From NCBI GenBank assembly GCA_024398135.1, contig CP073750.1, positions 1,860,001 through 1,924,000 on the forward strand: 64,000 nt of DNA, written 5' to 3'. Below the pieces are notes generated by a model that worked only from the letters and a program-made list of their open reading frames with translations, was not told the DNA's origin and did not search any database. The stretch is from a bacterium SCSIO 12643 (GTDB taxonomy: Bacteria > Bacteroidota > Bacteroidia > Flavobacteriales_G > Salibacteraceae). The stretch's first letter is position 1, and each line of letters begins with the position of its first letter. Both the position numbers and the translations under genes were made by a program. Shown piece after piece: positions 1 to 64,000 of this stretch.

Positions 1-76
1 TATACGGTAAATTAAATTTTAAGAGATTCTAATTCATATATTTACAAGAGTTTTCGAATCTATTAAAATTTATATT

Positions 77-529
77 ATGAGTCAAGAAGAAATTCTTCAA
101 CCCAAAACATTTACCGTTTGGAAGTATGTAATCGGTGGTTTTTTAGCTGGATTAATTACAGCGGCATTAAATAACATTATATTTTTCGTCATGCCATTAA
201 TACAAGAAATTGACTTTCCTCATAGTCTAGATGAAATGGCACTTACAATAGCATCATTCTTTCCGCCTATTTTAGCCTCAATATTTTACTTTATAGTATC
301 ATCAAAGAATTATTCTAAAGGAACGAAAGTATATCTGGCTATAATTGTAATAGCTTTTGCATTAAGTATAGTCGTACAATTTTTTCCCGAAAAATTAATA
401 GAATTAGGATTACTGGAGGCTGGTGATATTCCAGAGAATCTAGCTTTACTTACTGTACCATTTCACATTACAACGGCATTAGTAGCTTTAATATTTATTC
501 CAAAATTTGTTGGTTCTAAGGAAGATTAA
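77..529 (+). CDS. Four-helix inner-membrane protein of unknown function
   Basis: A 150-residue protein with four clear hydrophobic segments, near residues 17-38, 55-76, 84-104 and 125-145, and short charged ends, so it is an integral membrane protein with almost no soluble domain. The pattern resembles the DUF6069-type small membrane proteins, but that is a judgement from composition and length, not from a decisive motif. No catalytic or metal-binding residues stand out. It starts at an ATG preceded by a very A/T-rich leader with a near-consensus TATATTTA box about 40 bases upstream. The gene converges on the MORN protein with one base between the two stop codons. No function can be assigned. 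Confidence 0.7.
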   Translation: MSQEEILQPKTFTVWKYVIGGFLAGLITAALNNIIFFVMPLIQEIDFPHSLDEMALTIASFFPPILASIFYFIVSSKNYSKGTKVYLAIIVIAFALSIVVQFFPEKLIELGLLEAGDIPENLALLTVPFHITTALVALIFIPKFVGSKED

Positions 530-530
530 A

Positions 531-2072
531 TCAATCTTCCTCATTACCTAATATCTTTTTACCACTTAACCTTTCCGCTTTTCCATTTCGATACCTAACG
601 GTGAGTAATATCAGACCCGTTTCATCATATCGTTTCCAATCACCTATTTTCATACCCAGCTCATACTTTCCTTCCAACATTTTCCTTCCCGAAGGATAAT
701 AGTATGTGTGCTTTCCATTAGGTTCATCTTCCAAATATTCACCTTCAAAAGCCTTTTTACCAGTACTTTTATAAGTTCCAAGCCAAGGCCCATGCATCAT
801 ACCTTCTACATAATTACCTTTCTCAATATAATCACCGGTATTCACAACCCATTCACCTTCTTTTAATCCCTCAATATATTCACCTTGTTTTAAGATTTCT
901 CCTTCTTCATCATATTCCACCAATTCTCCATCTTCCTTACCGTTGATATATGTTTCTTCTCTTTTAGTCGCACCATTTTCATAATACCACACCCATAAAC
1001 CATGTGGTTTTCCACCCTTTCTATATTTACCTTTTTGTTCTAGTTTACCATTTGCATGATAAAACTTCCAGGGACCTATTCTTGCGCCATCTTTATACTC
1101 TCCCTCTCCGCGTAATTGACCATCGGTATAGTATTCCTTCCACTTACCTTGTTTTACGCCAGCAGAATCGATAATTCCCTCTCCAATTTTAATTCCGGCT
1201 TTATAGATAATAGTTTCTACAACAACCCCACCCGTATCATATTTTTTCCAAATACCATTTGGCTGAGATCCTAAATAGGTTTTCTCCCATTTAACACTGG
1301 CATTAGGATAAAATTCTCTGACGAGGTCTACTGCCATTAACTCAGCTGCATTTTCAACCACTTGTCCATTCACATATTTGATCGTACTCAGCTGTACTCC
1401 TTTTTTATCATACTCTCTGAAATAGCCATTCTTTAAACCATTTTTATATCTACCCTCAAGTTTCTTTATTTTGTCATCTGGTAGATCATCATAATACTCT
1501 ATCCATAAACCAACTTTCTCATTTTTAGAATTATACTTATTAATAGCCTGACTACTTTTAATCACGCCCTTCTCATACGTCATAATAGCTACAATTCTTC
1601 CATCTCTTCCATACTGATATCCTCGACCTTCTAATACACCATCTTTATAAGGCTTTTCAAATTCTGGTCTGGCCAAATCCTGAAAATAATCAAATGACTT
1701 TCCTTGTAGTGTATCATTTATATAAGTTGACTGAGTGATTAAAAATCCCTCCTCAGAATAAATAAATGATTTTCCACTTTTTTTAGAGTTTTCATAATTA
1801 ACCTTTTCTCTTAATAAACCATTTTCGTAATAGAAAAGCCAAATACTATCTAATTCATGAAATTTTCGATTTCCCTCTGATTTTAAAATTCCGCTTTCAT
1901 AATAGTTTTTCCAGAATCCTTCTGGTTTACCATCTTTAAAATATCCTTCAGAGGATTTCTGTCCATTTGGATAATAAAAAACATTATATCCATTTGGATC
2001 AATTGAATTTTGAGAAAAGGAATTAGAGAAACTCAAAATAGATGTTATAAACAGTATTATATATTTATACAT
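531..2072 (-). CDS. Secreted MORN-repeat protein
   Basis: A 513-residue protein with an N-terminal signal peptide (hydrophobic residues 4-20, cleavage probably after SFS-Q). The rest is an array of about 15 or more MORN-type repeats of the MORN_2 kind, with recurring G-x-W-x-x-Y/F, Y-x-x-G and E-G-x-Y patterns spaced about 20-25 residues apart, such as GKPEGFWKNYYESG and GEWVVNTGDY. Such repeats form long beta-hairpin solenoids and in Bacteroidota occur in exported proteins of unknown role; some short relatives are annotated as YwqK-like antitoxins. Nothing here indicates an enzyme. It faces a ~475-base gene-free stretch at its 5' side. The family assignment is firm, the role unknown. Confidence 0.85.
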   Translation of the reverse strand: MYKYIILFITSILSFSNSFSQNSIDPNGYNVFYYPNGQKSSEGYFKDGKPEGFWKNYYESGILKSEGNRKFHELDSIWLFYYENGLLREKVNYENSKKSGKSFIYSEEGFLITQSTYINDTLQGKSFDYFQDLARPEFEKPYKDGVLEGRGYQYGRDGRIVAIMTYEKGVIKSSQAINKYNSKNEKVGLWIEYYDDLPDDKIKKLEGRYKNGLKNGYFREYDKKGVQLSTIKYVNGQVVENAAELMAVDLVREFYPNASVKWEKTYLGSQPNGIWKKYDTGGVVVETIIYKAGIKIGEGIIDSAGVKQGKWKEYYTDGQLRGEGEYKDGARIGPWKFYHANGKLEQKGKYRKGGKPHGLWVWYYENGATKREETYINGKEDGELVEYDEEGEILKQGEYIEGLKEGEWVVNTGDYIEKGNYVEGMMHGPWLGTYKSTGKKAFEGEYLEDEPNGKHTYYYPSGRKMLEGKYELGMKIGDWKRYDETGLILLTVRYRNGKAERLSGKKILGNEED

Positions 2073-2547
2073 TCTTTTTTTAAAATTTTAAAACTAAACT
2101 ACTATTATTATTAGCCTGTTGATAATGTGGATAGATTTTGATCGAATTATTTTTTTAAAAAATTATCAGTCTATTTTCATCAGTTATGAACACGAATTTA
2201 ATATTAAATAAGTTGAAAATGAGTAAAAAAATAGGGTTGTTAACAATAGTGTTAATTTAATATTAACATGAAAACTTTTTGATTTTCTCTGTGTATGAAA
2301 ATCAAAATTGTTGTTAGTAACTATCCCAAATAAAATCTTCAAATTATTTTTATTATTAAACTGATTTTCGAATTGAATATTTGATTTTAAAATGCAAATT
2401 ATTTTTATCCAATCTTTACCAGCGTTATTAACATCCTACTCACGTTTTATTAACTTTTAATTAATATACACTCATTCACGAAGAAATAGGTGTTTATCAT
2501 GGGTAAAATCATAAAGTGTAACATTAAACTTTTATACTTTTGAACGC
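2073..2547. other. Gene-free A/T-rich divergent intergenic region
   Basis: About 475 bases between the start of the MORN gene and the start of rpiB without a credible reading frame. It is very A/T-rich and contains several TTAAC/GTTAA words (near 2237-2271, 2427-2432 and 2449-2455). Its right end carries the rpiB promoter box. I see no tRNA, strong hairpin or tandem repeat in it. Confidence 0.6.
2535..2542 (+). promoter_or_regulatory. TAnnTTTG -7 box of rpiB
   Basis: TACTTTTG matches the Bacteroidota -7 consensus TAnnTTTG and ends five bases before the rpiB ATG. No good TTG -33 element is visible at the usual distance. If this is the promoter, transcription would begin at or next to the start codon, giving a leaderless message. 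Confidence 0.45.
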
Positions 2548-2994
2548 ATGGAAATAGATAAAAAAAATATTGCAATAGGTTGTGATCATGCAGGTTATGA
2601 ACTTAAAAATAAAATCAAAAAAGATTTAATTAATAAAGGTTATTCAGTTAAGGACTTTGGAACAGATGGTCCGGAGTCCGTAGACTATCCGGATTATGTG
2701 CATCCATTAGCCTCAGCAATTGAAAATGGTGATCATGATTTAGGTATTGTAATATGCGGAAGTGGAAATGGTGTAAATTTAACTGTGAATAAGCACCAGG
2801 GAATTAGATCAGCTTTGTGTTGGGATGTGGAACTTGCTGAAATGGCTCGTTTACATAATGATGCAAATGTATTGGCTTTATCATCAAGATATGTAGACGA
2901 AGATGTTTCAATGAAGTGTGTAGATATCTTTTTGAATACGGAGTTTGAAGGAGGCCGTCACCAAAATAGGGTGAACAAAGTAGCATGTAGTTAA
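2548..2994 (+). CDS. rpiB: Ribose-5-phosphate isomerase B
   Basis: Interconverts ribose 5-phosphate and ribulose 5-phosphate in the non-oxidative pentose phosphate pathway, in the cytoplasm. The 148-residue length is normal for RpiB. The family signatures are all present: GCDHAGYE with D13-H14, the phosphate- and substrate-binding loop VICGSGNG with catalytic C70 as in the E. coli enzyme, and the RLHNDANVL segment with H103-N104 that assists ring opening. Sugar-phosphate isomerases of the RpiB/LacAB fold share these motifs, and the presence of C70 with H103 favours ribose 5-phosphate over galactose 6-phosphate. A small secreted protein follows 16 bases downstream in the same direction, probably co-transcribed. 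Confidence 0.95.
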   Translation: MEIDKKNIAIGCDHAGYELKNKIKKDLINKGYSVKDFGTDGPESVDYPDYVHPLASAIENGDHDLGIVICGSGNGVNLTVNKHQGIRSALCWDVELAEMARLHNDANVLALSSRYVDEDVSMKCVDIFLNTEFEGGRHQNRVNKVACS

Positions 2995-3010
2995 TCTTAA
3001 TAATATCAAT

Positions 3011-3505
3011 ATGAAAAAAGTTGTAGTAACACTTATTAGCCTACTATTACTCAATTTTGGATTTTCGCAAACCTTGATTGATTATACAGAATTAAAGAAT
3101 ATTTTACCTGAAGAGATAATGGGATATACTCTGAATGGTAAAAAAGAAGGTGCCACGATGAAAATGGAAGGGATGAGTATGTCAAACGCTTCAGCATCTT
3201 ATATTAAAGATGATAATAGTATTGACATTGTTATCATGGATTATCTGAATTCGGATGAAATGTTTTCTAGTTCTGCAGCAATGGTAAAAGCGGGTATTAG
3301 TTATGAATCTGATGAAGGTTTTGCCCGAACTTTAACTCTAGATGGTAAAATGGGATATATTGCTGGTGATCATGGGTCAAAAAGCACTACACTTATTCTT
3401 ATTTGGGATGAACGTTTCGTGTTAAATATTACAATAAGCGGAATGGTAGATGAAGATACGGTAAAGTCTATTTATTCTAAATTAGATTTAAGCACGCTTA
3501 AATAA
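3011..3505 (+). CDS. Small secreted protein of unknown function
   Basis: A 164-residue protein with a typical signal peptide (MKKVVVTLISLLLLNFGFSQ, cleavage probably before the Q or just after). The mature part is methionine-rich near residues 48-62 and otherwise looks like a small alpha/beta domain. It has no cysteine, no lipobox, no sorting domain and no motif I recognise. It lies 16 bases after rpiB and ends at a strong hairpin terminator, so the two genes probably form one transcript, although a functional link with sugar metabolism is not evident. It would be periplasmic or released. Confidence 0.75.
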   Translation: MKKVVVTLISLLLLNFGFSQTLIDYTELKNILPEEIMGYTLNGKKEGATMKMEGMSMSNASASYIKDDNSIDIVIMDYLNSDEMFSSSAAMVKAGISYESDEGFARTLTLDGKMGYIAGDHGSKSTTLILIWDERFVLNITISGMVDEDTVKSIYSKLDLSTLK

Positions 3506-3528
3506 GAAAACAACAAATGATATTTAAA

Positions 3529-3560
3529 GAGGAGTAATCACCAGATTACTCCTCTTTTTT
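3529..3560. terminator. Bidirectional hairpin terminator
   Basis: A perfect 11-base stem, GAGGAGTAATC with GATTACTCCTC, and a 4-base loop, followed by T6. It sits between two convergent genes (the small secreted protein and the PfkB kinase) and could serve both. Confidence 0.85.
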
Positions 3561-3563
3561 ATT

Positions 3564-4487
3564 TTATGCTAATGTGATATCAAATTGAACGAGATCAACA
3601 AATTGTTGAACTCTGGAATTGATTTCTTCATCAGATAGATTTTCAATTCGGATAGATCCAAATTTCTCAACACAGAACGAAGCCATTGCTGATCCATAGA
3701 TAATTGCTCTTTTCATATTATCAAAAGAGATATTACCTGTTTGAGCCAAATAACCCACAAATCCTCCAGCAAAAGTGTCTCCTGCTCCTGTTGGATCAAA
3801 AACTTCTTCTAATGGTAGGGCAGGGGCAAAGAACACTTCATTTTCATTAAATAATAATGCACCGTGTTCGCCTTTTTTTATAATCAAAAAGCGTGGACCC
3901 ATACTAATGATTTTTTGAGCTGCCTTCACTAAAGAATATTCACCTGAAAGTTGTCTGGCTTCTTCGTCATTTATAGTTAATACATCAATTTTTGATATCA
4001 CATTATCTAAATCTTCACGGGCAATATCCATCCAGAAGTTCATAGTATCCAAAACAACTAATTTTGGTCTGGTAGGCATCTGATCAATTACACTTAATTG
4101 AACATCCGGAGATAGATTTCCCAACATTAGAATATCTACATTTTTAAATGATTCAGGTACTACCGGTTTAAAATGCTCCAAAACATTTAATTCGGTAACC
4201 AAGGTATCTCTGGAATTCATATCATTATGATATTTTCCGGACCAAAAGAAAGACTTTTCACCCTGTTTTATTTCTAAACCTTCCGTATCAATATTCTTTT
4301 TATGGAATAGATCAATATATTCCTGAGGAAAATCATCTCCAATTACAGATACAATTCCAAGGTCTTTTGTAAAGTAAGAAGAAGTCAAACTTATGTATGT
4401 TCCGGCACCTCCAACAATTTTATCACTTTTTCCAAATGGTGTTTCAATTTGGTCAAATGCAACAGAACCAACGACTAATAAACTCAT
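3564..4487 (-). CDS. PfkB-family carbohydrate kinase (ribokinase-like)
   Basis: An ATP-dependent kinase of the ribokinase/PfkB superfamily that phosphorylates a sugar or nucleoside, in the cytoplasm. The 307-residue length fits. The N-terminal substrate-side motif VGGAGTYIS is present, and the C-terminal signature DPTGAGDTFAGGF (near residue 240) carries the catalytic aspartate and the anion hole. The region with LTINDEEARQLSG is typical of the family's ATP lobe. The substrate cannot be read from the sequence; close Bacteroidota relatives are usually annotated only as PfkB or sugar kinase. The start is taken at the ATG at 4487; an in-frame TTG one codon upstream is less likely. It is a single-gene unit between the terminator and its own promoter box. 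Confidence 0.9.
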   Translation of the reverse strand: MSLLVVGSVAFDQIETPFGKSDKIVGGAGTYISLTSSYFTKDLGIVSVIGDDFPQEYIDLFHKKNIDTEGLEIKQGEKSFFWSGKYHNDMNSRDTLVTELNVLEHFKPVVPESFKNVDILMLGNLSPDVQLSVIDQMPTRPKLVVLDTMNFWMDIAREDLDNVISKIDVLTINDEEARQLSGEYSLVKAAQKIISMGPRFLIIKKGEHGALLFNENEVFFAPALPLEEVFDPTGAGDTFAGGFVGYLAQTGNISFDNMKRAIIYGSAMASFCVEKFGSIRIENLSDEEINSRVQQFVDLVQFDITLA

Positions 4488-4513
4488 CAAATTTTTATTT
4501 TAAATTTTTTTTA

Positions 4514-4521
4514 CAAATGTA
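4514..4521 (-). promoter_or_regulatory. TAnnTTTG -7 box of the PfkB kinase gene
   Basis: On the minus strand the sequence reads TACATTTG, a full match to the consensus, about 26 bases before the ATG at 4487. No clear TTG element is seen upstream, so the promoter is probable but not complete. Confidence 0.45.
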
Positions 4522-4593
4522 TTGCATAGATTATAAAATATGCATAATATTGCCCCCCGATTTGAGAGAGATACTTTTTCAAATCCTGAGCAT

Positions 4594-4667
4594 TCCTCCA
4601 TAGCTCAGTTGGTTAGAGCACCTGACTGTTAATCAGGGTGTCCCTGGTTCAAGTCCAGGTGGGGGAG
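4594..4667 (+). tRNA. tRNA-Asn (anticodon GTT)
   Basis: A complete 74-base cloverleaf. The 7-pair acceptor stem is TCCTCCA with TGGGGGA (one G-T pair), the D arm has GCTC/GAGC, the anticodon stem CCTGA/TCAGG encloses loop CTGTTAA with anticodon GTT at 4628-4630, and the T arm is CCTGG-TTCAAGT-CCAGG. CCA is not encoded. It is followed at once by a terminator and then by the accessory region, a classic position for foreign DNA, but no duplicate of the tRNA 3' end was found on the far side. Confidence 0.96.
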
Positions 4668-4671
4668 CAGG

Positions 4672-4703
4672 AAGCCTTCATAGCAATATGAAGGCTTTTT
4701 TTA
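4672..4703 (+). terminator. Terminator of the tRNA-Asn transcript
   Basis: A perfect 10-base stem, AAGCCTTCAT with ATGAAGGCTT, with a 6-base loop, running into a T tract. It starts four bases after the tRNA. Confidence 0.85.
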
Positions 4704-4732
4704 TGCTTTAAAATCTGAAGGTAAATTGCGCG

Positions 4733-4880
4733 CAGCGCAACCCACGGATTAGTTGAACAAAAGTAGTCCAATATTGGTATTTTGTTTAAAATGAGTGTTT
4801 TGTGGTCTTAACTATTGACTACTAATTATAACGGTACTTTTTACTTGATTTATAAATGCTAGGTTGTTAATCAGAACAAA
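4733..4880 (+). repeat. Cassette repeat, copy A
   Basis: Starts with CAGCGCAACCCACGGATTAG (4733-4752), overlapped on its left by a hairpin-forming TTGCGC-GCA-GCGCAA. After a 15-base spacer comes the palindrome CCAATATTGG (4768-4777), and then a stretch related to copy B up to the word ATGGCTAGAAAAGAG at 4880. It lies 30 bases after the tRNA terminator. The 20-base core is identical to that of copy B, and similarity continues for at least about 80 bases. Confidence 0.75.
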
Positions 4881-4933
4881 TGGCTAGAAAAGAGAGAGTG
4901 AATCAGATGAAATCAGATGTATTACCCACCTAA
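4880..4933 (+). pseudogene. Orphan 5' head of a small gene, cut at the transposase
   Basis: An ATG at 4880 opens a 17-codon frame beginning M-A-R-K-E-R. At the matching place downstream of repeat copy B a similar head (A-S-K-K-E-D, with ATA in place of ATG) precedes the membrane protein at 9108. The frame stops at 4931-4933, inside the 3' end of the transposase gene. The simplest reading is that repeat copy A once preceded a full gene of this kind and that the transposase insertion removed the rest. This rests on a short match and is tentative. Confidence 0.3.
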
Positions 4934-6183
4934 ATTGGACATTTACCACAGCTAAAAGATAGATTTTCTATTCTTCGAGTTATTCTAGCTAGTTTTTGGT
5001 TATAAGAAGGTGTTTCAAATTCCAAATTAAAGACTTCAACAGGGATTAAACCATTTAAGCTACCATTGGGTCGGATGGTATTGATTTCGTTGATTATAGA
5101 AGGTAAAAGTTCATTAGGATCAGCTTTACCAGTTTTTCTAAGGATAGGTCTTAAGTAGTATTTTTTTATCGTTTGATTTGTAGCTTCCACCATAGAGTTG
5201 GAGAACCTGATATCTATCAATGATCTTAATTTAGATATGGATAATTGATTCATTTCAATGGCTTGTTGAATTTGATTTTCAGAACCACCATCTACTACTA
5301 ATTTGATAGGTTGACTTAGTGGTGAAATTACATTTTTATAAGCGTTCATCAGGTTTTCAAACATTAATTCAGCAGATAGTTTTTCAGAGACTTTCCAGGA
5401 AAGGATCATTCTGGAAAAATTATCTATTACGAGGTAGATGTGATATCGTTTTCCATTGTTATCCCATTTAGTCACATCCGCATGCCAGTATTCATTAAGA
5501 AAAGAAGCTTTCAATCCTTCCTTTCTACGTTTCTTTTTGATCCATCTACGAGTTAAACCTAATAGTCGCGTATATTTATAAAATGTAGACTCAGAAAATT
5601 GAAAAGCACCTGTTCTAATTCCATAATAATAAATAGAGATGGCAGGCCAATGATTAAAATTAGGATTTAACATTAAAGATTTTAGTCGACCAATTTCGAC
5701 ATAAGAAAGTTGCAAAGGATTGGCTCGAAAACAAAATTGAGAAACAGATTCTAAGCATTCATATTTTACTTGATGGATATATCCTTGAAGTGTCGTTCTT
5801 TTTAAACCAAGTAATCGTGCAATTTTATTATGATTGATATACTGCTTAAGGTATAGCGTGAAATCGGCTACTTTTTCAAGGCTTTGTTTCATGATTTTAA
5901 AGTGCTGACCAGAGGAGATGTATTGAGAAATAAGAAATATATTTATTTTGAATAGCACCCGAAGACTTCTTTTTTGCTGTTGATTTTCGAGAGCAAGTTG
6001 AAGCATATCAGAGTGCTTTTCAACTTTATCACACCAATCGGAACCAATATATTTTTGATCTTTTTTATTACTCCAACGTTTTTTATTGCTGGGTGGAATC
6101 AAGCGATCAATTTCATTAGGGACATAAGCTTCTAAATGATATAGGTTTTTTAACCGGGTATCATAAGTATTGTAAAGATTCAT
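4930..6183 (-). CDS. DDE-type integrase/transposase (rve domain)
   Basis: A 417-residue DNA transposase of the retroviral-integrase fold. The N-terminal 110 residues are unlike classical IS3 OrfB. A helix-turn-helix follows near residues 115-140 (HNKIARLLGLKRTTLQGYI). The catalytic core carries D236 (YWHADVTKW), D298 (LVVDGGSEN) and E333 (NSMVEATNQTIKKYY), the complete DDE triad, so the protein looks active. The C-terminus ends in a CGKCPI tail with two cysteines. I could not find convincing terminal inverted repeats or a target duplication, so the ends of the element are unknown. Similar stand-alone DDE proteins are common in Bacteroidota, often beside RHS genes. The gene start is the ATG at 6183. 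Confidence 0.88.
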   Translation of the reverse strand: MNLYNTYDTRLKNLYHLEAYVPNEIDRLIPPSNKKRWSNKKDQKYIGSDWCDKVEKHSDMLQLALENQQQKRSLRVLFKINIFLISQYISSGQHFKIMKQSLEKVADFTLYLKQYINHNKIARLLGLKRTTLQGYIHQVKYECLESVSQFCFRANPLQLSYVEIGRLKSLMLNPNFNHWPAISIYYYGIRTGAFQFSESTFYKYTRLLGLTRRWIKKKRRKEGLKASFLNEYWHADVTKWDNNGKRYHIYLVIDNFSRMILSWKVSEKLSAELMFENLMNAYKNVISPLSQPIKLVVDGGSENQIQQAIEMNQLSISKLRSLIDIRFSNSMVEATNQTIKKYYLRPILRKTGKADPNELLPSIINEINTIRPNGSLNGLIPVEVFNLEFETPSYNQKLARITRRIENLSFSCGKCPI

Positions 6184-6192
6184 TAATAAGGG

Positions 6193-6227
6193 TATCTTTG
6201 ATTAGGTTTTAGATATATCTAAAGATA
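6193..6227. promoter_or_regulatory. Palindromic operator of the toxin/antitoxin pair
   Basis: A perfect 16-base palindrome TTTAGATATATCTAAA (6208-6223) lies 19 bases before the antitoxin ATG. A further pair of matching words, TATCTTT (6193) and AAAGATA (6221), surrounds and overlaps it. Type II antitoxins usually repress their own promoter by binding such palindromes. A one-mismatch copy lies just downstream of the toxin at 6807-6822. Confidence 0.5.
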
Positions 6228-6241
6228 AAATTTAAGAAATT

Positions 6242-6481
6242 ATGGATATTCAAGCAGCAAAGTTACTTTTAGTAGAGAAAATATTAAATGTTAGAACTGA
6301 AGAAGTCATAGAAAAGCTGAATAAGATTTTAGATAAAGAAATAATAGTAGGTTATACTACAGAAGGTAAGCCGTTAACCAAGAAAGCATATAATAAACGG
6401 TTAAAAAAAGCAGAAGCACAAATAGCGTCTGGGAATTATCTTACTCAAGAAGAATTAGAGAAAGAATCAGAAAACTGGTAA
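6242..6481 (+). CDS. Putative antitoxin of a type II toxin/antitoxin pair
   Basis: A 79-residue, mostly helical and charged protein. The N-terminal part (AAKLLLVEKILNV, then EEVIEKLNKILD) could dimerise, and the C-terminal part (residues 45-79) is lysine- and glutamate-rich with the SGNYLTQEELEKE tail often seen in antitoxins that wrap around ParE/RelE toxins. No known DNA-binding fold is obvious. The assignment rests on size, the 1-base overlap of its stop codon with the toxin start (TAATG), and the palindrome upstream. In Bacteroidota such small proteins paired with a ParE-like toxin are common. Confidence 0.72.
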   Translation: MDIQAAKLLLVEKILNVRTEEVIEKLNKILDKEIIVGYTTEGKPLTKKAYNKRLKKAEAQIASGNYLTQEELEKESENW

Positions 6482-6774
6482 TGGGAGAGCTTAAAATAAT
6501 TTGGTCAAAACAAGCTCAAGAAGCTGTCAAAAGTATTTATGATTACTATAAAGACAAATCTTTGCAAGGAGCAAAGAATGTGAAAAGAGATATTTTACAA
6601 AGTCCCAAGAATATAAGTTACTCTAAACAATATCAAGTAGATGAAATCAACCCTAAATATCGCAGAATAGTAGTGCGTGATTACAAGGTTTTGTACAATG
6701 AAAATAACAATGTCATTGAAATAATGGATGTAATAAGTACGTTACAATCACCAGAAATCCTGAAGAATAAATAA
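6481..6774 (+). CDS. ParE/RelE-family toxin
   Basis: A 97-residue protein of the RelE/ParE fold. The N-terminal strand LKIIWSKQAQEAVKSIYDYY is the usual beta-strand plus helix of the ParE group, and the C-terminal part has KYRRIVVRDYKVLYNENNN, in which R-x-x-V-x-x-Y-K-V-x-Y is the family signature of the C-terminal strands, followed by a short IEIMDVIST strand. Toxins of this kind either cleave mRNA on the ribosome or poison gyrase. The residues here look more like ParE, so gyrase is the likelier target, but this cannot be settled by eye. It overlaps the antitoxin by one base, which supports translational coupling. Confidence 0.82.
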   Translation: MGELKIIWSKQAQEAVKSIYDYYKDKSLQGAKNVKRDILQSPKNISYSKQYQVDEINPKYRRIVVRDYKVLYNENNNVIEIMDVISTLQSPEILKNK

Positions 6775-6785
6775 CTTAAAAAATT

Positions 6786-6822
6786 TTTGGATCCGTTTGG
6801 ATACAATTTGGATATATCTAAA
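6786..6822. repeat. Three phased TTTGGAT words plus operator-like palindrome
   Basis: TTTGGAT occurs at 6786, 6796 and 6807, spaced 10 and 11 bases, which is one DNA helix turn. The last word is part of TTTGGATATATCTAAA (6807-6822), which differs at one position from the palindrome in front of the antitoxin gene. The array lies between the toxin stop codon and the RHS gene and could be a second binding site for the antitoxin. Confidence 0.4.
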
Positions 6823-6869
6823 AACTAACAAAAGAGTGATGGAATAAGTTATAGTTTTATGGCAACCAA

Positions 6870-7955
6870 ATGGGATGCCTTAAATTAACATATTACGAAG
6901 GGGAGGAGACTCTAGAAAAAAGTTCACTTTTTATAGAAAAGGGTCTGGAAAAGAATGCGCGCGAAGAAAAAAAATGCGTAAGGGGCTATCGTTATGGCTT
7001 CCAGGGTATGGAAAGGGATAATGAGTGGAAAGGAGATGGAAATAGCTATAATACAGAGTACCGAATTAATGATCCAAGATTAGGTAAGTGGCTGAGTGTT
7101 GATCTGTTAGTGTTTTCTTATCCGAATATGAGTCCATTCATTTATGCAGCAAATAGTCCAACATTATATATAGATGAGAATGGAGAAGGACCTGTTCATG
7201 CCATGCAAAAGATGTTGGCACAAATAATTAGTGGAACGGTTGCCATAGAGATCACTGGAGAGGTTTCAATTGGTAGAGCATATACTGGAGCTATTGGAAA
7301 GGCAGTTGATCAAAATGGAAATGTAATGTTATATTATTCACATACTACTCCATTTGGAATGTCTATTCCGGGGATGACGGCTGGAGCAAAATTCTCTTTG
7401 TATGGAGGTGTTGAAAAGGTTCAAGATTTGCAAGGTACAGCATTTAGTTTCGGACTTAGTGGTGGTGTCCCGTTGGGGCCAACACCATTTGGTATTGGAG
7501 GAGGAATTGATGCCGAATTTAACCCAGCAGATTTAGTTGGGGTTAGCTTTTCAGGTATGGTTGATATAGGAATTCCTGTTTGGGCTGGTTTTACTGCTGA
7601 TGTTAATACTACTAAGTCATTTGCATTTTTTACAGCTGCAGAATATAAGGTGTTGTTAGAGTATGGAGATAAAGTTTGGAGTAAAGCTAAATCAGAGGCA
7701 GATAGATTGACAAAAGAAGTTAATGAAGGCTTACGAGGTAATCAAACTGTAGGAAGATGGGAAGCAGGAATGGGTGATTCTGATTATAAAATGGAGTTTA
7801 GCTTAATGGAGGATGGATCTTATCAAGCTATATTTATTGGTACTTTATATTTTAAAGGTCAGAATGGTTCTACTGATACAAGTACTCAAATTAGAATAGA
7901 AACTGGGTTATTTTTTAATAAAGATGAGAATGGGAATTTCGTTTCGAAAAATTAG
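6870..7955 (+). CDS. Orphan RHS core protein with an unidentified C-terminal tip
   Basis: A 361-residue protein that contains only the end of an RHS protein. Residues 39-106 are the RHS repeat-associated core as found in Bacteroidota (GYRYGFQGMERDNEW, then INDPRLGKWLSVD, MSPFIYAANSPTLYIDENGE). The large YD-repeat shell that should precede it is absent. The N-terminus M-G-C-L-K-L-T-Y-Y is a usual start for free-standing RHS tips in this phylum. Residues 109-361 form the variable tip. It is glycine-rich and hydrophobic in the middle and ends in a charged half; I recognise no toxin motif or catalytic set. By analogy with polymorphic toxins it could be an unexpressed spare tip that recombines into a full RHS gene elsewhere. 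It overlaps the next gene by 32 bases. Confidence 0.72.
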   Translation: MGCLKLTYYEGEETLEKSSLFIEKGLEKNAREEKKCVRGYRYGFQGMERDNEWKGDGNSYNTEYRINDPRLGKWLSVDLLVFSYPNMSPFIYAANSPTLYIDENGEGPVHAMQKMLAQIISGTVAIEITGEVSIGRAYTGAIGKAVDQNGNVMLYYSHTTPFGMSIPGMTAGAKFSLYGGVEKVQDLQGTAFSFGLSGGVPLGPTPFGIGGGIDAEFNPADLVGVSFSGMVDIGIPVWAGFTADVNTTKSFAFFTAAEYKVLLEYGDKVWSKAKSEADRLTKEVNEGLRGNQTVGRWEAGMGDSDYKMEFSLMEDGSYQAIFIGTLYFKGQNGSTDTSTQIRIETGLFFNKDENGNFVSKN

Positions 7956-8493
7956 TATTGTAACAGGTATCGTTTTAATTGGATTAATCGTTACGTGGAT
8001 AATTGTTGAAGACATTTCTTTGACGAAAAAAGGGGCGTTAGAACGATTGAAAAATGATATTGAATCTAACGATACATACTACATGGATCTTGTGAAAAGC
8101 TTCTGTAAAATAAAAACAAATAAGGGGCATATCTATTTTAATTATTTTCACAAAACAGATGAAATTGAGTTTTTATTAGTTAATAATGAGACTACATTAC
8201 GTTTGAATGAAGATTCCATTCTGTTAAATATTGGACAAAACAAAACTGGTTTAATAAGAAAAATGAGAATTCTGAATTTAGAGAATTGCTTTATATATTC
8301 TAATTATGTTTCATTTAATTTTTCCAATTCCCATGCGTTTATTTCTAATTCTAAGATAATTAGTGGATGCAGTATTGATAAAGAAGAACTAGATATAATA
8401 CAAAATTCGGAGGGTTATAATTTTAATCTATATGTAATGGATTCTTACATTTCAATTAGTGATAAAGCGATTGACCCTGTTAATAGGTTATGA
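7924..8493 (+). CDS. Membrane-anchored protein, candidate immunity protein
   Basis: A 189-residue protein with one transmembrane helix near residues 10-27 (ISIVTGIVLIGLIVTWIIV) and an extracytoplasmic domain that is rich in asparagine, serine and isoleucine and probably all-beta. There is no recognisable family. It starts inside the last codons of the RHS tip, a 32-base overlap typical of tightly coupled toxin and immunity genes, and this is the only reason to propose an immunity role. A second ATG two codons further in is also possible. Its codon usage is as A/T-rich as its neighbours in this region. Confidence 0.6.
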   Translation: MRMGISFRKISIVTGIVLIGLIVTWIIVEDISLTKKGALERLKNDIESNDTYYMDLVKSFCKIKTNKGHIYFNYFHKTDEIEFLLVNNETTLRLNEDSILLNIGQNKTGLIRKMRILNLENCFIYSNYVSFNFSNSHAFISNSKIISGCSIDKEELDIIQNSEGYNFNLYVMDSYISISDKAIDPVNRL

Positions 8494-8559
8494 TATCCCC
8501 CGTGCTGATTCTCATTTAAAAACCAAATAATGGTTACGAATATTGGTAATAAGGTGTAA

Positions 8560-8679
8560 AACAATGGTTTTGAGAGTAGTTATCGAAGAGTGTTGGAAAG
8601 TAGAGGTTTAGGAAATAAAACCGAATAGATTTTTAGAAATTATAATGAATGGGTGTATGGTTTAACAACCCCAAGTAGC
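8560..8679 (+). pseudogene. Decayed coding fragment
   Basis: One frame reads a protein-like sequence for 40 codons with a single in-frame stop at 8626-8628: N-N-G-F-E-S-S-Y-R-R before it and I-F-R-N-Y-N-E-W-V-Y after it, ending at a stop at 8680. The balanced amino-acid composition suggests the remains of a gene, perhaps another RHS tip or its partner, but no family can be named. Confidence 0.22.
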
Positions 8680-8799
8680 TAGCCATATGAATAAAGGAAT
8701 GAGTAACAAGTTGATCATTTTAGCTTTTCAAGCTGCTAGGCAGGTTAGAAAAGTTTAATGGCAACTGGTTAATGAAAGAAGAAATAGAGATTAAAGAGG

Positions 8800-8830
8800 A
8801 ACCACTAGCTTGAGAGTTAGTGGTTTTTTT
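8800..8830 (+). terminator. Hairpin terminator before repeat copy B
   Basis: Stem AACCACTAGC with GTTAGTGGTT (one G-T pair), a 6-base loop and a T tract. It closes the unit that contains the RHS tip and the membrane protein, or the decayed gene after them. Confidence 0.7.
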
Positions 8831-8881
8831 GTGATTTAAAGTTTATCATAAAACATAGAAAGAATAACGATAAACTGCTCC

Positions 8882-9071
8882 CAGCGCAACCCACGGATTA
8901 GGTAAATAAAATTAGACCAATATTGGTATTTTATTTATAATGAGTATTTTGTGATCTTATCTGTTGATTGCTACATCATAGTAGTACTTTTCAATTGGTT
9001 TATGCGTATTGGATATTTGTAATTTAGGCTTTTTATGAAGTAACTATGTAGCACAAAATAAAGCCAAACAA
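8882..9071 (+). repeat. Cassette repeat, copy B
   Basis: CAGCGCAACCCACGGATTAG (8882-8901) is identical to copy A. After the same 15-base spacer the palindrome CCAATATTGG follows (8917-8926), and then a closely similar stretch to about 8960. More diverged similarity continues to ATAGCTAGTAAAAAA at 9071, which corresponds to the gene head after copy A. It lies about 50 bases after a terminator. Confidence 0.75.
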
Positions 9072-9107
9072 TAGCTAGTAAAAAAAGAAGATAAAAAAAT
9101 AGGGATA

Positions 9108-9518
9108 GTGATAGGAGTAGCTTTTTTGTTGTTAGCTATTTACTTAGCGTGGGGCTTTTCTGATAGATACTATTATTTTGGAAGTGATAATGCAAAAAGG
9201 AAGAAAAGAATAGCTGCGGTAGTGAAAATCAAGGTTGGGGGTAGGGTGTCTCCATCTTTCGAATATGAGTTTTATGTTAATAACATAAGTTATAAAAGTT
9301 CAGAGTCCTTACCAGATAATCTATCCATACAGACTAAATCAGAGCTTGAAAAATATGTAGGAAAAAGGTATTTTGTAATTTATAGTGTAGAAAAACCAAA
9401 ATACAGTGAGTTATTAATTGAAAAAGGAGCGGTTAAAAATGCTTCTTTAATAGCTCCGGACACGGGTTGGTTAGAAAATGAAAGAATACCTAATTACCCT
9501 GTAAGGGTTGACGAGTAA
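9108..9518 (+). CDS. Small membrane-anchored protein, possibly damaged at its start
   Basis: A 136-residue frame opening at GTG, with an N-terminal hydrophobic helix (GVAFLLLAIYLAWGF) and a 110-residue domain with V-K-I-K-V-G-G, Y-E-F-Y-V-N-N and KRYFVIYS strands. The layout resembles DUF3592-like small proteins, but I am not certain. The frame stays open upstream and reads L-V-K-K-E-D-K-K-I-G-I-V, yet has no ATG. Removing one A from the 7-A run at 9080-9086 would join it to A-S-K-K-E-D behind ATA at 9071, where copy A has ATG. So the gene may have lost its start by a base change plus a 1-base insertion, or may now use GTG at 9108. A terminator follows. Confidence 0.5.
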   Translation: MIGVAFLLLAIYLAWGFSDRYYYFGSDNAKRKKRIAAVVKIKVGGRVSPSFEYEFYVNNISYKSSESLPDNLSIQTKSELEKYVGKRYFVIYSVEKPKYSELLIEKGAVKNASLIAPDTGWLENERIPNYPVRVDE

Positions 9519-9535
9519 AATATAAATGTATCAGA

Positions 9536-9562
9536 AGCCTCTGATTTATCAGGGGCTTTTTA
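9536..9562 (+). terminator. Hairpin terminator after the 9108 gene
   Basis: Stem AGCCTCTGA with TCAGGGGCT (one G-T pair), loop TTTA, followed by a T tract. Copy C of the cassette repeat begins 60 bases further on. Confidence 0.75.
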
Positions 9563-9621
9563 CGTTTAAATTGTAGCTATATTTTTAATTTTTACAGACT
9601 GGAGGAAACCATCAAGAACCG

Positions 9622-9672
9622 CAGCACAACCCACGGAATAGTTAAATTATACCGGTCTAGTATTGATTATTT
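9622..9672 (+). repeat. Cassette repeat, copy C (diverged and short)
   Basis: CAGCACAACCCACGGAATAG matches the 20-base core at 18 positions. After the same 15-base spacer comes CTAGTATTGA in place of the CCAATATTGG palindrome, so the copy is clearly related but decayed. Similarity fades after about 9672, where a separate hairpin begins. Confidence 0.6.
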
Positions 9673-9685
9673 CAGCACAGACTCA

Positions 9686-9740
9686 GGTTGTCATCCGTCA
9701 TAGGACGGACAAGTCTTCCAGCGTAGCGATAATGGCAACC
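9686..9740. repeat. Nested intergenic hairpin
   Basis: An inner perfect hairpin, CCGTC-ATAG-GACGG (9695-9708), sits inside outer arms GGTTGTCAT (9686-9694) and ATGGCAACC (9732-9740), which pair with one G-T. The insertion between the inner hairpin and the right arm contains AGCGTAGCGATA. It looks like a degenerate member of the dispersed inverted repeats common between genes in Bacteroidota. It lies immediately 3' of the O-antigen ligase gene and marks the right edge of the accessory region. Confidence 0.45.
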
Positions 9741-9742
9741 GA

Positions 9743-11170
9743 TTAAGAACTGGCGTTACCATACCTCAAATCCATTCGAACCAAAATGGCTAAACTACCC
9801 CAGTATAAAACAGCCATTTTATCGTAGTCAGAAAAGGTGTTAAAAAGGCCATGAGTATAGAATGTAATCAAACCTAAAAGTATTGAGTAAATCAGCATTT
9901 TATGTTCAGGTTCGTTGATTTTATATAAAAGCTGAATCCCCAGATAGACGCTATATAAAACAAGTGCTGTAAAAAGTATAAATCCTATAATTCCATTTTC
10001 TGATAAATAGGTGAGATACTCTGAATGCGCATTGCCTTTATTGCCCTGATGAGAACTTATTCGGGTCATAAATTCCGGGGTTTGATATTGATCATATACA
10101 AACTGGTAGGTACCTGACCCGTGGCCTGCAATAGGACGATCTAAAAACATCCGATATGCACAGACCCAACGATTGATCCGTTCCAGATTAGACGCGTCAT
10201 TTTGTAGGTTGGTCACCGATGTAATATGAGTAGAAACATCGTCATCATATTTTGCCTCATTTTGTCGCAGCTGATCATAAATTGGATTAAAGTTAACGAT
10301 CAGATATCCGGCAATAATGGCAACCAATAGAATCAATTGCCAGAATCGTACTTTGAATAATGTAGCGATATAAAAGACGAACGCAATTGCAATACTAATC
10401 CATGCGGCACGGGAGTAAGAGAGAATAAATGCCGTTAGAAACAAAGCAGATAATAGAATGGATAAAATTCTAAATCGTTTTTGTGAAGTATTGAATATCT
10501 GCAGAATGAAAAATGGAATAATGAAAGCCAAACATGCTGCGTATATGGTGTGATCGTTATAGAATGGCTGGCATACATATACAGAAGATGATTGTAAGAA
10601 ATCTAATAAATGGTGCTTGTAAAATGCATTCATTATGGGAATAATCATCCCAATCCCATAGAGCCAAAAAAGTCTTTTTTGATCTGATATTTTGAGCAGT
10701 AACTGGGTGGAAACAAAATAAAAAACACCAATAAAAAGTACTTTCAGTAAAATACGTTTAAAGGCAACATCCTGATACTCGCTAAAGACTAAAGAAACAA
10801 AGGACCATGCTAAATCTAAAATCAATAGAATGGAAATGGGGTGTTTCAAAATGGTTGAATGGATAGAAAGCCCGGATAACCACTTTATGATAAACAGGAA
10901 TGCGAGTAAGACTATGGTTATTTCTGTAGGCGCAGAAATTTTGAAACCACCGGAAATTAGAATATCAAGAGATAGCGGAGTAAACAAGAAGACGAATAAC
11001 AGGATTCTATTCAGTTTAGAAACGAAAAGTGTTATTGAAACAATAGCTACAATGCTACCCAGAATAATCCATAAGGATTCGAGTTCCTCATGAAATAAAA
11101 ACCAGGATACCAGACATAATGCAACTGCTAAAAAGGAGATTAAATATTTATTTTGCTTCCATAGCACCAT
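9743..11170 (-). CDS. O-antigen ligase family protein (Wzy_C)
   Basis: A 475-residue inner-membrane protein with about 12 transmembrane helices and one large periplasmic loop (roughly residues 295-380), the layout of WaaL ligases and Wzy polymerases. Family motifs are present: LSYSRAAW before the loop, RPIAGHGSGTYQ inside it, and NAHSEYLTYLSENGIIGF, with the conserved H-S/N-x-Y-L, at its end. It would join polysaccharide to lipid A core or another acceptor, or polymerise repeat units. It lies two bases after a Wzz-like gene in the same direction, so the pair is an operon for surface polysaccharide. No glycosyltransferases are adjacent, so the polysaccharide itself is made elsewhere. Confidence 0.88.
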   Translation of the reverse strand: MVLWKQNKYLISFLAVALCLVSWFLFHEELESLWIILGSIVAIVSITLFVSKLNRILLFVFLFTPLSLDILISGGFKISAPTEITIVLLAFLFIIKWLSGLSIHSTILKHPISILLILDLAWSFVSLVFSEYQDVAFKRILLKVLFIGVFYFVSTQLLLKISDQKRLFWLYGIGMIIPIMNAFYKHHLLDFLQSSSVYVCQPFYNDHTIYAACLAFIIPFFILQIFNTSQKRFRILSILLSALFLTAFILSYSRAAWISIAIAFVFYIATLFKVRFWQLILLVAIIAGYLIVNFNPIYDQLRQNEAKYDDDVSTHITSVTNLQNDASNLERINRWVCAYRMFLDRPIAGHGSGTYQFVYDQYQTPEFMTRISSHQGNKGNAHSEYLTYLSENGIIGFILFTALVLYSVYLGIQLLYKINEPEHKMLIYSILLGLITFYTHGLFNTFSDYDKMAVLYWGSLAILVRMDLRYGNASS

Positions 11171-11172
11171 AT

Positions 11173-12147
11173 TTAATCATCTTTCAAAATAGTTTGAATT
11201 TCGCGAAGCTTTATTTGAAAAATAAAAAACATAAGGCTAAAGATCAACCCGGCAGTGCCACCAATAATTCCATTTTTTAAAGTGGATGGAGAAGTCTTTT
11301 TGCCATCCGGTACTGCATGCGTTACTTCATAGATACCGGGGAAAGGAAGACTGATTTTTTCATGAGCTACCTTAAGATCATTTTTTAACGAATTCAATAT
11401 TCCCAGCTCATGGTAGTAGTCGTTAATTAGTTTCTCTACTGTAATGGAATAATTGTTTTTTAAGCTATTTAATACCGTTTCATCACCCAATTGTTGAATC
11501 GCCTTATTCTTTCTTTCCTGAATCACGATTTCATTGTTTTGAGAAAGAGCATTACGTTCTTCAGATGGTACGCTATTGAAGATTTGAGTCAGCAAATGGG
11601 TTACTTTTTCTTCTTGTTGTGAGATTTGTTTTTCAAGATTTTGTACCAAAATAGTGGTGTTGGCTAAAAACATATCTCTACGTATGGTATCGACATAACT
11701 GATCATACCGTTCACCATATCTGCAGATCTTTGAGGATCTTTACTACTTACTTCTATCTCTACCGACAAATATTTGTTTCGAGAAAAAGAAATATCATGA
11801 TGGTACTTTTTATCCAGACTGTGTATCCATTCAGCGCTTGAAGTATCGATTTCGTAGTAATCGATCAAATCAAAAGTTTCAACTACCCAATCTTGCATGA
11901 TTCGGGATTGAAAGAGCTGTATCAATCTATCCGAATGAATTTCATATCCAAAATCAGGGTGAGCAACCACATCTTTGATAGAATTGGATGCTGTGGGATA
12001 TACAATGCCTAAGGCCGTATACTTTTTAGGAATAAAAAAAGTAAGTCCCATAGCAAGCAGTGCAAAAACTACCGTTACCAGTGCTATTTTTTTTCTTTGA
12101 GTATATAAGCCTTTTAGAAGTATAGTATTGGTTTGATTTTCGTTCAC
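11173..12147 (-). CDS. Wzz/chain-length-determinant-like protein
   Basis: A 324-residue protein with transmembrane helices near residues 19-38 and 290-311 that flank a periplasmic, partly coiled-coil domain (residues 160-275, with EKQISQQEEKVTHLLTQI). This is the layout of polysaccharide co-polymerases of the Wzz/GNVR group, which control chain length. There is no C-terminal tyrosine-kinase domain, so it is not a full Wzc. The frame opens with GTG at 12147 and has no nearby ATG, so GTG is the likely start. A good promoter lies 31 bases upstream. It is followed after two bases by the O-antigen ligase gene. Confidence 0.85.
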   Translation of the reverse strand: MNENQTNTILLKGLYTQRKKIALVTVVFALLAMGLTFFIPKKYTALGIVYPTASNSIKDVVAHPDFGYEIHSDRLIQLFQSRIMQDWVVETFDLIDYYEIDTSSAEWIHSLDKKYHHDISFSRNKYLSVEIEVSSKDPQRSADMVNGMISYVDTIRRDMFLANTTILVQNLEKQISQQEEKVTHLLTQIFNSVPSEERNALSQNNEIVIQERKNKAIQQLGDETVLNSLKNNYSITVEKLINDYYHELGILNSLKNDLKVAHEKISLPFPGIYEVTHAVPDGKKTSPSTLKNGIIGGTAGLIFSLMFFIFQIKLREIQTILKDD

Positions 12148-12177
12148 GAAATAAAATTGAATTGATAATGACTCTCA

Positions 12178-12207
12178 CAAATTTAAGTTCATATTTAGAA
12201 CGTACAA
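12178..12207 (-). promoter_or_regulatory. Promoter of the wzz-ligase operon
   Basis: On the minus strand TTG (12205-12207) and TAAATTTG (12178-12185) are 19 bases apart, matching the Bacteroidota -33/-7 consensus. The expected message begins about 25 bases before the GTG start. Confidence 0.5.
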
Positions 12208-12279
12208 GTTTTTATAATCTGATCAAAAAGTGCATTGGAGTAATAATCATTTTCGTATTTTTCAACCAAAATACTTTTG

Positions 12280-13089
12280 ATGGAGAACCTACCACGACAA
12301 AACGATCAAAAACCATCTAGAATTACCTGGGCTGCAATATGGACAGATTTTTTATCTGTCATGAACTTTGAGAGAGGAGTATTGTATACGCTTAGAGGAT
12401 TGTTGCAAAACCCCAAACAAACCATTGATGAGTATTTATATGAATCTCGGTGGAATCATGCCAATCCCATGCGCTTGTTGATTTTTTCAACTGCTTTGTT
12501 GACCCTGTTAAATTATTATTTCATTTTGGTACCTAATATGAATCAGGGAAATTTTAATTTCCAGAATGTTGGATCATATGAAATGGGAGAAAGTTTGGGT
12601 AAAGGGCTTTCAGAATTAGAGGAAGATATGGGTTTAGATATTAAAAAGAAACCTAAGTTCAGTAAAGAGGAAATGGAAAAGAAGAAACAAGAAATGGTCA
12701 AATTGGTTATGGATAGAGTGTTTCAGTATATGGATAAGTTTACATTTTCTTTAGTTCCCATTTTCGCTTTCTTCACCTTCTTCTTTTTTCGTAAATCGGG
12801 TTATAATTATACTGAAAATCTAGTGATTAATGCATTTATGATATCAGAGATTAATGTGATGAACTTATTGACGGTTGCACCTACGGTATGGTATCCAATA
12901 ATAACTTCATTAATCGGAAGTATAGCGATGATGGTGTTCACGATGTATTATATTATGAACGTGTTTGGTGCAAGTGGAATATGGGGCTTTATCAAGGCGA
13001 TTTTTGCCATGACGTTTTCTTATATTGTTTATGCCTTAGTGATTATGTCCGTAATGTTATTCATGGTTCAGGATATGATTTTGACGTAA
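12280..13089 (+). CDS. DUF3667-family membrane protein
   Basis: A 269-residue inner-membrane protein with four to five transmembrane helices (residues 68-85, 160-172, 183-200, 208-228 and 240-262 approximately). The N-terminal segment ERGVLYTLRGLLQNPKQTI, followed by DEYLYESRW, is the family hallmark. The usual zinc-ribbon cysteines in front of it are missing here, as in many short members. A central charged insertion (residues 105-150) looks helical. Function is unknown for the family. The ATG at 12280 is preferred to the in-frame TTG just before it. A TACTTTTG word directly abuts this ATG (12272-12279); if it is a true -7 box, the message would begin inside the gene, so it may be coincidence. 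Confidence 0.8.
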   Translation: MENLPRQNDQKPSRITWAAIWTDFLSVMNFERGVLYTLRGLLQNPKQTIDEYLYESRWNHANPMRLLIFSTALLTLLNYYFILVPNMNQGNFNFQNVGSYEMGESLGKGLSELEEDMGLDIKKKPKFSKEEMEKKKQEMVKLVMDRVFQYMDKFTFSLVPIFAFFTFFFFRKSGYNYTENLVINAFMISEINVMNLLTVAPTVWYPIITSLIGSIAMMVFTMYYIMNVFGASGIWGFIKAIFAMTFSYIVYALVIMSVMLFMVQDMILT

Positions 13090-13199
13090 ATGAAGTGTTA
13101 ATACACAATCATTATTGGGTTAAGAATACGGTCATTTCTATTAAATATTTTTTCATTTGATTAAGTTTGCTACGTTTACAAAATGAAAACTTTGTCAAT

Positions 13200-16100
13200 A
13201 TGAAACTAATACTTACTAAATTAACTCTAATTTGTTGTCTGTTTATTTCCCTTCCTTCATGGGGGCAGACCGTATTCTATTCAGAAGATTTTTCAGGTGA
13301 TGTGGGAAAAGGAGTACAGGGCCCATCTCCATATACATACGATACTACAGGTATGACCTGGACCATTGATGTAAGTGCAACAACTTTAAGTGCTTCTTCC
13401 GATTTTTTCAAAGTTGATGGATTGGGTGAATTTAAAGGAAGAGACTTAGATGGTGAAGCAGTTTGGATGTCACCGGTAGTGACCATTTCAAGTGCTTCTT
13501 CAGTAGATTTAAGTGTAGATGTGGCAGATTCTGGGACTTTGGCTGGTACAGAATATATCCGTGTATACTATAAATTGGATGGTGGATCAGAAACTCTATT
13601 TGCCAATAATGGAGATAACACAGATGATTTTACCTCTGCAACTGCTACTCAGGATTCTCTGATCGGAACAACTGTTCAAATTGTAATTAGAACATATAAT
13701 AATGCAGGTACAAAAGCACACAAGTTTGATAATGTGACGATAACGGAAAACATTACAAATGTTCAAAGTTTATATGATTTACCGGATGCCAGCGACATAG
13801 ATTTAAAATGGAGCGATCCGGCATCACCATTTGATGAAATTTTAGTAGTAGCAAATCAGGGGAGTGCAATTACAGCTGGCTTACCTACAGGAGATGGATC
13901 TTCTTATACGGCAAATTCTACTTTAGGATCAGGAACCAGTTTATTGGGCGGAACTGTGGTATATAAAGGTTCTGCAACTACCTGTAATTTTACAGGAGTA
14001 TCAGGTCCAAACACTTATTATGTAAAGGTATTTACCAGAAAGGGAACTTCATGGAGTAATGGATCCGAACTAACCATTTCTTATAATCCCCCGGGAGTTG
14101 GAGAGGTGTTGATTACAGAATATGCACGTCATGCGACTATTTCAGATTACAGCTATATTGAATTATACAATACTACCGGAAACGATATCAATTTGGCGGG
14201 TGCCAAAATGATTGTAAACAATGCGGGGTCGACTAGTCAGATTGTAGATTTAAGAACAGATATTGGTGGGCCTATTATTGTTCCTGCCAATGGATTTTTA
14301 ATCTTAAATCGAAACCGAGCACAATCTAATTTTGAATCTACCTGGGGCGTGGATTTATCCAACACCGGATATACGGTTAATTACAACCGAACAGCAATTA
14401 ACAATTTTGGAAACAACAAGTTATTTGTTTTAAAACTAGGTGGAACCGAAGGTGTGGATGATGGTACTTTGATTGATGAAACAAAAGAGTTTACCGCTTC
14501 ATTAGGAAAACGTGTATATCAGGTACCTTTAGGATATTGGTCAGATAATATTGATGATTCAGCTGATAATGCAACTCCGGGAGCTTTTGATTCGTATGGA
14601 GATATTACAGATATCAATTTATCCTATTCTAATGGAGCATGGCATAATGCAACAGGTTATGCACATTCTCAACCATCTTCTTCAACAGGAGCAGCAAATG
14701 CAGTGATTATTGGTGGAGATGCGACTTTCAATGATGGAAGTGCACTAAGCAAATTGAGAATTTGTGCTGGCGCAGGTACGAGTATCACCACAGAGGATAT
14801 TTCCGTATCATCTGAAATTCTGATCGAGCATAATGGATCATTGACTGTTACGTCCACAGGATCTGTAACTTGTTCGGGAGATATCATTATTGAAAAAGAA
14901 GGGTATAATGCAGCCACAGATTACAATGCATGGGGATCACCATTTTCTACATTGTTAAGAATGGATAGCGTGTTTACTTCTCATAACAATTGTGACTTTT
15001 ACGGATTTCAAGCATCAAATCAATCCTGGAAACATGATTATACTGTTGGCGAAACGATTAGTTGTGCAGGTTTTTCTTATACAGTAACCAGTGGAAATGT
15101 CATTTCCAGTCCGGAAGGAAATCCTGATGGGAAATTTGATCCTGCACGTGGATATTTTATTGTAGGAAATTCCAGCAATAAATACAGTTTTAAGGTTAAC
15201 GGTGGAGCTATGAATAATGGTGATTTAACAGCTAATATTTATGGAAGTAGCACAGCGGTATTGACGGGTTCAAATGATTGGAATTTGATAAGTAATCCAT
15301 ACCCATCAGCATTATCCATAAATAGTTTCCTTTCTACGAATAGCGGTACCATTTCGAATGCAGTGTATTTATACAATCCCGGTTCAGGAATGAATACTTC
15401 CTCATCCTACACAACATACAATAGTACAGATGGAAAATACGTAGCATCTTGTCAGGGGTTTTATGTAGATGCAAGTACTTCAACAGATGGATTGGTGGGA
15501 ACCGTATCATTTAGCAATTCTATGCGTTCAAATACCAATGATGATTTTAGATCCATCCTATCCTATTTCGGAGTGTATTTAAAAGCGTCAAATGCCAATC
15601 AGGTAGAAGATCAAACCAGAGTTTATTTTGACTTGGATGCGCAAGAAGGACTGGATTCAAAGTTTGATGCGGTTAAACTCGAAAATTCTGGATTTAACCT
15701 AAGTTCTAAATCTGGCGGAAAGCATTTGGTGTTTAACGGACTACCAGCGTTAACGACAGAGACTACTGTGGTTCCATTACATTTTCAAACAAGCGAGGCA
15801 TCTGTATTCACTATAAGCTTAGATTCATTAATTGGTTCATTTTCGAATAAGGATGTTTTATTGGAAGATCGCTACATGCGTAAGTTTTATGATTTAAAAT
15901 ATCAGGAATGTCAATTTGCTTCTCAGCCAAAAGAGTGGGCCAATAGATTTTACTTACATATCATCCATAAAAAAGATGGAGCCAATTCAGGGTCTGGACC
16001 TGATATTACTACGGGAATAGAAGAGTTAAATGAGGATGAGGTAAAAGTATTTGCAACACAAGAAGAAATTGTTGTATCATTATTAAGTGAGAACAGCGAG

Positions 16101-16268
16101 ATCACTCAAATAGATGTGATTGGGCTGAAAGGAGAGGTATTGGTAAATCAAAAAACATCAGGAACTACCTGGAGATTAAATAGCTCTGCTTATTCCAAAG
16201 GTGTGTACGTTGTAAGAGTTCATACAGCAAATGGTGAATTGTTTATCAAACGTATCATCATTCAATAA
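13200..16268 (+). CDS. Large secreted T9SS protein with lamin-tail domain
   Basis: A 1022-residue exported protein. It has a signal peptide (MKLILTKLTLICCLFISLPS, cleaved near WGQ), an N-terminal jelly-roll-like domain opening with the FYSEDFSGD motif frequent in such proteins, a lamin-tail domain near residues 300-390 (GEVLITEYARH, then YIELYNTTGNDINLAGAKM), a long middle region that includes WNLISNPYPSAL, and a C-terminal T9SS type A sorting domain of about 75 residues ending in GVYVVRVHTANGELFIKRI. The protein should cross the outer membrane by T9SS and be released or attached to the surface. The start is the ATG at 13200; the frame extends upstream only to a TTG. A strong terminator follows. 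Confidence 0.88.
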   Translation: MKLILTKLTLICCLFISLPSWGQTVFYSEDFSGDVGKGVQGPSPYTYDTTGMTWTIDVSATTLSASSDFFKVDGLGEFKGRDLDGEAVWMSPVVTISSASSVDLSVDVADSGTLAGTEYIRVYYKLDGGSETLFANNGDNTDDFTSATATQDSLIGTTVQIVIRTYNNAGTKAHKFDNVTITENITNVQSLYDLPDASDIDLKWSDPASPFDEILVVANQGSAITAGLPTGDGSSYTANSTLGSGTSLLGGTVVYKGSATTCNFTGVSGPNTYYVKVFTRKGTSWSNGSELTISYNPPGVGEVLITEYARHATISDYSYIELYNTTGNDINLAGAKMIVNNAGSTSQIVDLRTDIGGPIIVPANGFLILNRNRAQSNFESTWGVDLSNTGYTVNYNRTAINNFGNNKLFVLKLGGTEGVDDGTLIDETKEFTASLGKRVYQVPLGYWSDNIDDSADNATPGAFDSYGDITDINLSYSNGAWHNATGYAHSQPSSSTGAANAVIIGGDATFNDGSALSKLRICAGAGTSITTEDISVSSEILIEHNGSLTVTSTGSVTCSGDIIIEKEGYNAATDYNAWGSPFSTLLRMDSVFTSHNNCDFYGFQASNQSWKHDYTVGETISCAGFSYTVTSGNVISSPEGNPDGKFDPARGYFIVGNSSNKYSFKVNGGAMNNGDLTANIYGSSTAVLTGSNDWNLISNPYPSALSINSFLSTNSGTISNAVYLYNPGSGMNTSSSYTTYNSTDGKYVASCQGFYVDASTSTDGLVGTVSFSNSMRSNTNDDFRSILSYFGVYLKASNANQVEDQTRVYFDLDAQEGLDSKFDAVKLENSGFNLSSKSGGKHLVFNGLPALTTETTVVPLHFQTSEASVFTISLDSLIGSFSNKDVLLEDRYMRKFYDLKYQECQFASQPKEWANRFYLHIIHKKDGANSGSGPDITTGIEELNEDEVKVFATQEEIVVSLLSENSEITQIDVIGLKGEVLVNQKTSGTTWRLNSSAYSKGVYVVRVHTANGELFIKRIIIQ

Positions 16269-16290
16269 GAGAGGAATTCATAAAAAATGG

Positions 16291-16321
16291 AAAAAGGCCG
16301 CGATTTCTCGCGGCCTTTTTT
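16291..16321 (+). terminator. Hairpin terminator
   Basis: Stem GGCCGCGA with TCGCGGCC, loop TTTC, flanked by A5 and T7, so it could act in both directions. It closes the lamin-tail gene. Confidence 0.9.
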
Positions 16322-16357
16322 GTGTAAAACTAACAGCATATTAACAAGTTAATGGAA

Positions 16358-16387
16358 TTTGGAAATATTGAAATTCTGCTACATTTG
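16358..16387 (+). promoter_or_regulatory. Promoter of the amidohydrolase pair
   Basis: TTTG (16358-16361) and TACATTTG (16380-16387) are separated by 18 bases, a full match to the Bacteroidota -33/-7 consensus. The ATG lies only four bases after the -7 box, so the message is predicted to be leaderless. Confidence 0.6.
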
Positions 16388-16391
16388 TCAG

Positions 16392-19300
16392 ATGCAGAAG
16401 AGAATCATACTTTCCTTTTTAATCAGTTTCATTTTATTTCAGGCAAATGCACAGCAAATTACACCAATAAATGGAGTGTATACACCTGAGCATACGACTT
16501 ATGCTTTTATACATGCGCATTTGATTGTATCTCCCGAAGAAGAGTATTCAGATGGGACATTAATCATCCGCGATGGTAAGGTCGTTTCCAGCGGAACCGG
16601 AATTGAAGTCCCACATAATGCAGTGGTATTCGACTTGAAAGGAAAATATATCTACCCTTCATTTATAGAACTGCGAAGCAATTACGGCATGCCGGAGGTG
16701 GAGAAAAAGAAAAAGCCATTAAAGCCCCAATATATCGCTAAGAATAATGGAACACTCTACTGGAATGATGCGATTCACCCTCAAGTGGATTATGTGAATT
16801 TGTTTAATGCAAATGCCAAACAATCAGAGAAATTAAGACGTCTTGGATTTGGTACGGTATTAACACATCAATACAATGGAATTATGCGTGGAAATGCAGC
16901 CATAGTTTCATTAGGTGAAAACAAGCTAGGGCAAGCGGTATTAAAACCAAAAGGTGCTGCTTATTACGGTTTTGGAAGAGGTAATTCTACACAATTATAT
17001 CCCACCTCATTAATGGGGTCCATAGCACTATTCAGACAGACCATGTATGATGCCGACTGGTATTCTAATGGAAATCAATCTCCAGTGAATTATTCTCTTC
17101 AGGCTATTGCGGATAATAAAGAAATCCCACAATTTTTTGATGCTCGTAATTATCAGGCTGTTTTGAGAGCAGCACGTTTAGGAGAAGAATTTGGCAGATC
17201 AATGATCGCTACCGGAGGAGGAGATGCTTACAAGCATATTGAAGAAATTAAAGCGAGTAACATTAAATTAATTGTACCATTAAACTTTCCAAAACCTTAT
17301 GATGTAAGCGATCCCTTGGATGCACAGTATATCAGCCTGGCAGATTTGAAACATTGGGAATTGGCACCGTCTAACCCTGCTGTTGTAAGTCAATCAGGTG
17401 TGGAGTTTGCCTTATCTGCTTCAGATAACCCAAAAATGTTTTGGAAGAACTTAAGAAAGGCGATCCGATACGGTTTAGCTCCGGAAGATGCATTAAAAGC
17501 ATTAACGACTACTCCGGCAACTATGTTACAATCGGAAAATCTGGGAACATTAAAATCAGGAATGTATGCCAACTTCTTTATCACTGCCGAAGATGTATTT
17601 TTAACAGATGCGAAAGTCCTGGAAAATTGGACACTGGGTCAACGAAATATCATTAAGGATGCCACTACCATTGACCCAACAGGAAACTACAATCTAAACT
17701 TTGGAGGAGTGCTTTATCAAATGGATGTGGTTCAAACCGAAAAGGGTTATGCGGTGTCTACGACTATGGGTGGTACCAAAGAAAAACCCCAGAAAGGGGA
17801 AATTTCCATTGAGAACAATTTGATGACGATTCAGTTTCAAAACGGAAACCATCAACATGAAGGACCTGTAAGATTGGTAGGGAAAACCAATTACAAAGGC
17901 AAGATCATAGATGGTAAGCTTCAGGACGCAAAAGGAAATTGGTCAGATTGGACAGCGATTAAGCAAAAAGCAATTTCTCTGACCCCATATGGAGATAGTT
18001 TGAAACCTATTTTGCAGACCGGGAAAGTGTTCTATCCCAATATGTCGTACGGAGATACTGCAGTGCCACAACAACAAAACTATTTCATCAAAAATGTACG
18101 TGTATGGACCTGCGATTCCACGGGTAACTACAGAGGGTATGTGATGGTTTCCAATGGTAAGATAGAAGCCGTTGGAGAAAGAGCTTCAACACCTGAAGGT
18201 TATATTGAAATTGATGGTACAGGATTACATATTACTCCGGGCATTGTGGACGAACATTCACATATTGCTATTAAAAATGGAGTAAATGAAGCTGGTCAAA
18301 ATAACTCTGCGGAAGTACGAATTGGAGATGTAATTAATCCGGATGATATTAATATTTACCGTCAATTGGCCGGAGGAGTTACCAGTGCACAACTATTACA
18401 TGGGTCAGCCAATCCCATTGGAGGGCAATCTCAGGTGATTAAGTTGAGGTGGGGATCAGCTCCTGAACAAATGAAATTAGGAGATATCAAGTTTATCAAA
18501 TTTGCTTTGGGAGAAAATGTAAAACAATCCAATTCAGATTGGAGATATACGTCTAGATTCCCACAAACCAGAATGGGAGTAGAACAAGTTTATATCGATG
18601 CATTTACCCGTGCAAAAGCATATTCTGAACAGTGGGATGCATTTAATGGCGCAACTAAAAAAGAATTGAAAAACGGATTGCAATCTCCAAGAAGAGATTT
18701 GGAATTGGAAACACTGGCTGAAATTTTAAAAGGTCAACGTTACATTACATGTCATTCATATATTCAATCTGAAATTACCATGTTAATGAATGTAGCGGAT
18801 AGTATGGGTTTTAGAATTAATACATTTACACATATCCTGGAAGGGTATAAAGTCGCAGATAAGCTAAAAGCTCATGGCGCGAATGCATCTACTTTTTCTG
18901 ATTGGTGGGCCTATAAGTTTGAAGTCAATGATGCAATTCCGTATAATGCGGCTATACTTTCCAAACAAGGTATTAACACAGCTATCAATTCAGATGATGC
19001 TGAAATGGGAAGGCGTTTAAATCAGGAGGCTGCAAAAACCGTTAAATATGGAGGAGTAAGCGAAACAGAAGCATTAAAAATGATCACGATTAATCCGGCT
19101 AAAATGCTCCATATTGATGATCGAGTGGGTAGTATTACTGTTGGAAAGGATGCAGATTTGGTATTGTGGTCCGGACATCCGTTATCTGTGTATTCTCATC
19201 CATTATTTACCATGATTGATGGAACCATTTATTACAGCCAGGAAAGAGATCAGCAGTTGCAGGAATTGATCAGGAAAGAACGTCAAAGAATCATTTTAGC

Positions 19301-19403
19301 AATGATGCAGGCACAAAAGAATGGAGAAAAAACACAAAAGGTAAAGCATCAGGAACAACACGAGTATCACTGCGATAGCTTTGATTCTGAAACTGACTTT
19401 TAA
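16392..19403 (+). CDS. Exported two-unit amidohydrolase-like protein
   Basis: A 1003-residue protein with a signal peptide (MQKRIILSFLISFILFQANA). It contains two amidohydrolase-like units. In the first (about residues 25-430) the position of the metal-binding HxH is occupied by ELRS (residues 93-96), so this unit is probably inactive. The second (about residues 565-975) keeps PGIVDEHSH (H622, H624), then CHSYIQSE, TFTHILEGYK and the late SDD aspartate, a complete binuclear or mononuclear metal site of the imidazolonepropionase/dipeptidase type. It would act in the periplasm on an amide, peptide or cyclic substrate that cannot be specified. The start is the ATG at 16392; a longer TTG frame lies upstream. 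The next gene follows after 13 bases. Confidence 0.85.
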   Translation: MQKRIILSFLISFILFQANAQQITPINGVYTPEHTTYAFIHAHLIVSPEEEYSDGTLIIRDGKVVSSGTGIEVPHNAVVFDLKGKYIYPSFIELRSNYGMPEVEKKKKPLKPQYIAKNNGTLYWNDAIHPQVDYVNLFNANAKQSEKLRRLGFGTVLTHQYNGIMRGNAAIVSLGENKLGQAVLKPKGAAYYGFGRGNSTQLYPTSLMGSIALFRQTMYDADWYSNGNQSPVNYSLQAIADNKEIPQFFDARNYQAVLRAARLGEEFGRSMIATGGGDAYKHIEEIKASNIKLIVPLNFPKPYDVSDPLDAQYISLADLKHWELAPSNPAVVSQSGVEFALSASDNPKMFWKNLRKAIRYGLAPEDALKALTTTPATMLQSENLGTLKSGMYANFFITAEDVFLTDAKVLENWTLGQRNIIKDATTIDPTGNYNLNFGGVLYQMDVVQTEKGYAVSTTMGGTKEKPQKGEISIENNLMTIQFQNGNHQHEGPVRLVGKTNYKGKIIDGKLQDAKGNWSDWTAIKQKAISLTPYGDSLKPILQTGKVFYPNMSYGDTAVPQQQNYFIKNVRVWTCDSTGNYRGYVMVSNGKIEAVGERASTPEGYIEIDGTGLHITPGIVDEHSHIAIKNGVNEAGQNNSAEVRIGDVINPDDINIYRQLAGGVTSAQLLHGSANPIGGQSQVIKLRWGSAPEQMKLGDIKFIKFALGENVKQSNSDWRYTSRFPQTRMGVEQVYIDAFTRAKAYSEQWDAFNGATKKELKNGLQSPRRDLELETLAEILKGQRYITCHSYIQSEITMLMNVADSMGFRINTFTHILEGYKVADKLKAHGANASTFSDWWAYKFEVNDAIPYNAAILSKQGINTAINSDDAEMGRRLNQEAAKTVKYGGVSETEALKMITINPAKMLHIDDRVGSITVGKDADLVLWSGHPLSVYSHPLFTMIDGTIYYSQERDQQLQELIRKERQRIILAMMQAQKNGEKTQKVKHQEQHEYHCDSFDSETDF

Positions 19404-19416
19404 TAATTTGAAGAAG

Positions 19417-20751
19417 ATGAAAAAGACAATTGATATTAAAAGGCAGGTGAATAAAATGATGTTTGTGATGGTGTTGTGGAGTTTCACCACTGTTTTGGTC
19501 GCACAAGTTCCGGCTCCTATGATGAACTATCCAAACAAAGTCTTGATTTTGGGTGGAGTGGCGCATATTGGAAATGGAGAAGTGATTCAAAATTCGGTAA
19601 TTGCTATTGAGAACGGCCGTTTTGTGTTTGTAAAAGACCAAATGCGTAAACGTGTGGAAACCTCAAATTATGATACCGTAATTTATTTAAATGGTGCACA
19701 TGTATATCCGGGTTTAATCTCTACCGATAATACTTTAGGAATTACGGAAGTAGATGCTTTAAGACAGTCCAGAGATTTCGATGATGTGGGTTTATTTAAC
19801 CCTAATTTGCGAACAGCGATTGCTTATAATCCCGAATCTAAAATTGTGTATACTGTTCGAAATAATGGCATTTTAACAACCCAGGTAACGCCAAGAGGTG
19901 GTATTGTTTCAGGAGCATCATCTGTGATGCGTTTGGATGCGTGGAATTATGAAGATGCGGCCATTAGAATGGTGGATGGGTATCATCTCAATTGGCCAAA
20001 GAGATTTAGTCAAAGTGGCCCGTGGTACTCGGCTCAACCGATTAAAAAGAACACCAATACTGAAGAGCGAATACAACAAATTACGGAATATTTCCAATCG
20101 GCTAAAGCGTATTCTCAGAGCAACAATGAAGAGTTAAATGTACAGTTTGAAAGTTTAAGGCCGCTTTTTAGAGGACAAAAAACTTTGTACGTACATTGCA
20201 ACATGTCCAAAGAAATTATGCAGGTAATCCAGTTTAAAAAGAAGCTGGGCATAGAAAAAGTCGTGATTGTTGGTGGTTATGATAGTGGATTACTTACCAA
20301 TGAGTTAAAGGAAAATAATATCAGTGTCATTTTAAGAAGAGTCCATTCTTTACCGGTTCGACCGGGTGATGATCCGTATTATCCTTACAAGTTGCCGGCT
20401 ATTTTACAAAAAGCGGGAGTATTATACTGTTTAGGTACTGCGGGAGATATGGAGGCTATGAACTCCAGAAACCTTCCGTTTTTGGCTGGAGAAGCTGTTG
20501 GATATGGCTTATCTAAAGAAGAAGCTTTACAAAGCATCACATGGAATGCAGCGAAGATTCTGGGAATAGATGAAGATTTGGGAACTTTACAAGCGGGTAA
20601 GCAAGCGACATTTTTCGTATCTACTGGAGATGCTTTGGATATGCGAACCAATAATGTGTTTTTAGCCTGGATTATGGGACGTCCGTTAAATCTGGATGAT
20701 ACACAGAAACAATTGTATCGGAAGTATACTTCGAAGTATAATGCGCAGTAA
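19417..20751 (+). CDS. Exported amidohydrolase-like protein lacking the metal site
   Basis: A 444-residue protein with an N-terminal signal segment (MMFVMVLWSFTTVLVAQ near residues 11-27). It has the beta-sandwich plus barrel layout of amidohydrolases, including the C-terminal motifs SKEEALQSITWNAAKILGI and LGTLQAGKQATFFV that form the composite beta domain. At the place of HxH it has ISTDN (residues 101-105), and no histidine-rich replacement is seen, so catalysis is doubtful. It is likely co-transcribed with the preceding, larger gene, whose first unit it resembles, and may be its structural partner. The ATG at 19417 is preferred over an upstream TTG that overlaps the preceding gene. Confidence 0.8.
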   Translation: MKKTIDIKRQVNKMMFVMVLWSFTTVLVAQVPAPMMNYPNKVLILGGVAHIGNGEVIQNSVIAIENGRFVFVKDQMRKRVETSNYDTVIYLNGAHVYPGLISTDNTLGITEVDALRQSRDFDDVGLFNPNLRTAIAYNPESKIVYTVRNNGILTTQVTPRGGIVSGASSVMRLDAWNYEDAAIRMVDGYHLNWPKRFSQSGPWYSAQPIKKNTNTEERIQQITEYFQSAKAYSQSNNEELNVQFESLRPLFRGQKTLYVHCNMSKEIMQVIQFKKKLGIEKVVIVGGYDSGLLTNELKENNISVILRRVHSLPVRPGDDPYYPYKLPAILQKAGVLYCLGTAGDMEAMNSRNLPFLAGEAVGYGLSKEEALQSITWNAAKILGIDEDLGTLQAGKQATFFVSTGDALDMRTNNVFLAWIMGRPLNLDDTQKQLYRKYTSKYNAQ

Positions 20752-20752
20752 A

Positions 20753-23155
20753 TTATTGTAAGACATACAATAGGGTAAAACTAAAACCGAAATTATGTGC
20801 AGCATTAGGTAGTTGGTATGGGCCATATCGATAAAATGCACCAAATCCAATACCTGATGTGTTTAAAATAAGCAGGTTATCTATAAGTATTCCGGATTCA
20901 TAAAAACCTTTTTCCATAGTGGAATAGACCATTTGATGTTCTTCGGGATGATCAAGCGTACCCCATCCGAGAGATGTCAACACTGAGATCTCGGGAGCAG
21001 AATATGTGGTCCGATACAATGCGCCAAATCGGTGGTGGATGTGAGCAGAAAAATAATGTTGAGAAAGGAACTCATTAGGACGCATGGTGTTAAATGCGTT
21101 TTCGATATACAGGTTAAACCCGTCAATCCGCATTCCTCTTTGATAATGATACAATGAAGCCGGAGCTTCTCCAATATTGGTTCCCCCATCCAATTGGAAA
21201 CCAAATCTGCCCAAGCCTTTAATCAAAAAGGATTTTGTAATTCGTGCATCTATTTTGGTGTAAGTAAAATCATTTCCGAATAAAGTGTTTCCATGGGTTA
21301 TTCTCGCCCATACATAAGGAAATTTGGTGCCTAATGAGATATTTTGTCCGAATGAACGCACGTACTTTTCTCTAAAACCAAATCTAAATGACCAGCCAAT
21401 TTCATTTCTTTGGAATGCCTGGTTTGAGGTTAAAACAGTATCGTTGGAATTCACATATGAATAGGGGTAATTGAAAGATTGAGAATAAGAATTAAAGAAT
21501 ACTTTGTTTTGAAAATCTTTAAACGATCTAAAAGTAAAATACGCCTGATAACCTTCAATTTGATCCATTCTGGATAAATATAAATCACTGTATGATCGTA
21601 GATTAAATACATCCTTTTTGAAATACTCAATTTGCCCGGAACCCGTTACGTCATTTTGATATTGAATACCTGCCGTAATATCATTTTTAGGGTCTAATTT
21701 GAATTGAATATCTGCACCATATTTCCATTCTTGATCATTAAATCCATAGGCTGTATATCCACCTACTGAAAAGAATTTGGAGATTTTATCATTGGTTCTT
21801 AATCCTGCACCTAATCTTATGCCTTCGTATTCATTGTAATCTAATATCCGATTTAGTTCTAAAGAAACCGGACCAACTGGGAGTAGACCGGTGGTCAATG
21901 ATTGTAGGAAAATCATTTTCCGATCCAGATGAATCTTTTGACCAATACTATCTACAATAGTGTATGTGTTTTTTTCGATCGATGTGAGTTTTTCTTTTCG
22001 GTATTGACTCCAAAATAAGCTATCTCTTTGATTGGCTTCTTCATCTAGTTCTAGTTCCACATTTTTAAAATCTTTTGAAGTGAATTCTGAATCCAATTGA
22101 ATGTTGTTGATATACGTCCTTCCATTGGCATTGATGAGGTCAATGGCTTGAGGGTCGGTATGATCAATCTTGAAAATGATATGTGAATTAAATTGTACAG
22201 GAAACCATTGAGAACTGTCCACAAAAGCATTGAGTTGTTCAAAGTCTATTTCAAATGAACTATTCGGATTGGCCTGTTTAAATTGAATATTTTGAATGGC
22301 AAATTGATTAGAGTTGATGGCTAATGTGCCAATTAGACCAGAAAAAGTAGATCCTTTTCGGGGTTGGAAATAAATGGAATACACTGTGTCATTTTGCAGA
22401 ATAACAGAGTCACGCAATTCGAAAACATAATTTTTGAAACTGTTTTTAGCTAAAGGACTGAGATAATTTAAACCCACGATATTGACATAATCAGAAGAAA
22501 AGGAAAAGGGTTGAAAAGAACTGGCGATTAATGTGAAATTAGGATTAGACAATCCGGAAACTCTATTGGCGATTACATTTTCGTAACTGTGATGAGGTGG
22601 AGCGAAAATCCTTTTTGTAACTGTTTCGGTGATGAATAGATGGTGTGGTTTTTTGGTGTTATTAGAATCTGAATTTTCGTAAAACGAATCAGAAGATTGA
22701 TTTTGAGAATTGGGGCCAAAAACCATTTTACTATAAGTTTCATATGAAAATGAACGACTTTTTTCCGGGTTATTGATATCCCTGTTGTCAATAGCATTTT
22801 GAATAATGCGAATCGCAGGATTCTCACTGGATGTGATCACTGCAGCCTTTAATTCCCGGACTTTTTCTTTTAGGTAGATGGTTTGATTTTCGGGTTGGTT
22901 GATTTGGATCAAAGTATCATGATAACCCAAAGAATGAATATGAATTTGAACCGGAAATTGCCTGATATTTAGTTTAAAATAACCGTCAATATCACTTGTG
23001 GTTCCCTTAGTGGTTTCGTGAATTCTAATGTTGACAAATGGAATAGGTTGATGACTGGCTACATCATAAATATATCCGGAAATGGTTTGGGCGGAAATGG
23101 TTCCTGAAAATGTGTATATGAGTAATACCTGAAGTATTAGAATAAACCTAAACAT
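20753..23155 (-). CDS. DUF5686-type outer-membrane protein with carboxypeptidase-like regulatory domain
   Basis: An 800-residue protein with a signal peptide (MFRFILILQVLLIYTFSG), then a carboxypeptidase-like regulatory beta-sandwich (residues 24-105: ISGYIYDVASHQPIPFVNI, GTTSDIDGYFKLNI), a middle domain, and from about residue 410 a series of alternating hydrophobic strands ending in an aromatic residue, typical of an outer-membrane barrel (final strand ends FSFTLLYVLQ). This is the DUF5686 layout common in Bacteroidota, related to TonB-receptor and BamA-like barrels. Its role is unknown. It begins nine bases after the mechanosensitive channel gene, so both form an operon. It converges on the amidohydrolase operon with a single base between the stop codons and no terminator. 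Confidence 0.85.
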   Translation of the reverse strand: MFRFILILQVLLIYTFSGTISAQTISGYIYDVASHQPIPFVNIRIHETTKGTTSDIDGYFKLNIRQFPVQIHIHSLGYHDTLIQINQPENQTIYLKEKVRELKAAVITSSENPAIRIIQNAIDNRDINNPEKSRSFSYETYSKMVFGPNSQNQSSDSFYENSDSNNTKKPHHLFITETVTKRIFAPPHHSYENVIANRVSGLSNPNFTLIASSFQPFSFSSDYVNIVGLNYLSPLAKNSFKNYVFELRDSVILQNDTVYSIYFQPRKGSTFSGLIGTLAINSNQFAIQNIQFKQANPNSSFEIDFEQLNAFVDSSQWFPVQFNSHIIFKIDHTDPQAIDLINANGRTYINNIQLDSEFTSKDFKNVELELDEEANQRDSLFWSQYRKEKLTSIEKNTYTIVDSIGQKIHLDRKMIFLQSLTTGLLPVGPVSLELNRILDYNEYEGIRLGAGLRTNDKISKFFSVGGYTAYGFNDQEWKYGADIQFKLDPKNDITAGIQYQNDVTGSGQIEYFKKDVFNLRSYSDLYLSRMDQIEGYQAYFTFRSFKDFQNKVFFNSYSQSFNYPYSYVNSNDTVLTSNQAFQRNEIGWSFRFGFREKYVRSFGQNISLGTKFPYVWARITHGNTLFGNDFTYTKIDARITKSFLIKGLGRFGFQLDGGTNIGEAPASLYHYQRGMRIDGFNLYIENAFNTMRPNEFLSQHYFSAHIHHRFGALYRTTYSAPEISVLTSLGWGTLDHPEEHQMVYSTMEKGFYESGILIDNLLILNTSGIGFGAFYRYGPYQLPNAAHNFGFSFTLLYVLQ

Positions 23156-23164
23156 GCATTGAAC

Positions 23165-25600
23165 TTATGATCCGTTTTGTAAACGATCTAAATCATCTCT
23201 TTTGATATGAACATCGCGCTGAGGAAACGGAATCTCAATTCCATTCGTATTGAATTGGTTATAAATTTCTATGGAAATTTCACTTTTCGAGGTGTATCCG
23301 TACTCTACAGGAACCCAATATAATAGTCTAAAATCCAAAGAGCTATCTCCAAATTGATCAAACAGCGCAGAAGGTTCAGGGTGTTTTAAAACATGTTGAT
23401 GATTTTTAGCCACATCATTTAAAATATCAACCACCTTTTGCAAGTCTGAACCATATGCCGCACCGATTCTAATTTCGATTCGTTTTATGTTATCAGATAA
23501 AGTCCAGTTAATAACCTCATTGGTAATTAGGTTGCTATTCGGCACAACGACCTCGGCACCATCGAATGTGCGAATGCTGGAAGACCTTACGCCAATCTTA
23601 CGAACTTCACCTAATAAAGTGCCGACCTCAACTACGTCTTCTGTTTGAATTGGACGTTCAAAAATTAGAATCAGTCCGGAAATGAAATTTGAAATGATAT
23701 TTTGCAATCCAAATCCAATACCTAAACCCAAAGCTCCAGCCATCAGATTAAACTGGCTTAGATTAATCCCAATGGATGACATGGCGATGATGAATGCAAA
23801 TGCGATAAGAAAATAGCGAATCAATACTGAAATGATAGATGGAACACCTTTGGGTAGTTTTAGGAAATCCAGAACACCTCCATCGATTATTTTGGAGATA
23901 AAAGATGTGATGATAAATGAACCAATCAGAATAGTCAGGAAGCTTAAAATACTACCTAACGTAAAAGAAATAACACCGATTTCAATAGGTTGAGAAATGA
24001 AGTCTTTAATCCATAGCGTTACGATATCATAGACATCAATGATTTGCAGTAGATATATGATCAGGAACCCGTATGCAAAAATGGTGATGAATTGCGTAGC
24101 TCTTTTTTCAATGAAGTTTTTGTACTGGAAGTCTACCTTTTCTAGTTTGGAGAAATAGTAGTGGATTGATCCGGTGGTCAACCCTCCTAAAATCATCAGA
24201 ATACCATACAATACAACAAATAGTGAACTTCCTTTGATAACTACTTTGAGCATTAGATCCGTTAAATTGGTATATCCCAATATGTTGGAAGCCAAAGAAG
24301 TCGCAAGAAGTATATAGAGAACCGGAACCAGTCTAACCAGGAGAATAGACAGATTGCTGAGTTTTAATCTTCTGGTAGTTAGGTATGGATAAGTCATCTT
24401 TAGAATCACCAGAAAAGCCAAAATGGTTTCTGTAAAAAGATACACCCGGTAAAACCATGAAGAATACCACACATAAGATTTGAGGGTATCTAATACAAAA
24501 AGAAGAATAATAAAATAAATAAGGCCTTTGAAGTTCTTATGTAATTCTGGTTTTATCAGAGGTAGTGTAGTGGATAGTGCTGTGAGGAAGATGAGTTCTG
24601 ATAGTAGATTTGGAGTATGCGAAAAATAGATGATGGATATAATAGTAGCCGTAAAAATGATGGAAGGAGTCAAGTGATTGACGATTACATTTTTAGACTT
24701 AATAAGTCTTTGCTCAGAATCACTAAAATTTAAAGTTTTAAATGAAGCTTTAAGTCTCCATAACCAAATGGACATAATTACTACGATCAAAAGGTGATAG
24801 ATCACATTGTTTTCCGGATTACTGACAAATTTTCCAATAGCAAATATGTTTTCATTAAATGATGCCCATGGATCAAAACTTTCATGTTTGGATAAATGTT
24901 CATCGGTTGAAATTTTCCATACCGGAGGATGTCTGGGATATGTCAACGAAAATTCTTCAGAGGCTTTCCAATGATCTAAATCATCCATCACCGATGCAAT
25001 GGCTTCTTTTTGGAGCAGGATTTTATTTTCCAGACTGAGGTAATGATTGTTTTGTCTTTCAATTTTTCGGATCAATCGTTTTACCGAATTGTGTGTGTTT
25101 TCTACATTTTTCTTTACCGTATAAGGCGCTTTGAGTTTGATTTTATCGTAAGTCAGGCTCCACTCTGTTTCTTCTTTTTTAAGTTGATCCAGCCAAACCA
25201 GATTTTTGTCCAAATATTTATTTACTGTGCTTTGCCAAATATCCAAGTGGGCATTAAAGCTTCCCCATTTATTTATGATATTGATTACTTTTTGTTTGTT
25301 GGGATGCGATTTTTTAAAGTTCTGATAACTCTTGGTTTGCTCTTTAATGAATCGATTGTATTCAGGTATGAGTGTATCAATTTTGGCAACTTCCGGTTGG
25401 GTTTTAACCTTTTTATTGATGTTCTTTAATTGTTCCTTGGCCAACTCAATTTTGACATTTAAGTCAATAAGTGAAATAGCAGTAGGTTCTGATGAAGAAA
25501 CGGTATCTATTAAAGTGATTTGTGCATGGGCCGGTGAAAAAATCAGGACCAGAAGAATACCAATAAAGTAAGAGGAAAGATTAGTATAAGATGCTTTCAT
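23165..25600 (-). CDS. MscS-family mechanosensitive ion channel
   Basis: An 811-residue protein with a signal peptide (MKASYTNLSSYFIGILLVLI), an extracytoplasmic, partly coiled-coil domain (about residues 35-265), several transmembrane helices (from about 270), and a C-terminal MscS channel domain (about residues 555-805). The pore-lining helix has the alternating Gly/Ala pattern GALGLGIGFGLQNIISN, followed by ISGLILIFERPIQTEDVVEV, the MscS signature. It would open on membrane tension during hypo-osmotic shock, in the inner membrane. The size and large N-terminal domain place it with the YbdG/MscK-like long channels. The ATG at 25600 is taken; an in-frame TTG lies three codons upstream. It heads the operon with the DUF5686 gene. 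Confidence 0.9.
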   Translation of the reverse strand: MKASYTNLSSYFIGILLVLIFSPAHAQITLIDTVSSSEPTAISLIDLNVKIELAKEQLKNINKKVKTQPEVAKIDTLIPEYNRFIKEQTKSYQNFKKSHPNKQKVINIINKWGSFNAHLDIWQSTVNKYLDKNLVWLDQLKKEETEWSLTYDKIKLKAPYTVKKNVENTHNSVKRLIRKIERQNNHYLSLENKILLQKEAIASVMDDLDHWKASEEFSLTYPRHPPVWKISTDEHLSKHESFDPWASFNENIFAIGKFVSNPENNVIYHLLIVVIMSIWLWRLKASFKTLNFSDSEQRLIKSKNVIVNHLTPSIIFTATIISIIYFSHTPNLLSELIFLTALSTTLPLIKPELHKNFKGLIYFIILLFVLDTLKSYVWYSSWFYRVYLFTETILAFLVILKMTYPYLTTRRLKLSNLSILLVRLVPVLYILLATSLASNILGYTNLTDLMLKVVIKGSSLFVVLYGILMILGGLTTGSIHYYFSKLEKVDFQYKNFIEKRATQFITIFAYGFLIIYLLQIIDVYDIVTLWIKDFISQPIEIGVISFTLGSILSFLTILIGSFIITSFISKIIDGGVLDFLKLPKGVPSIISVLIRYFLIAFAFIIAMSSIGINLSQFNLMAGALGLGIGFGLQNIISNFISGLILIFERPIQTEDVVEVGTLLGEVRKIGVRSSSIRTFDGAEVVVPNSNLITNEVINWTLSDNIKRIEIRIGAAYGSDLQKVVDILNDVAKNHQHVLKHPEPSALFDQFGDSSLDFRLLYWVPVEYGYTSKSEISIEIYNQFNTNGIEIPFPQRDVHIKRDDLDRLQNGS

Positions 25601-25721
25601 AGCGAACAATATCTCACGAAGATAAAAATTAGGAGAAACAGTTGAGATTGCAATCAGGAAATAACTTGTTCCAACGATAATAATTTTAGCATTAATTGCA
25701 GGATTGAATGGAATTTCAAGC

Positions 25722-25729
25722 TAAATTTG
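25722..25729 (+). promoter_or_regulatory. TAnnTTTG -7 box of the aminopeptidase P gene
   Basis: TAAATTTG lies 27 bases before the ATG. TTG words upstream are at 15 and 23 bases, both outside the best spacing, so support is moderate. Confidence 0.4.
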
Positions 25730-25756
25730 GGACTGCATTTTTAAAAACTAGAGTAT

Positions 25757-27046
25757 ATGAAATACCATCAAATAGATGCTGCACTTTTTGTAGCAAACCG
25801 AAAAGATTATATCGCGCATTTAAAACCAAAATCATTAGCGATTTTCAACTCTAATGATATTTACCCAATTAGTGCAGATAGTACGATTCCTTTTAAGCAA
25901 CATAGAGATATTTTTTATTTATCAGGTGTAGACCAGGAAGAGAGTATACTGGTAATTTTTCCGGATGCGAGTGAAGAAGCACATCGTGAAATTTTATTCT
26001 TGAAAGAAACCAATGAAACTATTGCGATTTGGGAAGGTGAGAAATTAACCGCAGATCGTGCATTTGAAGTTTCCGGGATTAAAACGGTGTATTGGTTAGA
26101 TCAGTTTGACACGATCATGAAAAAGTTGATGAGTGAGGCGGAAAATGTGTATCTGAATACCAATGAGCATTTAAGAGCAAATACTGAGGTTGAAACACGC
26201 GAAGATCGTTTTATCAAAAACTTCAAACCGTTATATCCTGCGCATATTTACCAGAGAAGTGCGCCAATTATGCACGCTATTCGTTCTGTAAAAAAGGATA
26301 TTGAAATTGCTTTGATGCAAGATGCTTGTAATATTACAGAAAAAGGGATCAGACGTGTATTAGATTTTGTAAAACCTGGTGTTTGGGAATATGAAATTGA
26401 AGCGGAATTGTGGCATGAGTTTATCCGAAATAGAGCAAATGGGTATGCGTATACACCAATTATTGCTTCGGGCTATAATGCATGTGTGTTACACTATATC
26501 GAAAACAATCAACAGTGTCATGATGGGGATGTAATCCTGATGGATATTGGTGCAGAATACGCTAATTACTCTTCAGATTTGACCAGATGTATTCCGGTGA
26601 ATGGTCGATTTACAGAGAGACAAAGAGCGGTTTATGATGCGGTCTTACATGTGAAAAATGAAGCAACTAAAATTCTAAGTCCTGGAGTTACGTTAAATGA
26701 TTACCATAAGGAAGTGGGGAAATTGATGGAAGAACAATTACTAAAGTTGAAATTGATCGACCAGACTGATATTAAAAATCAAAATCCGGATTGGCCGGCA
26801 TATAAGAAATACTTTATGCATGGAACTTCTCATTACATTGGTTTAGATACACACGATGTAGGTTCCTGGATAGAGCCGATTAAAGAAAATATGGTGTTTA
26901 CTGTGGAACCTGGAATCTATATTCCGGAAGAAAATCTGGGAATTAGATTGGAAGATGATATTGTGATTAAAAGCGGGGAAAACTTTAATTTAATGCGCAA
27001 TATTCCAATCCTTGCAGATGAGATTGAAAGCATTATGAACTCGTAA
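25757..27046 (+). CDS. pepP: Xaa-Pro aminopeptidase (aminopeptidase P family)
   Basis: A cytoplasmic metallopeptidase that removes the N-terminal residue before proline. The 429-residue protein has the N-terminal creatinase-like domain (residues 1-170, with KQHRDIFYLSGVDQEES) and the C-terminal pita-bread domain. All five metal ligands of the family are visible: D263 and D274 (MDIGAEYANYSSD), H355 (FMHGTSHYIG), E384 (FTVEPGIYIP) and E399 (GIRLEDDIVI). The H-G-T-S-H-x-I-G-L-D-x-H-D pattern is specific for aminopeptidase P over methionine aminopeptidase. No signal peptide. It is a single-gene unit with its own promoter box and terminator. Confidence 0.93.
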   Translation: MKYHQIDAALFVANRKDYIAHLKPKSLAIFNSNDIYPISADSTIPFKQHRDIFYLSGVDQEESILVIFPDASEEAHREILFLKETNETIAIWEGEKLTADRAFEVSGIKTVYWLDQFDTIMKKLMSEAENVYLNTNEHLRANTEVETREDRFIKNFKPLYPAHIYQRSAPIMHAIRSVKKDIEIALMQDACNITEKGIRRVLDFVKPGVWEYEIEAELWHEFIRNRANGYAYTPIIASGYNACVLHYIENNQQCHDGDVILMDIGAEYANYSSDLTRCIPVNGRFTERQRAVYDAVLHVKNEATKILSPGVTLNDYHKEVGKLMEEQLLKLKLIDQTDIKNQNPDWPAYKKYFMHGTSHYIGLDTHDVGSWIEPIKENMVFTVEPGIYIPEENLGIRLEDDIVIKSGENFNLMRNIPILADEIESIMNS

Positions 27047-27068
27047 TTAGACGGTCATTATTAATATG

Positions 27069-27097
27069 AAAAAGCAGCTCGTGGAGTTGCTTTTTTT
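27069..27097 (+). terminator. Terminator of the aminopeptidase P gene
   Basis: Stem AGCAGCTC with GAGTTGCT (one G-T pair), loop GTG, flanked by A and T tracts. Confidence 0.75.
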
Positions 27098-27164
27098 ATT
27101 TAATTGATTATCAAATTGATAAAAGGTAAATAAGTGTTTTTGTTAATATTACCTTAACACTAGA

Positions 27165-27198
27165 TTGTCAAAAAGTAAAACTCTGTAAAATAGATTTG
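27165..27198 (+). promoter_or_regulatory. Promoter of the Na/Pi cotransporter gene
   Basis: TTG (27165-27167) and TAGATTTG (27191-27198) are 23 bases apart, at the long end of the accepted spacing. The box lies 24 bases before the ATG. Confidence 0.4.
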
Positions 27199-27222
27199 CC
27201 CATCTTATATAGTCAATAAAAA

Positions 27223-28911
27223 ATGGAATATTCATTAGGTGATTTTTTTAAGCTTTTAGGCTCATTGGCATTGTTTCTCTATGGAATGAAATTAATGAGT
27301 GAAGGGATTCAAAAAGCGGCAGGCGAAGGACTGCAAAATATCCTAAGTAGTATGACTCGAAATAGAGTTTTCGGAGTACTTACAGGTTTTTTGATCACTT
27401 TTATCATACAATCATCTTCTGCAACCTCTGTAATGACCGTAAGTTTTGTAAACGCGGGATTATTGACTTTGACAGAATCAGTTGGAATTATGATGGGAGC
27501 TAATGTGGGAACAACAGTTACTGCATGGTTTATTTCATATTTCGGTTTTAAAGTAGATCTGGGTGCGATTGCCATTCCGGTTTTAGCAGTGGGAGTTCCA
27601 TTACTTTTTGTCAATAAAGGGAAAGTACGTTTCTGGGGAGAAACTGTTGTAGGTTTTTCACTTCTGTTTTACGGATTAATGTTAATGAAAGGCGCAGTTC
27701 CGGATATTAAACACAACCCGGAAATGCTATCATTCGTGCAGAATGTAACAGATTTAGGATATCTATCTTACATCATATTTGTGGTATTTGGAACGATTTT
27801 AACTGTAGTGATTCAGTCGTCTTCAGCTACCATGGCGATTACTTTAGTAATGACGGCACAAGGCTGGATTGGTTTTGATATAGCCGCTTCTATGGTTTTA
27901 GGAGAAAATATTGGAACAACCATTACTGCGCAATTGGCGGCATTAGCGGCAAATGTTTACGCGAAAAGGTCGGCTATGATTCACACCATGTTTAATGTTT
28001 TTGGTGTAACATGGATGTTATTGATTTTCCCATTTTTCTTAAAGGGAGTTGCATTTATGTACGGGCATGATGAGCCAAGCGAGTTTTTGGAGAATCCTGC
28101 GCAAACCACATTTGCATTAGCTACATTTCATACCTTATTCAATGTGTTGAATGTGATCATTATGATCAATTTCGTTCCACAATTGGCTGATTTAGCGATC
28201 AAGATGGTAAAATCTAAAGGCCAGGAAGATGAGGTGTTTAGATTAGAGTATATTAAATCTAATATAGTTACACCTCAAATGTCAGCATTAGAAGCGCAGA
28301 AAGAGATTACCCGTATGGGAGTTCATGTTTCTAAAATGATGAAGCAGTTTGAAAAACTGATGGCTGAAAAAGATGCGACTAAGCGCGAGAAACAATACAA
28401 GAAACTTTTGAGATACGAAGAAGTATCAGATAGATTGGAGGAAGAAATTTCAGATTTCCTGGCACGTATGAGTAAGTTGGAGCAATCACGTCAATCATCT
28501 AACAATGTTCAGAAAATGTTGGGTATTACCCATGATTTGGAAAACATTGCGGATATTATCGTTCAGCTTGGAAACTCTATTATGAATAAGAATAAGAAGA
28601 AGATTTGGTTTAGTCCTGAGCAAAGAACCAAATTGGAAGACTTATTGGCTCTTGTAGATTTAGCTTTAAAGAAAATGAATGAGAATCTGGAGAAATGGGA
28701 TATCACTTCTGAAGATTTGGAAGAAGCTAAAGAGATTGAGAATAAAGTAGACAAAATGCGTAAAAAGCTGAGAAAAAATTACTTGTCTAAAATTGAAGAA
28801 GGAGAGTATAACGTTAGAAGTGGTATTCTTTATTCTGAGCTTTTTAATAGTGTTGAAAGATTGGCTGATTATGCGGAGAGTGTAAGCAATGGATTAGCCG
28901 AGAACGAGTAA
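27223..28911 (+). CDS. Na/Pi cotransporter family protein with PhoU-like domain
   Basis: A 562-residue inner-membrane carrier of the NptA/PNaS family, which imports phosphate with sodium or related ions. Two inverted copies of the Na_Pi_cotrans domain carry the family's QSSSA motif (residues 63-67 and 196-200), each followed by a glycine-rich GANVGTT or GENIGTT segment. About eight helices fill residues 10-325. The C-terminal 230 residues form a helical PhoU-like domain (YEEVSDRLEEEISDFLARM and a second similar block), usual for bacterial members and probably regulatory. It converges with the TonB receptor gene. The 270-base gap after it has no terminator obviously of its own. Confidence 0.92.
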   Translation: MEYSLGDFFKLLGSLALFLYGMKLMSEGIQKAAGEGLQNILSSMTRNRVFGVLTGFLITFIIQSSSATSVMTVSFVNAGLLTLTESVGIMMGANVGTTVTAWFISYFGFKVDLGAIAIPVLAVGVPLLFVNKGKVRFWGETVVGFSLLFYGLMLMKGAVPDIKHNPEMLSFVQNVTDLGYLSYIIFVVFGTILTVVIQSSSATMAITLVMTAQGWIGFDIAASMVLGENIGTTITAQLAALAANVYAKRSAMIHTMFNVFGVTWMLLIFPFFLKGVAFMYGHDEPSEFLENPAQTTFALATFHTLFNVLNVIIMINFVPQLADLAIKMVKSKGQEDEVFRLEYIKSNIVTPQMSALEAQKEITRMGVHVSKMMKQFEKLMAEKDATKREKQYKKLLRYEEVSDRLEEEISDFLARMSKLEQSRQSSNNVQKMLGITHDLENIADIIVQLGNSIMNKNKKKIWFSPEQRTKLEDLLALVDLALKKMNENLEKWDITSEDLEEAKEIENKVDKMRKKLRKNYLSKIEEGEYNVRSGILYSELFNSVERLADYAESVSNGLAENE

Positions 28912-29127
28912 TCTCATTTCATTAAATTATTAAGTATTTAGCCTTTATCTATATTCAAATAGATAGAATTGGTATCATGCGGGAACAAGGCATATTCCTG
29001 GGATACTGAATTACATTTCGATTACTTCAAAAACTTTATCGTAAGAAAGCATTTGTAAGATGGTAAGGTGAATTTCACGATTTAAAGAGTAAGGTTCAAT
29101 TTGCTTACCAGATGTAGTTTTAGGACA

Positions 29128-29160
29128 TAAAAAAACTCCGTTCCTCTAAAGAAACGGAGC
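29128..29160 (-). terminator. Terminator of the TonB-dependent receptor gene
   Basis: Read on the minus strand, stem CTCCGTT with AACGGAG, loop of 10 bases, followed by T7. It begins about 23 bases after the receptor stop codon. Confidence 0.75.
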
Positions 29161-29182
29161 TCTTGTTTCTATATTTATCTAA

Positions 29183-31732
29183 CTAGAAGTTCAATTTCAA
29201 GGCGAAGTTGAAGTTTCTTCCCCATCCCCAGAATCCTACGAAGTTATCTCTACCGTGGTTACGGTCTCCATTAGCATCTGAAATAGCGTTATCCCATCCT
29301 TCTTGCGCATAGTGAACATCGAAGATGTTGTTTGCGTTTAAGGTGAAAGTACCTGTAGAAGTTCCTACAGGGAAAGCAAACCTTACAAATCCGTTAGTCA
29401 TTCCAAACCCATCTAATTTATAAGATTGAGCTCTATCATTTGGGTCTTGACGTGTAGCAGGATCAAATGAAGCGTATAATTCTTCGTTTCTTACATAAGA
29501 ACCACCTAAAGTTACATTTCTCATGATCGTATATTGAAATTTAGCTCCAAATTGTTGTTGAGGTGCATCACCAACTTTTAAATCCTTGCTATAGATTACA
29601 CCTTCACCAATTGGGTTTCTTTCATCATCAAAGATGGTTACGTTCGCATCTTTTGTATACGTCCAGTTTCCAACAGAACCAAATACACCAATTTCTAAAT
29701 CTTTAGTAGCTTTATAAGTAGCTTCTAATTCACCACCAACGTGTAATTCATCTAACCCCTGAAAGTAAATCGTAGAACGATCTCCGGTGTTTACATCGGT
29801 AATGTTTGCTCTGGTCCATTTATCTGCCCAGTTTGTATAGTACCCGTTAATTTTCACATTGATTTTGTTATGCGTATATCCGTAGCCAAATTCAGCTGCT
29901 GTAATGTTCTCATTTGAGATTTCAGGGTTAACTGTATTTGAATAATTGATGTAAACAAAGTTGTGGAAAGGTGCTCTGGAATAAATACCTCCACTTGCAA
30001 ATACATTGTGATGTTTGTTGATGTTGTAGTTCAATCCGGCTTTTGCATTGTAACCTATTTGGTTCACTTTTTCAGCTTCTAATTCACCTCTTCCACGCGC
30101 ATAGTTATAACGATCTGTACGACCATATTGTGTATTCGCTCCAGATGCAGCGATGTAAGCAGAGATATCATCGTTTGTATACTCTAGCTGTCCGAATAAA
30201 CCGGTGTAGAATACAGTTCCATCATTATCATAGGCAATACGATCACCTACTTTAGCCTCTGGAGTTACACTATCTTCCCAGTAATCTGCACCAAGTAAAT
30301 CTCTGACCTCTCTATAGTGCTCACCTTTATAGTAACGACCATCGATACCCGCAATTAATTTTAAGTTGCTCGACAATTCATGTTTGAATGTAGAAAGGAG
30401 ACCTGTCCAAAAGTGGTTGTTTACGGAGTTTCTCATAATTAGGTATGCGCCAGCAGAAGAAGTATCGTTGATCGCAATAGCTCTATCCCAGTCACGTTGT
30501 CCCATTTCATTTTGTCCTGGACCATATTTAATTGGATCACGACCTAAGATACCGGACCCTCCACCTTTACCGGTAGAAATGTAAGCAGAAGTATTTAAGT
30601 ATGATTTTTCGTTAATGTTCCAGTACCAGTTTAAAGCGGTTTGTGGTTTATGGTAATAGTTATTTCTTTCGTTTAAGAATTCCCCTTTCGCATAACCCCA
30701 GTTTGGATTGTATTTTCTTCCTACCTGATCAATTTGCTCAAAAGATTGTGCTGAGAATTGAGAATCATCTCTTTGACCATGTTTTTGAGGTGCGCCAATG
30801 ATGGTCAATTGTAACATGTGGTTTTCGTTGATTTCTTTAGCGATAGAGCCGAAGTAAGACCACGCATCGATGTAGGTTCCATCCACGTAACTTTGACCTT
30901 CTGTGCGAGAACCCACAAAAGAGAATGCCCATCCGTTATCTAATTTACCTGAAGAAAGACTCAATAAAGCTTTTCTTTTACCATAGTCAGTAGCAGACAA
31001 TTCAAAAGATCCACCCTTTTGTGCATCCGTAGTTTTAGTGATAATGTTCATGGTACCCCCAACAGAGTTAATCGCAAGTTTAGAAGCTCCCAGACCTCTT
31101 TGAACCTGAATAGTAGATATCGCATCACCAATACCAGCCCAGTTTGACCAGTATACCCAACCGTTTTCCATATCGTTTACCGGAACCCCGTTGATTAATA
31201 CCGCAACGTTTCTTTGATCGAAACCACGAATGCTGATACGAGAATCACCAAAACCACCTCCACTTTTTGTAGCGTAAACAGCTGGAGTAGTATTTAATGC
31301 TTCAGGGAGTTCGTTACCGTTATTTGAAAGGGCTAATTCCTCAGCGTTTACAGTAGACATAGCTACAGGCGTTTCACGGTCTTTACCTATAGAAGCAATA
31401 ACGGTCATTTCTTCCATACCAATTGCGTTAGATTCAAGTTGAACCTGTCCCAGGTCAATTGCGGTACTATTTAAAGTAACGTCCTTTTTAATGTCGATGT
31501 AGCCGATGTAAGAAATAATTAGGGTGTGGTTTCCATTTTGATCTGTGATAAACTCAAAGTTTCCGTTAATATCGGTTTGAGTTCCTGAAGTAGTTCCTTC
31601 AATATAAATTGAAGCGCCAACTAAAGGTCCTTGATTGTCTTTCACAGAACCTTTAATGGTAGTTTGAGCCACAATTGAGCTAAACGCAAAAAATGCGGCC
31701 ATAAATGCAGTTAAACGTAGAATGTTTTTCAT
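29183..31732 (-). CDS. TonB-dependent receptor with carboxypeptidase-like N-terminal domain
   Basis: An 849-residue outer-membrane receptor that takes up a bulky nutrient with energy from TonB. In order: signal peptide (MKNILRLTAFMAAFFAFSSI), carboxypeptidase-like regulatory domain (residues 24-100, TTIKGSVKDNQGPLVGASI), plug domain (about 110-230, SIRGFDQRNVAVLINGVPVN and SVGGTMNIITKT), and a barrel to the C-terminal phenylalanine. The last strand ends NFALKLNF, as usual for barrel proteins. There is no SusD gene beside it, so it is not a typical starch-utilisation pair. It could be an iron or cofactor receptor, but the substrate is not readable. The start is the ATG at 31732; the frame extends upstream without a plausible signal sequence. 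Confidence 0.92.
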   Translation of the reverse strand: MKNILRLTAFMAAFFAFSSIVAQTTIKGSVKDNQGPLVGASIYIEGTTSGTQTDINGNFEFITDQNGNHTLIISYIGYIDIKKDVTLNSTAIDLGQVQLESNAIGMEEMTVIASIGKDRETPVAMSTVNAEELALSNNGNELPEALNTTPAVYATKSGGGFGDSRISIRGFDQRNVAVLINGVPVNDMENGWVYWSNWAGIGDAISTIQVQRGLGASKLAINSVGGTMNIITKTTDAQKGGSFELSATDYGKRKALLSLSSGKLDNGWAFSFVGSRTEGQSYVDGTYIDAWSYFGSIAKEINENHMLQLTIIGAPQKHGQRDDSQFSAQSFEQIDQVGRKYNPNWGYAKGEFLNERNNYYHKPQTALNWYWNINEKSYLNTSAYISTGKGGGSGILGRDPIKYGPGQNEMGQRDWDRAIAINDTSSAGAYLIMRNSVNNHFWTGLLSTFKHELSSNLKLIAGIDGRYYKGEHYREVRDLLGADYWEDSVTPEAKVGDRIAYDNDGTVFYTGLFGQLEYTNDDISAYIAASGANTQYGRTDRYNYARGRGELEAEKVNQIGYNAKAGLNYNINKHHNVFASGGIYSRAPFHNFVYINYSNTVNPEISNENITAAEFGYGYTHNKINVKINGYYTNWADKWTRANITDVNTGDRSTIYFQGLDELHVGGELEATYKATKDLEIGVFGSVGNWTYTKDANVTIFDDERNPIGEGVIYSKDLKVGDAPQQQFGAKFQYTIMRNVTLGGSYVRNEELYASFDPATRQDPNDRAQSYKLDGFGMTNGFVRFAFPVGTSTGTFTLNANNIFDVHYAQEGWDNAISDANGDRNHGRDNFVGFWGWGRNFNFALKLNF

Positions 31733-31758
31733 TGTAAAAATAGTATATGTTTGAAAAG

Positions 31759-31786
31759 CAAAATTACTCGTCAAGCCTACTAACAA
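31759..31786 (-). promoter_or_regulatory. Promoter of the TonB-dependent receptor gene
   Basis: On the minus strand TTG (31784-31786) is followed after 17 bases by TAATTTTG (31759-31766), a full -33/-7 match. The expected leader is about 20 bases. Confidence 0.55.
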
Positions 31787-31858
31787 TGTGGCTAAATGGT
31801 TAGCTTTTAGTTAAGTATGTTTTGATTTTGGAAACCTAAAAACAATCGTTTTTTAAGA

Positions 31859-33136
31859 TTATTTTAATATTGGAGCTGAGGAAAGTATAGTGCCATCGAT
31901 TTGATTTTGATCAAATTCAAGATTTAGAATTTTGGCCACCAGGGGATATACATCCACATTATATAGTGAATCTAATTCCAGATTCTTTTGAAATGCTGGT
32001 CCTTTTGCGTAGAAAATAGCTCCCATTTCTGGACAGGCTAAAGGATCATAACCATGGGTGCTGGATCCGGGATGTATTGGTTTTCCTTTTTTACCAAAAG
32101 TATAGGGTGGTTTAGGCATAATGATGAGGTCTCCAACTCTTGGGTCTTGAGTATCATAATAGAAATGTTCTGGGGTATTTGATTTTAAGTAAACATTAAA
32201 TCGGGTAGTGTCTTGTTTTAAGTTAACATAAAGAGAATCTAAAAAAATAGAGTCTTCAGAATACACCATAAAAGGGAAACTGTTAGATGTTATGGTTCCT
32301 GAGGGAATAAATTCTTCAGGATAAATAACGTTTTCAAGATCCACTTCCAACATCCCATGATCGGAAACGACAATAATATTTACAGGGAGATTTAATTTTT
32401 GTGTTTCAGTAACCAAATATCCAATAGTGCTATCAATGTGTTGAACAGCCATTCTCATTTCTTCAGATTCAGGTCCGTATTTATGTCCAACATCATCCGT
32501 GATGGAGAAATATAAAGTAATAAAATGTGGGCGTATCTTTTGGGGTAGATCCAACCATTTAATGGTTTGATTCACTCGTTGTTGATCAGTGACTTTTCCA
32601 TTGTATTTGAAATAATAAGTTGGGTATGTATCTGAAATAGGAGCCTCTGAACCTACCCAAAACATACTGGCTGAAACCATTTTGTTTTGAGATGCTAAGA
32701 CCCATATTGGCAACCCTTTATAGTAAGACGGATTTTCTACCGCTTTTCTATTTGAAATGGTATAATGCTCTTTTTTTTCACGATCATAAAATGAATTACT
32801 AACCAAACCATTATGTCCGGGATGAAGACCTGTAACTAAAGCATAATGATTCGGAAAGGTTTTACTTGGAAATGATGGAATGAGTTTTTTGGCTGAAACG
32901 TCAAATTTAAGAAGATTGGTCGCATTGTATTTTTTAGCGTAGTCGTAGCGAAAACCATCAATGGAAACCAAAATGACATACGGTTTTTGCATGGATTCAG
33001 CGCTGTTATTTTCGGTACGAATAATTTCGTTTTCAGGGAGGTCAGTATAAATTGCTGAAGTTTTTTGATCTTTTTGTGTGGAACAAGAAATAAGGAATAC
33101 AGAAAAAACAACGAAAAGTAAATACCTGAAATACAT
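31859..33136 (-). CDS. Lipoprotein of the nucleotide pyrophosphatase/phosphodiesterase family
   Basis: A 425-residue alkaline-phosphatase-superfamily enzyme resembling ENPP proteins, which hydrolyse phosphodiester or pyrophosphate bonds. The N-terminus MYFRYLLFVVFSVFLISC with lipobox LISC (C18) marks it as a lipoprotein, facing the periplasm or the surface. Catalytic features: D60 in VSIDGFRYD, nucleophile T93 in SKTFPNHYALVTG, D214/D215-H218 in SITDDVGHKYGP, D259-H260 in VVSDHGM, and a late histidine in HPGSSTHGYDP. All six metal ligands and the nucleophile are therefore present. The start is the ATG at 33136, which places the signal peptide correctly; a TTG-type extension lies upstream. Confidence 0.9.
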   Translation of the reverse strand: MYFRYLLFVVFSVFLISCSTQKDQKTSAIYTDLPENEIIRTENNSAESMQKPYVILVSIDGFRYDYAKKYNATNLLKFDVSAKKLIPSFPSKTFPNHYALVTGLHPGHNGLVSNSFYDREKKEHYTISNRKAVENPSYYKGLPIWVLASQNKMVSASMFWVGSEAPISDTYPTYYFKYNGKVTDQQRVNQTIKWLDLPQKIRPHFITLYFSITDDVGHKYGPESEEMRMAVQHIDSTIGYLVTETQKLNLPVNIIVVSDHGMLEVDLENVIYPEEFIPSGTITSNSFPFMVYSEDSIFLDSLYVNLKQDTTRFNVYLKSNTPEHFYYDTQDPRVGDLIIMPKPPYTFGKKGKPIHPGSSTHGYDPLACPEMGAIFYAKGPAFQKNLELDSLYNVDVYPLVAKILNLEFDQNQIDGTILSSAPILK

Positions 33137-33157
33137 AGCAGCTCTATTTATGAAATT

Positions 33158-33185
33158 CAAAAGTAGAAGCATAATATGAATACAA
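33158..33185 (-). promoter_or_regulatory. Promoter of the phosphodiesterase lipoprotein gene
   Basis: On the minus strand TTG (33183-33185) and TACTTTTG (33158-33165) are 17 bases apart. It separates this gene from the pfkA-kinase pair upstream. Confidence 0.55.
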
Positions 33186-33217
33186 TGTGAATCCATTTTT
33201 ATGAAATTGTATGAAAT

Positions 33218-34069
33218 CTAACCAAGTTTTCTTTGATGATACTTCACAAGTCCATCAATAGGTTTTTGAATGATTTGACCGATTGGAATTTGTAGCTTCT
33301 CGGCTTCCCGACATAAAATATCCTGAAAATAATAGGCAATTGATCCCACAAAATTGGTTTGAACGTTTTTGGCTTCCGGATAGCATAAAACATGATGTGT
33401 TAAAAATGAATTCATGCCTTTAGCAACAATGTTTTGAAGAGTAGCATCTTTCAGGTGCTTATGAATAAAAGGTGTTAAACCCGCTAAAAAAACATTTGGA
33501 GACGGTTGACGATACACCTTGTCTATGATCTGGTCGAGATTCATTTGATAGGTTTTGATAAAATCAGCATGAACCTCTTCCGATAACTGATGATATAAAA
33601 ATGTCTTTACCAGTTCTTTTCCAAAATAGGCGCCACTAGCTTCATCTCCTAAAATAAACCCCAAAGCAGGTGTATTTTCGATACATGTAGCACCATCATA
33701 ATAACAAGAATTTGAACCGGTCCCTAAAATGCATGCAATATGAGGCTCGTTGTGATATGTTGAGATGGCAGCTGCTTCGAGATCATGCCCGATATAATGG
33801 TTTGAATTCTCAAAATATTCTTCAAGTGGATTTTTTATGATGGACTTTTTTGCAGGTGAAGAACAACCCGCTCCGTAAAAAAACACTTGCACTACATCCT
33901 TTCGGATTTTATTTAAATCATCGTTTTTGTTTAGATGTTTAAGAATAAATTCTGAAGAATGAAAAACAGGATTAAAACCAATCGTAGAGGTTTGATGAAA
34001 AACCTTACCCGATGTGTTTAAAATAACCCAATCCGTTTTGGTAGATCCACTATCCGCAATGACAATCAT
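33218..34069 (-). CDS. BadF/BadG-type N-acetylglucosamine kinase-like protein
   Basis: A 283-residue member of the ASKHA ATPase fold, in the group that includes N-acetylglucosamine kinase. The phosphate-1 loop IADSGSTKTDW (residues 4-14) and the adenosine-side loop ILGTGSNSCYY (residues 114-124) are clear, with FILGDEASGAYFGKELV as the family's conserved central helix start. Bacteroidota proteins of this size and motif set are usually annotated as GlcNAc kinase or ATPase. It would act in the cytoplasm on an amino sugar released from peptidoglycan or chitin. The gene begins two bases after the stop codon of pfkA, so both are co-transcribed and a sugar-kinase role is consistent. Confidence 0.83.
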   Translation of the reverse strand: MIVIADSGSTKTDWVILNTSGKVFHQTSTIGFNPVFHSSEFILKHLNKNDDLNKIRKDVVQVFFYGAGCSSPAKKSIIKNPLEEYFENSNHYIGHDLEAAAISTYHNEPHIACILGTGSNSCYYDGATCIENTPALGFILGDEASGAYFGKELVKTFLYHQLSEEVHADFIKTYQMNLDQIIDKVYRQPSPNVFLAGLTPFIHKHLKDATLQNIVAKGMNSFLTHHVLCYPEAKNVQTNFVGSIAYYFQDILCREAEKLQIPIGQIIQKPIDGLVKYHQRKLG

Positions 34070-34071
34070 AA

Positions 34072-35052
34072 TTATATAGATGCGATTTGAGCGACATTTA
34101 ATAACTCCGGATTCAAGCTTGGATGTTGTTTGATGGCATCTTTTAAAGATGTGGTTACAATATGATTGTTTTCGATTCCAACCATCACATTACTTCTCCC
34201 GAGCATCAATACTTCAATGGCCTTAACACCCATTCTGGTAGCAATCACGCGATCAAAATAAGAAGGTGCGCCACCTCTTTGAATATGGCCAAGTACCGTT
34301 ACTTTTACATCATATTCAGGAAACACCTTTTTCGTTTTTTCTGCTATTTCATATGCACCACCTTCTTGTTCACCTTCTGCAACAATCACAATATTGGAGG
34401 TTTTTTTACTGGCATGACTTTCTTTTAAAGTCTCTACAAGTGATTCAAATTCCCCCTCCAATTCCGGGATAAGGACTTTCTCCGCACCACATGCAATACC
34501 AGAATACATCGCGATATATCCTGAATCGCGCCCCATAACTTCTATAAAGAAGAATCTATTGTGAGAAGAAGCCGTGTCTCTAATTTTATCTGCGGCTTCA
34601 ACTACAGTATTCACAGCAGTATCAAACCCTATGGTGTAATCCGTACCATAAATATCATTATCAATGGTTCCTGGGATTCCAATACAAGGGATATTGAATT
34701 CCGATTCAAAAATACTGGCACCGGTAAAAGACCCATCCCCACCGATAACAACTAGGGCCTCAATCCCATTTTTTTGAATATTCTGATACGCTTTTTTTCT
34801 ACCTTCCGGAGTTTTAAATTCTTCTGATCTTGCCGTTTTAAGTATGGTTCCACCCTTATTAATAATGTTGCTGACAGAACGTTTATCAAAGGGTTGAATC
34901 TCATTATTGATGAGGCCATTAAATCCCTGGATGATTCCAACGACTTCAATTTTATAATATACACATGATCTAACCACTGCGCGAATGGCAGCATTCATTC
35001 CAGGAGCATCACCACCGGAGGTTAGAACACCTATTTTTTTGATTTTTGACAT
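34072..35052 (-). CDS. pfkA: ATP-dependent 6-phosphofructokinase
   Basis: Phosphorylates fructose 6-phosphate to fructose 1,6-bisphosphate in glycolysis. The 326-residue length is standard. Motifs: TSGGDAPGMNAAIRAVVR (residues 11-28), GGDGSFTGA (104-112), PGTIDND (127-133) with catalytic D131, and MGRDSGYIA (173-181). GGDGS rather than GGDDS indicates ATP rather than pyrophosphate as phosphoryl donor. The C-terminal VTVLGHIQRGGAPSYFDR is also typical. It is the first gene of an operon with the kinase at 33218. No consensus -7 box is obvious in its upstream region. Confidence 0.96.
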   Translation of the reverse strand: MSKIKKIGVLTSGGDAPGMNAAIRAVVRSCVYYKIEVVGIIQGFNGLINNEIQPFDKRSVSNIINKGGTILKTARSEEFKTPEGRKKAYQNIQKNGIEALVVIGGDGSFTGASIFESEFNIPCIGIPGTIDNDIYGTDYTIGFDTAVNTVVEAADKIRDTASSHNRFFFIEVMGRDSGYIAMYSGIACGAEKVLIPELEGEFESLVETLKESHASKKTSNIVIVAEGEQEGGAYEIAEKTKKVFPEYDVKVTVLGHIQRGGAPSYFDRVIATRMGVKAIEVLMLGRSNVMVGIENNHIVTTSLKDAIKQHPSLNPELLNVAQIASI

Positions 35053-35183
35053 AACTCGTAATTCGGACCGAAAATTAATGTGTTTTTTTTAGGTGTAGGC
35101 CACTCTATTAAAGAAGTTAAAAGGATAACATATTAATATCTTCAAAATAATATGCATAAAACAGTTTACTCCAAAACAAAAAC

Positions 35184-35191
35184 TATTTTTG
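35184..35191 (+). promoter_or_regulatory. TAnnTTTG -7 box of the 35199 gene
   Basis: TATTTTTG ends seven bases before the ATG at 35199, which predicts a leaderless or nearly leaderless message. No clear TTG -33 element is seen. Confidence 0.42.
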
Positions 35192-35198
35192 ATTCGTT

Positions 35199-38100
35199 AT
35201 GGTGAAACAGTGGATTCGAATTGCAATTTTAGGGATTGCGATATTTCTAACGAGCAATATAAACGCACAGTTTTCAGACGATTTTTCTGATGGAGATTTT
35301 ACAAATAACCCGACCTGGACTGGAATGACATCACATTTTCAAGTGAATGGTTCCAATGAATTATGGTTAAATGCACCGGCTGTAACATCAACTTCAAGAT
35401 TGGTGACTGCGAGTCAGGCAATAGGAAATGCACAATATGACTTTAGAGTTAGAATGGATTTTAATCCTTCCACTTCGAATTACGCTAAAGTATATTTAAC
35501 TTCAACGGATAGTAATTTATCCGGGAGTTTAGATGGTTATTATGTAAGAATTGGAGGCGCATCCGGATCGGTAGATGATGTAAGCTTATATTATCAGTCG
35601 GGAACGAATTCAACTAAGATTATTGATGGAACTGATGGTACCGTAGCCTTAACTCCAGAATTAGATGTCCGTGTGACCAGAGATATGGCCGGGAATTGGG
35701 AATTGTTCATTGATACGGCTTTGAATGGCACATTTGTATCTGAAGGAACGGTGTTTAACAATCAAGCAACCACGTCCGATTATTTTGGAGTATATTGTAA
35801 ATATACGTCTACCCGAAGCGATAAATTTTTCTTCGATAATTTTAATGTAACGGGTGGTCCAATAATGGATGTTGATCCTCCGGTATTGGATAGTGCCAAA
35901 GCAACTTCTCTTACTCAGGTTGATGTTTATTTTAATGAGAAACTGGACCTGGTAACCGCTCAAACCGTATCAAATTACACTGTGAATTTAGGTGTTGGGA
36001 ATCCGCAAACTGCTACAATTGATTCGCAAGATAGTTCTATCGTGCATTTGACTTTATCATCTCCATTATCCAACAATACGACTTATAATTTAACCGTAGT
36101 GAATGTGGAAGATCTAAGTGGGAATGCAATAACGAATCAAAGTACCTCATTCACTACGAATGTTTCCGTTTCATATGATTATGGCGATGTTGTGATCAAT
36201 GAGATAATGGCAGATCCAGCTCCGGTTGTAGGATTACCTGATGCAGAGTTTATAGAACTTTATAATAATACCAATGGGACAGTTAATCTGGCTAATTGGT
36301 CGTATAAAGATGGAGGGTCATCTGTTGCACAATTACCAACTTTCAATTTGAATGCTGGAGCATATGTGATTTTATGCGATGAAGACGATACGACATTATT
36401 TAATGGTTTTGGAGATGTATTAGGATTATCTACCTGGCCCGCATTGAATAATAGTGGAGATCAATTGGGATTAAGGGATGCGAATAACCATCTGATTGAT
36501 TCAGTAAATTATACGGACACCTGGTATCAGGATGCATCCAAATCATCAGGAGGGTGGACTTTAGAAAGAATCAACCCTATGGACCCATGTAGCGATGCCA
36601 ATAACTGGAAAGCTTCACTGAATGCTAATGGAGGTACGCCTGGAATACAAAATAGTGTGTATAATAACCAACCGAATAATGCATTACCGGAAATAAGTTC
36701 TTTTTCCATTGTGTCAAATGATCAGGTCGAATTGCATTTTTCAAAATCTTTAGATACGAGCTTAGTTGCAGTTTCAAACTTTTCTATCGATAATGGCTTA
36801 AGTATAAGCTCAGTTCATATAGTAGGGTTAGATCAATTGATTGTGGAAGTGAATCCAATGATGACGGCCACAGATATTTACAATTTAGCTGTAACAGGTT
36901 TAGAGGATTGTTTTGGAAATGTGATGATCGATACGACCCTAAAAATTGCCATTGGTAGAGCTGCAGTAGCCTACGATCTAATTTTTACAGAAATATATCC
37001 AAATCCCAATCCGGTAAATATTGCTATCCCGGATGCAGAGTTTGTTGAAGTATATAACAGATCGCAAGATCCAATTACTTTGGGAGGGCTTACATTTAGT
37101 GACCGTAGTACTACCGTAAATTTACCAAATGAAGTTATTTTTCCTGGAGAGTATGTGGTGTTAACCGAGGATATTCATGCTGTAGATTTTGAAAAATTTG
37201 GTAGGGTGGTAGCTTTAACTTCCTGGCCATCGTTAAATAATTCGGGAGACCTGATTACATTGGCTGGTGTAAACGATACTATAGATATTGTACTATATAG
37301 TGATACCTGGTATGATGATTCTGATAAGAAGTCAAATGGATGGTCTTTAGAATTAATTAATCCGGATGTTTTGTGTTTGGGAGCCAATAATTGGACGGGA
37401 TCACAAGCCAATGATCAAGCTACTCCAGCGCAAGAAAACAGTGTGTTTGATCCTACGTTTGTAATGGACTTTAATCTGGAGTCTGCATCAGTTTTAGGGT
37501 TAAATAAAGTCGAATTGGTGTTTTCTAAAAATCTGGATATAAATACAGTTATTCCTAACAATTTTATATTCGATCAAGGTGTGTTGGTGAGCTCAATAAA
37601 CATGGATCCTGAAATATTGAATATTGTAGAGTTAACGATTACCCCACAATTAGAAGTTGGAACAGTCTATAAAGTAACAGTCAATGGAGTTTTGGATTGT
37701 GCAGGTGAAGTTTTAACTAATAATGTGGCAGAGGTAAAACTACCGGATTATCAGGATGCATTGATCAATGAGGTTTTATTTAATCCGAATACGGGAGGAA
37801 GCGATTTTGTGGAATTGTACAATAGAACTGCTCAGGATATAGATTTAAAAGATTGGAGCTTGCTGTATTTCAATAGTGCTGGAGACTCTGCATACAAGGT
37901 GATCACTACGACTTCATATGTATTAAAGCCAGGTGCATTTGTAGTATTAACAGAAGACAGCGCGAATATCAAATTTGAATATCCAAACAGTAAAGAGGGA
38001 ACGTTCTTATATATGGATTTACCCACCTATTCGAATGCTGAAGGAGATGTCGTTGTGTTAAATCAAATGGGGCTTTTAAATGATAGGTTCCAGTATAATG

Positions 38101-38582
38101 AGAATATGCATTTTGAATTATTAAATACGGTTAAAGGTGTTTCATTAGAAAGAATCAATTATTTACCTGGAGAAAACACAGGTAACAATTGGCATTCTGC
38201 AGCCTCAACATCGGGGTTTGCGACACCTGGGTTTAAGAATTCTCAGTATCTAACATCAAATACAACCGGGTCCAATGTGACCATTTCCCCAAAGACCTTT
38301 ACTCCAAATAATGATGGCTATAAAGATGTTCTTTCAATTGCATATAGCTTTAATTCTGAGGGTAATGTGGTGACACTGACTGTTCATAATGCAGATGGAC
38401 AATTGATCCGTACTTTGGTGAATAATCAATCTGTCGGCACAGAAGGTACATTTCAGTGGGACGGAATGAATGATAACAGAGAGTTAATGCCTACCGGAAT
38501 GTATATCATTTTGATGCGTGTATTTGATTTGGACAATAATCAACAAGTAATTAAGAATGTGGCAGTTTTAGCAATTCCTTAA
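35199..38582 (+). CDS. Large secreted multi-domain protein: Ig-like and lamin-tail repeats, FlgD-like C-terminus
   Basis: A 1127-residue exported protein. After the signal peptide (MVKQWIRIAILGIAIFLTSN) come a concanavalin-like N-terminal domain (FSDDFSDGDFTNNPTWTG), then alternating SbsA-type Ig-like domains (starting near residues 228, 498 and 760) and three lamin-tail domains (DVVINEIMADPAP, LIFTEIYPNPNPV and ALINEVLFNPNTGG). The last 100 residues (SPKTFTPNNDGYKDVLSI, then FQWDGMNDNRELMPTGMYI) are a FlgD-like Ig fold close to the gliding-motility-associated C-terminal type, probably its T9SS targeting or anchoring region. A surface or released adhesive role is plausible. It is followed by another lamin-tail gene about 110 bases downstream. 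Confidence 0.88.
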   Translation: MVKQWIRIAILGIAIFLTSNINAQFSDDFSDGDFTNNPTWTGMTSHFQVNGSNELWLNAPAVTSTSRLVTASQAIGNAQYDFRVRMDFNPSTSNYAKVYLTSTDSNLSGSLDGYYVRIGGASGSVDDVSLYYQSGTNSTKIIDGTDGTVALTPELDVRVTRDMAGNWELFIDTALNGTFVSEGTVFNNQATTSDYFGVYCKYTSTRSDKFFFDNFNVTGGPIMDVDPPVLDSAKATSLTQVDVYFNEKLDLVTAQTVSNYTVNLGVGNPQTATIDSQDSSIVHLTLSSPLSNNTTYNLTVVNVEDLSGNAITNQSTSFTTNVSVSYDYGDVVINEIMADPAPVVGLPDAEFIELYNNTNGTVNLANWSYKDGGSSVAQLPTFNLNAGAYVILCDEDDTTLFNGFGDVLGLSTWPALNNSGDQLGLRDANNHLIDSVNYTDTWYQDASKSSGGWTLERINPMDPCSDANNWKASLNANGGTPGIQNSVYNNQPNNALPEISSFSIVSNDQVELHFSKSLDTSLVAVSNFSIDNGLSISSVHIVGLDQLIVEVNPMMTATDIYNLAVTGLEDCFGNVMIDTTLKIAIGRAAVAYDLIFTEIYPNPNPVNIAIPDAEFVEVYNRSQDPITLGGLTFSDRSTTVNLPNEVIFPGEYVVLTEDIHAVDFEKFGRVVALTSWPSLNNSGDLITLAGVNDTIDIVLYSDTWYDDSDKKSNGWSLELINPDVLCLGANNWTGSQANDQATPAQENSVFDPTFVMDFNLESASVLGLNKVELVFSKNLDINTVIPNNFIFDQGVLVSSINMDPEILNIVELTITPQLEVGTVYKVTVNGVLDCAGEVLTNNVAEVKLPDYQDALINEVLFNPNTGGSDFVELYNRTAQDIDLKDWSLLYFNSAGDSAYKVITTTSYVLKPGAFVVLTEDSANIKFEYPNSKEGTFLYMDLPTYSNAEGDVVVLNQMGLLNDRFQYNENMHFELLNTVKGVSLERINYLPGENTGNNWHSAASTSGFATPGFKNSQYLTSNTTGSNVTISPKTFTPNNDGYKDVLSIAYSFNSEGNVVTLTVHNADGQLIRTLVNNQSVGTEGTFQWDGMNDNRELMPTGMYIILMRVFDLDNNQQVIKNVAVLAIP

Positions 38583-38655
38583 CCCGAAAAAAGCTACTTC
38601 ACAATTTCTTAATGTTAAAACGCTGTACGCATAATAATTATCTCTATCGGTTGCG

Positions 38656-38663
38656 TAAATTTG
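38656..38663 (+). promoter_or_regulatory. TAnnTTTG -7 box of the 38694 gene
   Basis: TAAATTTG lies 30 bases before the ATG. No TTG is found at the usual upstream distance, so support is partial. Confidence 0.38.
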
Positions 38664-38693
38664 CGGTCTATTTAAAATCTAAAAAATTAGACT

Positions 38694-41534
38694 ATGAAGA
38701 GAATATTTACACTCGTATTGGTTTCAATACTTTTTACTGGGCTCACTGCCAATGCACAGTGGCTCATTTCAACTTCTGGAGCTACATCAGACACAGTAAC
38801 GTTTGATGCTTCTTTTACGGGAGTTAACGAGGGTGTTTTTGCCGGAGCAGGAATCGAAGCAATTCCAACGGTAGGACAACTTAACTCCAATGCATGGATG
38901 TTTACAGGGTTTAGCAATGGAAATACCATGTTTGGAGGATCATATAATTCAGGTGATTATGCAAAAGGTACATCTGCCGGAGGTGAGTTTTCGGGTGGTT
39001 TATATGCTTTTGAAGTGGCTGCTGGAGATACAGCGATGGGAATTCAACCAACAGGTAGTGATTTTACTCCTGGAGATTTAGATTTAAAAGTAGTAAATAC
39101 TACAGGGTCATCAGTTGACAGTGTGTTCATTTCCTATGAACTATGGGTAAACAATGATGCAGATAGAGCGAATTCTTTTGATTTATCTTACTCCATAAAT
39201 GGAGGTGCCTATGTACCTGTTTCAGCATTAAATTATACTTCTACAGAGACCTCACAAGGTTCTGTAATATGGGTTATGAATTCTAGAAGTACCGGATTAA
39301 ATATAAATCTAGCAAATAACGACACTTTACTATTTAGATGGTCAAGTGCTGATATTTCAGGATCTGGTGGTAGAGATGAATTTGCTTTAGATGATATTCA
39401 TGTAACGTTCACCGCATCTGCCCCAGTGAGTTCAGATACGACAAAACCAGAAATAGTTGATGCTGAATTCTTATCAGCTTCTTCTATTGTATTGGCATTT
39501 TCAGAGCCAGTAACTGCGACTTCAGCACAAAATGTTGCAAATTATTCTTTTTCTCCTTTATCTGCTGTGACCAATGCGGTATTGAATAGTACTTTGGATT
39601 CTGTAACTTTAACATTGACACCTGCGTTGGTATCAGGTACCTTGTATACGGTGAATATTATGAATATTGTGGATACATCATTAAACGCTAACATGATGGA
39701 CCCTGTAAGTGGAAATTTCTATTTTAATTCATATACAGGAACGGATTTAATGATTACAGAAATCTACCATAGTCAACCTTCAGGTGGAATTCAAGATATC
39801 GATTATTTTGAGTTATACAATTCATCTTCATCTCCAATTAGTTTAGCTGGTATGGAAATAACAAGTGGTGTTGAATTTTCGATAGATTCTAACTTGATTA
39901 TTCCAGGTAATGGATATTTGGTATTTGTAGAAAATATTGACTCTTTCAATCTGGCTTTTCCTTCGGTTACTAATGTAATTGAATATGATTTTGGATCTTT
40001 ATCAGGTGGTGGAGAAACTATTACTTTATCAAACACTCTTGGTGATGAAGTAGCATCTGTGGATTATGAGACTTCTGCTCCTTGGCCTGCATATTCAAAT
40101 GTTGAAGCAATTGAGTTATGTGATTTAACAACTGATTATACTGACGGAATGAATTGGTATGTTGCTGGAACGGTTTCTTCTACTGTAGCCGAGACTTTAT
40201 ATGGTACTCCTGGTTCAGCTAATTCATGTGCTGCACCTCCAGTGATCGCGACATATGATATTGAAGTTCTAAGAACTGTTGATATGAATGGAGAGCCAGA
40301 TTCATTAGATGTTTATTGTGCGATTGAAGGTATTGTTCATGGTAAAGATATGGATGGAAATGCTGGATATACTTTTGCTTTAATTGATGATACTAGAGGT
40401 ATTACTGTTCATAGCTTTGTTGATGTAGACAACTATGTAGTGAATGAAGGTGATGAGTTACGTGCAGTAGGATCTGTGAAGTTCTACAATGGTTTAACGC
40501 AGTTTAGAGTAGATTCAATCACTGTATTATCTACCGGAAACTGTATTGACTACCCGGAAGTAGTGTTTGAATTAAATGAAGAGACGGAGTCTGAAGCAAT
40601 CTATATAATGCAAGTAAAATTAGAAGATCCTTCAGCTTGGCCTGCTCCAGGTTCAAATGCAAACTTGAACATCATTACTATGGATGATGATACTTTATTA
40701 ATGAGAATTGATAAAGACACTAAAATTGCGGATACGATTACTTCTGCTCCTTCAGGATACTTTAACGTAAGTGGTATCGGAAGTCAATTTACTTTCTCAT
40801 CACCTTATGATGATGGATACCAAATCATGCCTCAGTTTGTTGCTGATATTGATACAGTACCAACGGATGCTTCAGGAATCTTTGTAAATGAAGCAATGGT
40901 AGATAATCAAACTGCAATTGCAGATCCACAAGGTGATTATGATTCTTGGATTGAAATCTATAACAGTACTTCAAATCCATTTGATTTAACCGGACACTTC
41001 TTCGGTAATGATGATACAATTTACCGTTTTGAAAGATGTATTCCTTCAGTTGTGGTTCCTGCAAATGGATACTTATTACTTTGGGCAGATGATGAAATGC
41101 AAGATGGGCCAGAGCACTTACCAATGATGTTAAATAATACTGATTACATTGGTTTAGTTACTAAAGATGCTGCTATCGTAGATACATTAGAGTGGGATTC
41201 TGCTCTTGCTGATGTTTCTTTTGGACACGATACAGACGGTTCTGGTACCTGGGTAAGCTTTGAGGAGTCAACTCCAAATGCGACTAACTCCGGAGGTGTG
41301 ATTTTATCTGTAATTTCTGTTGATCCGGTAAATGCACTTAGTGCTTATCCAAACCCGGTTTCAAATGGAAATGTAAACTTCAATAAAGTAATATCTTTTA
41401 ATATGTACAGTGTTACAGGTCAATTAATGATGCAAAGAAAAAATGTAAATCAATTGAATGTTTCTGATTTAGAAAAAGGTATTTATATCATTGAAACTAC
41501 TGACGGTGAAATCTTAAAAATGATTGTAAAATAA
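38694..41534 (+). CDS. Large secreted T9SS protein with Ig-like and two lamin-tail domains
   Basis: A 946-residue exported protein with signal peptide MKRIFTLVLVSILFTGLTAN, an N-terminal beta domain, an SbsA-like Ig domain near residue 245 (DTTKPEIVDAEFLSASSIV), a first lamin-tail domain near residue 350 (TDLMITEIYHSQPSGG), an OB-like domain near residues 520-620 (CAIEGIVHGKDMDGNAGYT, resembling DUF5689-type folds), a second lamin-tail domain near residue 725 (GIFVNEAMVDNQ), and a T9SS type A sorting domain in the last 70 residues (SAYPNPVSNGNVNF to GIYIIETTDGEIL). Its codon usage is strikingly uniform and A/T-rich, with repeated choice of gat, aat and gtt, which suggests high expression or slow divergence. 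It ends at a strong terminator. Confidence 0.88.
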   Translation: MKRIFTLVLVSILFTGLTANAQWLISTSGATSDTVTFDASFTGVNEGVFAGAGIEAIPTVGQLNSNAWMFTGFSNGNTMFGGSYNSGDYAKGTSAGGEFSGGLYAFEVAAGDTAMGIQPTGSDFTPGDLDLKVVNTTGSSVDSVFISYELWVNNDADRANSFDLSYSINGGAYVPVSALNYTSTETSQGSVIWVMNSRSTGLNINLANNDTLLFRWSSADISGSGGRDEFALDDIHVTFTASAPVSSDTTKPEIVDAEFLSASSIVLAFSEPVTATSAQNVANYSFSPLSAVTNAVLNSTLDSVTLTLTPALVSGTLYTVNIMNIVDTSLNANMMDPVSGNFYFNSYTGTDLMITEIYHSQPSGGIQDIDYFELYNSSSSPISLAGMEITSGVEFSIDSNLIIPGNGYLVFVENIDSFNLAFPSVTNVIEYDFGSLSGGGETITLSNTLGDEVASVDYETSAPWPAYSNVEAIELCDLTTDYTDGMNWYVAGTVSSTVAETLYGTPGSANSCAAPPVIATYDIEVLRTVDMNGEPDSLDVYCAIEGIVHGKDMDGNAGYTFALIDDTRGITVHSFVDVDNYVVNEGDELRAVGSVKFYNGLTQFRVDSITVLSTGNCIDYPEVVFELNEETESEAIYIMQVKLEDPSAWPAPGSNANLNIITMDDDTLLMRIDKDTKIADTITSAPSGYFNVSGIGSQFTFSSPYDDGYQIMPQFVADIDTVPTDASGIFVNEAMVDNQTAIADPQGDYDSWIEIYNSTSNPFDLTGHFFGNDDTIYRFERCIPSVVVPANGYLLLWADDEMQDGPEHLPMMLNNTDYIGLVTKDAAIVDTLEWDSALADVSFGHDTDGSGTWVSFEESTPNATNSGGVILSVISVDPVNALSAYPNPVSNGNVNFNKVISFNMYSVTGQLMMQRKNVNQLNVSDLEKGIYIIETTDGEILKMIVK

Positions 41535-41555
41535 TCAGTTAAGATCATAAATTTT

Positions 41556-41592
41556 GAAGCCCGGTGTTCTTCTTGAATACCGGGCTTTTTTA
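41556..41592 (+). terminator. Hairpin terminator before rpoN
   Basis: Stem AGCCCGGT with ACCGGGCT, a 13-base loop, followed by a T tract. A further small palindrome ACGATT-TTAT-AATCGT with T4 lies at 41620-41639. Confidence 0.8.
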
Positions 41593-41684
41593 TGCTTTTT
41601 AGTTTAGCTTTTTTTTGGCACGATTTTATAATCGTTTTTAGCGAATTCAATTAACTTCGTAAACCAGGTAAAAAGAACCGCTAT

Positions 41685-43142
41685 ATGCTAAGTCAAAAAT
41701 TACAGCTTAAACTTCAGCAAAAATTATCCCCACAGCAGATTCAGTTGATGAAATTGTTGCAGGTACCTACTGCAGCAATTGAGCAGAGAATTAAAGAAGA
41801 GTTGGAGGAGAACCCTGCATTGGATGAAGGTAGAGAAGGAGAAGAAAAAATAGAGCAGGAAGATGAATATAGTGATGTGTATGATGAGGTAAATGAAGCA
41901 GAGCAGGAGTTTGATTTCTCTGATTACGTAGATGATGATGAAACCCCATCATATAAATTGAATGTATCTAATCACAGCAAAGACGATGAAGAAAAAAGTA
42001 CGCCTTTGACTGTAGGAGCTTCTTTCACCGATTTATTATTGACTCAGATGAATCTAAGGAGCCTCACCGAAAAGGAACGTGTCATTGGTGAGAATCTAAT
42101 CGGTAACCTGGATGAGTCTGGTTACTTAAGAAGAGATATTGAAGCTATTGTAGATGATTTGGCATTTACGCAAAATGTCATGGTGGAAGTAGAGGATATT
42201 GAGGCCATGTTAGATGTGATACAAGATTTAGATCCGGCTGGAGTAGGTGCAAGATCATTACAGGAATGTTTGTTGTTGCAGCTTAAAAGAAAACCTCAGG
42301 ATGACGATGCCATTATTAATGCAGTGCGTATTCTGGAAAATGGATTCGATCAGTTTACTAAAAAGCACTACAGCAAATTAATACAGAAGTTAGATTTGAC
42401 TGACGAGGAGCTGAAAGAAGCTATTGATGAAATTACAAAACTGAATCCCAAACCAGGAAGTACCGGAAATTTAGGCGGAGCTGGTGCAACTGTTGTTGTA
42501 GCTGATTTTCAGATTTCAGTAGATAATGGACAGGTAAATGTATTGCTTAATGGTAGAAATGCGCCTGAATTGCGCGTAAGTAAGCAATATGCAAACATGA
42601 TTGATGATTATCAACGTAAAAAGGGAAAGGTTACAAAAGCCGAAAAAGATGCGATGGTTTTTGTAAAGCAAAAATTAGATTCTGCAAAGTGGTTTATTGA
42701 TGCCATTGTACAAAGACAGAATACTTTGCTAAATACCATGAATGCCATCGTGGAATATCAAAAGCCTTATTTCTTATCAGGAGATGAGACCGATCTCAAA
42801 CCAATGATCTTAAAAAATATTGCGGATATGGTGGAGATGGATATATCTACCATTTCAAGGGTGGCGAATAGTAAATATGCCCAAACACCATATGGAACAT
42901 TCCCTTTAAAGTATTATTTCTCGGAATCTTTAACCACGCAAGATGGTGAGGAAGTTTCAACCAGAGAAGTAAAGAATATATTGAGTCAGGTCATTGAAGC
43001 GGAGGACAAAAAGAAGCCTTTAACAGATCAAAAGTTGATGGATATTTTGAGAGAGAAAGGGTATAATATCGCGCGTAGAACAGTGGCGAAATATAGAGAA
43101 CAATTAAATATACCAGTCGCTCGTTTACGTAAAGAATTATAA
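41685..43142 (+). CDS. rpoN: RNA polymerase sigma-54 factor
   Basis: A 485-residue sigma factor for -24/-12 promoters, which needs AAA+ activator proteins. Region I is the glutamine- and leucine-rich N-terminus (QKLSPQQIQLMKLLQVP) with the leading LEENPALDE box, region II is acidic (residues 45-90), and region III holds the core-binding domain and the helix-turn-helix. The C-terminal RpoN box is present in the slightly altered form ARRTVAKYREQLNIPVARL, and the FPLKYYFSESLTT segment before it is conserved. Bacteroidota normally carry one copy. It is followed after two bases by a membrane protein gene, so both may be co-transcribed. No activator gene is seen in the window. Confidence 0.96.
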   Translation: MLSQKLQLKLQQKLSPQQIQLMKLLQVPTAAIEQRIKEELEENPALDEGREGEEKIEQEDEYSDVYDEVNEAEQEFDFSDYVDDDETPSYKLNVSNHSKDDEEKSTPLTVGASFTDLLLTQMNLRSLTEKERVIGENLIGNLDESGYLRRDIEAIVDDLAFTQNVMVEVEDIEAMLDVIQDLDPAGVGARSLQECLLLQLKRKPQDDDAIINAVRILENGFDQFTKKHYSKLIQKLDLTDEELKEAIDEITKLNPKPGSTGNLGGAGATVVVADFQISVDNGQVNVLLNGRNAPELRVSKQYANMIDDYQRKKGKVTKAEKDAMVFVKQKLDSAKWFIDAIVQRQNTLLNTMNAIVEYQKPYFLSGDETDLKPMILKNIADMVEMDISTISRVANSKYAQTPYGTFPLKYYFSESLTTQDGEEVSTREVKNILSQVIEAEDKKKPLTDQKLMDILREKGYNIARRTVAKYREQLNIPVARLRKEL

Positions 43143-43144
43143 GT

Positions 43145-43771
43145 ATGTTGATATCCCGAATGATCTCGTATATCACGCATCCGATTTTGATCGTGACCTA
43201 TATGCTGGCCTTTATACTTTTTCAAAAAGAGAGCTATCTATATTATACCATTACTCCAAGTGGTCGTTGGTTTTTCTTAATGATAGCGGTTTTATTGACT
43301 GTAGTGGCTCCACTCATTTCGGTTGGGTATTTGGTTTACACGAAGCAGATTTCGAGCTTTTATATGGATCAGAGGCAAGAACGAATTATCCCGATGACCA
43401 TTTCCGCAGCCTATACTTTTGGGTTGTATTATATGTTCTTGAAATTTTCAATGCCACCTGTAATTATGGCCATTGTAGGTGTTGGAGTAATTGGAGTAAT
43501 CATTACGCTTCTGATTACTTTATTTTGGAAAATAAGTGCACATATGATGGGTATCGCTGGGCTTAGCGGAGCGATTTTGGGAATATCACAAAGCTTTCAT
43601 CCAATCAGCGACTTTATTGTAATGAGCCTATTTGTTTTGGCTGGATTTGTTGGTACGGCAAGAATCAAACAAGACGCACATACCTTAAATCAAATCTTGA
43701 TAGGATGGTTGATAGGATTTATTATTTCTTATGGAGGAATGATTTACCTAATGGATAGATCATTTACCTAA
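43145..43771 (+). CDS. PAP2-like integral membrane protein
   Basis: A 208-residue protein with six transmembrane helices. The fifth-loop segment KISAHMMGIAGLSG and the later ARIKQDAHTLNQILIGWLIGF look like relatives of the second and third motifs of membrane phosphatidic-acid phosphatases, with the histidines retained, while the first motif (K-x6-R-P) is only partly visible (MDQRQERIIP). A lipid or prenyl-phosphate phosphatase is therefore possible but not proven. It starts two bases after rpoN. The gene is convergent with the outer-membrane protein gene and their ends overlap by four bases. Confidence 0.65.
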   Translation: MLISRMISYITHPILIVTYMLAFILFQKESYLYYTITPSGRWFFLMIAVLLTVVAPLISVGYLVYTKQISSFYMDQRQERIIPMTISAAYTFGLYYMFLKFSMPPVIMAIVGVGVIGVIITLLITLFWKISAHMMGIAGLSGAILGISQSFHPISDFIVMSLFVLAGFVGTARIKQDAHTLNQILIGWLIGFIISYGGMIYLMDRSFT

Positions 43772-44448
43772 AAAGGTACAATAGAAAGAGCTACCGATAC
43801 TTGTTTCATTTCAGGACCTCTACCTGGAATAAAGAACTCCGTTAGCGAGAAGAATGTACTAAAATTGATTTTTCCATAACCTGCTCTGGCAATTAAACCC
43901 GCACGAACATTGTTTAAATCCGGAAAATAATACGTTTTGTATTTCACGTTGTTTTTATCTACCAGTTTATCATGCGCATCAAACTGGAAACCCACTTTCG
44001 CACCAACAGAAAATTTCCAACGATATCCCCAATCATCTTGTTTTGAACGATATCTTAATTCGATAGGAACCTCAACCCAAGAAGTACTGATTTTATTATG
44101 ATCGTATGTAGTCTCAGGGTCTAACCAGTCAGAGTATAAAAATGATTTGGTAGTATCTCGTCTGATTTGTTTGTTTGAGTAGTAACTCTGTGTACTGAAT
44201 CCAACACCGACAGCTCCACTAAATCCACTTTGTCCGAAAAGCTTGTCGTAAAAAATCTGAATATTTAATCCGTTATTGTACCATTGAAAATCTGTAAATC
44301 CCGGACGACTGGTAAACGTTTCGTAGCCAAAATCAATCAGCATATGATCCTGATGTGTATTACGTTCTACCTTTTTAGTTCCTTCCTGAGCAATTGAAGT
44401 ATTCGCTAAAAGAATACAGGTAAATAATAAAACGGAAAATTGTTTCAT
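43768..44448 (-). CDS. Outer-membrane beta-barrel protein (porin-like)
   Basis: A 226-residue protein with signal peptide MKQFSVLLFTCILLANTSIA and a mature part of alternating polar/hydrophobic strands with aromatic girdles (INFSTFFSLTEFFIP, WKFSVGAKVGFQFDA), ending in VSVALSIVPF with a C-terminal phenylalanine. This is a small 8- to 10-strand barrel of the porin-family type. No function can be assigned; the PorT subgroup was considered but its motifs are not seen. It is divergent from the first gene of the VCBS array, and each of the two genes has its own -7 box in the shared 120-base region. Confidence 0.75.
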   Translation of the reverse strand: MKQFSVLLFTCILLANTSIAQEGTKKVERNTHQDHMLIDFGYETFTSRPGFTDFQWYNNGLNIQIFYDKLFGQSGFSGAVGVGFSTQSYYSNKQIRRDTTKSFLYSDWLDPETTYDHNKISTSWVEVPIELRYRSKQDDWGYRWKFSVGAKVGFQFDAHDKLVDKNNVKYKTYYFPDLNNVRAGLIARAGYGKINFSTFFSLTEFFIPGRGPEMKQVSVALSIVPF

Positions 44449-44466
44449 GAATTCAATTTAAGTGGG

Positions 44467-44497
44467 CAAAAGTATCTAATTCAACTTACCGTGGCAA
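44467..44497 (-). promoter_or_regulatory. Promoter of the porin-like gene
   Basis: On the minus strand TTG (44495-44497) and TACTTTTG (44467-44474) are 20 bases apart. The -7 box is about 18 bases before the ATG. Confidence 0.5.
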
Positions 44498-44515
44498 GAG
44501 TAAACTATTTATTGA

Positions 44516-44542
44516 TTTGTACGTCTTTAGAGGGTATATTTG
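44516..44542 (+). promoter_or_regulatory. Promoter of the first VCBS array gene
   Basis: TATATTTG (44535-44542) is a full -7 match. TTTG at 44516-44519 gives a 15-base spacing, and the TTG at 44512-44514 gives 20. It starts the plus-strand array and may serve more than one gene of it. Confidence 0.48.
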
Positions 44543-44571
44543 TGTTGAAAATTAACCAATTTTAAAGTTTA

Positions 44572-46833
44572 ATGTTAAAATCGCTGCTCTCTACATTTTT
44601 TTTAGGGTTGATTTCATTCTTTTTGAGTGCGCAGAATTTGTATAAATATGCACTAAATGATAGCGTTTCCATTACCAAGGATGGAGTGGTTTTAAAAAAT
44701 GCATGGGCAGGTGGATTAAACAATCCGCAGTTTAACCATATGGATGTCAACTTTGACTGCGCAAAGGATATTATCATTTTTGATCGTTCGTCTAATGTTG
44801 TTCGAGTATACCTAAATGATAGCATAGTAGATAATCCGTCCTATGTATATGCACCTGAATATTCTCGTTTTTTTCCCGATGAAATTGTCCATTTCATGTT
44901 ATTAAGGGATTATAACAATGATGGCAAGGAAGATATTTTCACATATAATAGTGCAGGATTAAGAGTATTTAAAAATGTAAGTGATACAGTTTTAAAATTT
45001 GAAAAGGTTACGGATTATTTACATGCAACTGTGCATGGAAACCCTAATAGTGCGGTATATACTATTTCATTAGATTACCCATGTATTGATGATATTGATT
45101 ATGATGGTGATTTGGACATTATTTCGTTTAATGTCTATGGTGTTCATGCCAATCTGTATGAAAATGTATCTACGAATTTGGAGGATTTGGATTTTGTGGG
45201 GGATAATTCATGTTGGGGTAAGTTTTATGAAAACCAGTTAAATGACTCTTTAGTTTTAGGGGCGAGTTGTAAAGGAGGAAAGTCAGTTGATTCGGTAGGA
45301 GGAAACGTATCCAGACATCTTGGAGCATCTTTAACCACGTTAGATTTACATGGAAATAATTTAAAAGACCTTCTGATAGGAGATGTGGGATATAACAATG
45401 TAAGTATGCTTAGAAATGGGGGAACCCAAACCGATGCGTATATGATTACGGTAGACTATCATTACCCGACTGGTCCAGATGCGGTGGATATGCCCACATT
45501 TCCGGTGGCATTTTATTTAGATGTAGACAATAATGATCGAAAAGACTTGATTGTGTCTCCAAATGAGAGAGATTATGGAATGGATACCGGAAATGTCTGG
45601 ATGTATAAAAATTTTGGATCCAATAACCTTCCAAATTTTCAGCTGGTTAAGAAGGACTTTTTAGTTAGTGAACAATTGGATGTAGGAACAATGGCATTAC
45701 CTGTATTAGCAGATATTTCAGGAGATCAAATTCCAGATTTAATTATTGGAAATATTGGATATTTTGAAAGCTATAACTCGGTTACGTTTCAAGTAGAATA
45801 TGATTCTCGTATTGCTTATTATCGGAATACAGGAACCGCAGAAAACCCGGCTTTTGAATTTGTGACCGATGATTTGGCAGGAATATCGGGGTCAGACTTT
45901 GTACGTGTAGCCCCAACATTTGCGGATTTGGATGGAGATGGTGACAACGATATGATTTTCGGAGAAAGTAATGGGTCGCTAAGTTTCTATAGAAATATTG
46001 CTCCACCGAATCAAGAAGCAGATTTTGTATTGGTGACGGATACTTTTATGGGCCAGCTTTTTGGAGTTCAACCTACTCCGTATCTATTTGATGTGGATGG
46101 AGATAATGCAATGGATTTATTGGTGGGTCAAAAGAATGGGAATATTAGACTGTATTTGAATCAAGGGGATAGTACCAATCCAATTTACACACTTTCAGCT
46201 ACAGATACTTTAGGGGGAATTTATAATTATTATCCGGGTTATGAGAGCAATGCGGTTCCGTTTATTGGTAAAGTTGATGGTGGACCAGATAATGTCTTGG
46301 TAGTGGCTGATGGCATTGGCAACCTGATGTACTATGATGGATTGGATAATAATTTAATGGGAATCTATACGCGTGTTGATAGTATGAAAGTTTCTAATTC
46401 AATGATCGGGGTGACTGGAGCAAACCTGAATAGTAATGATAGTCTGGAATTAATTGTTGGGGAAAGAACGGGAGGTTTGATGTATTTAAACATGGATGAA
46501 GTTGGATATAACTTCAGTCCTTATCCAAGAGATACTTGTAACCTTATGGTGAGTGTTTCAGATGGTTTAGATGGAAGCAAAACGAGTAGTTTTGATATTT
46601 ATCCTAATCCAACAAATGGAACTTTTAAAGTAAAAGTATTGGCCCAAAGTTATGGAGCAGGAGATTTAATAATTTTGGATATGGCCGGTAGAACGGTGTT
46701 TAGACAAGCCATTCAACTTACTAAAAGTGCTAATGAAATTGAATTACATGCTACAGGGATGTCTTCTGGAGTATACGTGGTTCAAATTCAATTGAACAAC
46801 CAACTATTAAGGGAGAAATTAGTCATTCGATAG
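44572..46833 (+). CDS. VCBS/FG-GAP-repeat T9SS protein, array copy 1
   Basis: A 753-residue secreted protein. Signal peptide MLKSLLSTFFLGLISFFLSA; mature start QNLYKYALNDS. The body is a chain of FG-GAP/VCBS repeats with calcium-type D-x-D/N-x-D/N-G loops at about residues 58 (DVNFDCAKD), 113 (DYNNDGKED), 174 (DIDYDGDLD), 258, 317 (DVDNNDRKD), 381 (DISGDQIPD), 452 (DLDGDGDND) and 507 (DVDGDNAMD), so a beta-propeller with bound calcium is expected. Conserved cysteines lie at 63, 171, 214, 233 and 656. The last 80 residues (FDIYPNPTNGTFKVKV to LREKLVIR) are a T9SS type A sorting domain. Function is unknown; such proteins often bind carbohydrate or protein at the cell surface. Confidence 0.88.
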   Translation: MLKSLLSTFFLGLISFFLSAQNLYKYALNDSVSITKDGVVLKNAWAGGLNNPQFNHMDVNFDCAKDIIIFDRSSNVVRVYLNDSIVDNPSYVYAPEYSRFFPDEIVHFMLLRDYNNDGKEDIFTYNSAGLRVFKNVSDTVLKFEKVTDYLHATVHGNPNSAVYTISLDYPCIDDIDYDGDLDIISFNVYGVHANLYENVSTNLEDLDFVGDNSCWGKFYENQLNDSLVLGASCKGGKSVDSVGGNVSRHLGASLTTLDLHGNNLKDLLIGDVGYNNVSMLRNGGTQTDAYMITVDYHYPTGPDAVDMPTFPVAFYLDVDNNDRKDLIVSPNERDYGMDTGNVWMYKNFGSNNLPNFQLVKKDFLVSEQLDVGTMALPVLADISGDQIPDLIIGNIGYFESYNSVTFQVEYDSRIAYYRNTGTAENPAFEFVTDDLAGISGSDFVRVAPTFADLDGDGDNDMIFGESNGSLSFYRNIAPPNQEADFVLVTDTFMGQLFGVQPTPYLFDVDGDNAMDLLVGQKNGNIRLYLNQGDSTNPIYTLSATDTLGGIYNYYPGYESNAVPFIGKVDGGPDNVLVVADGIGNLMYYDGLDNNLMGIYTRVDSMKVSNSMIGVTGANLNSNDSLELIVGERTGGLMYLNMDEVGYNFSPYPRDTCNLMVSVSDGLDGSKTSSFDIYPNPTNGTFKVKVLAQSYGAGDLIILDMAGRTVFRQAIQLTKSANEIELHATGMSSGVYVVQIQLNNQLLREKLVIR

Positions 46834-46895
46834 GTAGTTATTGAATGATTCTAATGAAAAATGCCTTTATACATGAATTAAACCGACCAAAATAT

Positions 46896-49148
46896 ATGAG
46901 TTATAGATTTATACTTTTAATATTAATATCATTCGCATTTTCCGCAAATGCACAACATACGTTTAAATACACCCGAAATGACAGTATTGAGGTAGAGAAG
47001 AATGGGGTCGTATTAAAAAATGCATGGGCTGGTGGGTTGAATAATCCTCAGCTGAATCATATGGATGTCAATTATGATTGTATCAAGGACATAGTCATTT
47101 TTGATCGATCATCAGAAGTGGTACGTGTTTATTTAAACGATGGTATAGTGGATGATCCATCTTATACATATGCACCGGAATATGCCGACTTTTTTCCAAA
47201 GGATTTAAAGCAATTTATTTTATTGAGAGATTATAATAACGATGGGAAAGAAGACATTTTTACGTTTAATGGTGGAGCAGGATTAAGGGTGTATAAAAAT
47301 GTGAGTGATTCTGTGATGAAGTTTGAGCAAGTTACAGATTATTTACGTGCTGGAGCTAACGGAGCTGTGTATATTACCTATGTAGATTATCCATGTATTG
47401 AAGATATTGATAACGATGGAGATTTAGATATTTTGGCGTTTAATCAATTTGGGATCAAGTTGATATTTTATGAGAATATTACACCTGCAAATCAGGATAC
47501 ATTAATTTTTAGAACAGATGGATCTTGTTGGGGTAAGTTTTATGAAAATCAGCTGAATGATTCATTGGTATTGGGTGCGAGTTGTAAAACAGGTGTGTCA
47601 GGAAATCCGGGAGGGGGTAATGTCGCACGTCATTTAGGGGCAACGGTGAATGCTTTGGACCTTTATGGCAATGGATTAAAAGATGTTCTATTAGGGGACG
47701 TGGGCTACAATAACCTAATCATGGTAAGAAATGGAGGAACCATAAATGATGCGTATATGATTACGGTGGAGTATCATTATCCTGCAGGTCCTGATGCTGT
47801 TGAAATACCAACCTTCCCGGGGTCATTTTTTATTGATGTAGATAACAATGATAGAAAAGATTTAATAGCCGTATCTAATGAGAGAGACTACGGAATGGAT
47901 ACCGGAAATGTCTGGATGTATAAAAACTTTGGAGCGAATAATTTACCAAATTTTCAATTAGTTAAAAAGAACTTTTTGGTAGATGAACAGGTGGACGTAG
48001 GTACAATGGCATTGCCGGTTCTTGCAGATATTTCAGGGGATCAAATTCCGGACTTAATTATCGGTAATTTGGGATATTTTGAGAGTTATAATTCGAATAC
48101 ATTTCAGGTGGTTCATAATTCCAGAATAGCATATTTTAAAAATACCGGAACTGCAACAAACCCAATCTTTGAATTTGTTACGGATGATTTGGCGGGAATT
48201 TCTTCGACCGGGTTTACCAGAATTGCACCTACAATTGCAGATTTAGATGGAGATGGAGACAACGATATGATCTTTGGGGAAAATAATGGTTCTCTGAGTT
48301 TTTATCGAAATATCGCACCACCGAATCAAGAGGCTGACTTTGTATTGGTAGAAGATACTTTTATGGGGCAACTGTTTGGAGTGCAACCTACACCATTGTT
48401 GTTTGATGTGGATGGAGATAATGCGAAAGATTTACTGGTCGGACAAAAGAATGGTAACATTAGATTATATCTAAACCAGGGAGATAGTGCCAATCCAATT
48501 TATACACTCTCTGCTACGGATACTTTGGGGGGAATATTCAATTACTATCCGGGTAAAAAAAGTAATGCAGTACCGTTTATAGGGAAAGTAGATGGTGGTC
48601 CGAATAATGTTTTAGTGGTAGCTGATGGTGTAGGAAACTTATTGTATTACGATGGAATCGATAACAATCTAATGGGAACCTATACGCGAATTGACAGTAT
48701 GAAAGTATCTAATTCAATGGTTGGTGTTACCGGAGCAAATTTGGATGGAAGTGATAGTTTAGAATTGATCGTTGGTGAACGTACGGGAGGTATAATGTAT
48801 TTAAATATGGATACTACTGGATATGCCTATAGTCCTTACCCAAGAGATACCTGTGCACCTATTGTTGATGATGTAGAAGATTTACAATGGAACAATGCCA
48901 GAGACTTAAGTGTTTATCCAAACCCGAATGATGGTACCTTTCGAGTTAAAGTTCATGTTCAGAAAGCAGATGTTGGAGAATTAACCATCGTAGACATGGC
49001 AGGTAGAAAGGTGTTAAGACAAAAAATCAATTTAGCTAAAAATGCCAACGAAATCGAAATATCTGACTCTGGTATTCCGAACGGGGCCTATATCATACAA
49101 ATCCGATTGAATAATCAGTTATTGAGAGAAAAGCTGATTGTTCGATAA
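46896..49148 (+). CDS. VCBS/FG-GAP-repeat T9SS protein, array copy 2
   Basis: A 750-residue paralogue of the preceding gene, collinear over its whole length. It shares the N-terminal motif VVLKNAWAGGLNNPQ, the calcium-loop series, the cysteines and the sorting domain (LSVYPNPNDGTFRVKVHVQK to LREKLIVR). Differences concentrate between residues 125 and 250 of the alignment. The start is taken at the ATG at 46896, which gives a normal signal peptide (MSYRFILLILISFAFSANA); an ATG at 46845 would add 17 residues and is less likely. The gap after copy 1 is 62 bases and no terminator or -7 box was found in it, so read-through from copy 1 is plausible. Confidence 0.87.
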   Translation: MSYRFILLILISFAFSANAQHTFKYTRNDSIEVEKNGVVLKNAWAGGLNNPQLNHMDVNYDCIKDIVIFDRSSEVVRVYLNDGIVDDPSYTYAPEYADFFPKDLKQFILLRDYNNDGKEDIFTFNGGAGLRVYKNVSDSVMKFEQVTDYLRAGANGAVYITYVDYPCIEDIDNDGDLDILAFNQFGIKLIFYENITPANQDTLIFRTDGSCWGKFYENQLNDSLVLGASCKTGVSGNPGGGNVARHLGATVNALDLYGNGLKDVLLGDVGYNNLIMVRNGGTINDAYMITVEYHYPAGPDAVEIPTFPGSFFIDVDNNDRKDLIAVSNERDYGMDTGNVWMYKNFGANNLPNFQLVKKNFLVDEQVDVGTMALPVLADISGDQIPDLIIGNLGYFESYNSNTFQVVHNSRIAYFKNTGTATNPIFEFVTDDLAGISSTGFTRIAPTIADLDGDGDNDMIFGENNGSLSFYRNIAPPNQEADFVLVEDTFMGQLFGVQPTPLLFDVDGDNAKDLLVGQKNGNIRLYLNQGDSANPIYTLSATDTLGGIFNYYPGKKSNAVPFIGKVDGGPNNVLVVADGVGNLLYYDGIDNNLMGTYTRIDSMKVSNSMVGVTGANLDGSDSLELIVGERTGGIMYLNMDTTGYAYSPYPRDTCAPIVDDVEDLQWNNARDLSVYPNPNDGTFRVKVHVQKADVGELTIVDMAGRKVLRQKINLAKNANEIEISDSGIPNGAYIIQIRLNNQLLREKLIVR

Positions 49149-49155
49149 ATTGTAG

Positions 49156-49200
49156 ATACTTCGATAATTCATATTAGATGAGGGTTTATTCTCGAAGTAT
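49156..49200. repeat. Inverted repeat between array copies 2 and 3
   Basis: ATACTTCGA (49156-49164) and TCGAAGTAT (49192-49200) form a perfect 9-base stem with a 27-base loop. There is no T tract on the plus strand, so it is a weak terminator candidate at best. It could affect mRNA processing or expression of copy 3. Confidence 0.4.
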
Positions 49201-49226
49201 GTACGCATAGATAAACCGAATTTAAT

Positions 49227-51494
49227 ATGAAATTAAAACACAAATTTACTTTCATAGTGTTACTGCTGTCTACAATTTCAGTGAATGCCCAACACTTATT
49301 TAAGTACACCCGTAATGATAGTATTGAGGTTGAAAAAGCCGGAACTGTATTCAAAAATGCATGGGCCGGTGGGATGAATAACCCTCAGCTGAATCATATG
49401 GATGTCAACTTTGACTGTGTCAAAGATATTGTGATTTTTGATCGTTCGTCTAATGCAGTTCGCGTGTATTTAAACGATAATATTTCGGATGACCCTTCTT
49501 ATACTTATGCTCCGGAGTATGCGCGTTTTTTTCCAGATGATTTGAAGAATTTTATGTTGCTCAGAGATTACAACCATGATGGTAAGGAAGATATTTTTAC
49601 ATCACGTATTCTTGGATTCCGCGTATATAGGAATGTAAGTGATACCGCATTGAAATTTGTTGAAATGACAGATTATCTTAAATCGAATACAAATGGAGAA
49701 CCAACTAGTGCGGTATACGTTCTTCCAGTAGATTATCCTTGTATTGATGATATAGATTCTGATGGTGATTTGGACATATTGAATTTTAATCAGGCAGCGA
49801 CCGAGCCATATTTTTATGAAAATATAACACCATCCAATAATCTGGATACCATCATATTAGAGTCGGATAAATCTTGTTGGGGTAAATTTCATGAAGACCA
49901 TATGACGGATTCTTTGGTTTTGAATTCCTATTGTGGAGGACGTGTATCAGGAAATCCCGGAAGTGGTAATGTCGCTAGACATCCTGGAGCAACTTTGACA
50001 ACACTGGATTTATTTGGAAATGGATTAAAAGATGTTCTATTAGGGGATGTAGGTTATAATAATTTGGTGATGTTAAGAAATGGAGGAGACATTGACGAAG
50101 CTTATATGACCACTGTAAATTATCATTATCCTGACCCTTATCCGGTAGATATGCCCACATTTCCGGCCTCATTCTTTTTAGATGTAGATAATAATTCAAG
50201 GAATGATTTGGTTGTGGCGCCAAATGAACGGGATAATGGAATGGATACAGGAAACGTATGGTATTACAAGAATTTTGGAGCGAATAATCATCCCAACTTT
50301 CAATTACAAAAAAAGAATTTTTTGGTTGGTGAACAAGTGGATGTAGGTACTATGGCTTTACCCGTATTGGCGGATATATCAGGAGATCAAATTCCAGACT
50401 TGATTATTGGAAATATAGGGTATTTTGAAAATTATGATCCTTATAATTTTATAACAACGTATAACTCTAGAATAACATATTATAGAAATAATGGTACAGC
50501 TACTAATCCTTCATTCGAATTTGTGACAGATGATTTGGCAGGGATTTCCTCTACGGGATTTACCAGAATTGCTCCGGCTATTGCCGATTTGGATGGAGAT
50601 GGTGATAATGATATGATTTTCGCTGAGAATAATGGGGCCTTAAGCTTTTATCGAAATATTGCACCTCCCAATCAAGAAGCAGATTTTGTACTTGTGGAAG
50701 ATACGTTTATGGGACAGTTATTTGGGATACAGCCTACTCCTTTTTTGTTTGATGTAGATGGAGATAATGCTAAAGATTTATTGGTAGGTCAGCATAACGG
50801 AAATATTCGATTGTATTTAAATCAGGGAGACAGCACAAATCCTATCTATACCCTTTCTGCAACCGATACTTTAGGTGGGATATTTAATTATTATCCTGGT
50901 TACAAAAGTAATGCGGTACCATTTATTGGTAAGATTGATGGCGGAACAAATAACATATTGGTGATAGCTGATGGAGATGGAAACTTAATGTATTACGATG
51001 GGTTAGATAATAACTTTATGGGAAATTTCACGTTGATTGACAGTATGAAAGTGTCGAATTCTATGATAGGAGTGACTGGTGCAAACCTAGATGGAAGTGA
51101 TAGTTTAGAGTTGATTGTTGGTGAACGTACTGGTGGTTTAATGTATTTAAATATGGATGCGGTAGGATATGCTTATAGTCCGTATCCCAGAGACACTTGT
51201 CCTCCTATTATTGATGATATAGAAGATTTACATAAGAATAATGGAAATGACCTGAGCATTTATCCAAATCCAAATGACGGAACATTTAAAGTTAAAATAC
51301 AAGTTCAAAAGTCTGGCGCTGGAACTTTAACCATAGTCGATATGGCTGGAAGAAGGGTTGTTAGACAAGTAATCAATTTGTCCAAAGGACTCAATGAAAT
51401 TGATATTTCAGGAACTGGTGTTCAAAATGGAGTTTATATTGTTCAAATTCAGGTAGGGGGGCAGCTATTAAGAGAAAAGTTGATTGTTCGTTAA
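49227..51494 (+). CDS. VCBS/FG-GAP-repeat T9SS protein, array copy 3
   Basis: A 755-residue paralogue with signal peptide MKLKHKFTFIVLLLSTISVN. It is closest in feel to copy 2: both share V-E-K after the first strand and the DGSDSLELIVGERTGG block, and have nearly the same tail (LSIYPNPNDGTFKVKIQVQK to LREKLIVR). It carries the same calcium loops and cysteines. The stretch around residues 150-250 is again the most variable part and contains its own CGGRVSGNPGSGN insertion in place of the copy 1 sequence. The gene ends eight bases before the start of copy 4. Confidence 0.87.
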   Translation: MKLKHKFTFIVLLLSTISVNAQHLFKYTRNDSIEVEKAGTVFKNAWAGGMNNPQLNHMDVNFDCVKDIVIFDRSSNAVRVYLNDNISDDPSYTYAPEYARFFPDDLKNFMLLRDYNHDGKEDIFTSRILGFRVYRNVSDTALKFVEMTDYLKSNTNGEPTSAVYVLPVDYPCIDDIDSDGDLDILNFNQAATEPYFYENITPSNNLDTIILESDKSCWGKFHEDHMTDSLVLNSYCGGRVSGNPGSGNVARHPGATLTTLDLFGNGLKDVLLGDVGYNNLVMLRNGGDIDEAYMTTVNYHYPDPYPVDMPTFPASFFLDVDNNSRNDLVVAPNERDNGMDTGNVWYYKNFGANNHPNFQLQKKNFLVGEQVDVGTMALPVLADISGDQIPDLIIGNIGYFENYDPYNFITTYNSRITYYRNNGTATNPSFEFVTDDLAGISSTGFTRIAPAIADLDGDGDNDMIFAENNGALSFYRNIAPPNQEADFVLVEDTFMGQLFGIQPTPFLFDVDGDNAKDLLVGQHNGNIRLYLNQGDSTNPIYTLSATDTLGGIFNYYPGYKSNAVPFIGKIDGGTNNILVIADGDGNLMYYDGLDNNFMGNFTLIDSMKVSNSMIGVTGANLDGSDSLELIVGERTGGLMYLNMDAVGYAYSPYPRDTCPPIIDDIEDLHKNNGNDLSIYPNPNDGTFKVKIQVQKSGAGTLTIVDMAGRRVVRQVINLSKGLNEIDISGTGVQNGVYIVQIQVGGQLLREKLIVR

Positions 51495-51501
51495 AGCATA
51501 T

Positions 51502-53751
51502 ATGATTTTTAAATTTAAGTTAATTACCATCATATTTACCTTATCAGCATTTTCTGTGAATGGGCAACATTTCTATAAGTACACCCAAAATGACAATGTT
51601 AAGGTGGAGAAAGATGGTGTGGTACTTAAAAATGCATGGGCAGGTGGACTGAATAACCCGCAGGTGAATCATATGGATGTTAATTTTGATTGCGTCAAAG
51701 ATCTGGTGATTTTTGATCGTTCAGCGAATGTGGTTAGAGTGTATTTGAATGATAGTATTGCTGATACCCCATCATATACATATGCGCCAGAATATTCGCA
51801 TTTTTTTCCTGATGATATAGTGCATTTCATGTTGTTGAGAGATTACAATCAAGACGGAAAGGAGGATATTTTTACGTTCAATATAGCTGGAATGCGTGTA
51901 TATCAAAATATTAGTGATACCGTATTAAAGTTTGAAGAGATGACAGATTACCTGCGCGCAAGTGTTTATGGTGATCCTACAAGTGCCGTATATGCGATTT
52001 CTTTGGATTATCCGTGTATTGATGATTTGGATAGTGATGGAGACCTGGACATTTTATCATTCAATATAGGTGGGGTCATGGCAAATTTCTATGAAAATAT
52101 AACACCTCCTGATAATCTGGATACTTTGATATTTGAATCAAATAGATCTTGTTGGGGAAGATTTAAAGAAGATCAAATGACAGACTCTATTATCCTGGGG
52201 GTAAGTTGTAAAACGTCAAATGGTGGAGGGAATGTAGCCCGGCATCCCGGAGCAACGGTCATCGCTTTAGATTTACATGGAAATGGATTGAAAGACTTGC
52301 TAGTAGCTGATCCCAAGTATAAGAATTTGGTGATGTTAAAAAATGAAGGTACGCCTACCGATGCTTACATGACCACTGTGGAGTATCATTATCCCACTGG
52401 GCCAAATCCTGTGGATATGCCCACGTTTCCAGCAGCATTTTTCTTAGATGTAGATAACGATTCCAAAAATGATTTGGTGGTAGCACCGAACGAAAGAGAT
52501 TATGGATTGGATACCGGGAATGTGTGGTTATACAAAAATGTTGGCGTCAATGATATTCCAAATTTTCAGTTAACCAAGAAAAGCTTTTTAGTGGATGAAC
52601 AAGTAGATGTAGGTACCATGGCATTACCCGTTTTAGCTGATATATCAGGAGATCAAATTCCGGATTTAATTATTGGCAACATTGGGTATTTTGAGAGTTA
52701 TAATCCCACCACCTTTCAGGTAAAATACAATTCTCGTCTGGCTTATTATAGAAATAATGGTACTGCTACCCATCCGTCATTTGAATTTGTAACGGATGAT
52801 TTGGCTGGAGTTTCATCATTAGGATTTATCCGAGTTGCACCAACTTTTGGAGATTTGGATGGAGATGGGGATAATGATATGATTTTAGGAGAAAGTAATG
52901 GATCATTAAGTTTCTATCGAAATATAGCTCCTCCTGATCAGGAAGCAGATTTTGTATTGGTTGAAGATACTTTTAAAGGCCAATCATTTGGAATACAACC
53001 TTCACCCTTGCTATTTGATGTAAATGGTGACAATGCTAAAGATTTGTTAGTTGGGCAAATGAACGGAAATATTAGGTTGTATTTAAATCAGGGAGATAGT
53101 ACCAATCCTGTCTATACAATTTCCGCTACAGATACTTTGGGTGACATATTTAACTATTATCCAGGAGAGCATAGTCATGCAGTTCCATTTATAGGGAAGA
53201 TTGATGGCGGAACCAATAACACATTGGTAATCGCTGATGGTATTGGTAATCTGTTGTATTATGATGGTCTGGATAACAATTTAATGGGGACTTATACACG
53301 AATAGACAGTATGAAAGTTTCTAACTCAATGATTGGGGTGACCGGTGCAAATTTGGATGGGAGTGATAGTTTAGAGCTTATTGTTGGTGAACGTACCGGA
53401 GGTTTAATGTATTTGAATATGGATGCTTTGAAATATGCATATAGTCCATACCCTAAAGATATTTGTGTGATTCGTGAGGAAGATTCAAGCGGGTGTGTAA
53501 CAGATAAATTAGATATTTACCCGAATCCCAATAATGGAAATTTTAGAGTTAGGTTTAATATTCCGTATTCCGGGGATGGGGATTTGGTGATATTTGATAT
53601 GGCCGGTAAAACAATATTTCGGGAACCAATATATGCAGTAAAAGGAAGGAATGTAATACAGGTTTCTAATTTGGAAATTTCGTCAGGATTTTATGTAGCG
53701 CGCATTGAGGTTCAAGGTCAGTTGTTTAGAGCGAAATTGATCATGGAGTAA
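51502..53751 (+). CDS. VCBS/FG-GAP-repeat T9SS protein, array copy 4
   Basis: A 749-residue paralogue with signal peptide MIFKFKLITIIFTLSAFSVN. The propeller region is collinear with copies 1-3, but the segment just before the sorting domain is different (ICVIREEDSSGCVTDKLDI, with two cysteines not found in the others), and the sorting domain ends in RAKLIME rather than REKL(I/V)(I/V)R. The start is the ATG at 51502, seven bases after the stop codon of copy 3; the frame itself is open further upstream from a TTG. Copies 3 and 4 are therefore almost certainly on one transcript. Confidence 0.87.
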   Translation: MIFKFKLITIIFTLSAFSVNGQHFYKYTQNDNVKVEKDGVVLKNAWAGGLNNPQVNHMDVNFDCVKDLVIFDRSANVVRVYLNDSIADTPSYTYAPEYSHFFPDDIVHFMLLRDYNQDGKEDIFTFNIAGMRVYQNISDTVLKFEEMTDYLRASVYGDPTSAVYAISLDYPCIDDLDSDGDLDILSFNIGGVMANFYENITPPDNLDTLIFESNRSCWGRFKEDQMTDSIILGVSCKTSNGGGNVARHPGATVIALDLHGNGLKDLLVADPKYKNLVMLKNEGTPTDAYMTTVEYHYPTGPNPVDMPTFPAAFFLDVDNDSKNDLVVAPNERDYGLDTGNVWLYKNVGVNDIPNFQLTKKSFLVDEQVDVGTMALPVLADISGDQIPDLIIGNIGYFESYNPTTFQVKYNSRLAYYRNNGTATHPSFEFVTDDLAGVSSLGFIRVAPTFGDLDGDGDNDMILGESNGSLSFYRNIAPPDQEADFVLVEDTFKGQSFGIQPSPLLFDVNGDNAKDLLVGQMNGNIRLYLNQGDSTNPVYTISATDTLGDIFNYYPGEHSHAVPFIGKIDGGTNNTLVIADGIGNLLYYDGLDNNLMGTYTRIDSMKVSNSMIGVTGANLDGSDSLELIVGERTGGLMYLNMDALKYAYSPYPKDICVIREEDSSGCVTDKLDIYPNPNNGNFRVRFNIPYSGDGDLVIFDMAGKTIFREPIYAVKGRNVIQVSNLEISSGFYVARIEVQGQLFRAKLIME

Positions 53752-53797
53752 CTTAGGGTTGCGTATATCACGGAAATGAATTTCTTTGCTAACGTAA

Positions 53798-54715
53798 ATG
53801 AATCATCAGTGGTATTTTATTATTAATCCCGTATCTGGAAGCGGGAAAGGGCTGTCGCAGTGGAAGCAAGTTCAGAAAGAGTTAGATAAAAACAATCTGA
53901 ATTATTCATTTGAAATATCGGATTATCATCAACACACCATAGAATTAGTTAAGCAACAATACCAGAAAGGAATTCGCAATTTTATTGGAGTTGGAGGAGA
54001 TGGAACTATCAATGAGATGGTTAATGCGGTGATGTCGGTTGAGAATCCTGATCAGGATGTGGTATTGGGTTTAATTCCTGTTGGAACCGGGAATGATTGG
54101 GTGAGAAATTTTAAAACACCACTTCGTCCAGAAAATATTATAGATAAGATAACCCAATATAACTTGATGCGTCATGATGTGGGGCAATTAGAAACAGATC
54201 ATGATATAAATAAGCATTATTTTGTTAATGTAGCTGGAGCTGGCATTGATGGACAGGTGGTGCAAAACCTCGAAAAACTCAATGCAAATGGCAAATCGGG
54301 TAAAATGTCTTATTTATCCAGTGCTATAAAAGCATTATTGAACTTTAAGTCTCCGATAAGTAAGTGTTTTATTGGGGGCGAAATACGCTATGAAGGCGCT
54401 ACGCTTCTATTGACAGCCAGTTTAGGACAATATTTTGGAGGAGGAATGCATATTAGTCCCAATGCGGAGTTGAATGGAAACAAACTGGACTTTACTGTAG
54501 TTCAAAAAGTTTCCAATTGGATTGTTTTTCCACAGTTATATAAGCTGTTTACAGGAGGAATAGAATCTATTTCATTTGTAAATAAGTATCAGAATAAATT
54601 GGGACAAATGGAGAACTCGAAAAAGATACCTGTACAAGCGGATGGAGAATATGTGGGAGCATATAAGCAGATAAAATTTTCAGTGATTCAGGATGCGATA
54701 TATGTCCTGCATTAA
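53798..54715 (+). CDS. Diacylglycerol/sphingosine-type lipid kinase (YegS/DagK family)
   Basis: A 305-residue cytoplasmic kinase that phosphorylates a lipid alcohol such as diacylglycerol. The N-terminal catalytic domain carries the family's NPVSGSGKG nucleotide loop (residues 10-18), the GVGGDGTINEMVNAV motif near residue 66 and IPVGTGNDWVRNF near residue 102. The C-terminal beta-sandwich (residues 140-300) includes GAGIDGQVVQ and NAELNGNKLDFTVV, typical for YegS/BmrU-like members. The lipid substrate cannot be told. It starts 46 bases after the VCBS array, and an ABC-F ATPase gene follows at 42 bases. Confidence 0.9.
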   Translation: MNHQWYFIINPVSGSGKGLSQWKQVQKELDKNNLNYSFEISDYHQHTIELVKQQYQKGIRNFIGVGGDGTINEMVNAVMSVENPDQDVVLGLIPVGTGNDWVRNFKTPLRPENIIDKITQYNLMRHDVGQLETDHDINKHYFVNVAGAGIDGQVVQNLEKLNANGKSGKMSYLSSAIKALLNFKSPISKCFIGGEIRYEGATLLLTASLGQYFGGGMHISPNAELNGNKLDFTVVQKVSNWIVFPQLYKLFTGGIESISFVNKYQNKLGQMENSKKIPVQADGEYVGAYKQIKFSVIQDAIYVLH

Positions 54716-54757
54716 AGAGATTTGTATTTTGCGCTTTTTACTTTAGATCTAAGGGAA

Positions 54758-56611
54758 ATGAACTATTTATCAGTCGAAGACTTAACAAAAATGTATGGGG
54801 ATAAGGTGCTCTTTGAAAAGATCACTTTTGGGTTGAATAAAGGAGATAAAGTTGGACTGATTGCAAGAAATGGAAGTGGTAAAACAACACTTTTAAAAGT
54901 TCTTGCAGGTATTGAAGAACCGGATTCCGGCAAGGTGGTTTTTCGAAAAGATATTAAAGTGGGCTTATTAATGCAGGATGTTGACTTTGAGCCGGGACTA
55001 ACTATTTTGGATGCGGTATTCTCATCCGATTCTGAAGTTTTTCGAGTAGTTAAGAATTATGAGCTAGCTGTTTTGGCAGAGGATCATGAAAAGATCACGG
55101 AGCTGTACGAAAGTATGGAACGCATGGATGCCTGGAATCTCGAGAATAAAGTCAAAGAGATTCTGGGAAAGCTAGGTTTGGACCGATTAGATGCTAAAGT
55201 GGGAACTTTATCCGGAGGTCAACAAAAAAGAATTGCACTCGCGAAGTTATTGATCGAAAATCCGGATTTGATTATCCTGGATGAGCCGACCAACCATTTA
55301 GATATCGAAATGATTTCCTGGTTAGAGTCATATTTATCAACTAGTAACACCACGTTGTTTATGGTGACCCACGATAGATATTTTCTGGATGCTGTAACGA
55401 ATAAGATTCTGGAAATTGATCGAGGAGACATGTATATGTATAAAGGAAGTTATGGATACTTCCTTGAAAAGCGTGAAGAACGACAGGCCAATATGGTGGC
55501 GCAAAAACAAAAAGCGCAAGGTCTTCTTAAAAAAGAACTGGAATGGTTTAGAAGACAACCCAAAGCGAGAACGACAAAATCTAAAGCCAGAATAGATGCT
55601 ATTGGAGCAATTAAACAAGCGGCATCTGTAAAAACCAAAGAAGAAAAAGCAAAAATTTCTTCTCAAATGGAACGCTTGGGAAGCAAAATCCTGGAGTTTC
55701 ATAATGTTTCTAAATCATATGGTGATAAAGTTCTATTCAAAGGATTTGATTACAAATTTGGACGAAATGACTTTGTGGGTTTAGTTGGAAAAAACGGAAG
55801 TGGAAAGTCTACTTTGATCAATATGATGTTAGGGAATTTACCACCTGATACTGGAAAAATCATCGTAGGCGAAACGGTTAAGTTTTCATTGTATTCTCAG
55901 GATGGGTTACAAGGAGGTATGGATCAAAGAGTGATTGAGGTGGTAAAGAAGATTGCAGAAGTGTTTCCTTTAAAGGGAGGGAAGTTTATTTCCGCTGCAC
56001 AGATGTTGGAAAGGTTTCTTTTCCCTAGAGACATGCACTATTTAAGAGTGGATCAATTAAGTGGTGGGGAACGTAAAAGATTGCACTTGGTTCAGGTGTT
56101 AATGAAGAACCCAAACTTTTTGATACTGGATGAGCCCACGAATGATTTGGATATTTTGACCATCAATGTATTGGAAGATTTCTTGTTGTCCTATCCGGGA
56201 TGTTTGGTGGTGGCCAGTCATGATCGCTTCTTTTTAGATCGAATTGTGCATCATGTGTTTTCTATGGATTATGCAGAGGAGATTAAAGATTTCCCGGGGA
56301 ATTATACCCAATATGAAATTTGGAAAGCGGAGCAAAAGAGCATCAAACAAAGCGAGGTGAAAACGAAAGAGAAACCCAAGAAGGTGGAAAAGGTTAAAAC
56401 CAAACTTTCGTATAACGAGCAAAGGGAGTTCGATGCATTGGAAAAAGAAATCCCGGAGCTGGAAAAACGGAAAGTAGAGTTGTCGGAAGAGTTAACCCGG
56501 GTAGCTGATGATCACGAAAAAATTATGAAGATATCAGCGGAGCTTACGCAAATAGTAGATGAATTGGATACCAAAGAAATGCGTTGGTTGGAATTATCAG
56601 AGTATGTTTAG
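54758..56611 (+). CDS. ABC-F family ATP-binding protein
   Basis: A 617-residue soluble protein with two ABC ATPase domains and no membrane segment, the hallmark of ABC-F translation factors. Domain 1 has Walker A ARNGSGKTT, signature LSGGQQKR and Walker B LIILDEPTNHLD; domain 2 has GKNGSGKST, LSGGERKR and FLILDEPTNDLD. The linker between them (about residues 235-300) is long, helical and basic (RRQPKARTTKSKARIDA), as needed to reach the ribosomal P site, and a charged coiled-coil C-terminal extension follows (residues 525-617), as in Uup and related members. The start is the ATG at 54758; the frame opens earlier only at a TTG. A housekeeping or ribosome-rescue role is more likely than antibiotic resistance. 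Confidence 0.92.
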   Translation: MNYLSVEDLTKMYGDKVLFEKITFGLNKGDKVGLIARNGSGKTTLLKVLAGIEEPDSGKVVFRKDIKVGLLMQDVDFEPGLTILDAVFSSDSEVFRVVKNYELAVLAEDHEKITELYESMERMDAWNLENKVKEILGKLGLDRLDAKVGTLSGGQQKRIALAKLLIENPDLIILDEPTNHLDIEMISWLESYLSTSNTTLFMVTHDRYFLDAVTNKILEIDRGDMYMYKGSYGYFLEKREERQANMVAQKQKAQGLLKKELEWFRRQPKARTTKSKARIDAIGAIKQAASVKTKEEKAKISSQMERLGSKILEFHNVSKSYGDKVLFKGFDYKFGRNDFVGLVGKNGSGKSTLINMMLGNLPPDTGKIIVGETVKFSLYSQDGLQGGMDQRVIEVVKKIAEVFPLKGGKFISAAQMLERFLFPRDMHYLRVDQLSGGERKRLHLVQVLMKNPNFLILDEPTNDLDILTINVLEDFLLSYPGCLVVASHDRFFLDRIVHHVFSMDYAEEIKDFPGNYTQYEIWKAEQKSIKQSEVKTKEKPKKVEKVKTKLSYNEQREFDALEKEIPELEKRKVELSEELTRVADDHEKIMKISAELTQIVDELDTKEMRWLELSEYV

Positions 56612-56713
56612 CAGGGTCAACACGTAATACTTAACCTGGGTTCATTGTAGAAATAAATGGTTCCCTTTAGGTTTGACTGAGAATTATTTGAGTTGAATAC
56701 TAACCTTTACATT

Positions 56714-57304
56714 ATGGATAATATTCGAAAATATTTTGAAAAGTTCATCGATCTGGAAGATCATATTTGGAAGTTGTTTGTGGAACGATTAGAACCTGTG
56801 ACCCTGTCAAAAAATGAAGTGATATTGGCGAAAGGTCAGGTGGAAAACTATGTTTCTATTATTGAAACCGGAGCTATAAGATTTTTAATTCCTAATGAAG
56901 AATCGGATTTAGATACAATCTTTGGTTTTGGCTTTAACGGACATTTTTTTAGCGCCTATGATTCTTTTATCAGAAAAACACCTGCCGAATATCAACTCGA
57001 AACTTTGGTGGATACCAAAATATGGAGAATCTCTCATCATGATTTAAATGAATTGTTTGATCAAACCAGTGAGGGGAATAGTATTGGCCGACAGATTGCA
57101 GAACAATTTTTTATAGGAAAACAAAAGCGAGAGTTAAGTTTACTTACCCAATCCGCAGAAGAGCGTTACAATAACTTGTTTACCCATCAACCCCAATTGA
57201 TTAAAGAAATTCCTTTAAAATATATTGCTTCCTATATTGGGATTACGCCTCAGGCATTAAGTCGAATTCGCGCCAGAATCAGCCAGGGCATAGCGGTAGA
57301 TTAA
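56714..57304 (+). CDS. Crp/Fnr-family transcription regulator
   Basis: A 196-residue regulator with an N-terminal cyclic-nucleotide-binding-like beta-roll (about residues 20-120, SKNEVILAKGQVENYVSIIE and RFLIPNEESDLDTIFGFGF) and a C-terminal winged helix whose recognition region is IPLKYIASYIGITPQALSRI (residues 165-184). The cysteines that hold the iron-sulphur cluster in Fnr are absent, and the cAMP-contacting residues are not conserved, so the ligand is unknown, as for most short Bacteroidota members. Its stop codon lies within one arm of a 12-base inverted repeat whose other arm is directly in front of the sdh promoter, so it may regulate sdh. The ATG at 56714 is chosen; the frame is open upstream from a TTG. 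Confidence 0.88.
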   Translation: MDNIRKYFEKFIDLEDHIWKLFVERLEPVTLSKNEVILAKGQVENYVSIIETGAIRFLIPNEESDLDTIFGFGFNGHFFSAYDSFIRKTPAEYQLETLVDTKIWRISHHDLNELFDQTSEGNSIGRQIAEQFFIGKQKRELSLLTQSAEERYNNLFTHQPQLIKEIPLKYIASYIGITPQALSRIRARISQGIAVD

Positions 57305-57409
57305 TATGACATATTTAACCCTTTGAAAGGCGATACAGCATTTTATGGTTTTAGCCTTATTTGTAATCGTTCTAAATTAAAATTCCGGGTTTTTATCGTG
57401 TCATATTAA
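57300..57409. repeat. 12-base inverted repeat flanking the Crp/Fnr stop and the sdh promoter
   Basis: ATTAATATGACA (57300-57311) and its exact complement TGTCATATTAAT (57398-57409) enclose 86 bases. The right arm ends three bases before the TTG of the sdh promoter. The arms could be paired binding sites for a dimeric regulator, or form a long stem in RNA. Confidence 0.45.
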
Positions 57410-57412
57410 TGT

Positions 57413-57440
57413 CTTGAATGGATGAAACGCACTACATTTG
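57413..57440 (+). promoter_or_regulatory. Promoter of sdhCAB
   Basis: TTG (57413-57415) and TACATTTG (57433-57440) are separated by 17 bases, a full -33/-7 match. The expected leader before the sdhC ATG is about 25 bases, A/T-rich and without a Shine-Dalgarno sequence. Confidence 0.58.
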
Positions 57441-57470
57441 TGCATATTTTAAACATAAAATGTATTCAAA

Positions 57471-58124
57471 ATGAGTCCTCTTAAAGGTTTTTTTAGTTCG
57501 TCAGTTGCACGAAAGTTTTGGATGGCAATTACCGGTTTCTTTCTGGTAACATTTTTGATTGTCCATCTTACCATTAATCTGTTTTTGTTTGTTGGTCCAG
57601 AGTTGTTTAACGAAGCTTCTCACTTTATGGCAACAAACCCTTTAATCCAAATCATGCAGTATGTATTGGCTGCTGGCTTTTTGGTACACATTGTAATGGG
57701 GATCAAATTGACAAGACAAAATGCTGCTGCCAGACCAGTTAAATATGCTTATGAAAATGCTTCGGTAAGTTCTACATGGGCTTCACGTAATATGATTATT
57801 ACAGGTCTTTTGGTATTGGTGTTTTTAGTGTTGCATTTACGTGACTTCTTTTATGAGTTGAAGTTTACAGATCACGTATCTGATGACTATGTGCTGGTAA
57901 CTAGTTTATTTAGTATTTGGTATTACGCAGTATTTTATGTTTTAGCATTTATTGGTTTAGGAATCCACTTAAATCATGGATTTCAATCTGCATTCCAATC
58001 CGTAGGTTGGAAAAACAGCAAATGGAAAGGTTTATTACAAACTTTAGGTACCGTATATAGCGCAGTGATTGCCATTGGTTTTTCTGCGATAGCTATTTAT
58101 TTTTTCTTAAATCCAGTTCAATAA
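57471..58124 (+). CDS. sdhC: Succinate dehydrogenase cytochrome b subunit
   Basis: A 217-residue inner-membrane subunit with five helices that anchors the SDH complex, carries two b hemes and reduces menaquinone. The single-subunit design is that of the Bacteroidota and epsilon-proteobacterial type B enzyme, and replaces separate SdhC and SdhD. Candidate heme histidines are H32 (LIVHLTINL), the histidine in FLVHIVMGIKL, that in LVLHLRDFFYEL, and those in LGIHLNHGFQSAF. The gene order sdhC-sdhA-sdhB with gaps of 7 and 28 bases shows one operon. It is preceded by its own promoter and follows a Crp/Fnr-type regulator gene. Confidence 0.93.
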   Translation: MSPLKGFFSSSVARKFWMAITGFFLVTFLIVHLTINLFLFVGPELFNEASHFMATNPLIQIMQYVLAAGFLVHIVMGIKLTRQNAAARPVKYAYENASVSSTWASRNMIITGLLVLVFLVLHLRDFFYELKFTDHVSDDYVLVTSLFSIWYYAVFYVLAFIGLGIHLNHGFQSAFQSVGWKNSKWKGLLQTLGTVYSAVIAIGFSAIAIYFFLNPVQ

Positions 58125-58131
58125 TTAGACT

Positions 58132-60135
58132 ATGTCAAAGTTAGATTCAAAGATTCCGGAAGGTCCAATTAAAGATAAATGGACCAATCATAAGAACCAT
58201 ATTAATGTGGTGAATCCAGCTAATAAACGATTAATTGATGTCATCGTTGTTGGAACTGGATTAGCTGGAGGTGCAGCTTCTGCATCATTGGCTGAAATGG
58301 GATACAATGTAAAAGCATTTGCTTATCAGGATTCTCCAAGACGTGCGCACTCCATTGCAGCACAAGGAGGTATCAACGCAGCAAAAAATTATCAAAATGA
58401 TGGTGATTCGGATTACCGTCTGTTTTATGATACAGTAAAAGGTGGTGATTACCGTGCACGTGAAGCAAACGTTTATCGTTTAGCAGAGGTATCAGGTTCA
58501 ATTATCGACCAATGTGTGGCTCAAGGTGTTCCTTTTGCACGTGATTATGGTGGTTTGTTAGATAACCGTTCATTTGGAGGGGTATTGGTTTCTCGTACAT
58601 TTTATGCGAAAGGACAAACCGGTCAGCAATTATTGTTAGGTGCTTACTCTGCAATGAATCGTCAAATTGCAAAAGGTAAAATCGCGATGTACAACCGTCA
58701 CGAAATGTTAGATGTGGTAGTTGTAGATGGGAAGGCCAGAGGAATTATTGCGCGTGATTTGATCACAGGTAAATTAGAACGTCATTCTGCGCATGCAGTT
58801 GTTATCGCTTCAGGTGGATATGGGAACGTATTCTTCTTATCAACAAATGCGATGGGTTCTAATGCAACTGCGGCATGGAAGATTCATAAAAAAGGAGCGT
58901 ACTTTGCAAATCCTTGTTATACACAGATTCACCCAACTTGTATTCCACGAAGTGGAGACCATCAGTCCAAATTGACATTGATGTCTGAGTCTTTACGTAA
59001 CGATGGTAGAATTTGGGTACCTAAGCATATGAAAGATGTGGAGGCAATCCGTAAAGGAACGAAGAAACCAACGGATCTTTCAGAAGACGAAAGAGATTAT
59101 TATCTGGAAAGAAGATATCCTGCATTTGGTAACCTGGTTCCTCGTGATGTGGCATCAAGAGCAGCAAAAGAGCGTTGTGATGCAGGTTATGGTGTAAATG
59201 CTACAGGAGAGGCGGTTTATTTGGACTTTGCTTCAGCAATTATACGTTACGGAAAAGAAAAAGCTCATGTAACCGGATTACACAATCCAACCCAAGAAAA
59301 GATTATCGAATTGGGTAAGGCTGTGATTGAATCTAAGTACGGAAACTTATTCCAGATGTATGAGAAGATTGTGGATGAGAATCCATACGAGACTCCAATG
59401 ATGATTTATCCAGCAGTACACTATACAATGGGTGGAATTTGGGTGGACTACAATCTTCAAACAACAATTCCGGGATGTTATGCGGCTGGAGAAGCAAACT
59501 TCTCTGATCACGGAGCAAATAGACTTGGAGCATCTGCATTGATGCAAGGATTGGCTGATGGATATTTCGTATTGCCATATACAATTGGAGATTATTTAGC
59601 AGCTGAAATTCGTACCGGTGAGATTCCAACGGATTTGCCAGAATTCGTAGCAGCTGAAAAAGATGTTCGCGATAGAATTCAAACTTTAATGAATATTAAA
59701 GGAACCAAATCTGTAGATCATTTCCACAAACGTTTAGGAAAAGTGATGTGGGATAAAGTTGGAATGGCGAGAAATGAAAAAGGCTTGAAAGAAGCGATGG
59801 ATGAGATCAAACAAATCCGTGAAGAATTCTGGAAAGACGTGAAAATTCCTGGTTCTGCGGAAGCAATGAACACAGAATTAGAGAAAGCAGGTCGTGTAGC
59901 TGATTTCTTAGAATTAGGTGAGTTATTTGCAGTGGATGCATTACACAGAAATGAGTCATGTGGTGGTCATTTTAGAGAAGAATCTCAAACTGAAGAAGGT
60001 GAGGCATTGCGTAATGACAAAGACTTTGCGTATGTTGCAGCTTGGGAATACACTGGAAACCCAAGAGAAGCCAAACTTCATAAAGAAGAATTGACTTTCA
60101 ATGATATAGAGTTAAAACAAAGAAGTTATAAATAA
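58132..60135 (+). CDS. sdhA: Succinate dehydrogenase/fumarate reductase flavoprotein subunit
   Basis: A 667-residue FAD subunit that oxidises succinate to fumarate. The dinucleotide-binding motif [20 protein letters not shown] (residues 38-57) is followed by [15 protein letters not shown] (from residue 64), whose histidine is the covalent FAD attachment. Active-site features include the ARDYGG segment, [12 protein letters not shown], the [16 protein letters not shown] motif with the catalytic arginine, and the late [12 protein letters not shown] histidine. The C-terminal domain ends with [12 protein letters not shown] and [17 protein letters not shown]. Length and motifs match type B SdhA/FrdA of Bacteroidota, where the enzyme can run in both directions depending on redox conditions. 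Confidence 0.97.
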
Positions 60136-60163
60136 ACCTCTCTAGAGGAAAAAATTATAGATT

Positions 60164-60925
60164 ATGTCAGATAAAGGAATGAACTTATTACTTAAGATTT
60201 GGCGTCAGCAAGATGCTAATTCTAAGGGGAAGTTAGTAGATTATAACGTTACTGGTATTTCACCTGATTCTTCTTTTCTAGAGATGTTAGACGTGTTAAA
60301 CGAGCAATTGGTAGACAAAGGAGAAGAGCCTGTAGTATTTGACCATGATTGTCGTGAAGGGATTTGCGGGATGTGTTCGTTATTCATCAACGGTGAAGCA
60401 CATGGTCCGGATAAAGGAATTACAACATGTCAGTTACACATGCGTATGTTCAATGATGGTGATACGATTTATATCGAGCCATTTAGAGCAGCTGCCATGC
60501 CAGTAATTAAGGATTTGGTTGTAGATCGTACCGGAATGGATAGAATTCAACAGGCAGGTGGATACATTTCTGTAAACACTTCTGGGAATACGCAAGATGC
60601 GAATGCACTTCCAATTCCAAAAGCAGATGCAGATGCTTCATTTGATGCGGCTACCTGTATTGGTTGTGGCGCATGTATCGCTACTTGTAAGAATGCTTCA
60701 GCTATGCTATTCTTATCGGCTAAGGTTTCACAATTTGCTTTGTTACCACAAGGTAAAGTAGAAGCTGCAGATCGTGTGAAAAACATGGTGCGGGTTATGG
60801 ATGAAGAAGGTTTTGGTAACTGTACCAATACCGGAGCATGCGAAGTAGAATGTCCAAAAGGAATTTCTTTAGATAATATCGCGAGAATGAATCGTGAGTA
60901 TTTATCTGCCGCATTAGCGGATTAA
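60164..60925 (+). CDS. sdhB: Succinate dehydrogenase/fumarate reductase iron-sulphur subunit
   Basis: A 253-residue subunit that passes electrons from FAD to heme. The N-terminal plant-ferredoxin domain binds [2Fe-2S] with CREGICGMC and the later cysteine in [10 protein letters not shown]. The C-terminal domain has [15 protein letters not shown] and [15 protein letters not shown], which together hold the [4Fe-4S] and [3Fe-4S] clusters. All cluster cysteines are present. The [18 protein letters not shown] linker is typical of Bacteroidota. It is the last gene of the operon and is followed by a strong terminator. Confidence 0.97.
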
Positions 60926-60943
60926 TAACAGTTCTTATTTTCT

Positions 60944-60984
60944 AAAACGCCCCATACCGGAATGCTGGTATGGGGCGTTTTTTT
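60944..60984. terminator. Terminator of sdhCAB, probably bidirectional
   Basis: A perfect 11-base stem, CGCCCCATACC with GGTATGGGGCG, 8-base loop, flanked by AAAA on the left and T7 on the right, so it can also stop minus-strand transcripts from the lipoprotein gene. Confidence 0.9.
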
Positions 60985-61001
60985 GTTTAGGAGTAATTAA
61001 T

Positions 61002-61028
61002 CCCCCTTCTCATACAACCGAGAGGGGG
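61002..61028. other. G/C-rich hairpin between convergent genes
   Basis: CCCCC(T)TCTC pairs with GAGAGGGGG with one bulged T and an 8-base loop. There is no T tract next to it. It follows the lipoprotein stop codon on the minus strand and may stabilise the mRNA end. Confidence 0.35.
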
Positions 61029-61042
61029 AAGGGGTTTGATGA

Positions 61043-61489
61043 TTAAAAACGGACTTTATTGAAAGTTCCGGTAACATGATAATCATATGCCTGATAATTG
61101 TGAGCGCCTTCTGCCGTAAGATCAAATCGACCTGAGATAATGCGATTAATCGTATCAAATGTGGTGATGGTTACCGAACCAGAACCGCCCTTGTTGATTT
61201 CCTGAAACCATAAGCTGACTTCTCCCGGATAATCATATTTTTTGGTGGTAATCCGTCCTGTATCCGTTTGCATATGAATAGTGAAATCGCCATTAAATTG
61301 GAGGTCTAATTTTTCATAGGAATGATATGCCCCAATTTTATGATTTCGCCCCATAGCGTTTGTACATCTATCTTGACCGGAGACCTGTATGGGAGCATTT
61401 TTTTCACACTGAAAACCTTCATCTTCGGATTGTAAAAGATCACATGAACCTAAAATTAATAGCGGTAATAAAACGAATAAAAACTTCAT
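61043..61489 (-). CDS. Small lipoprotein of unknown function
   Basis: A 148-residue protein with a lipoprotein signal (MKFLFVLLPLLILGSC, lipobox LGSC, lipidated C16). Two further cysteines (FQCEKN and DRCTNA) could form a disulphide. The mature domain has strands such as KLDLQFNGDFTIHM and a C-terminal IISGRFDLTAEG, then YHVTGTFNKVRF, which recalls the small beta-sandwich lipoproteins of the DUF6252 kind, but I would not assign it. It lies four bases after the outer-membrane protein gene and is presumably co-transcribed with it. Confidence 0.75.
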   Translation of the reverse strand: MKFLFVLLPLLILGSCDLLQSEDEGFQCEKNAPIQVSGQDRCTNAMGRNHKIGAYHSYEKLDLQFNGDFTIHMQTDTGRITTKKYDYPGEVSLWFQEINKGGSGSVTITTFDTINRIISGRFDLTAEGAHNYQAYDYHVTGTFNKVRF

Positions 61490-61493
61490 AACT

Positions 61494-62405
61494 CTATTTT
61501 TTAATGATGGTTAAGCCAATACCACCTTGTAAGAAAAATCCGGTGTAAGGTTTGATTCCGGTTTCGAACATATAACACATTCCAAAAGTTTTGTTGGTTT
61601 TGGATTTTGGGTCAATTTGGAACAGTTTAATTCCAATTCGTGCGCCTAAAGGGCCTTTTTTACTTAATGATGTGACTACATCAGTTACATCATTGCCACT
61701 CATATCTTCCCATTTGTTGGATGGCAGAACCATGAGATCGAAATAGAAATCTCTCCCAGCAGAATTAAACTGACTTCCATAAGTGTCGGTTTTTACAAAT
61801 AAACTCGTAAGGGTTCTAATTCCAATACCAGCATAAAGTCCGGCTGTTTTGTAGTTGACAAAATTGGAGTTGTTGTTTAGGTCTTTAAAGCCTTCCAGAT
61901 ATTCTAAACTATTTCCGGTAGACTTTCTATAGAACCCTCCTCGCAGCATATATTGTCTTCTTCTTTCTGCAGGAATGGTAATAGATTTAGTGGATGTAGT
62001 TCGAGTACCATCCCAGTTATCAGTTTCTTTACGATCGAGTATAACAACTGTTTTCTTTTTAACCACTTTGTTACTGAAAATGAGATAACCTCCTAACTCT
62101 ATTTCCAAATTGGGATTGAAGTTTTCTTCTTCTAAAAGTCCTACGTTAAATAGACTTCTTCTTAAAGTGAATTGTGCTCCCACAAACGATGGCAGTATTT
62201 CTACATGCCCCCAAACACCCACATTAAATGAAAGAGGGGCAATTATATCGTGTTGCATCATTTCCAAATGAAGTAGATCGGTATTGATGCTCACCATGGG
62301 AGACTTTTTAGTCTCGTTGGAGGTGATCGTATAGTTTATTTGTTGTGATAGCAGTGATGAAAGCGGTACGATACATATGACAAAGAGTGTGATAAATTTT
62401 TTCAT
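61494..62405 (-). CDS. Outer-membrane protein of unknown function
   Basis: A 303-residue protein with signal peptide MKKFITLFVICIVPLSSLLS. The mature part has beta-strand-like segments separated by charged loops (VGVWGHVEILPSFVGAQFT, IELGGYLIFSNK, KTAGLYAGIGIRTLTSLFV, LGARIGIKLFQID, GFFLQGGIGLTII) and looks like an outer-membrane barrel. No family is recognised. The ATG at 62405 is preferred because it gives a proper signal peptide; the frame is open from a TTG upstream. It is divergent from the response regulator gene. Confidence 0.75.
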   Translation of the reverse strand: MKKFITLFVICIVPLSSLLSQQINYTITSNETKKSPMVSINTDLLHLEMMQHDIIAPLSFNVGVWGHVEILPSFVGAQFTLRRSLFNVGLLEEENFNPNLEIELGGYLIFSNKVVKKKTVVILDRKETDNWDGTRTTSTKSITIPAERRRQYMLRGGFYRKSTGNSLEYLEGFKDLNNNSNFVNYKTAGLYAGIGIRTLTSLFVKTDTYGSQFNSAGRDFYFDLMVLPSNKWEDMSGNDVTDVVTSLSKKGPLGARIGIKLFQIDPKSKTNKTFGMCYMFETGIKPYTGFFLQGGIGLTIIKK

Positions 62406-62458
62406 GAGAATGCTAATTTTTTGTTTCAACAAAGATTTAGCGCTTTGGGAAGGGTTAC

Positions 62459-62478
62459 AATACGCAAGATTGCGTATT
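62459..62478. promoter_or_regulatory. Palindrome in the divergent region before the response regulator gene
   Basis: AATACGCAAGATTGCGTATT is a 9-base inverted repeat with a 2-base centre, followed by T6. It sits between two divergent starts (62405 minus, 62529 plus), a place where an operator is more likely than a terminator. It could be a site for the NarL-type regulator encoded next to it. Confidence 0.4.
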
Positions 62479-62528
62479 TTTTAATCGTGGAACTACCGTT
62501 TAATTTGTATCCATAAAATTGAACACGT

Positions 62529-63173
62529 ATGATGAATATTATAATAACCGAAGATTTACCGCAATTGGCTTTGGCTTTGAGAAACAAGGTCGAGTTAGCT
62601 CCCGAGTTTAAAGTGAAGCACATGGCAAAGAATGGTAAAGATCTGGTGACTTATTTACAGAAAGATCATCAGGTTGATGTGATTCTAATGGATATTAATA
62701 TGCCTATAATGAATGGTATTGATGCGACACGGATTGTATCCGAAAGGTGGCCGGCAATAAAAATTGTTATGTGTACTGTATTTGATGATGAGTACTATCT
62801 TTTCGATGCGATCATGGCAGGTGCCAGTGGCTATTTATTAAAAGAAGAGCCTCCGGCAAAAATCCATAAATCTATCTATGAAGCATTAGAAGGTGGTGCA
62901 CCAATGAGTGCAGAAATTGCGAAAAAATCGTTGAACCTAATTCGAAAAGGAACTCCTAAGAAGGAAAAGAATATTGCTGAAGAATATAATTTAACAACTC
63001 GTGAGCACGAGATTTTGGTAGCTTTATCAAAAGGTTTGAGTTATGAGCAAATAGCTAGTAATTTGTATATTAGCTACGGTACTGTAAGAAAACATGTCGA
63101 AAACTGTTACCGAAAATTAAGAGTGCATTCTAAGGTAGAGGCCATTAATAAACTCAATACATCTAATGATTAG
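62529..63173 (+). CDS. NarL/FixJ-family response regulator
   Basis: A 214-residue two-component regulator. The receiver domain (residues 2-120) has acidic residues E8-D9, phospho-acceptor D55 (LMDINMP), T82 in the VMCTVFDD switch and K105 in YLLKEE. The LuxR-type DNA-binding domain fills residues 147-210 (LTTREHEILVALSKGLSYEQI, SNLYISYGTVRKHVENCYRKL). The next gene, encoding a TPR protein that in Bacteroidota is usually a histidine kinase, begins seven bases before its stop codon, so both are translationally coupled. A perfect palindrome lies about 50 bases upstream. Confidence 0.92.
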   Translation: MMNIIITEDLPQLALALRNKVELAPEFKVKHMAKNGKDLVTYLQKDHQVDVILMDINMPIMNGIDATRIVSERWPAIKIVMCTVFDDEYYLFDAIMAGASGYLLKEEPPAKIHKSIYEALEGGAPMSAEIAKKSLNLIRKGTPKKEKNIAEEYNLTTREHEILVALSKGLSYEQIASNLYISYGTVRKHVENCYRKLRVHSKVEAINKLNTSND

Positions 63174-64000
63174 ATTTATAATTTTCCTTTTGGTATTAAG
63201 TCCGGTATATGCCGTGGGATCTGATGAAGATGCTAAGCGATTGGATGAATTAGAACAACTGGCCCGAACATCATATCGTACTCAAATTGACTCTTCTATT
63301 TATTATGCGCGTGAGATTACGACATACGATTCGAATGCCTATGATACATCATATGCCTTTGCGTTGAATTGGTTGGGGATATGTTACATGAATAAAGGTT
63401 TATCTGATACTGCAAACATGTGGTTTGAAAAGGCCATTGATTTTGCCCGGAGCAGAAGCATTTTTGATATCGTAAATAAAGCATACCTGAATCGGAGTAT
63501 CAATTACTTTGGTCAGGGAGATTATCAAAAAGCTTTAGATCAAAGTTTTAATGCTTTAGAAAGCTTTCACAAAACCGGAGACACCATTGGAGAAGCGCAT
63601 GCGAGCTATAATATTGCCAATGCGTTTAATCGATTAGAACGATACGAAGAAGCAAAAGAGTACTATCATAAGGCGGAGAAAACCTATCAAAATTTAAATC
63701 CGAAATGGAGCCTGGCTAATGTGTACAATGCCTTGGGTACAGTTCATAATTTTAACGAGGCGTATGATTCCGCTATATATTATTTCAACCAAAGTATAGA
63801 TATAAAAGTCGCTGGTGGAGCTGAAGTCTATTGTGCTTCGGAGTATAACAATTTAGCCAGCATCTATGAAATCCAGGGAGATGTAGAAAAATCAAAGAAC
63901 TATTATATTAAATCGTATCAGGCCGCAGAGTATAGGGGAAATTATGCGGTGATGGGGAATAGTCTCCACAATCTGGGACTTCTGTATTACAACCAAAAAC
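63167..64000 (+). CDS. Exported TPR protein, probably a sensor histidine kinase, cut by the window end
   Basis: A reading frame opens at the ATG at 63167, overlaps the regulator gene by seven bases and runs open to the window end (278 codons seen). It begins with a signal peptide or signal anchor (MIRFIIFLLVLSPVYA) and continues with tandem tetratricopeptide repeats, recognisable by Y-x-x-A-L/K-x-x-F/Y and A-x-x-Y/F-x-x-A patterns such as GDYQKALDQSFNALESF and YEEAKEYYHKAEKTYQNL. In Bacteroidota, periplasmic TPR arrays of this kind are usually followed by one transmembrane helix and a HisKA_3/HATPase domain, and are encoded beside NarL-type regulators. The kinase part lies outside the window, so this is an inference. 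Confidence 0.82.

Follow-up and report, generated by a model that had tools for sequence, protein, structure and literature searches.

Four adjacent, co-oriented genes encode closely related FG-GAP/VCBS propeller proteins that carry sorting domains of the type IX secretion system (T9SS), have been maintained under purifying selection, and diverge from one another at unequal rates in the two halves of the passenger. In our view the genes probably arose by tandem expansion, in this lineage, of a family found across the class, whose members would be calcium-loop FG-GAP/VCBS propellers exported by the T9SS. The four are likely expressed as one transcript, and their products probably serve as a surface binding scaffold in which the second half is constrained.

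Four tandem genes for putative secreted propeller proteins

A sequence-only reading of the window (the whole 64,000-nucleotide stretch of DNA that was analyzed) had described four collinear paralogues in one direction, and its coordinates proved exact: the four open reading frames are all on the plus strand, are intact, and together span positions 44572 to 53751 (Table 1). Their products are 70 to 76% identical in pairwise comparisons over 744 to 752 aligned codons, which is far above chance. For copy 4 the ATG at 51502 is more likely to be the start codon than the TTG at 51484.

Table 1. Positions in the window of the propeller genes, their parts, and the adjoining barrel gene
Feature	Positions	Strand	Remarks
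Outer membrane beta-barrel protein (PF13568)	43768..44448	-	226 aa; head to head with copy 1
Divergent intergenic region	44449..44571	.	123 bp; one TTG-spacer-TAnnTTTG match per strand, + at 44512, - at 44497
Copy 1 (A)	44572..46833	+	753 aa; FG-GAP/VCBS propeller protein, signal peptide, type A C-terminal domain (CTD)
Passenger first half, copy 1 (residues 40-340)	44689..45591	+	Diverges about twice as fast between copies
Passenger second half, copy 1 (residues 345-645)	45604..46506	+	Kept alike between copies
Copy 2 (B)	46845..49148	+	767 aa as first ORF; Met at 46896 abuts signal peptide and is the likelier start
Copy 3 (C)	49227..51494	+	755 aa
Copy 4 (D)	51502..53751	+	749 aa from ATG 51502; ORF opens at TTG 51484, overlapping copy 3
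Por_Secre_tail (T9SS type A sorting domain)	copy 1 46597..46827; others 48912-49142, 51258-51488, 53515-53742	+	

Every copy has four stretches that match FG-GAP_3 (PF13517), at 62.7 to 77.2 bits versus a cutoff of 26.9 (E values of 5e-17 to 1.5e-21). The common N-terminal block that had been noted is present in all four copies, with M for L in copy 3. The shared sorting domain was also borne out, because all four copies exceed the cutoffs for both Por_Secre_tail of Pfam (34.0 to 46.1 bits versus 27) and the type A model TIGR04183 (41.8 to 49.5 bits versus 23). None of the four had a match up to an E value of 1 to the type B model TIGR04131. By eye, the signal peptides end ahead of a glutamine (...SA-Q, ...NA-Q, and ...NG-Q); of 86 family rows, 83 have this residue at copy 1 position 21. 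A glutamine after the signal peptide is the Q-rule of the Bacteroidetes signal peptidase I, as given in PMC5837995.

Two other features in the sequence-only reading need rewording. DxDxDG-type loops do occur in series in the copies, as had been stated for calcium loops, but they belong to the FG-GAP propeller repeats. The cysteines described as shared among the copies include C214 and C233 (copy 1 numbering), which nearly all family members have (84 and 85 of 86 rows, respectively), whereas C63, C171, and C656 are found in these four copies alone (4 of 86 rows). C63 sits in the first calcium-type loop, at a position where most family rows have glycine, and it might, as a guess, form a second disulfide with C171 in the four copies.

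The flavobacterial-type promoter pattern consists of TTG, a spacer, and TAnnTTTG. The window contains 7 matches on one strand and 8 on the other, of which one per strand falls between positions 43000 and 54500, both inside the 123-bp divergent region upstream of copy 1. Intergenic gaps between the copies are 11, 78, and 7 bp. Because the gaps are short and promoter matches near the genes occur only in the divergent region, the four copies probably share one transcript driven from 44449 to 44571. Scanning for promoters and terminators with an Escherichia coli-type consensus gave no excess over shuffled sequences.

Selection and duplication history

The ratio of nonsynonymous to synonymous divergence (omega) was 0.09 to 0.14 in all six pairs of copies, with the proportion of synonymous differences (pS) at 0.64 to 0.69, and among the copies no 60-codon window had pN greater than pS. 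Where the copies agree in amino acid they use the same codon in a fraction of 0.537, versus 0.477 expected from codon usage; the corresponding values for the copies and the congener G001 are 0.421 and 0.431. Thus, synonymous sites of the four copies are near saturation but short of complete. The wide synonymous divergence and retained function that had been proposed are both upheld by these values, and dN/dS over whole copies is nowhere near one.

Because dN/dS is this low at near-saturated synonymous sites, the copies are not decaying. Decay of duplicates does occur in the family: in locus L062 of the relative G003 (10201-12343) the second tandem copy contains a TGA and is split into two ORFs, of 438 and 285 aa. 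In the window all four frames are open and omega is low in every pair, which refutes decay there and leaves it scarcely conceivable as an account of the four copies.

Checking copy number in relatives, as the sequence-only reading had recommended, revealed a class-wide family that is usually represented once. In a class-wide draw at 95% completeness, 119 of 148 genomes had a match, usually one, and 8 had at least three (matches, not genes). Matches at an E value of 1e-20 or better were present in 56 of 60 genomes (the window's included), mostly one or two per genome, and in each of 25 genomes of the taxonomic family sampled at a completeness of at least 90% (the window's included). The window genome has four full-length members, all at this locus.

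In a tree of 63 rows the four copies form one clade (support of 100/100) with copy 1 outermost, and the single copies of the two other sampled species of the genus (G001 and G002; 44 to 45% identity) are sister to that clade (100/100). On this phylogeny, the four copies arose within the genus by lineage-specific tandem expansion, from one gene to four. The duplications had been called old, which holds insofar as synonymous sites are near saturation, but the tree places all of them after the split from the two congeners. Independent tandem sets appear in G005 (100/100), G013 (100/99), and G015 (98/96). An earlier duplication, in the common ancestor of the genera g3 and g9, produced two clades of 13 rows, one upstream and one downstream, and the upstream-downstream order is identical in 13 of 13 genomes. 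The trees omit both fragments of the broken G003 copy, and the homologues of G034, G037, G048, and G053 and a second one of G023 were outside the fetched set.

Uneven divergence of the two passenger halves

Protein distance between the four copies was 0.376 in the first half and 0.179 in the second, a ratio of 2.10 (block bootstrap interval of 1.59 to 2.90, which is partly post hoc as the half limits were chosen after the identity profile). The same ratio was 0.73 to 1.40 in 12 of 13 other sets; the 13th, a tandem pair in G005, had a ratio of 2.26. (In this comparison the g9 sets omit G024 and G004, the 'up' sets also omit the incomplete G030 row, and the g10 set omits G011.) Between species the ratio was 1.13 for the four copies versus G001, 1.15 for the four copies versus G002, and 0.92 for G001 versus G002. 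The most divergent parts between the copies include the sorting domains and the linker preceding them.

Old gene conversion might have kept the second halves alike. Locus L046 of G005 (genes at 6841-9054 and 9296-11512) proves that the process operates in the family, and over much of the same half: pS is 0.00 to 0.30 over residues ~321 to 560, whereas the flanking 40-codon windows have pS of 0.62 to 0.94. This is plainly a sharp gene-conversion tract that covers much of the second half. However, in the window copies pS is equal in both halves (difference of -0.029, -0.082 to 0.027). For the second half, the residual codon identity of 0.134 (0.081 to 0.190) lies well below the 0.353 expected if that half were younger by the amount its protein distance implies, and the synonymous ratio was as low as the protein ratio in 1.65% of bootstraps. 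In addition, the longest identical run is 35 nucleotides among the window copies versus 163 in G005. Conversion is therefore an improbable cause of the similarity here. Since pS is the same in both halves and the codons do not make the second half younger, the slow second half looks like constraint after duplication, with the caveat that saturation makes the age estimate rough.

Possible roles of four copies

The domain makeup suggests a route for the proteins. Sec would export each product, with cleavage ahead of the glutamine, and the type IX system would carry it over the outer membrane by means of the type A CTD, after which it would be displayed on the surface, or released from it, as a calcium-stabilized binding scaffold. 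After duplication, the first half would have been freer to vary, whereas the second would have stayed alike in all four copies, as expected if it forms a common face for contact or assembly. The sequence-only reading had suggested that four retained copies imply distinct ligands or a multi-part surface structure. The four copies may have distinct ligands. The uneven halves fit either suggestion, but simple dosage, or a partner that all copies bind through the second half, would fit them equally well.

A dosage explanation, in which all copies do the same job, more of the surface protein is useful, and first-half differences are tolerated drift, is a possibility to be taken seriously even though we think it the less likely one. 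The copies are closely spaced in one direction and dN/dS is low everywhere. Among the positions at which at least 80% of the other 82 rows agree on one residue, only 7 differ between the four copies, and copy-specific changes are similar in number (9, 8, 7, and 9). Yet dosage alone predicts no twofold tighter half, an asymmetry that orthologues lack, and the near-saturated synonymous sites indicate that all four copies have long been kept. Tandem copies and the clear conversion tract in G005 might also bring to mind variable surface antigen cassettes, with copies donating sequence by recombination to an expressed one. Such an arrangement is very improbable here, because a separate start, signal peptide, and sorting domain are present in each copy, and recent conversion among the four is not seen. 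A constrained second half within four displayed or released scaffolds thus remains the reading that we prefer.

Comparison with known proteins and secretion systems

Like other VCBS/FG-GAP (integrin-type) beta-propellers (PF13517 and PF01839), the copies have FG-GAP_3 stretches and serial DxDxDG-type loops; unlike that superfamily, they add a T9SS tail. Their assignment to the propeller class is by sequence profile, and a closed ring of blades is putative. A classification by Pereira and Lupas (2021, PMC8023676) groups VCBS propellers with integrin-type propellers and tachylectins, which makes a binding role plausible. An AlphaFold2 model of the propeller from seven sequences was of low confidence (mean pLDDT of 53.9, pTM of 0.44), too low to count blades or to locate the calcium sites and the two halves in the fold. 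Foldseek searches with this model matched propeller proteins, with TM-scores of at most 0.30 among the 50 PDB matches listed, and against viral models the same low-confidence query matched propeller and repeat proteins with low TM-scores. A sequence search of solved structures returned three chains of C-terminal domains (E value of 0.0004 at best) and a chance galactokinase match.

The copies share the tail, the signal peptide, and the presence of a T9SS marker in the genome with known type A CTD cargo (TIGR04183 and PF18962), but differ from it in being without a known enzymatic domain. As described in PMC9143113, PorU links type A cargo of Porphyromonas gingivalis to A-LPS, and for type B cargo the anchor is a PorP-like barrel, in pairs such as SprB-SprF and PorP-PG1035. 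As with sprB-sprF, a gene for a putative secreted surface protein adjoins an outer membrane barrel gene in the window. However, the cargos of SprB-SprF and PorP-PG1035 have type B tails and PorP/SprF barrels, whereas here the tails are type A and the barrel is of the PF13568 type, in a head-to-head gene arrangement.

A conserved neighboring barrel gene

Of 39 same-family loci (the window and 38 fetched ones), 33 have a barrel gene of this kind head to head with a propeller gene; the gap is at most 273 bp at 32 of these and 1452 bp at the other. Five of the 6 loci that lack an adjoining barrel (L053, L061, L067, L069, and L079) are second copies, and in each of those genomes the barrel adjoins the other copy, at a different place; for the sixth, L080, a match to the barrel model was absent throughout its genome, G023. 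Counted by genome, barrel and propeller adjoin in 33 of 34 members of the taxonomic family, or in 34 of 35 when G034, where they are adjacent by match coordinates, is added. An rpoN neighbor was found at 10 of the 38 fetched loci (some cut by contig ends), so the barrel-propeller pair is kept also where that context is missing. Among 25 fetched loci from outside the taxonomic family, L097 alone had a barrel-model match, to a longer protein lying ~1.5 kb away, although barrel relatives were often present elsewhere in those genomes. The pairing therefore characterizes a single taxonomic family.

The product of 43768-44448 matches the PorT/SprT model (NF052311) weakly, at 16.8 bits against a cutoff of 125, and was rejected as PorT/SprT; a separate gene in the genome scores 200.6 bits. 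Single-sequence structure prediction for the barrel gave a mean pLDDT of 29.4, too low for the model to be of use.

As a guess, the barrel is a candidate partner of the shared second half. It is conceivable, though we consider it unlikely, that the propellers of this taxonomic family work with the PF13568 barrel as a dedicated module at the surface, in which the barrel would hold or gate the type A propellers via their second half, the first half would vary specificity, and tandem duplication with occasional conversion of the docking half would diversify the set. Such a module would be the type A equivalent of SprF and SprB. Plain common descent of gene order offers an alternative account of the adjacency.

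Other T9SS arrays in the genome

Six further stretches of the window genome, picked because sorting domains clustered there, hold tandem or nearby T9SS paralogues in 5, 6, 3, 4, 2, and 2 copies. Such tandem sets are therefore common in this genome, and multiplicity by itself says little about distinct ligands or a multi-part structure. The sets include five copies of ~1120 aa, one of them cut by the end of the stretch (L106); three of ~460 aa (L108); four of ~990 to 1170 aa (L109); and two giant paralogues of 1642 and 2494 aa (L111). In L107 (G000:C1:351500-360500), an array of six small T9SS proteins, many pairs align well only over the last 75 to 100 residues (66 to 93%), with full-length pairs at 41 to 63%. 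This is the reverse of the pattern in the window array, in which the sorting domains rank with the most divergent parts.

Other large proteins are encoded within the window. Lamin Tail Domains and Big_5 occur in the products of two adjoining genes (35199-38582 and 38694-41534), of which the first has an FlgD/CHU_C-like C terminus and the second a T9SS type A tail. A 1014-aa protein (16359-19400) has amidohydrolase matches, the best stretches of which are near its C-terminal end.

The window genome has at least 150 Por_Secre_tail matches, and its PorT/SprT equivalog, the T9SS marker and the sole component searched, is well above the cutoff. Of the 148 genomes sampled across the class, 138 likewise have the marker above the cutoff, which leaves little contrast for judging T9SS dependence of the family. 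No paper joining T9SS with VCBS/FG-GAP or describing this family was found in one library of open-access literature.

Implications

The original observation is confirmed, and the find is mostly ordinary because tandem sets of secreted proteins are common here; it has a few testable oddities. The kept barrel neighbor, the uneven halves, and the conversion in a relative are new here and are useful leads. If the barrel link is inherited gene order only, there is little beyond an ordinary tandem family. Even so, the locus is a clear example of a T9SS cargo family that spans the class and has been repeatedly duplicated in tandem, with one half held alike after duplication in two lineages, apparently by constraint in one and by gene conversion in the other. 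The barrel and the propeller together offer a testable pair for learning how surface proteins of Bacteroidota may diversify.
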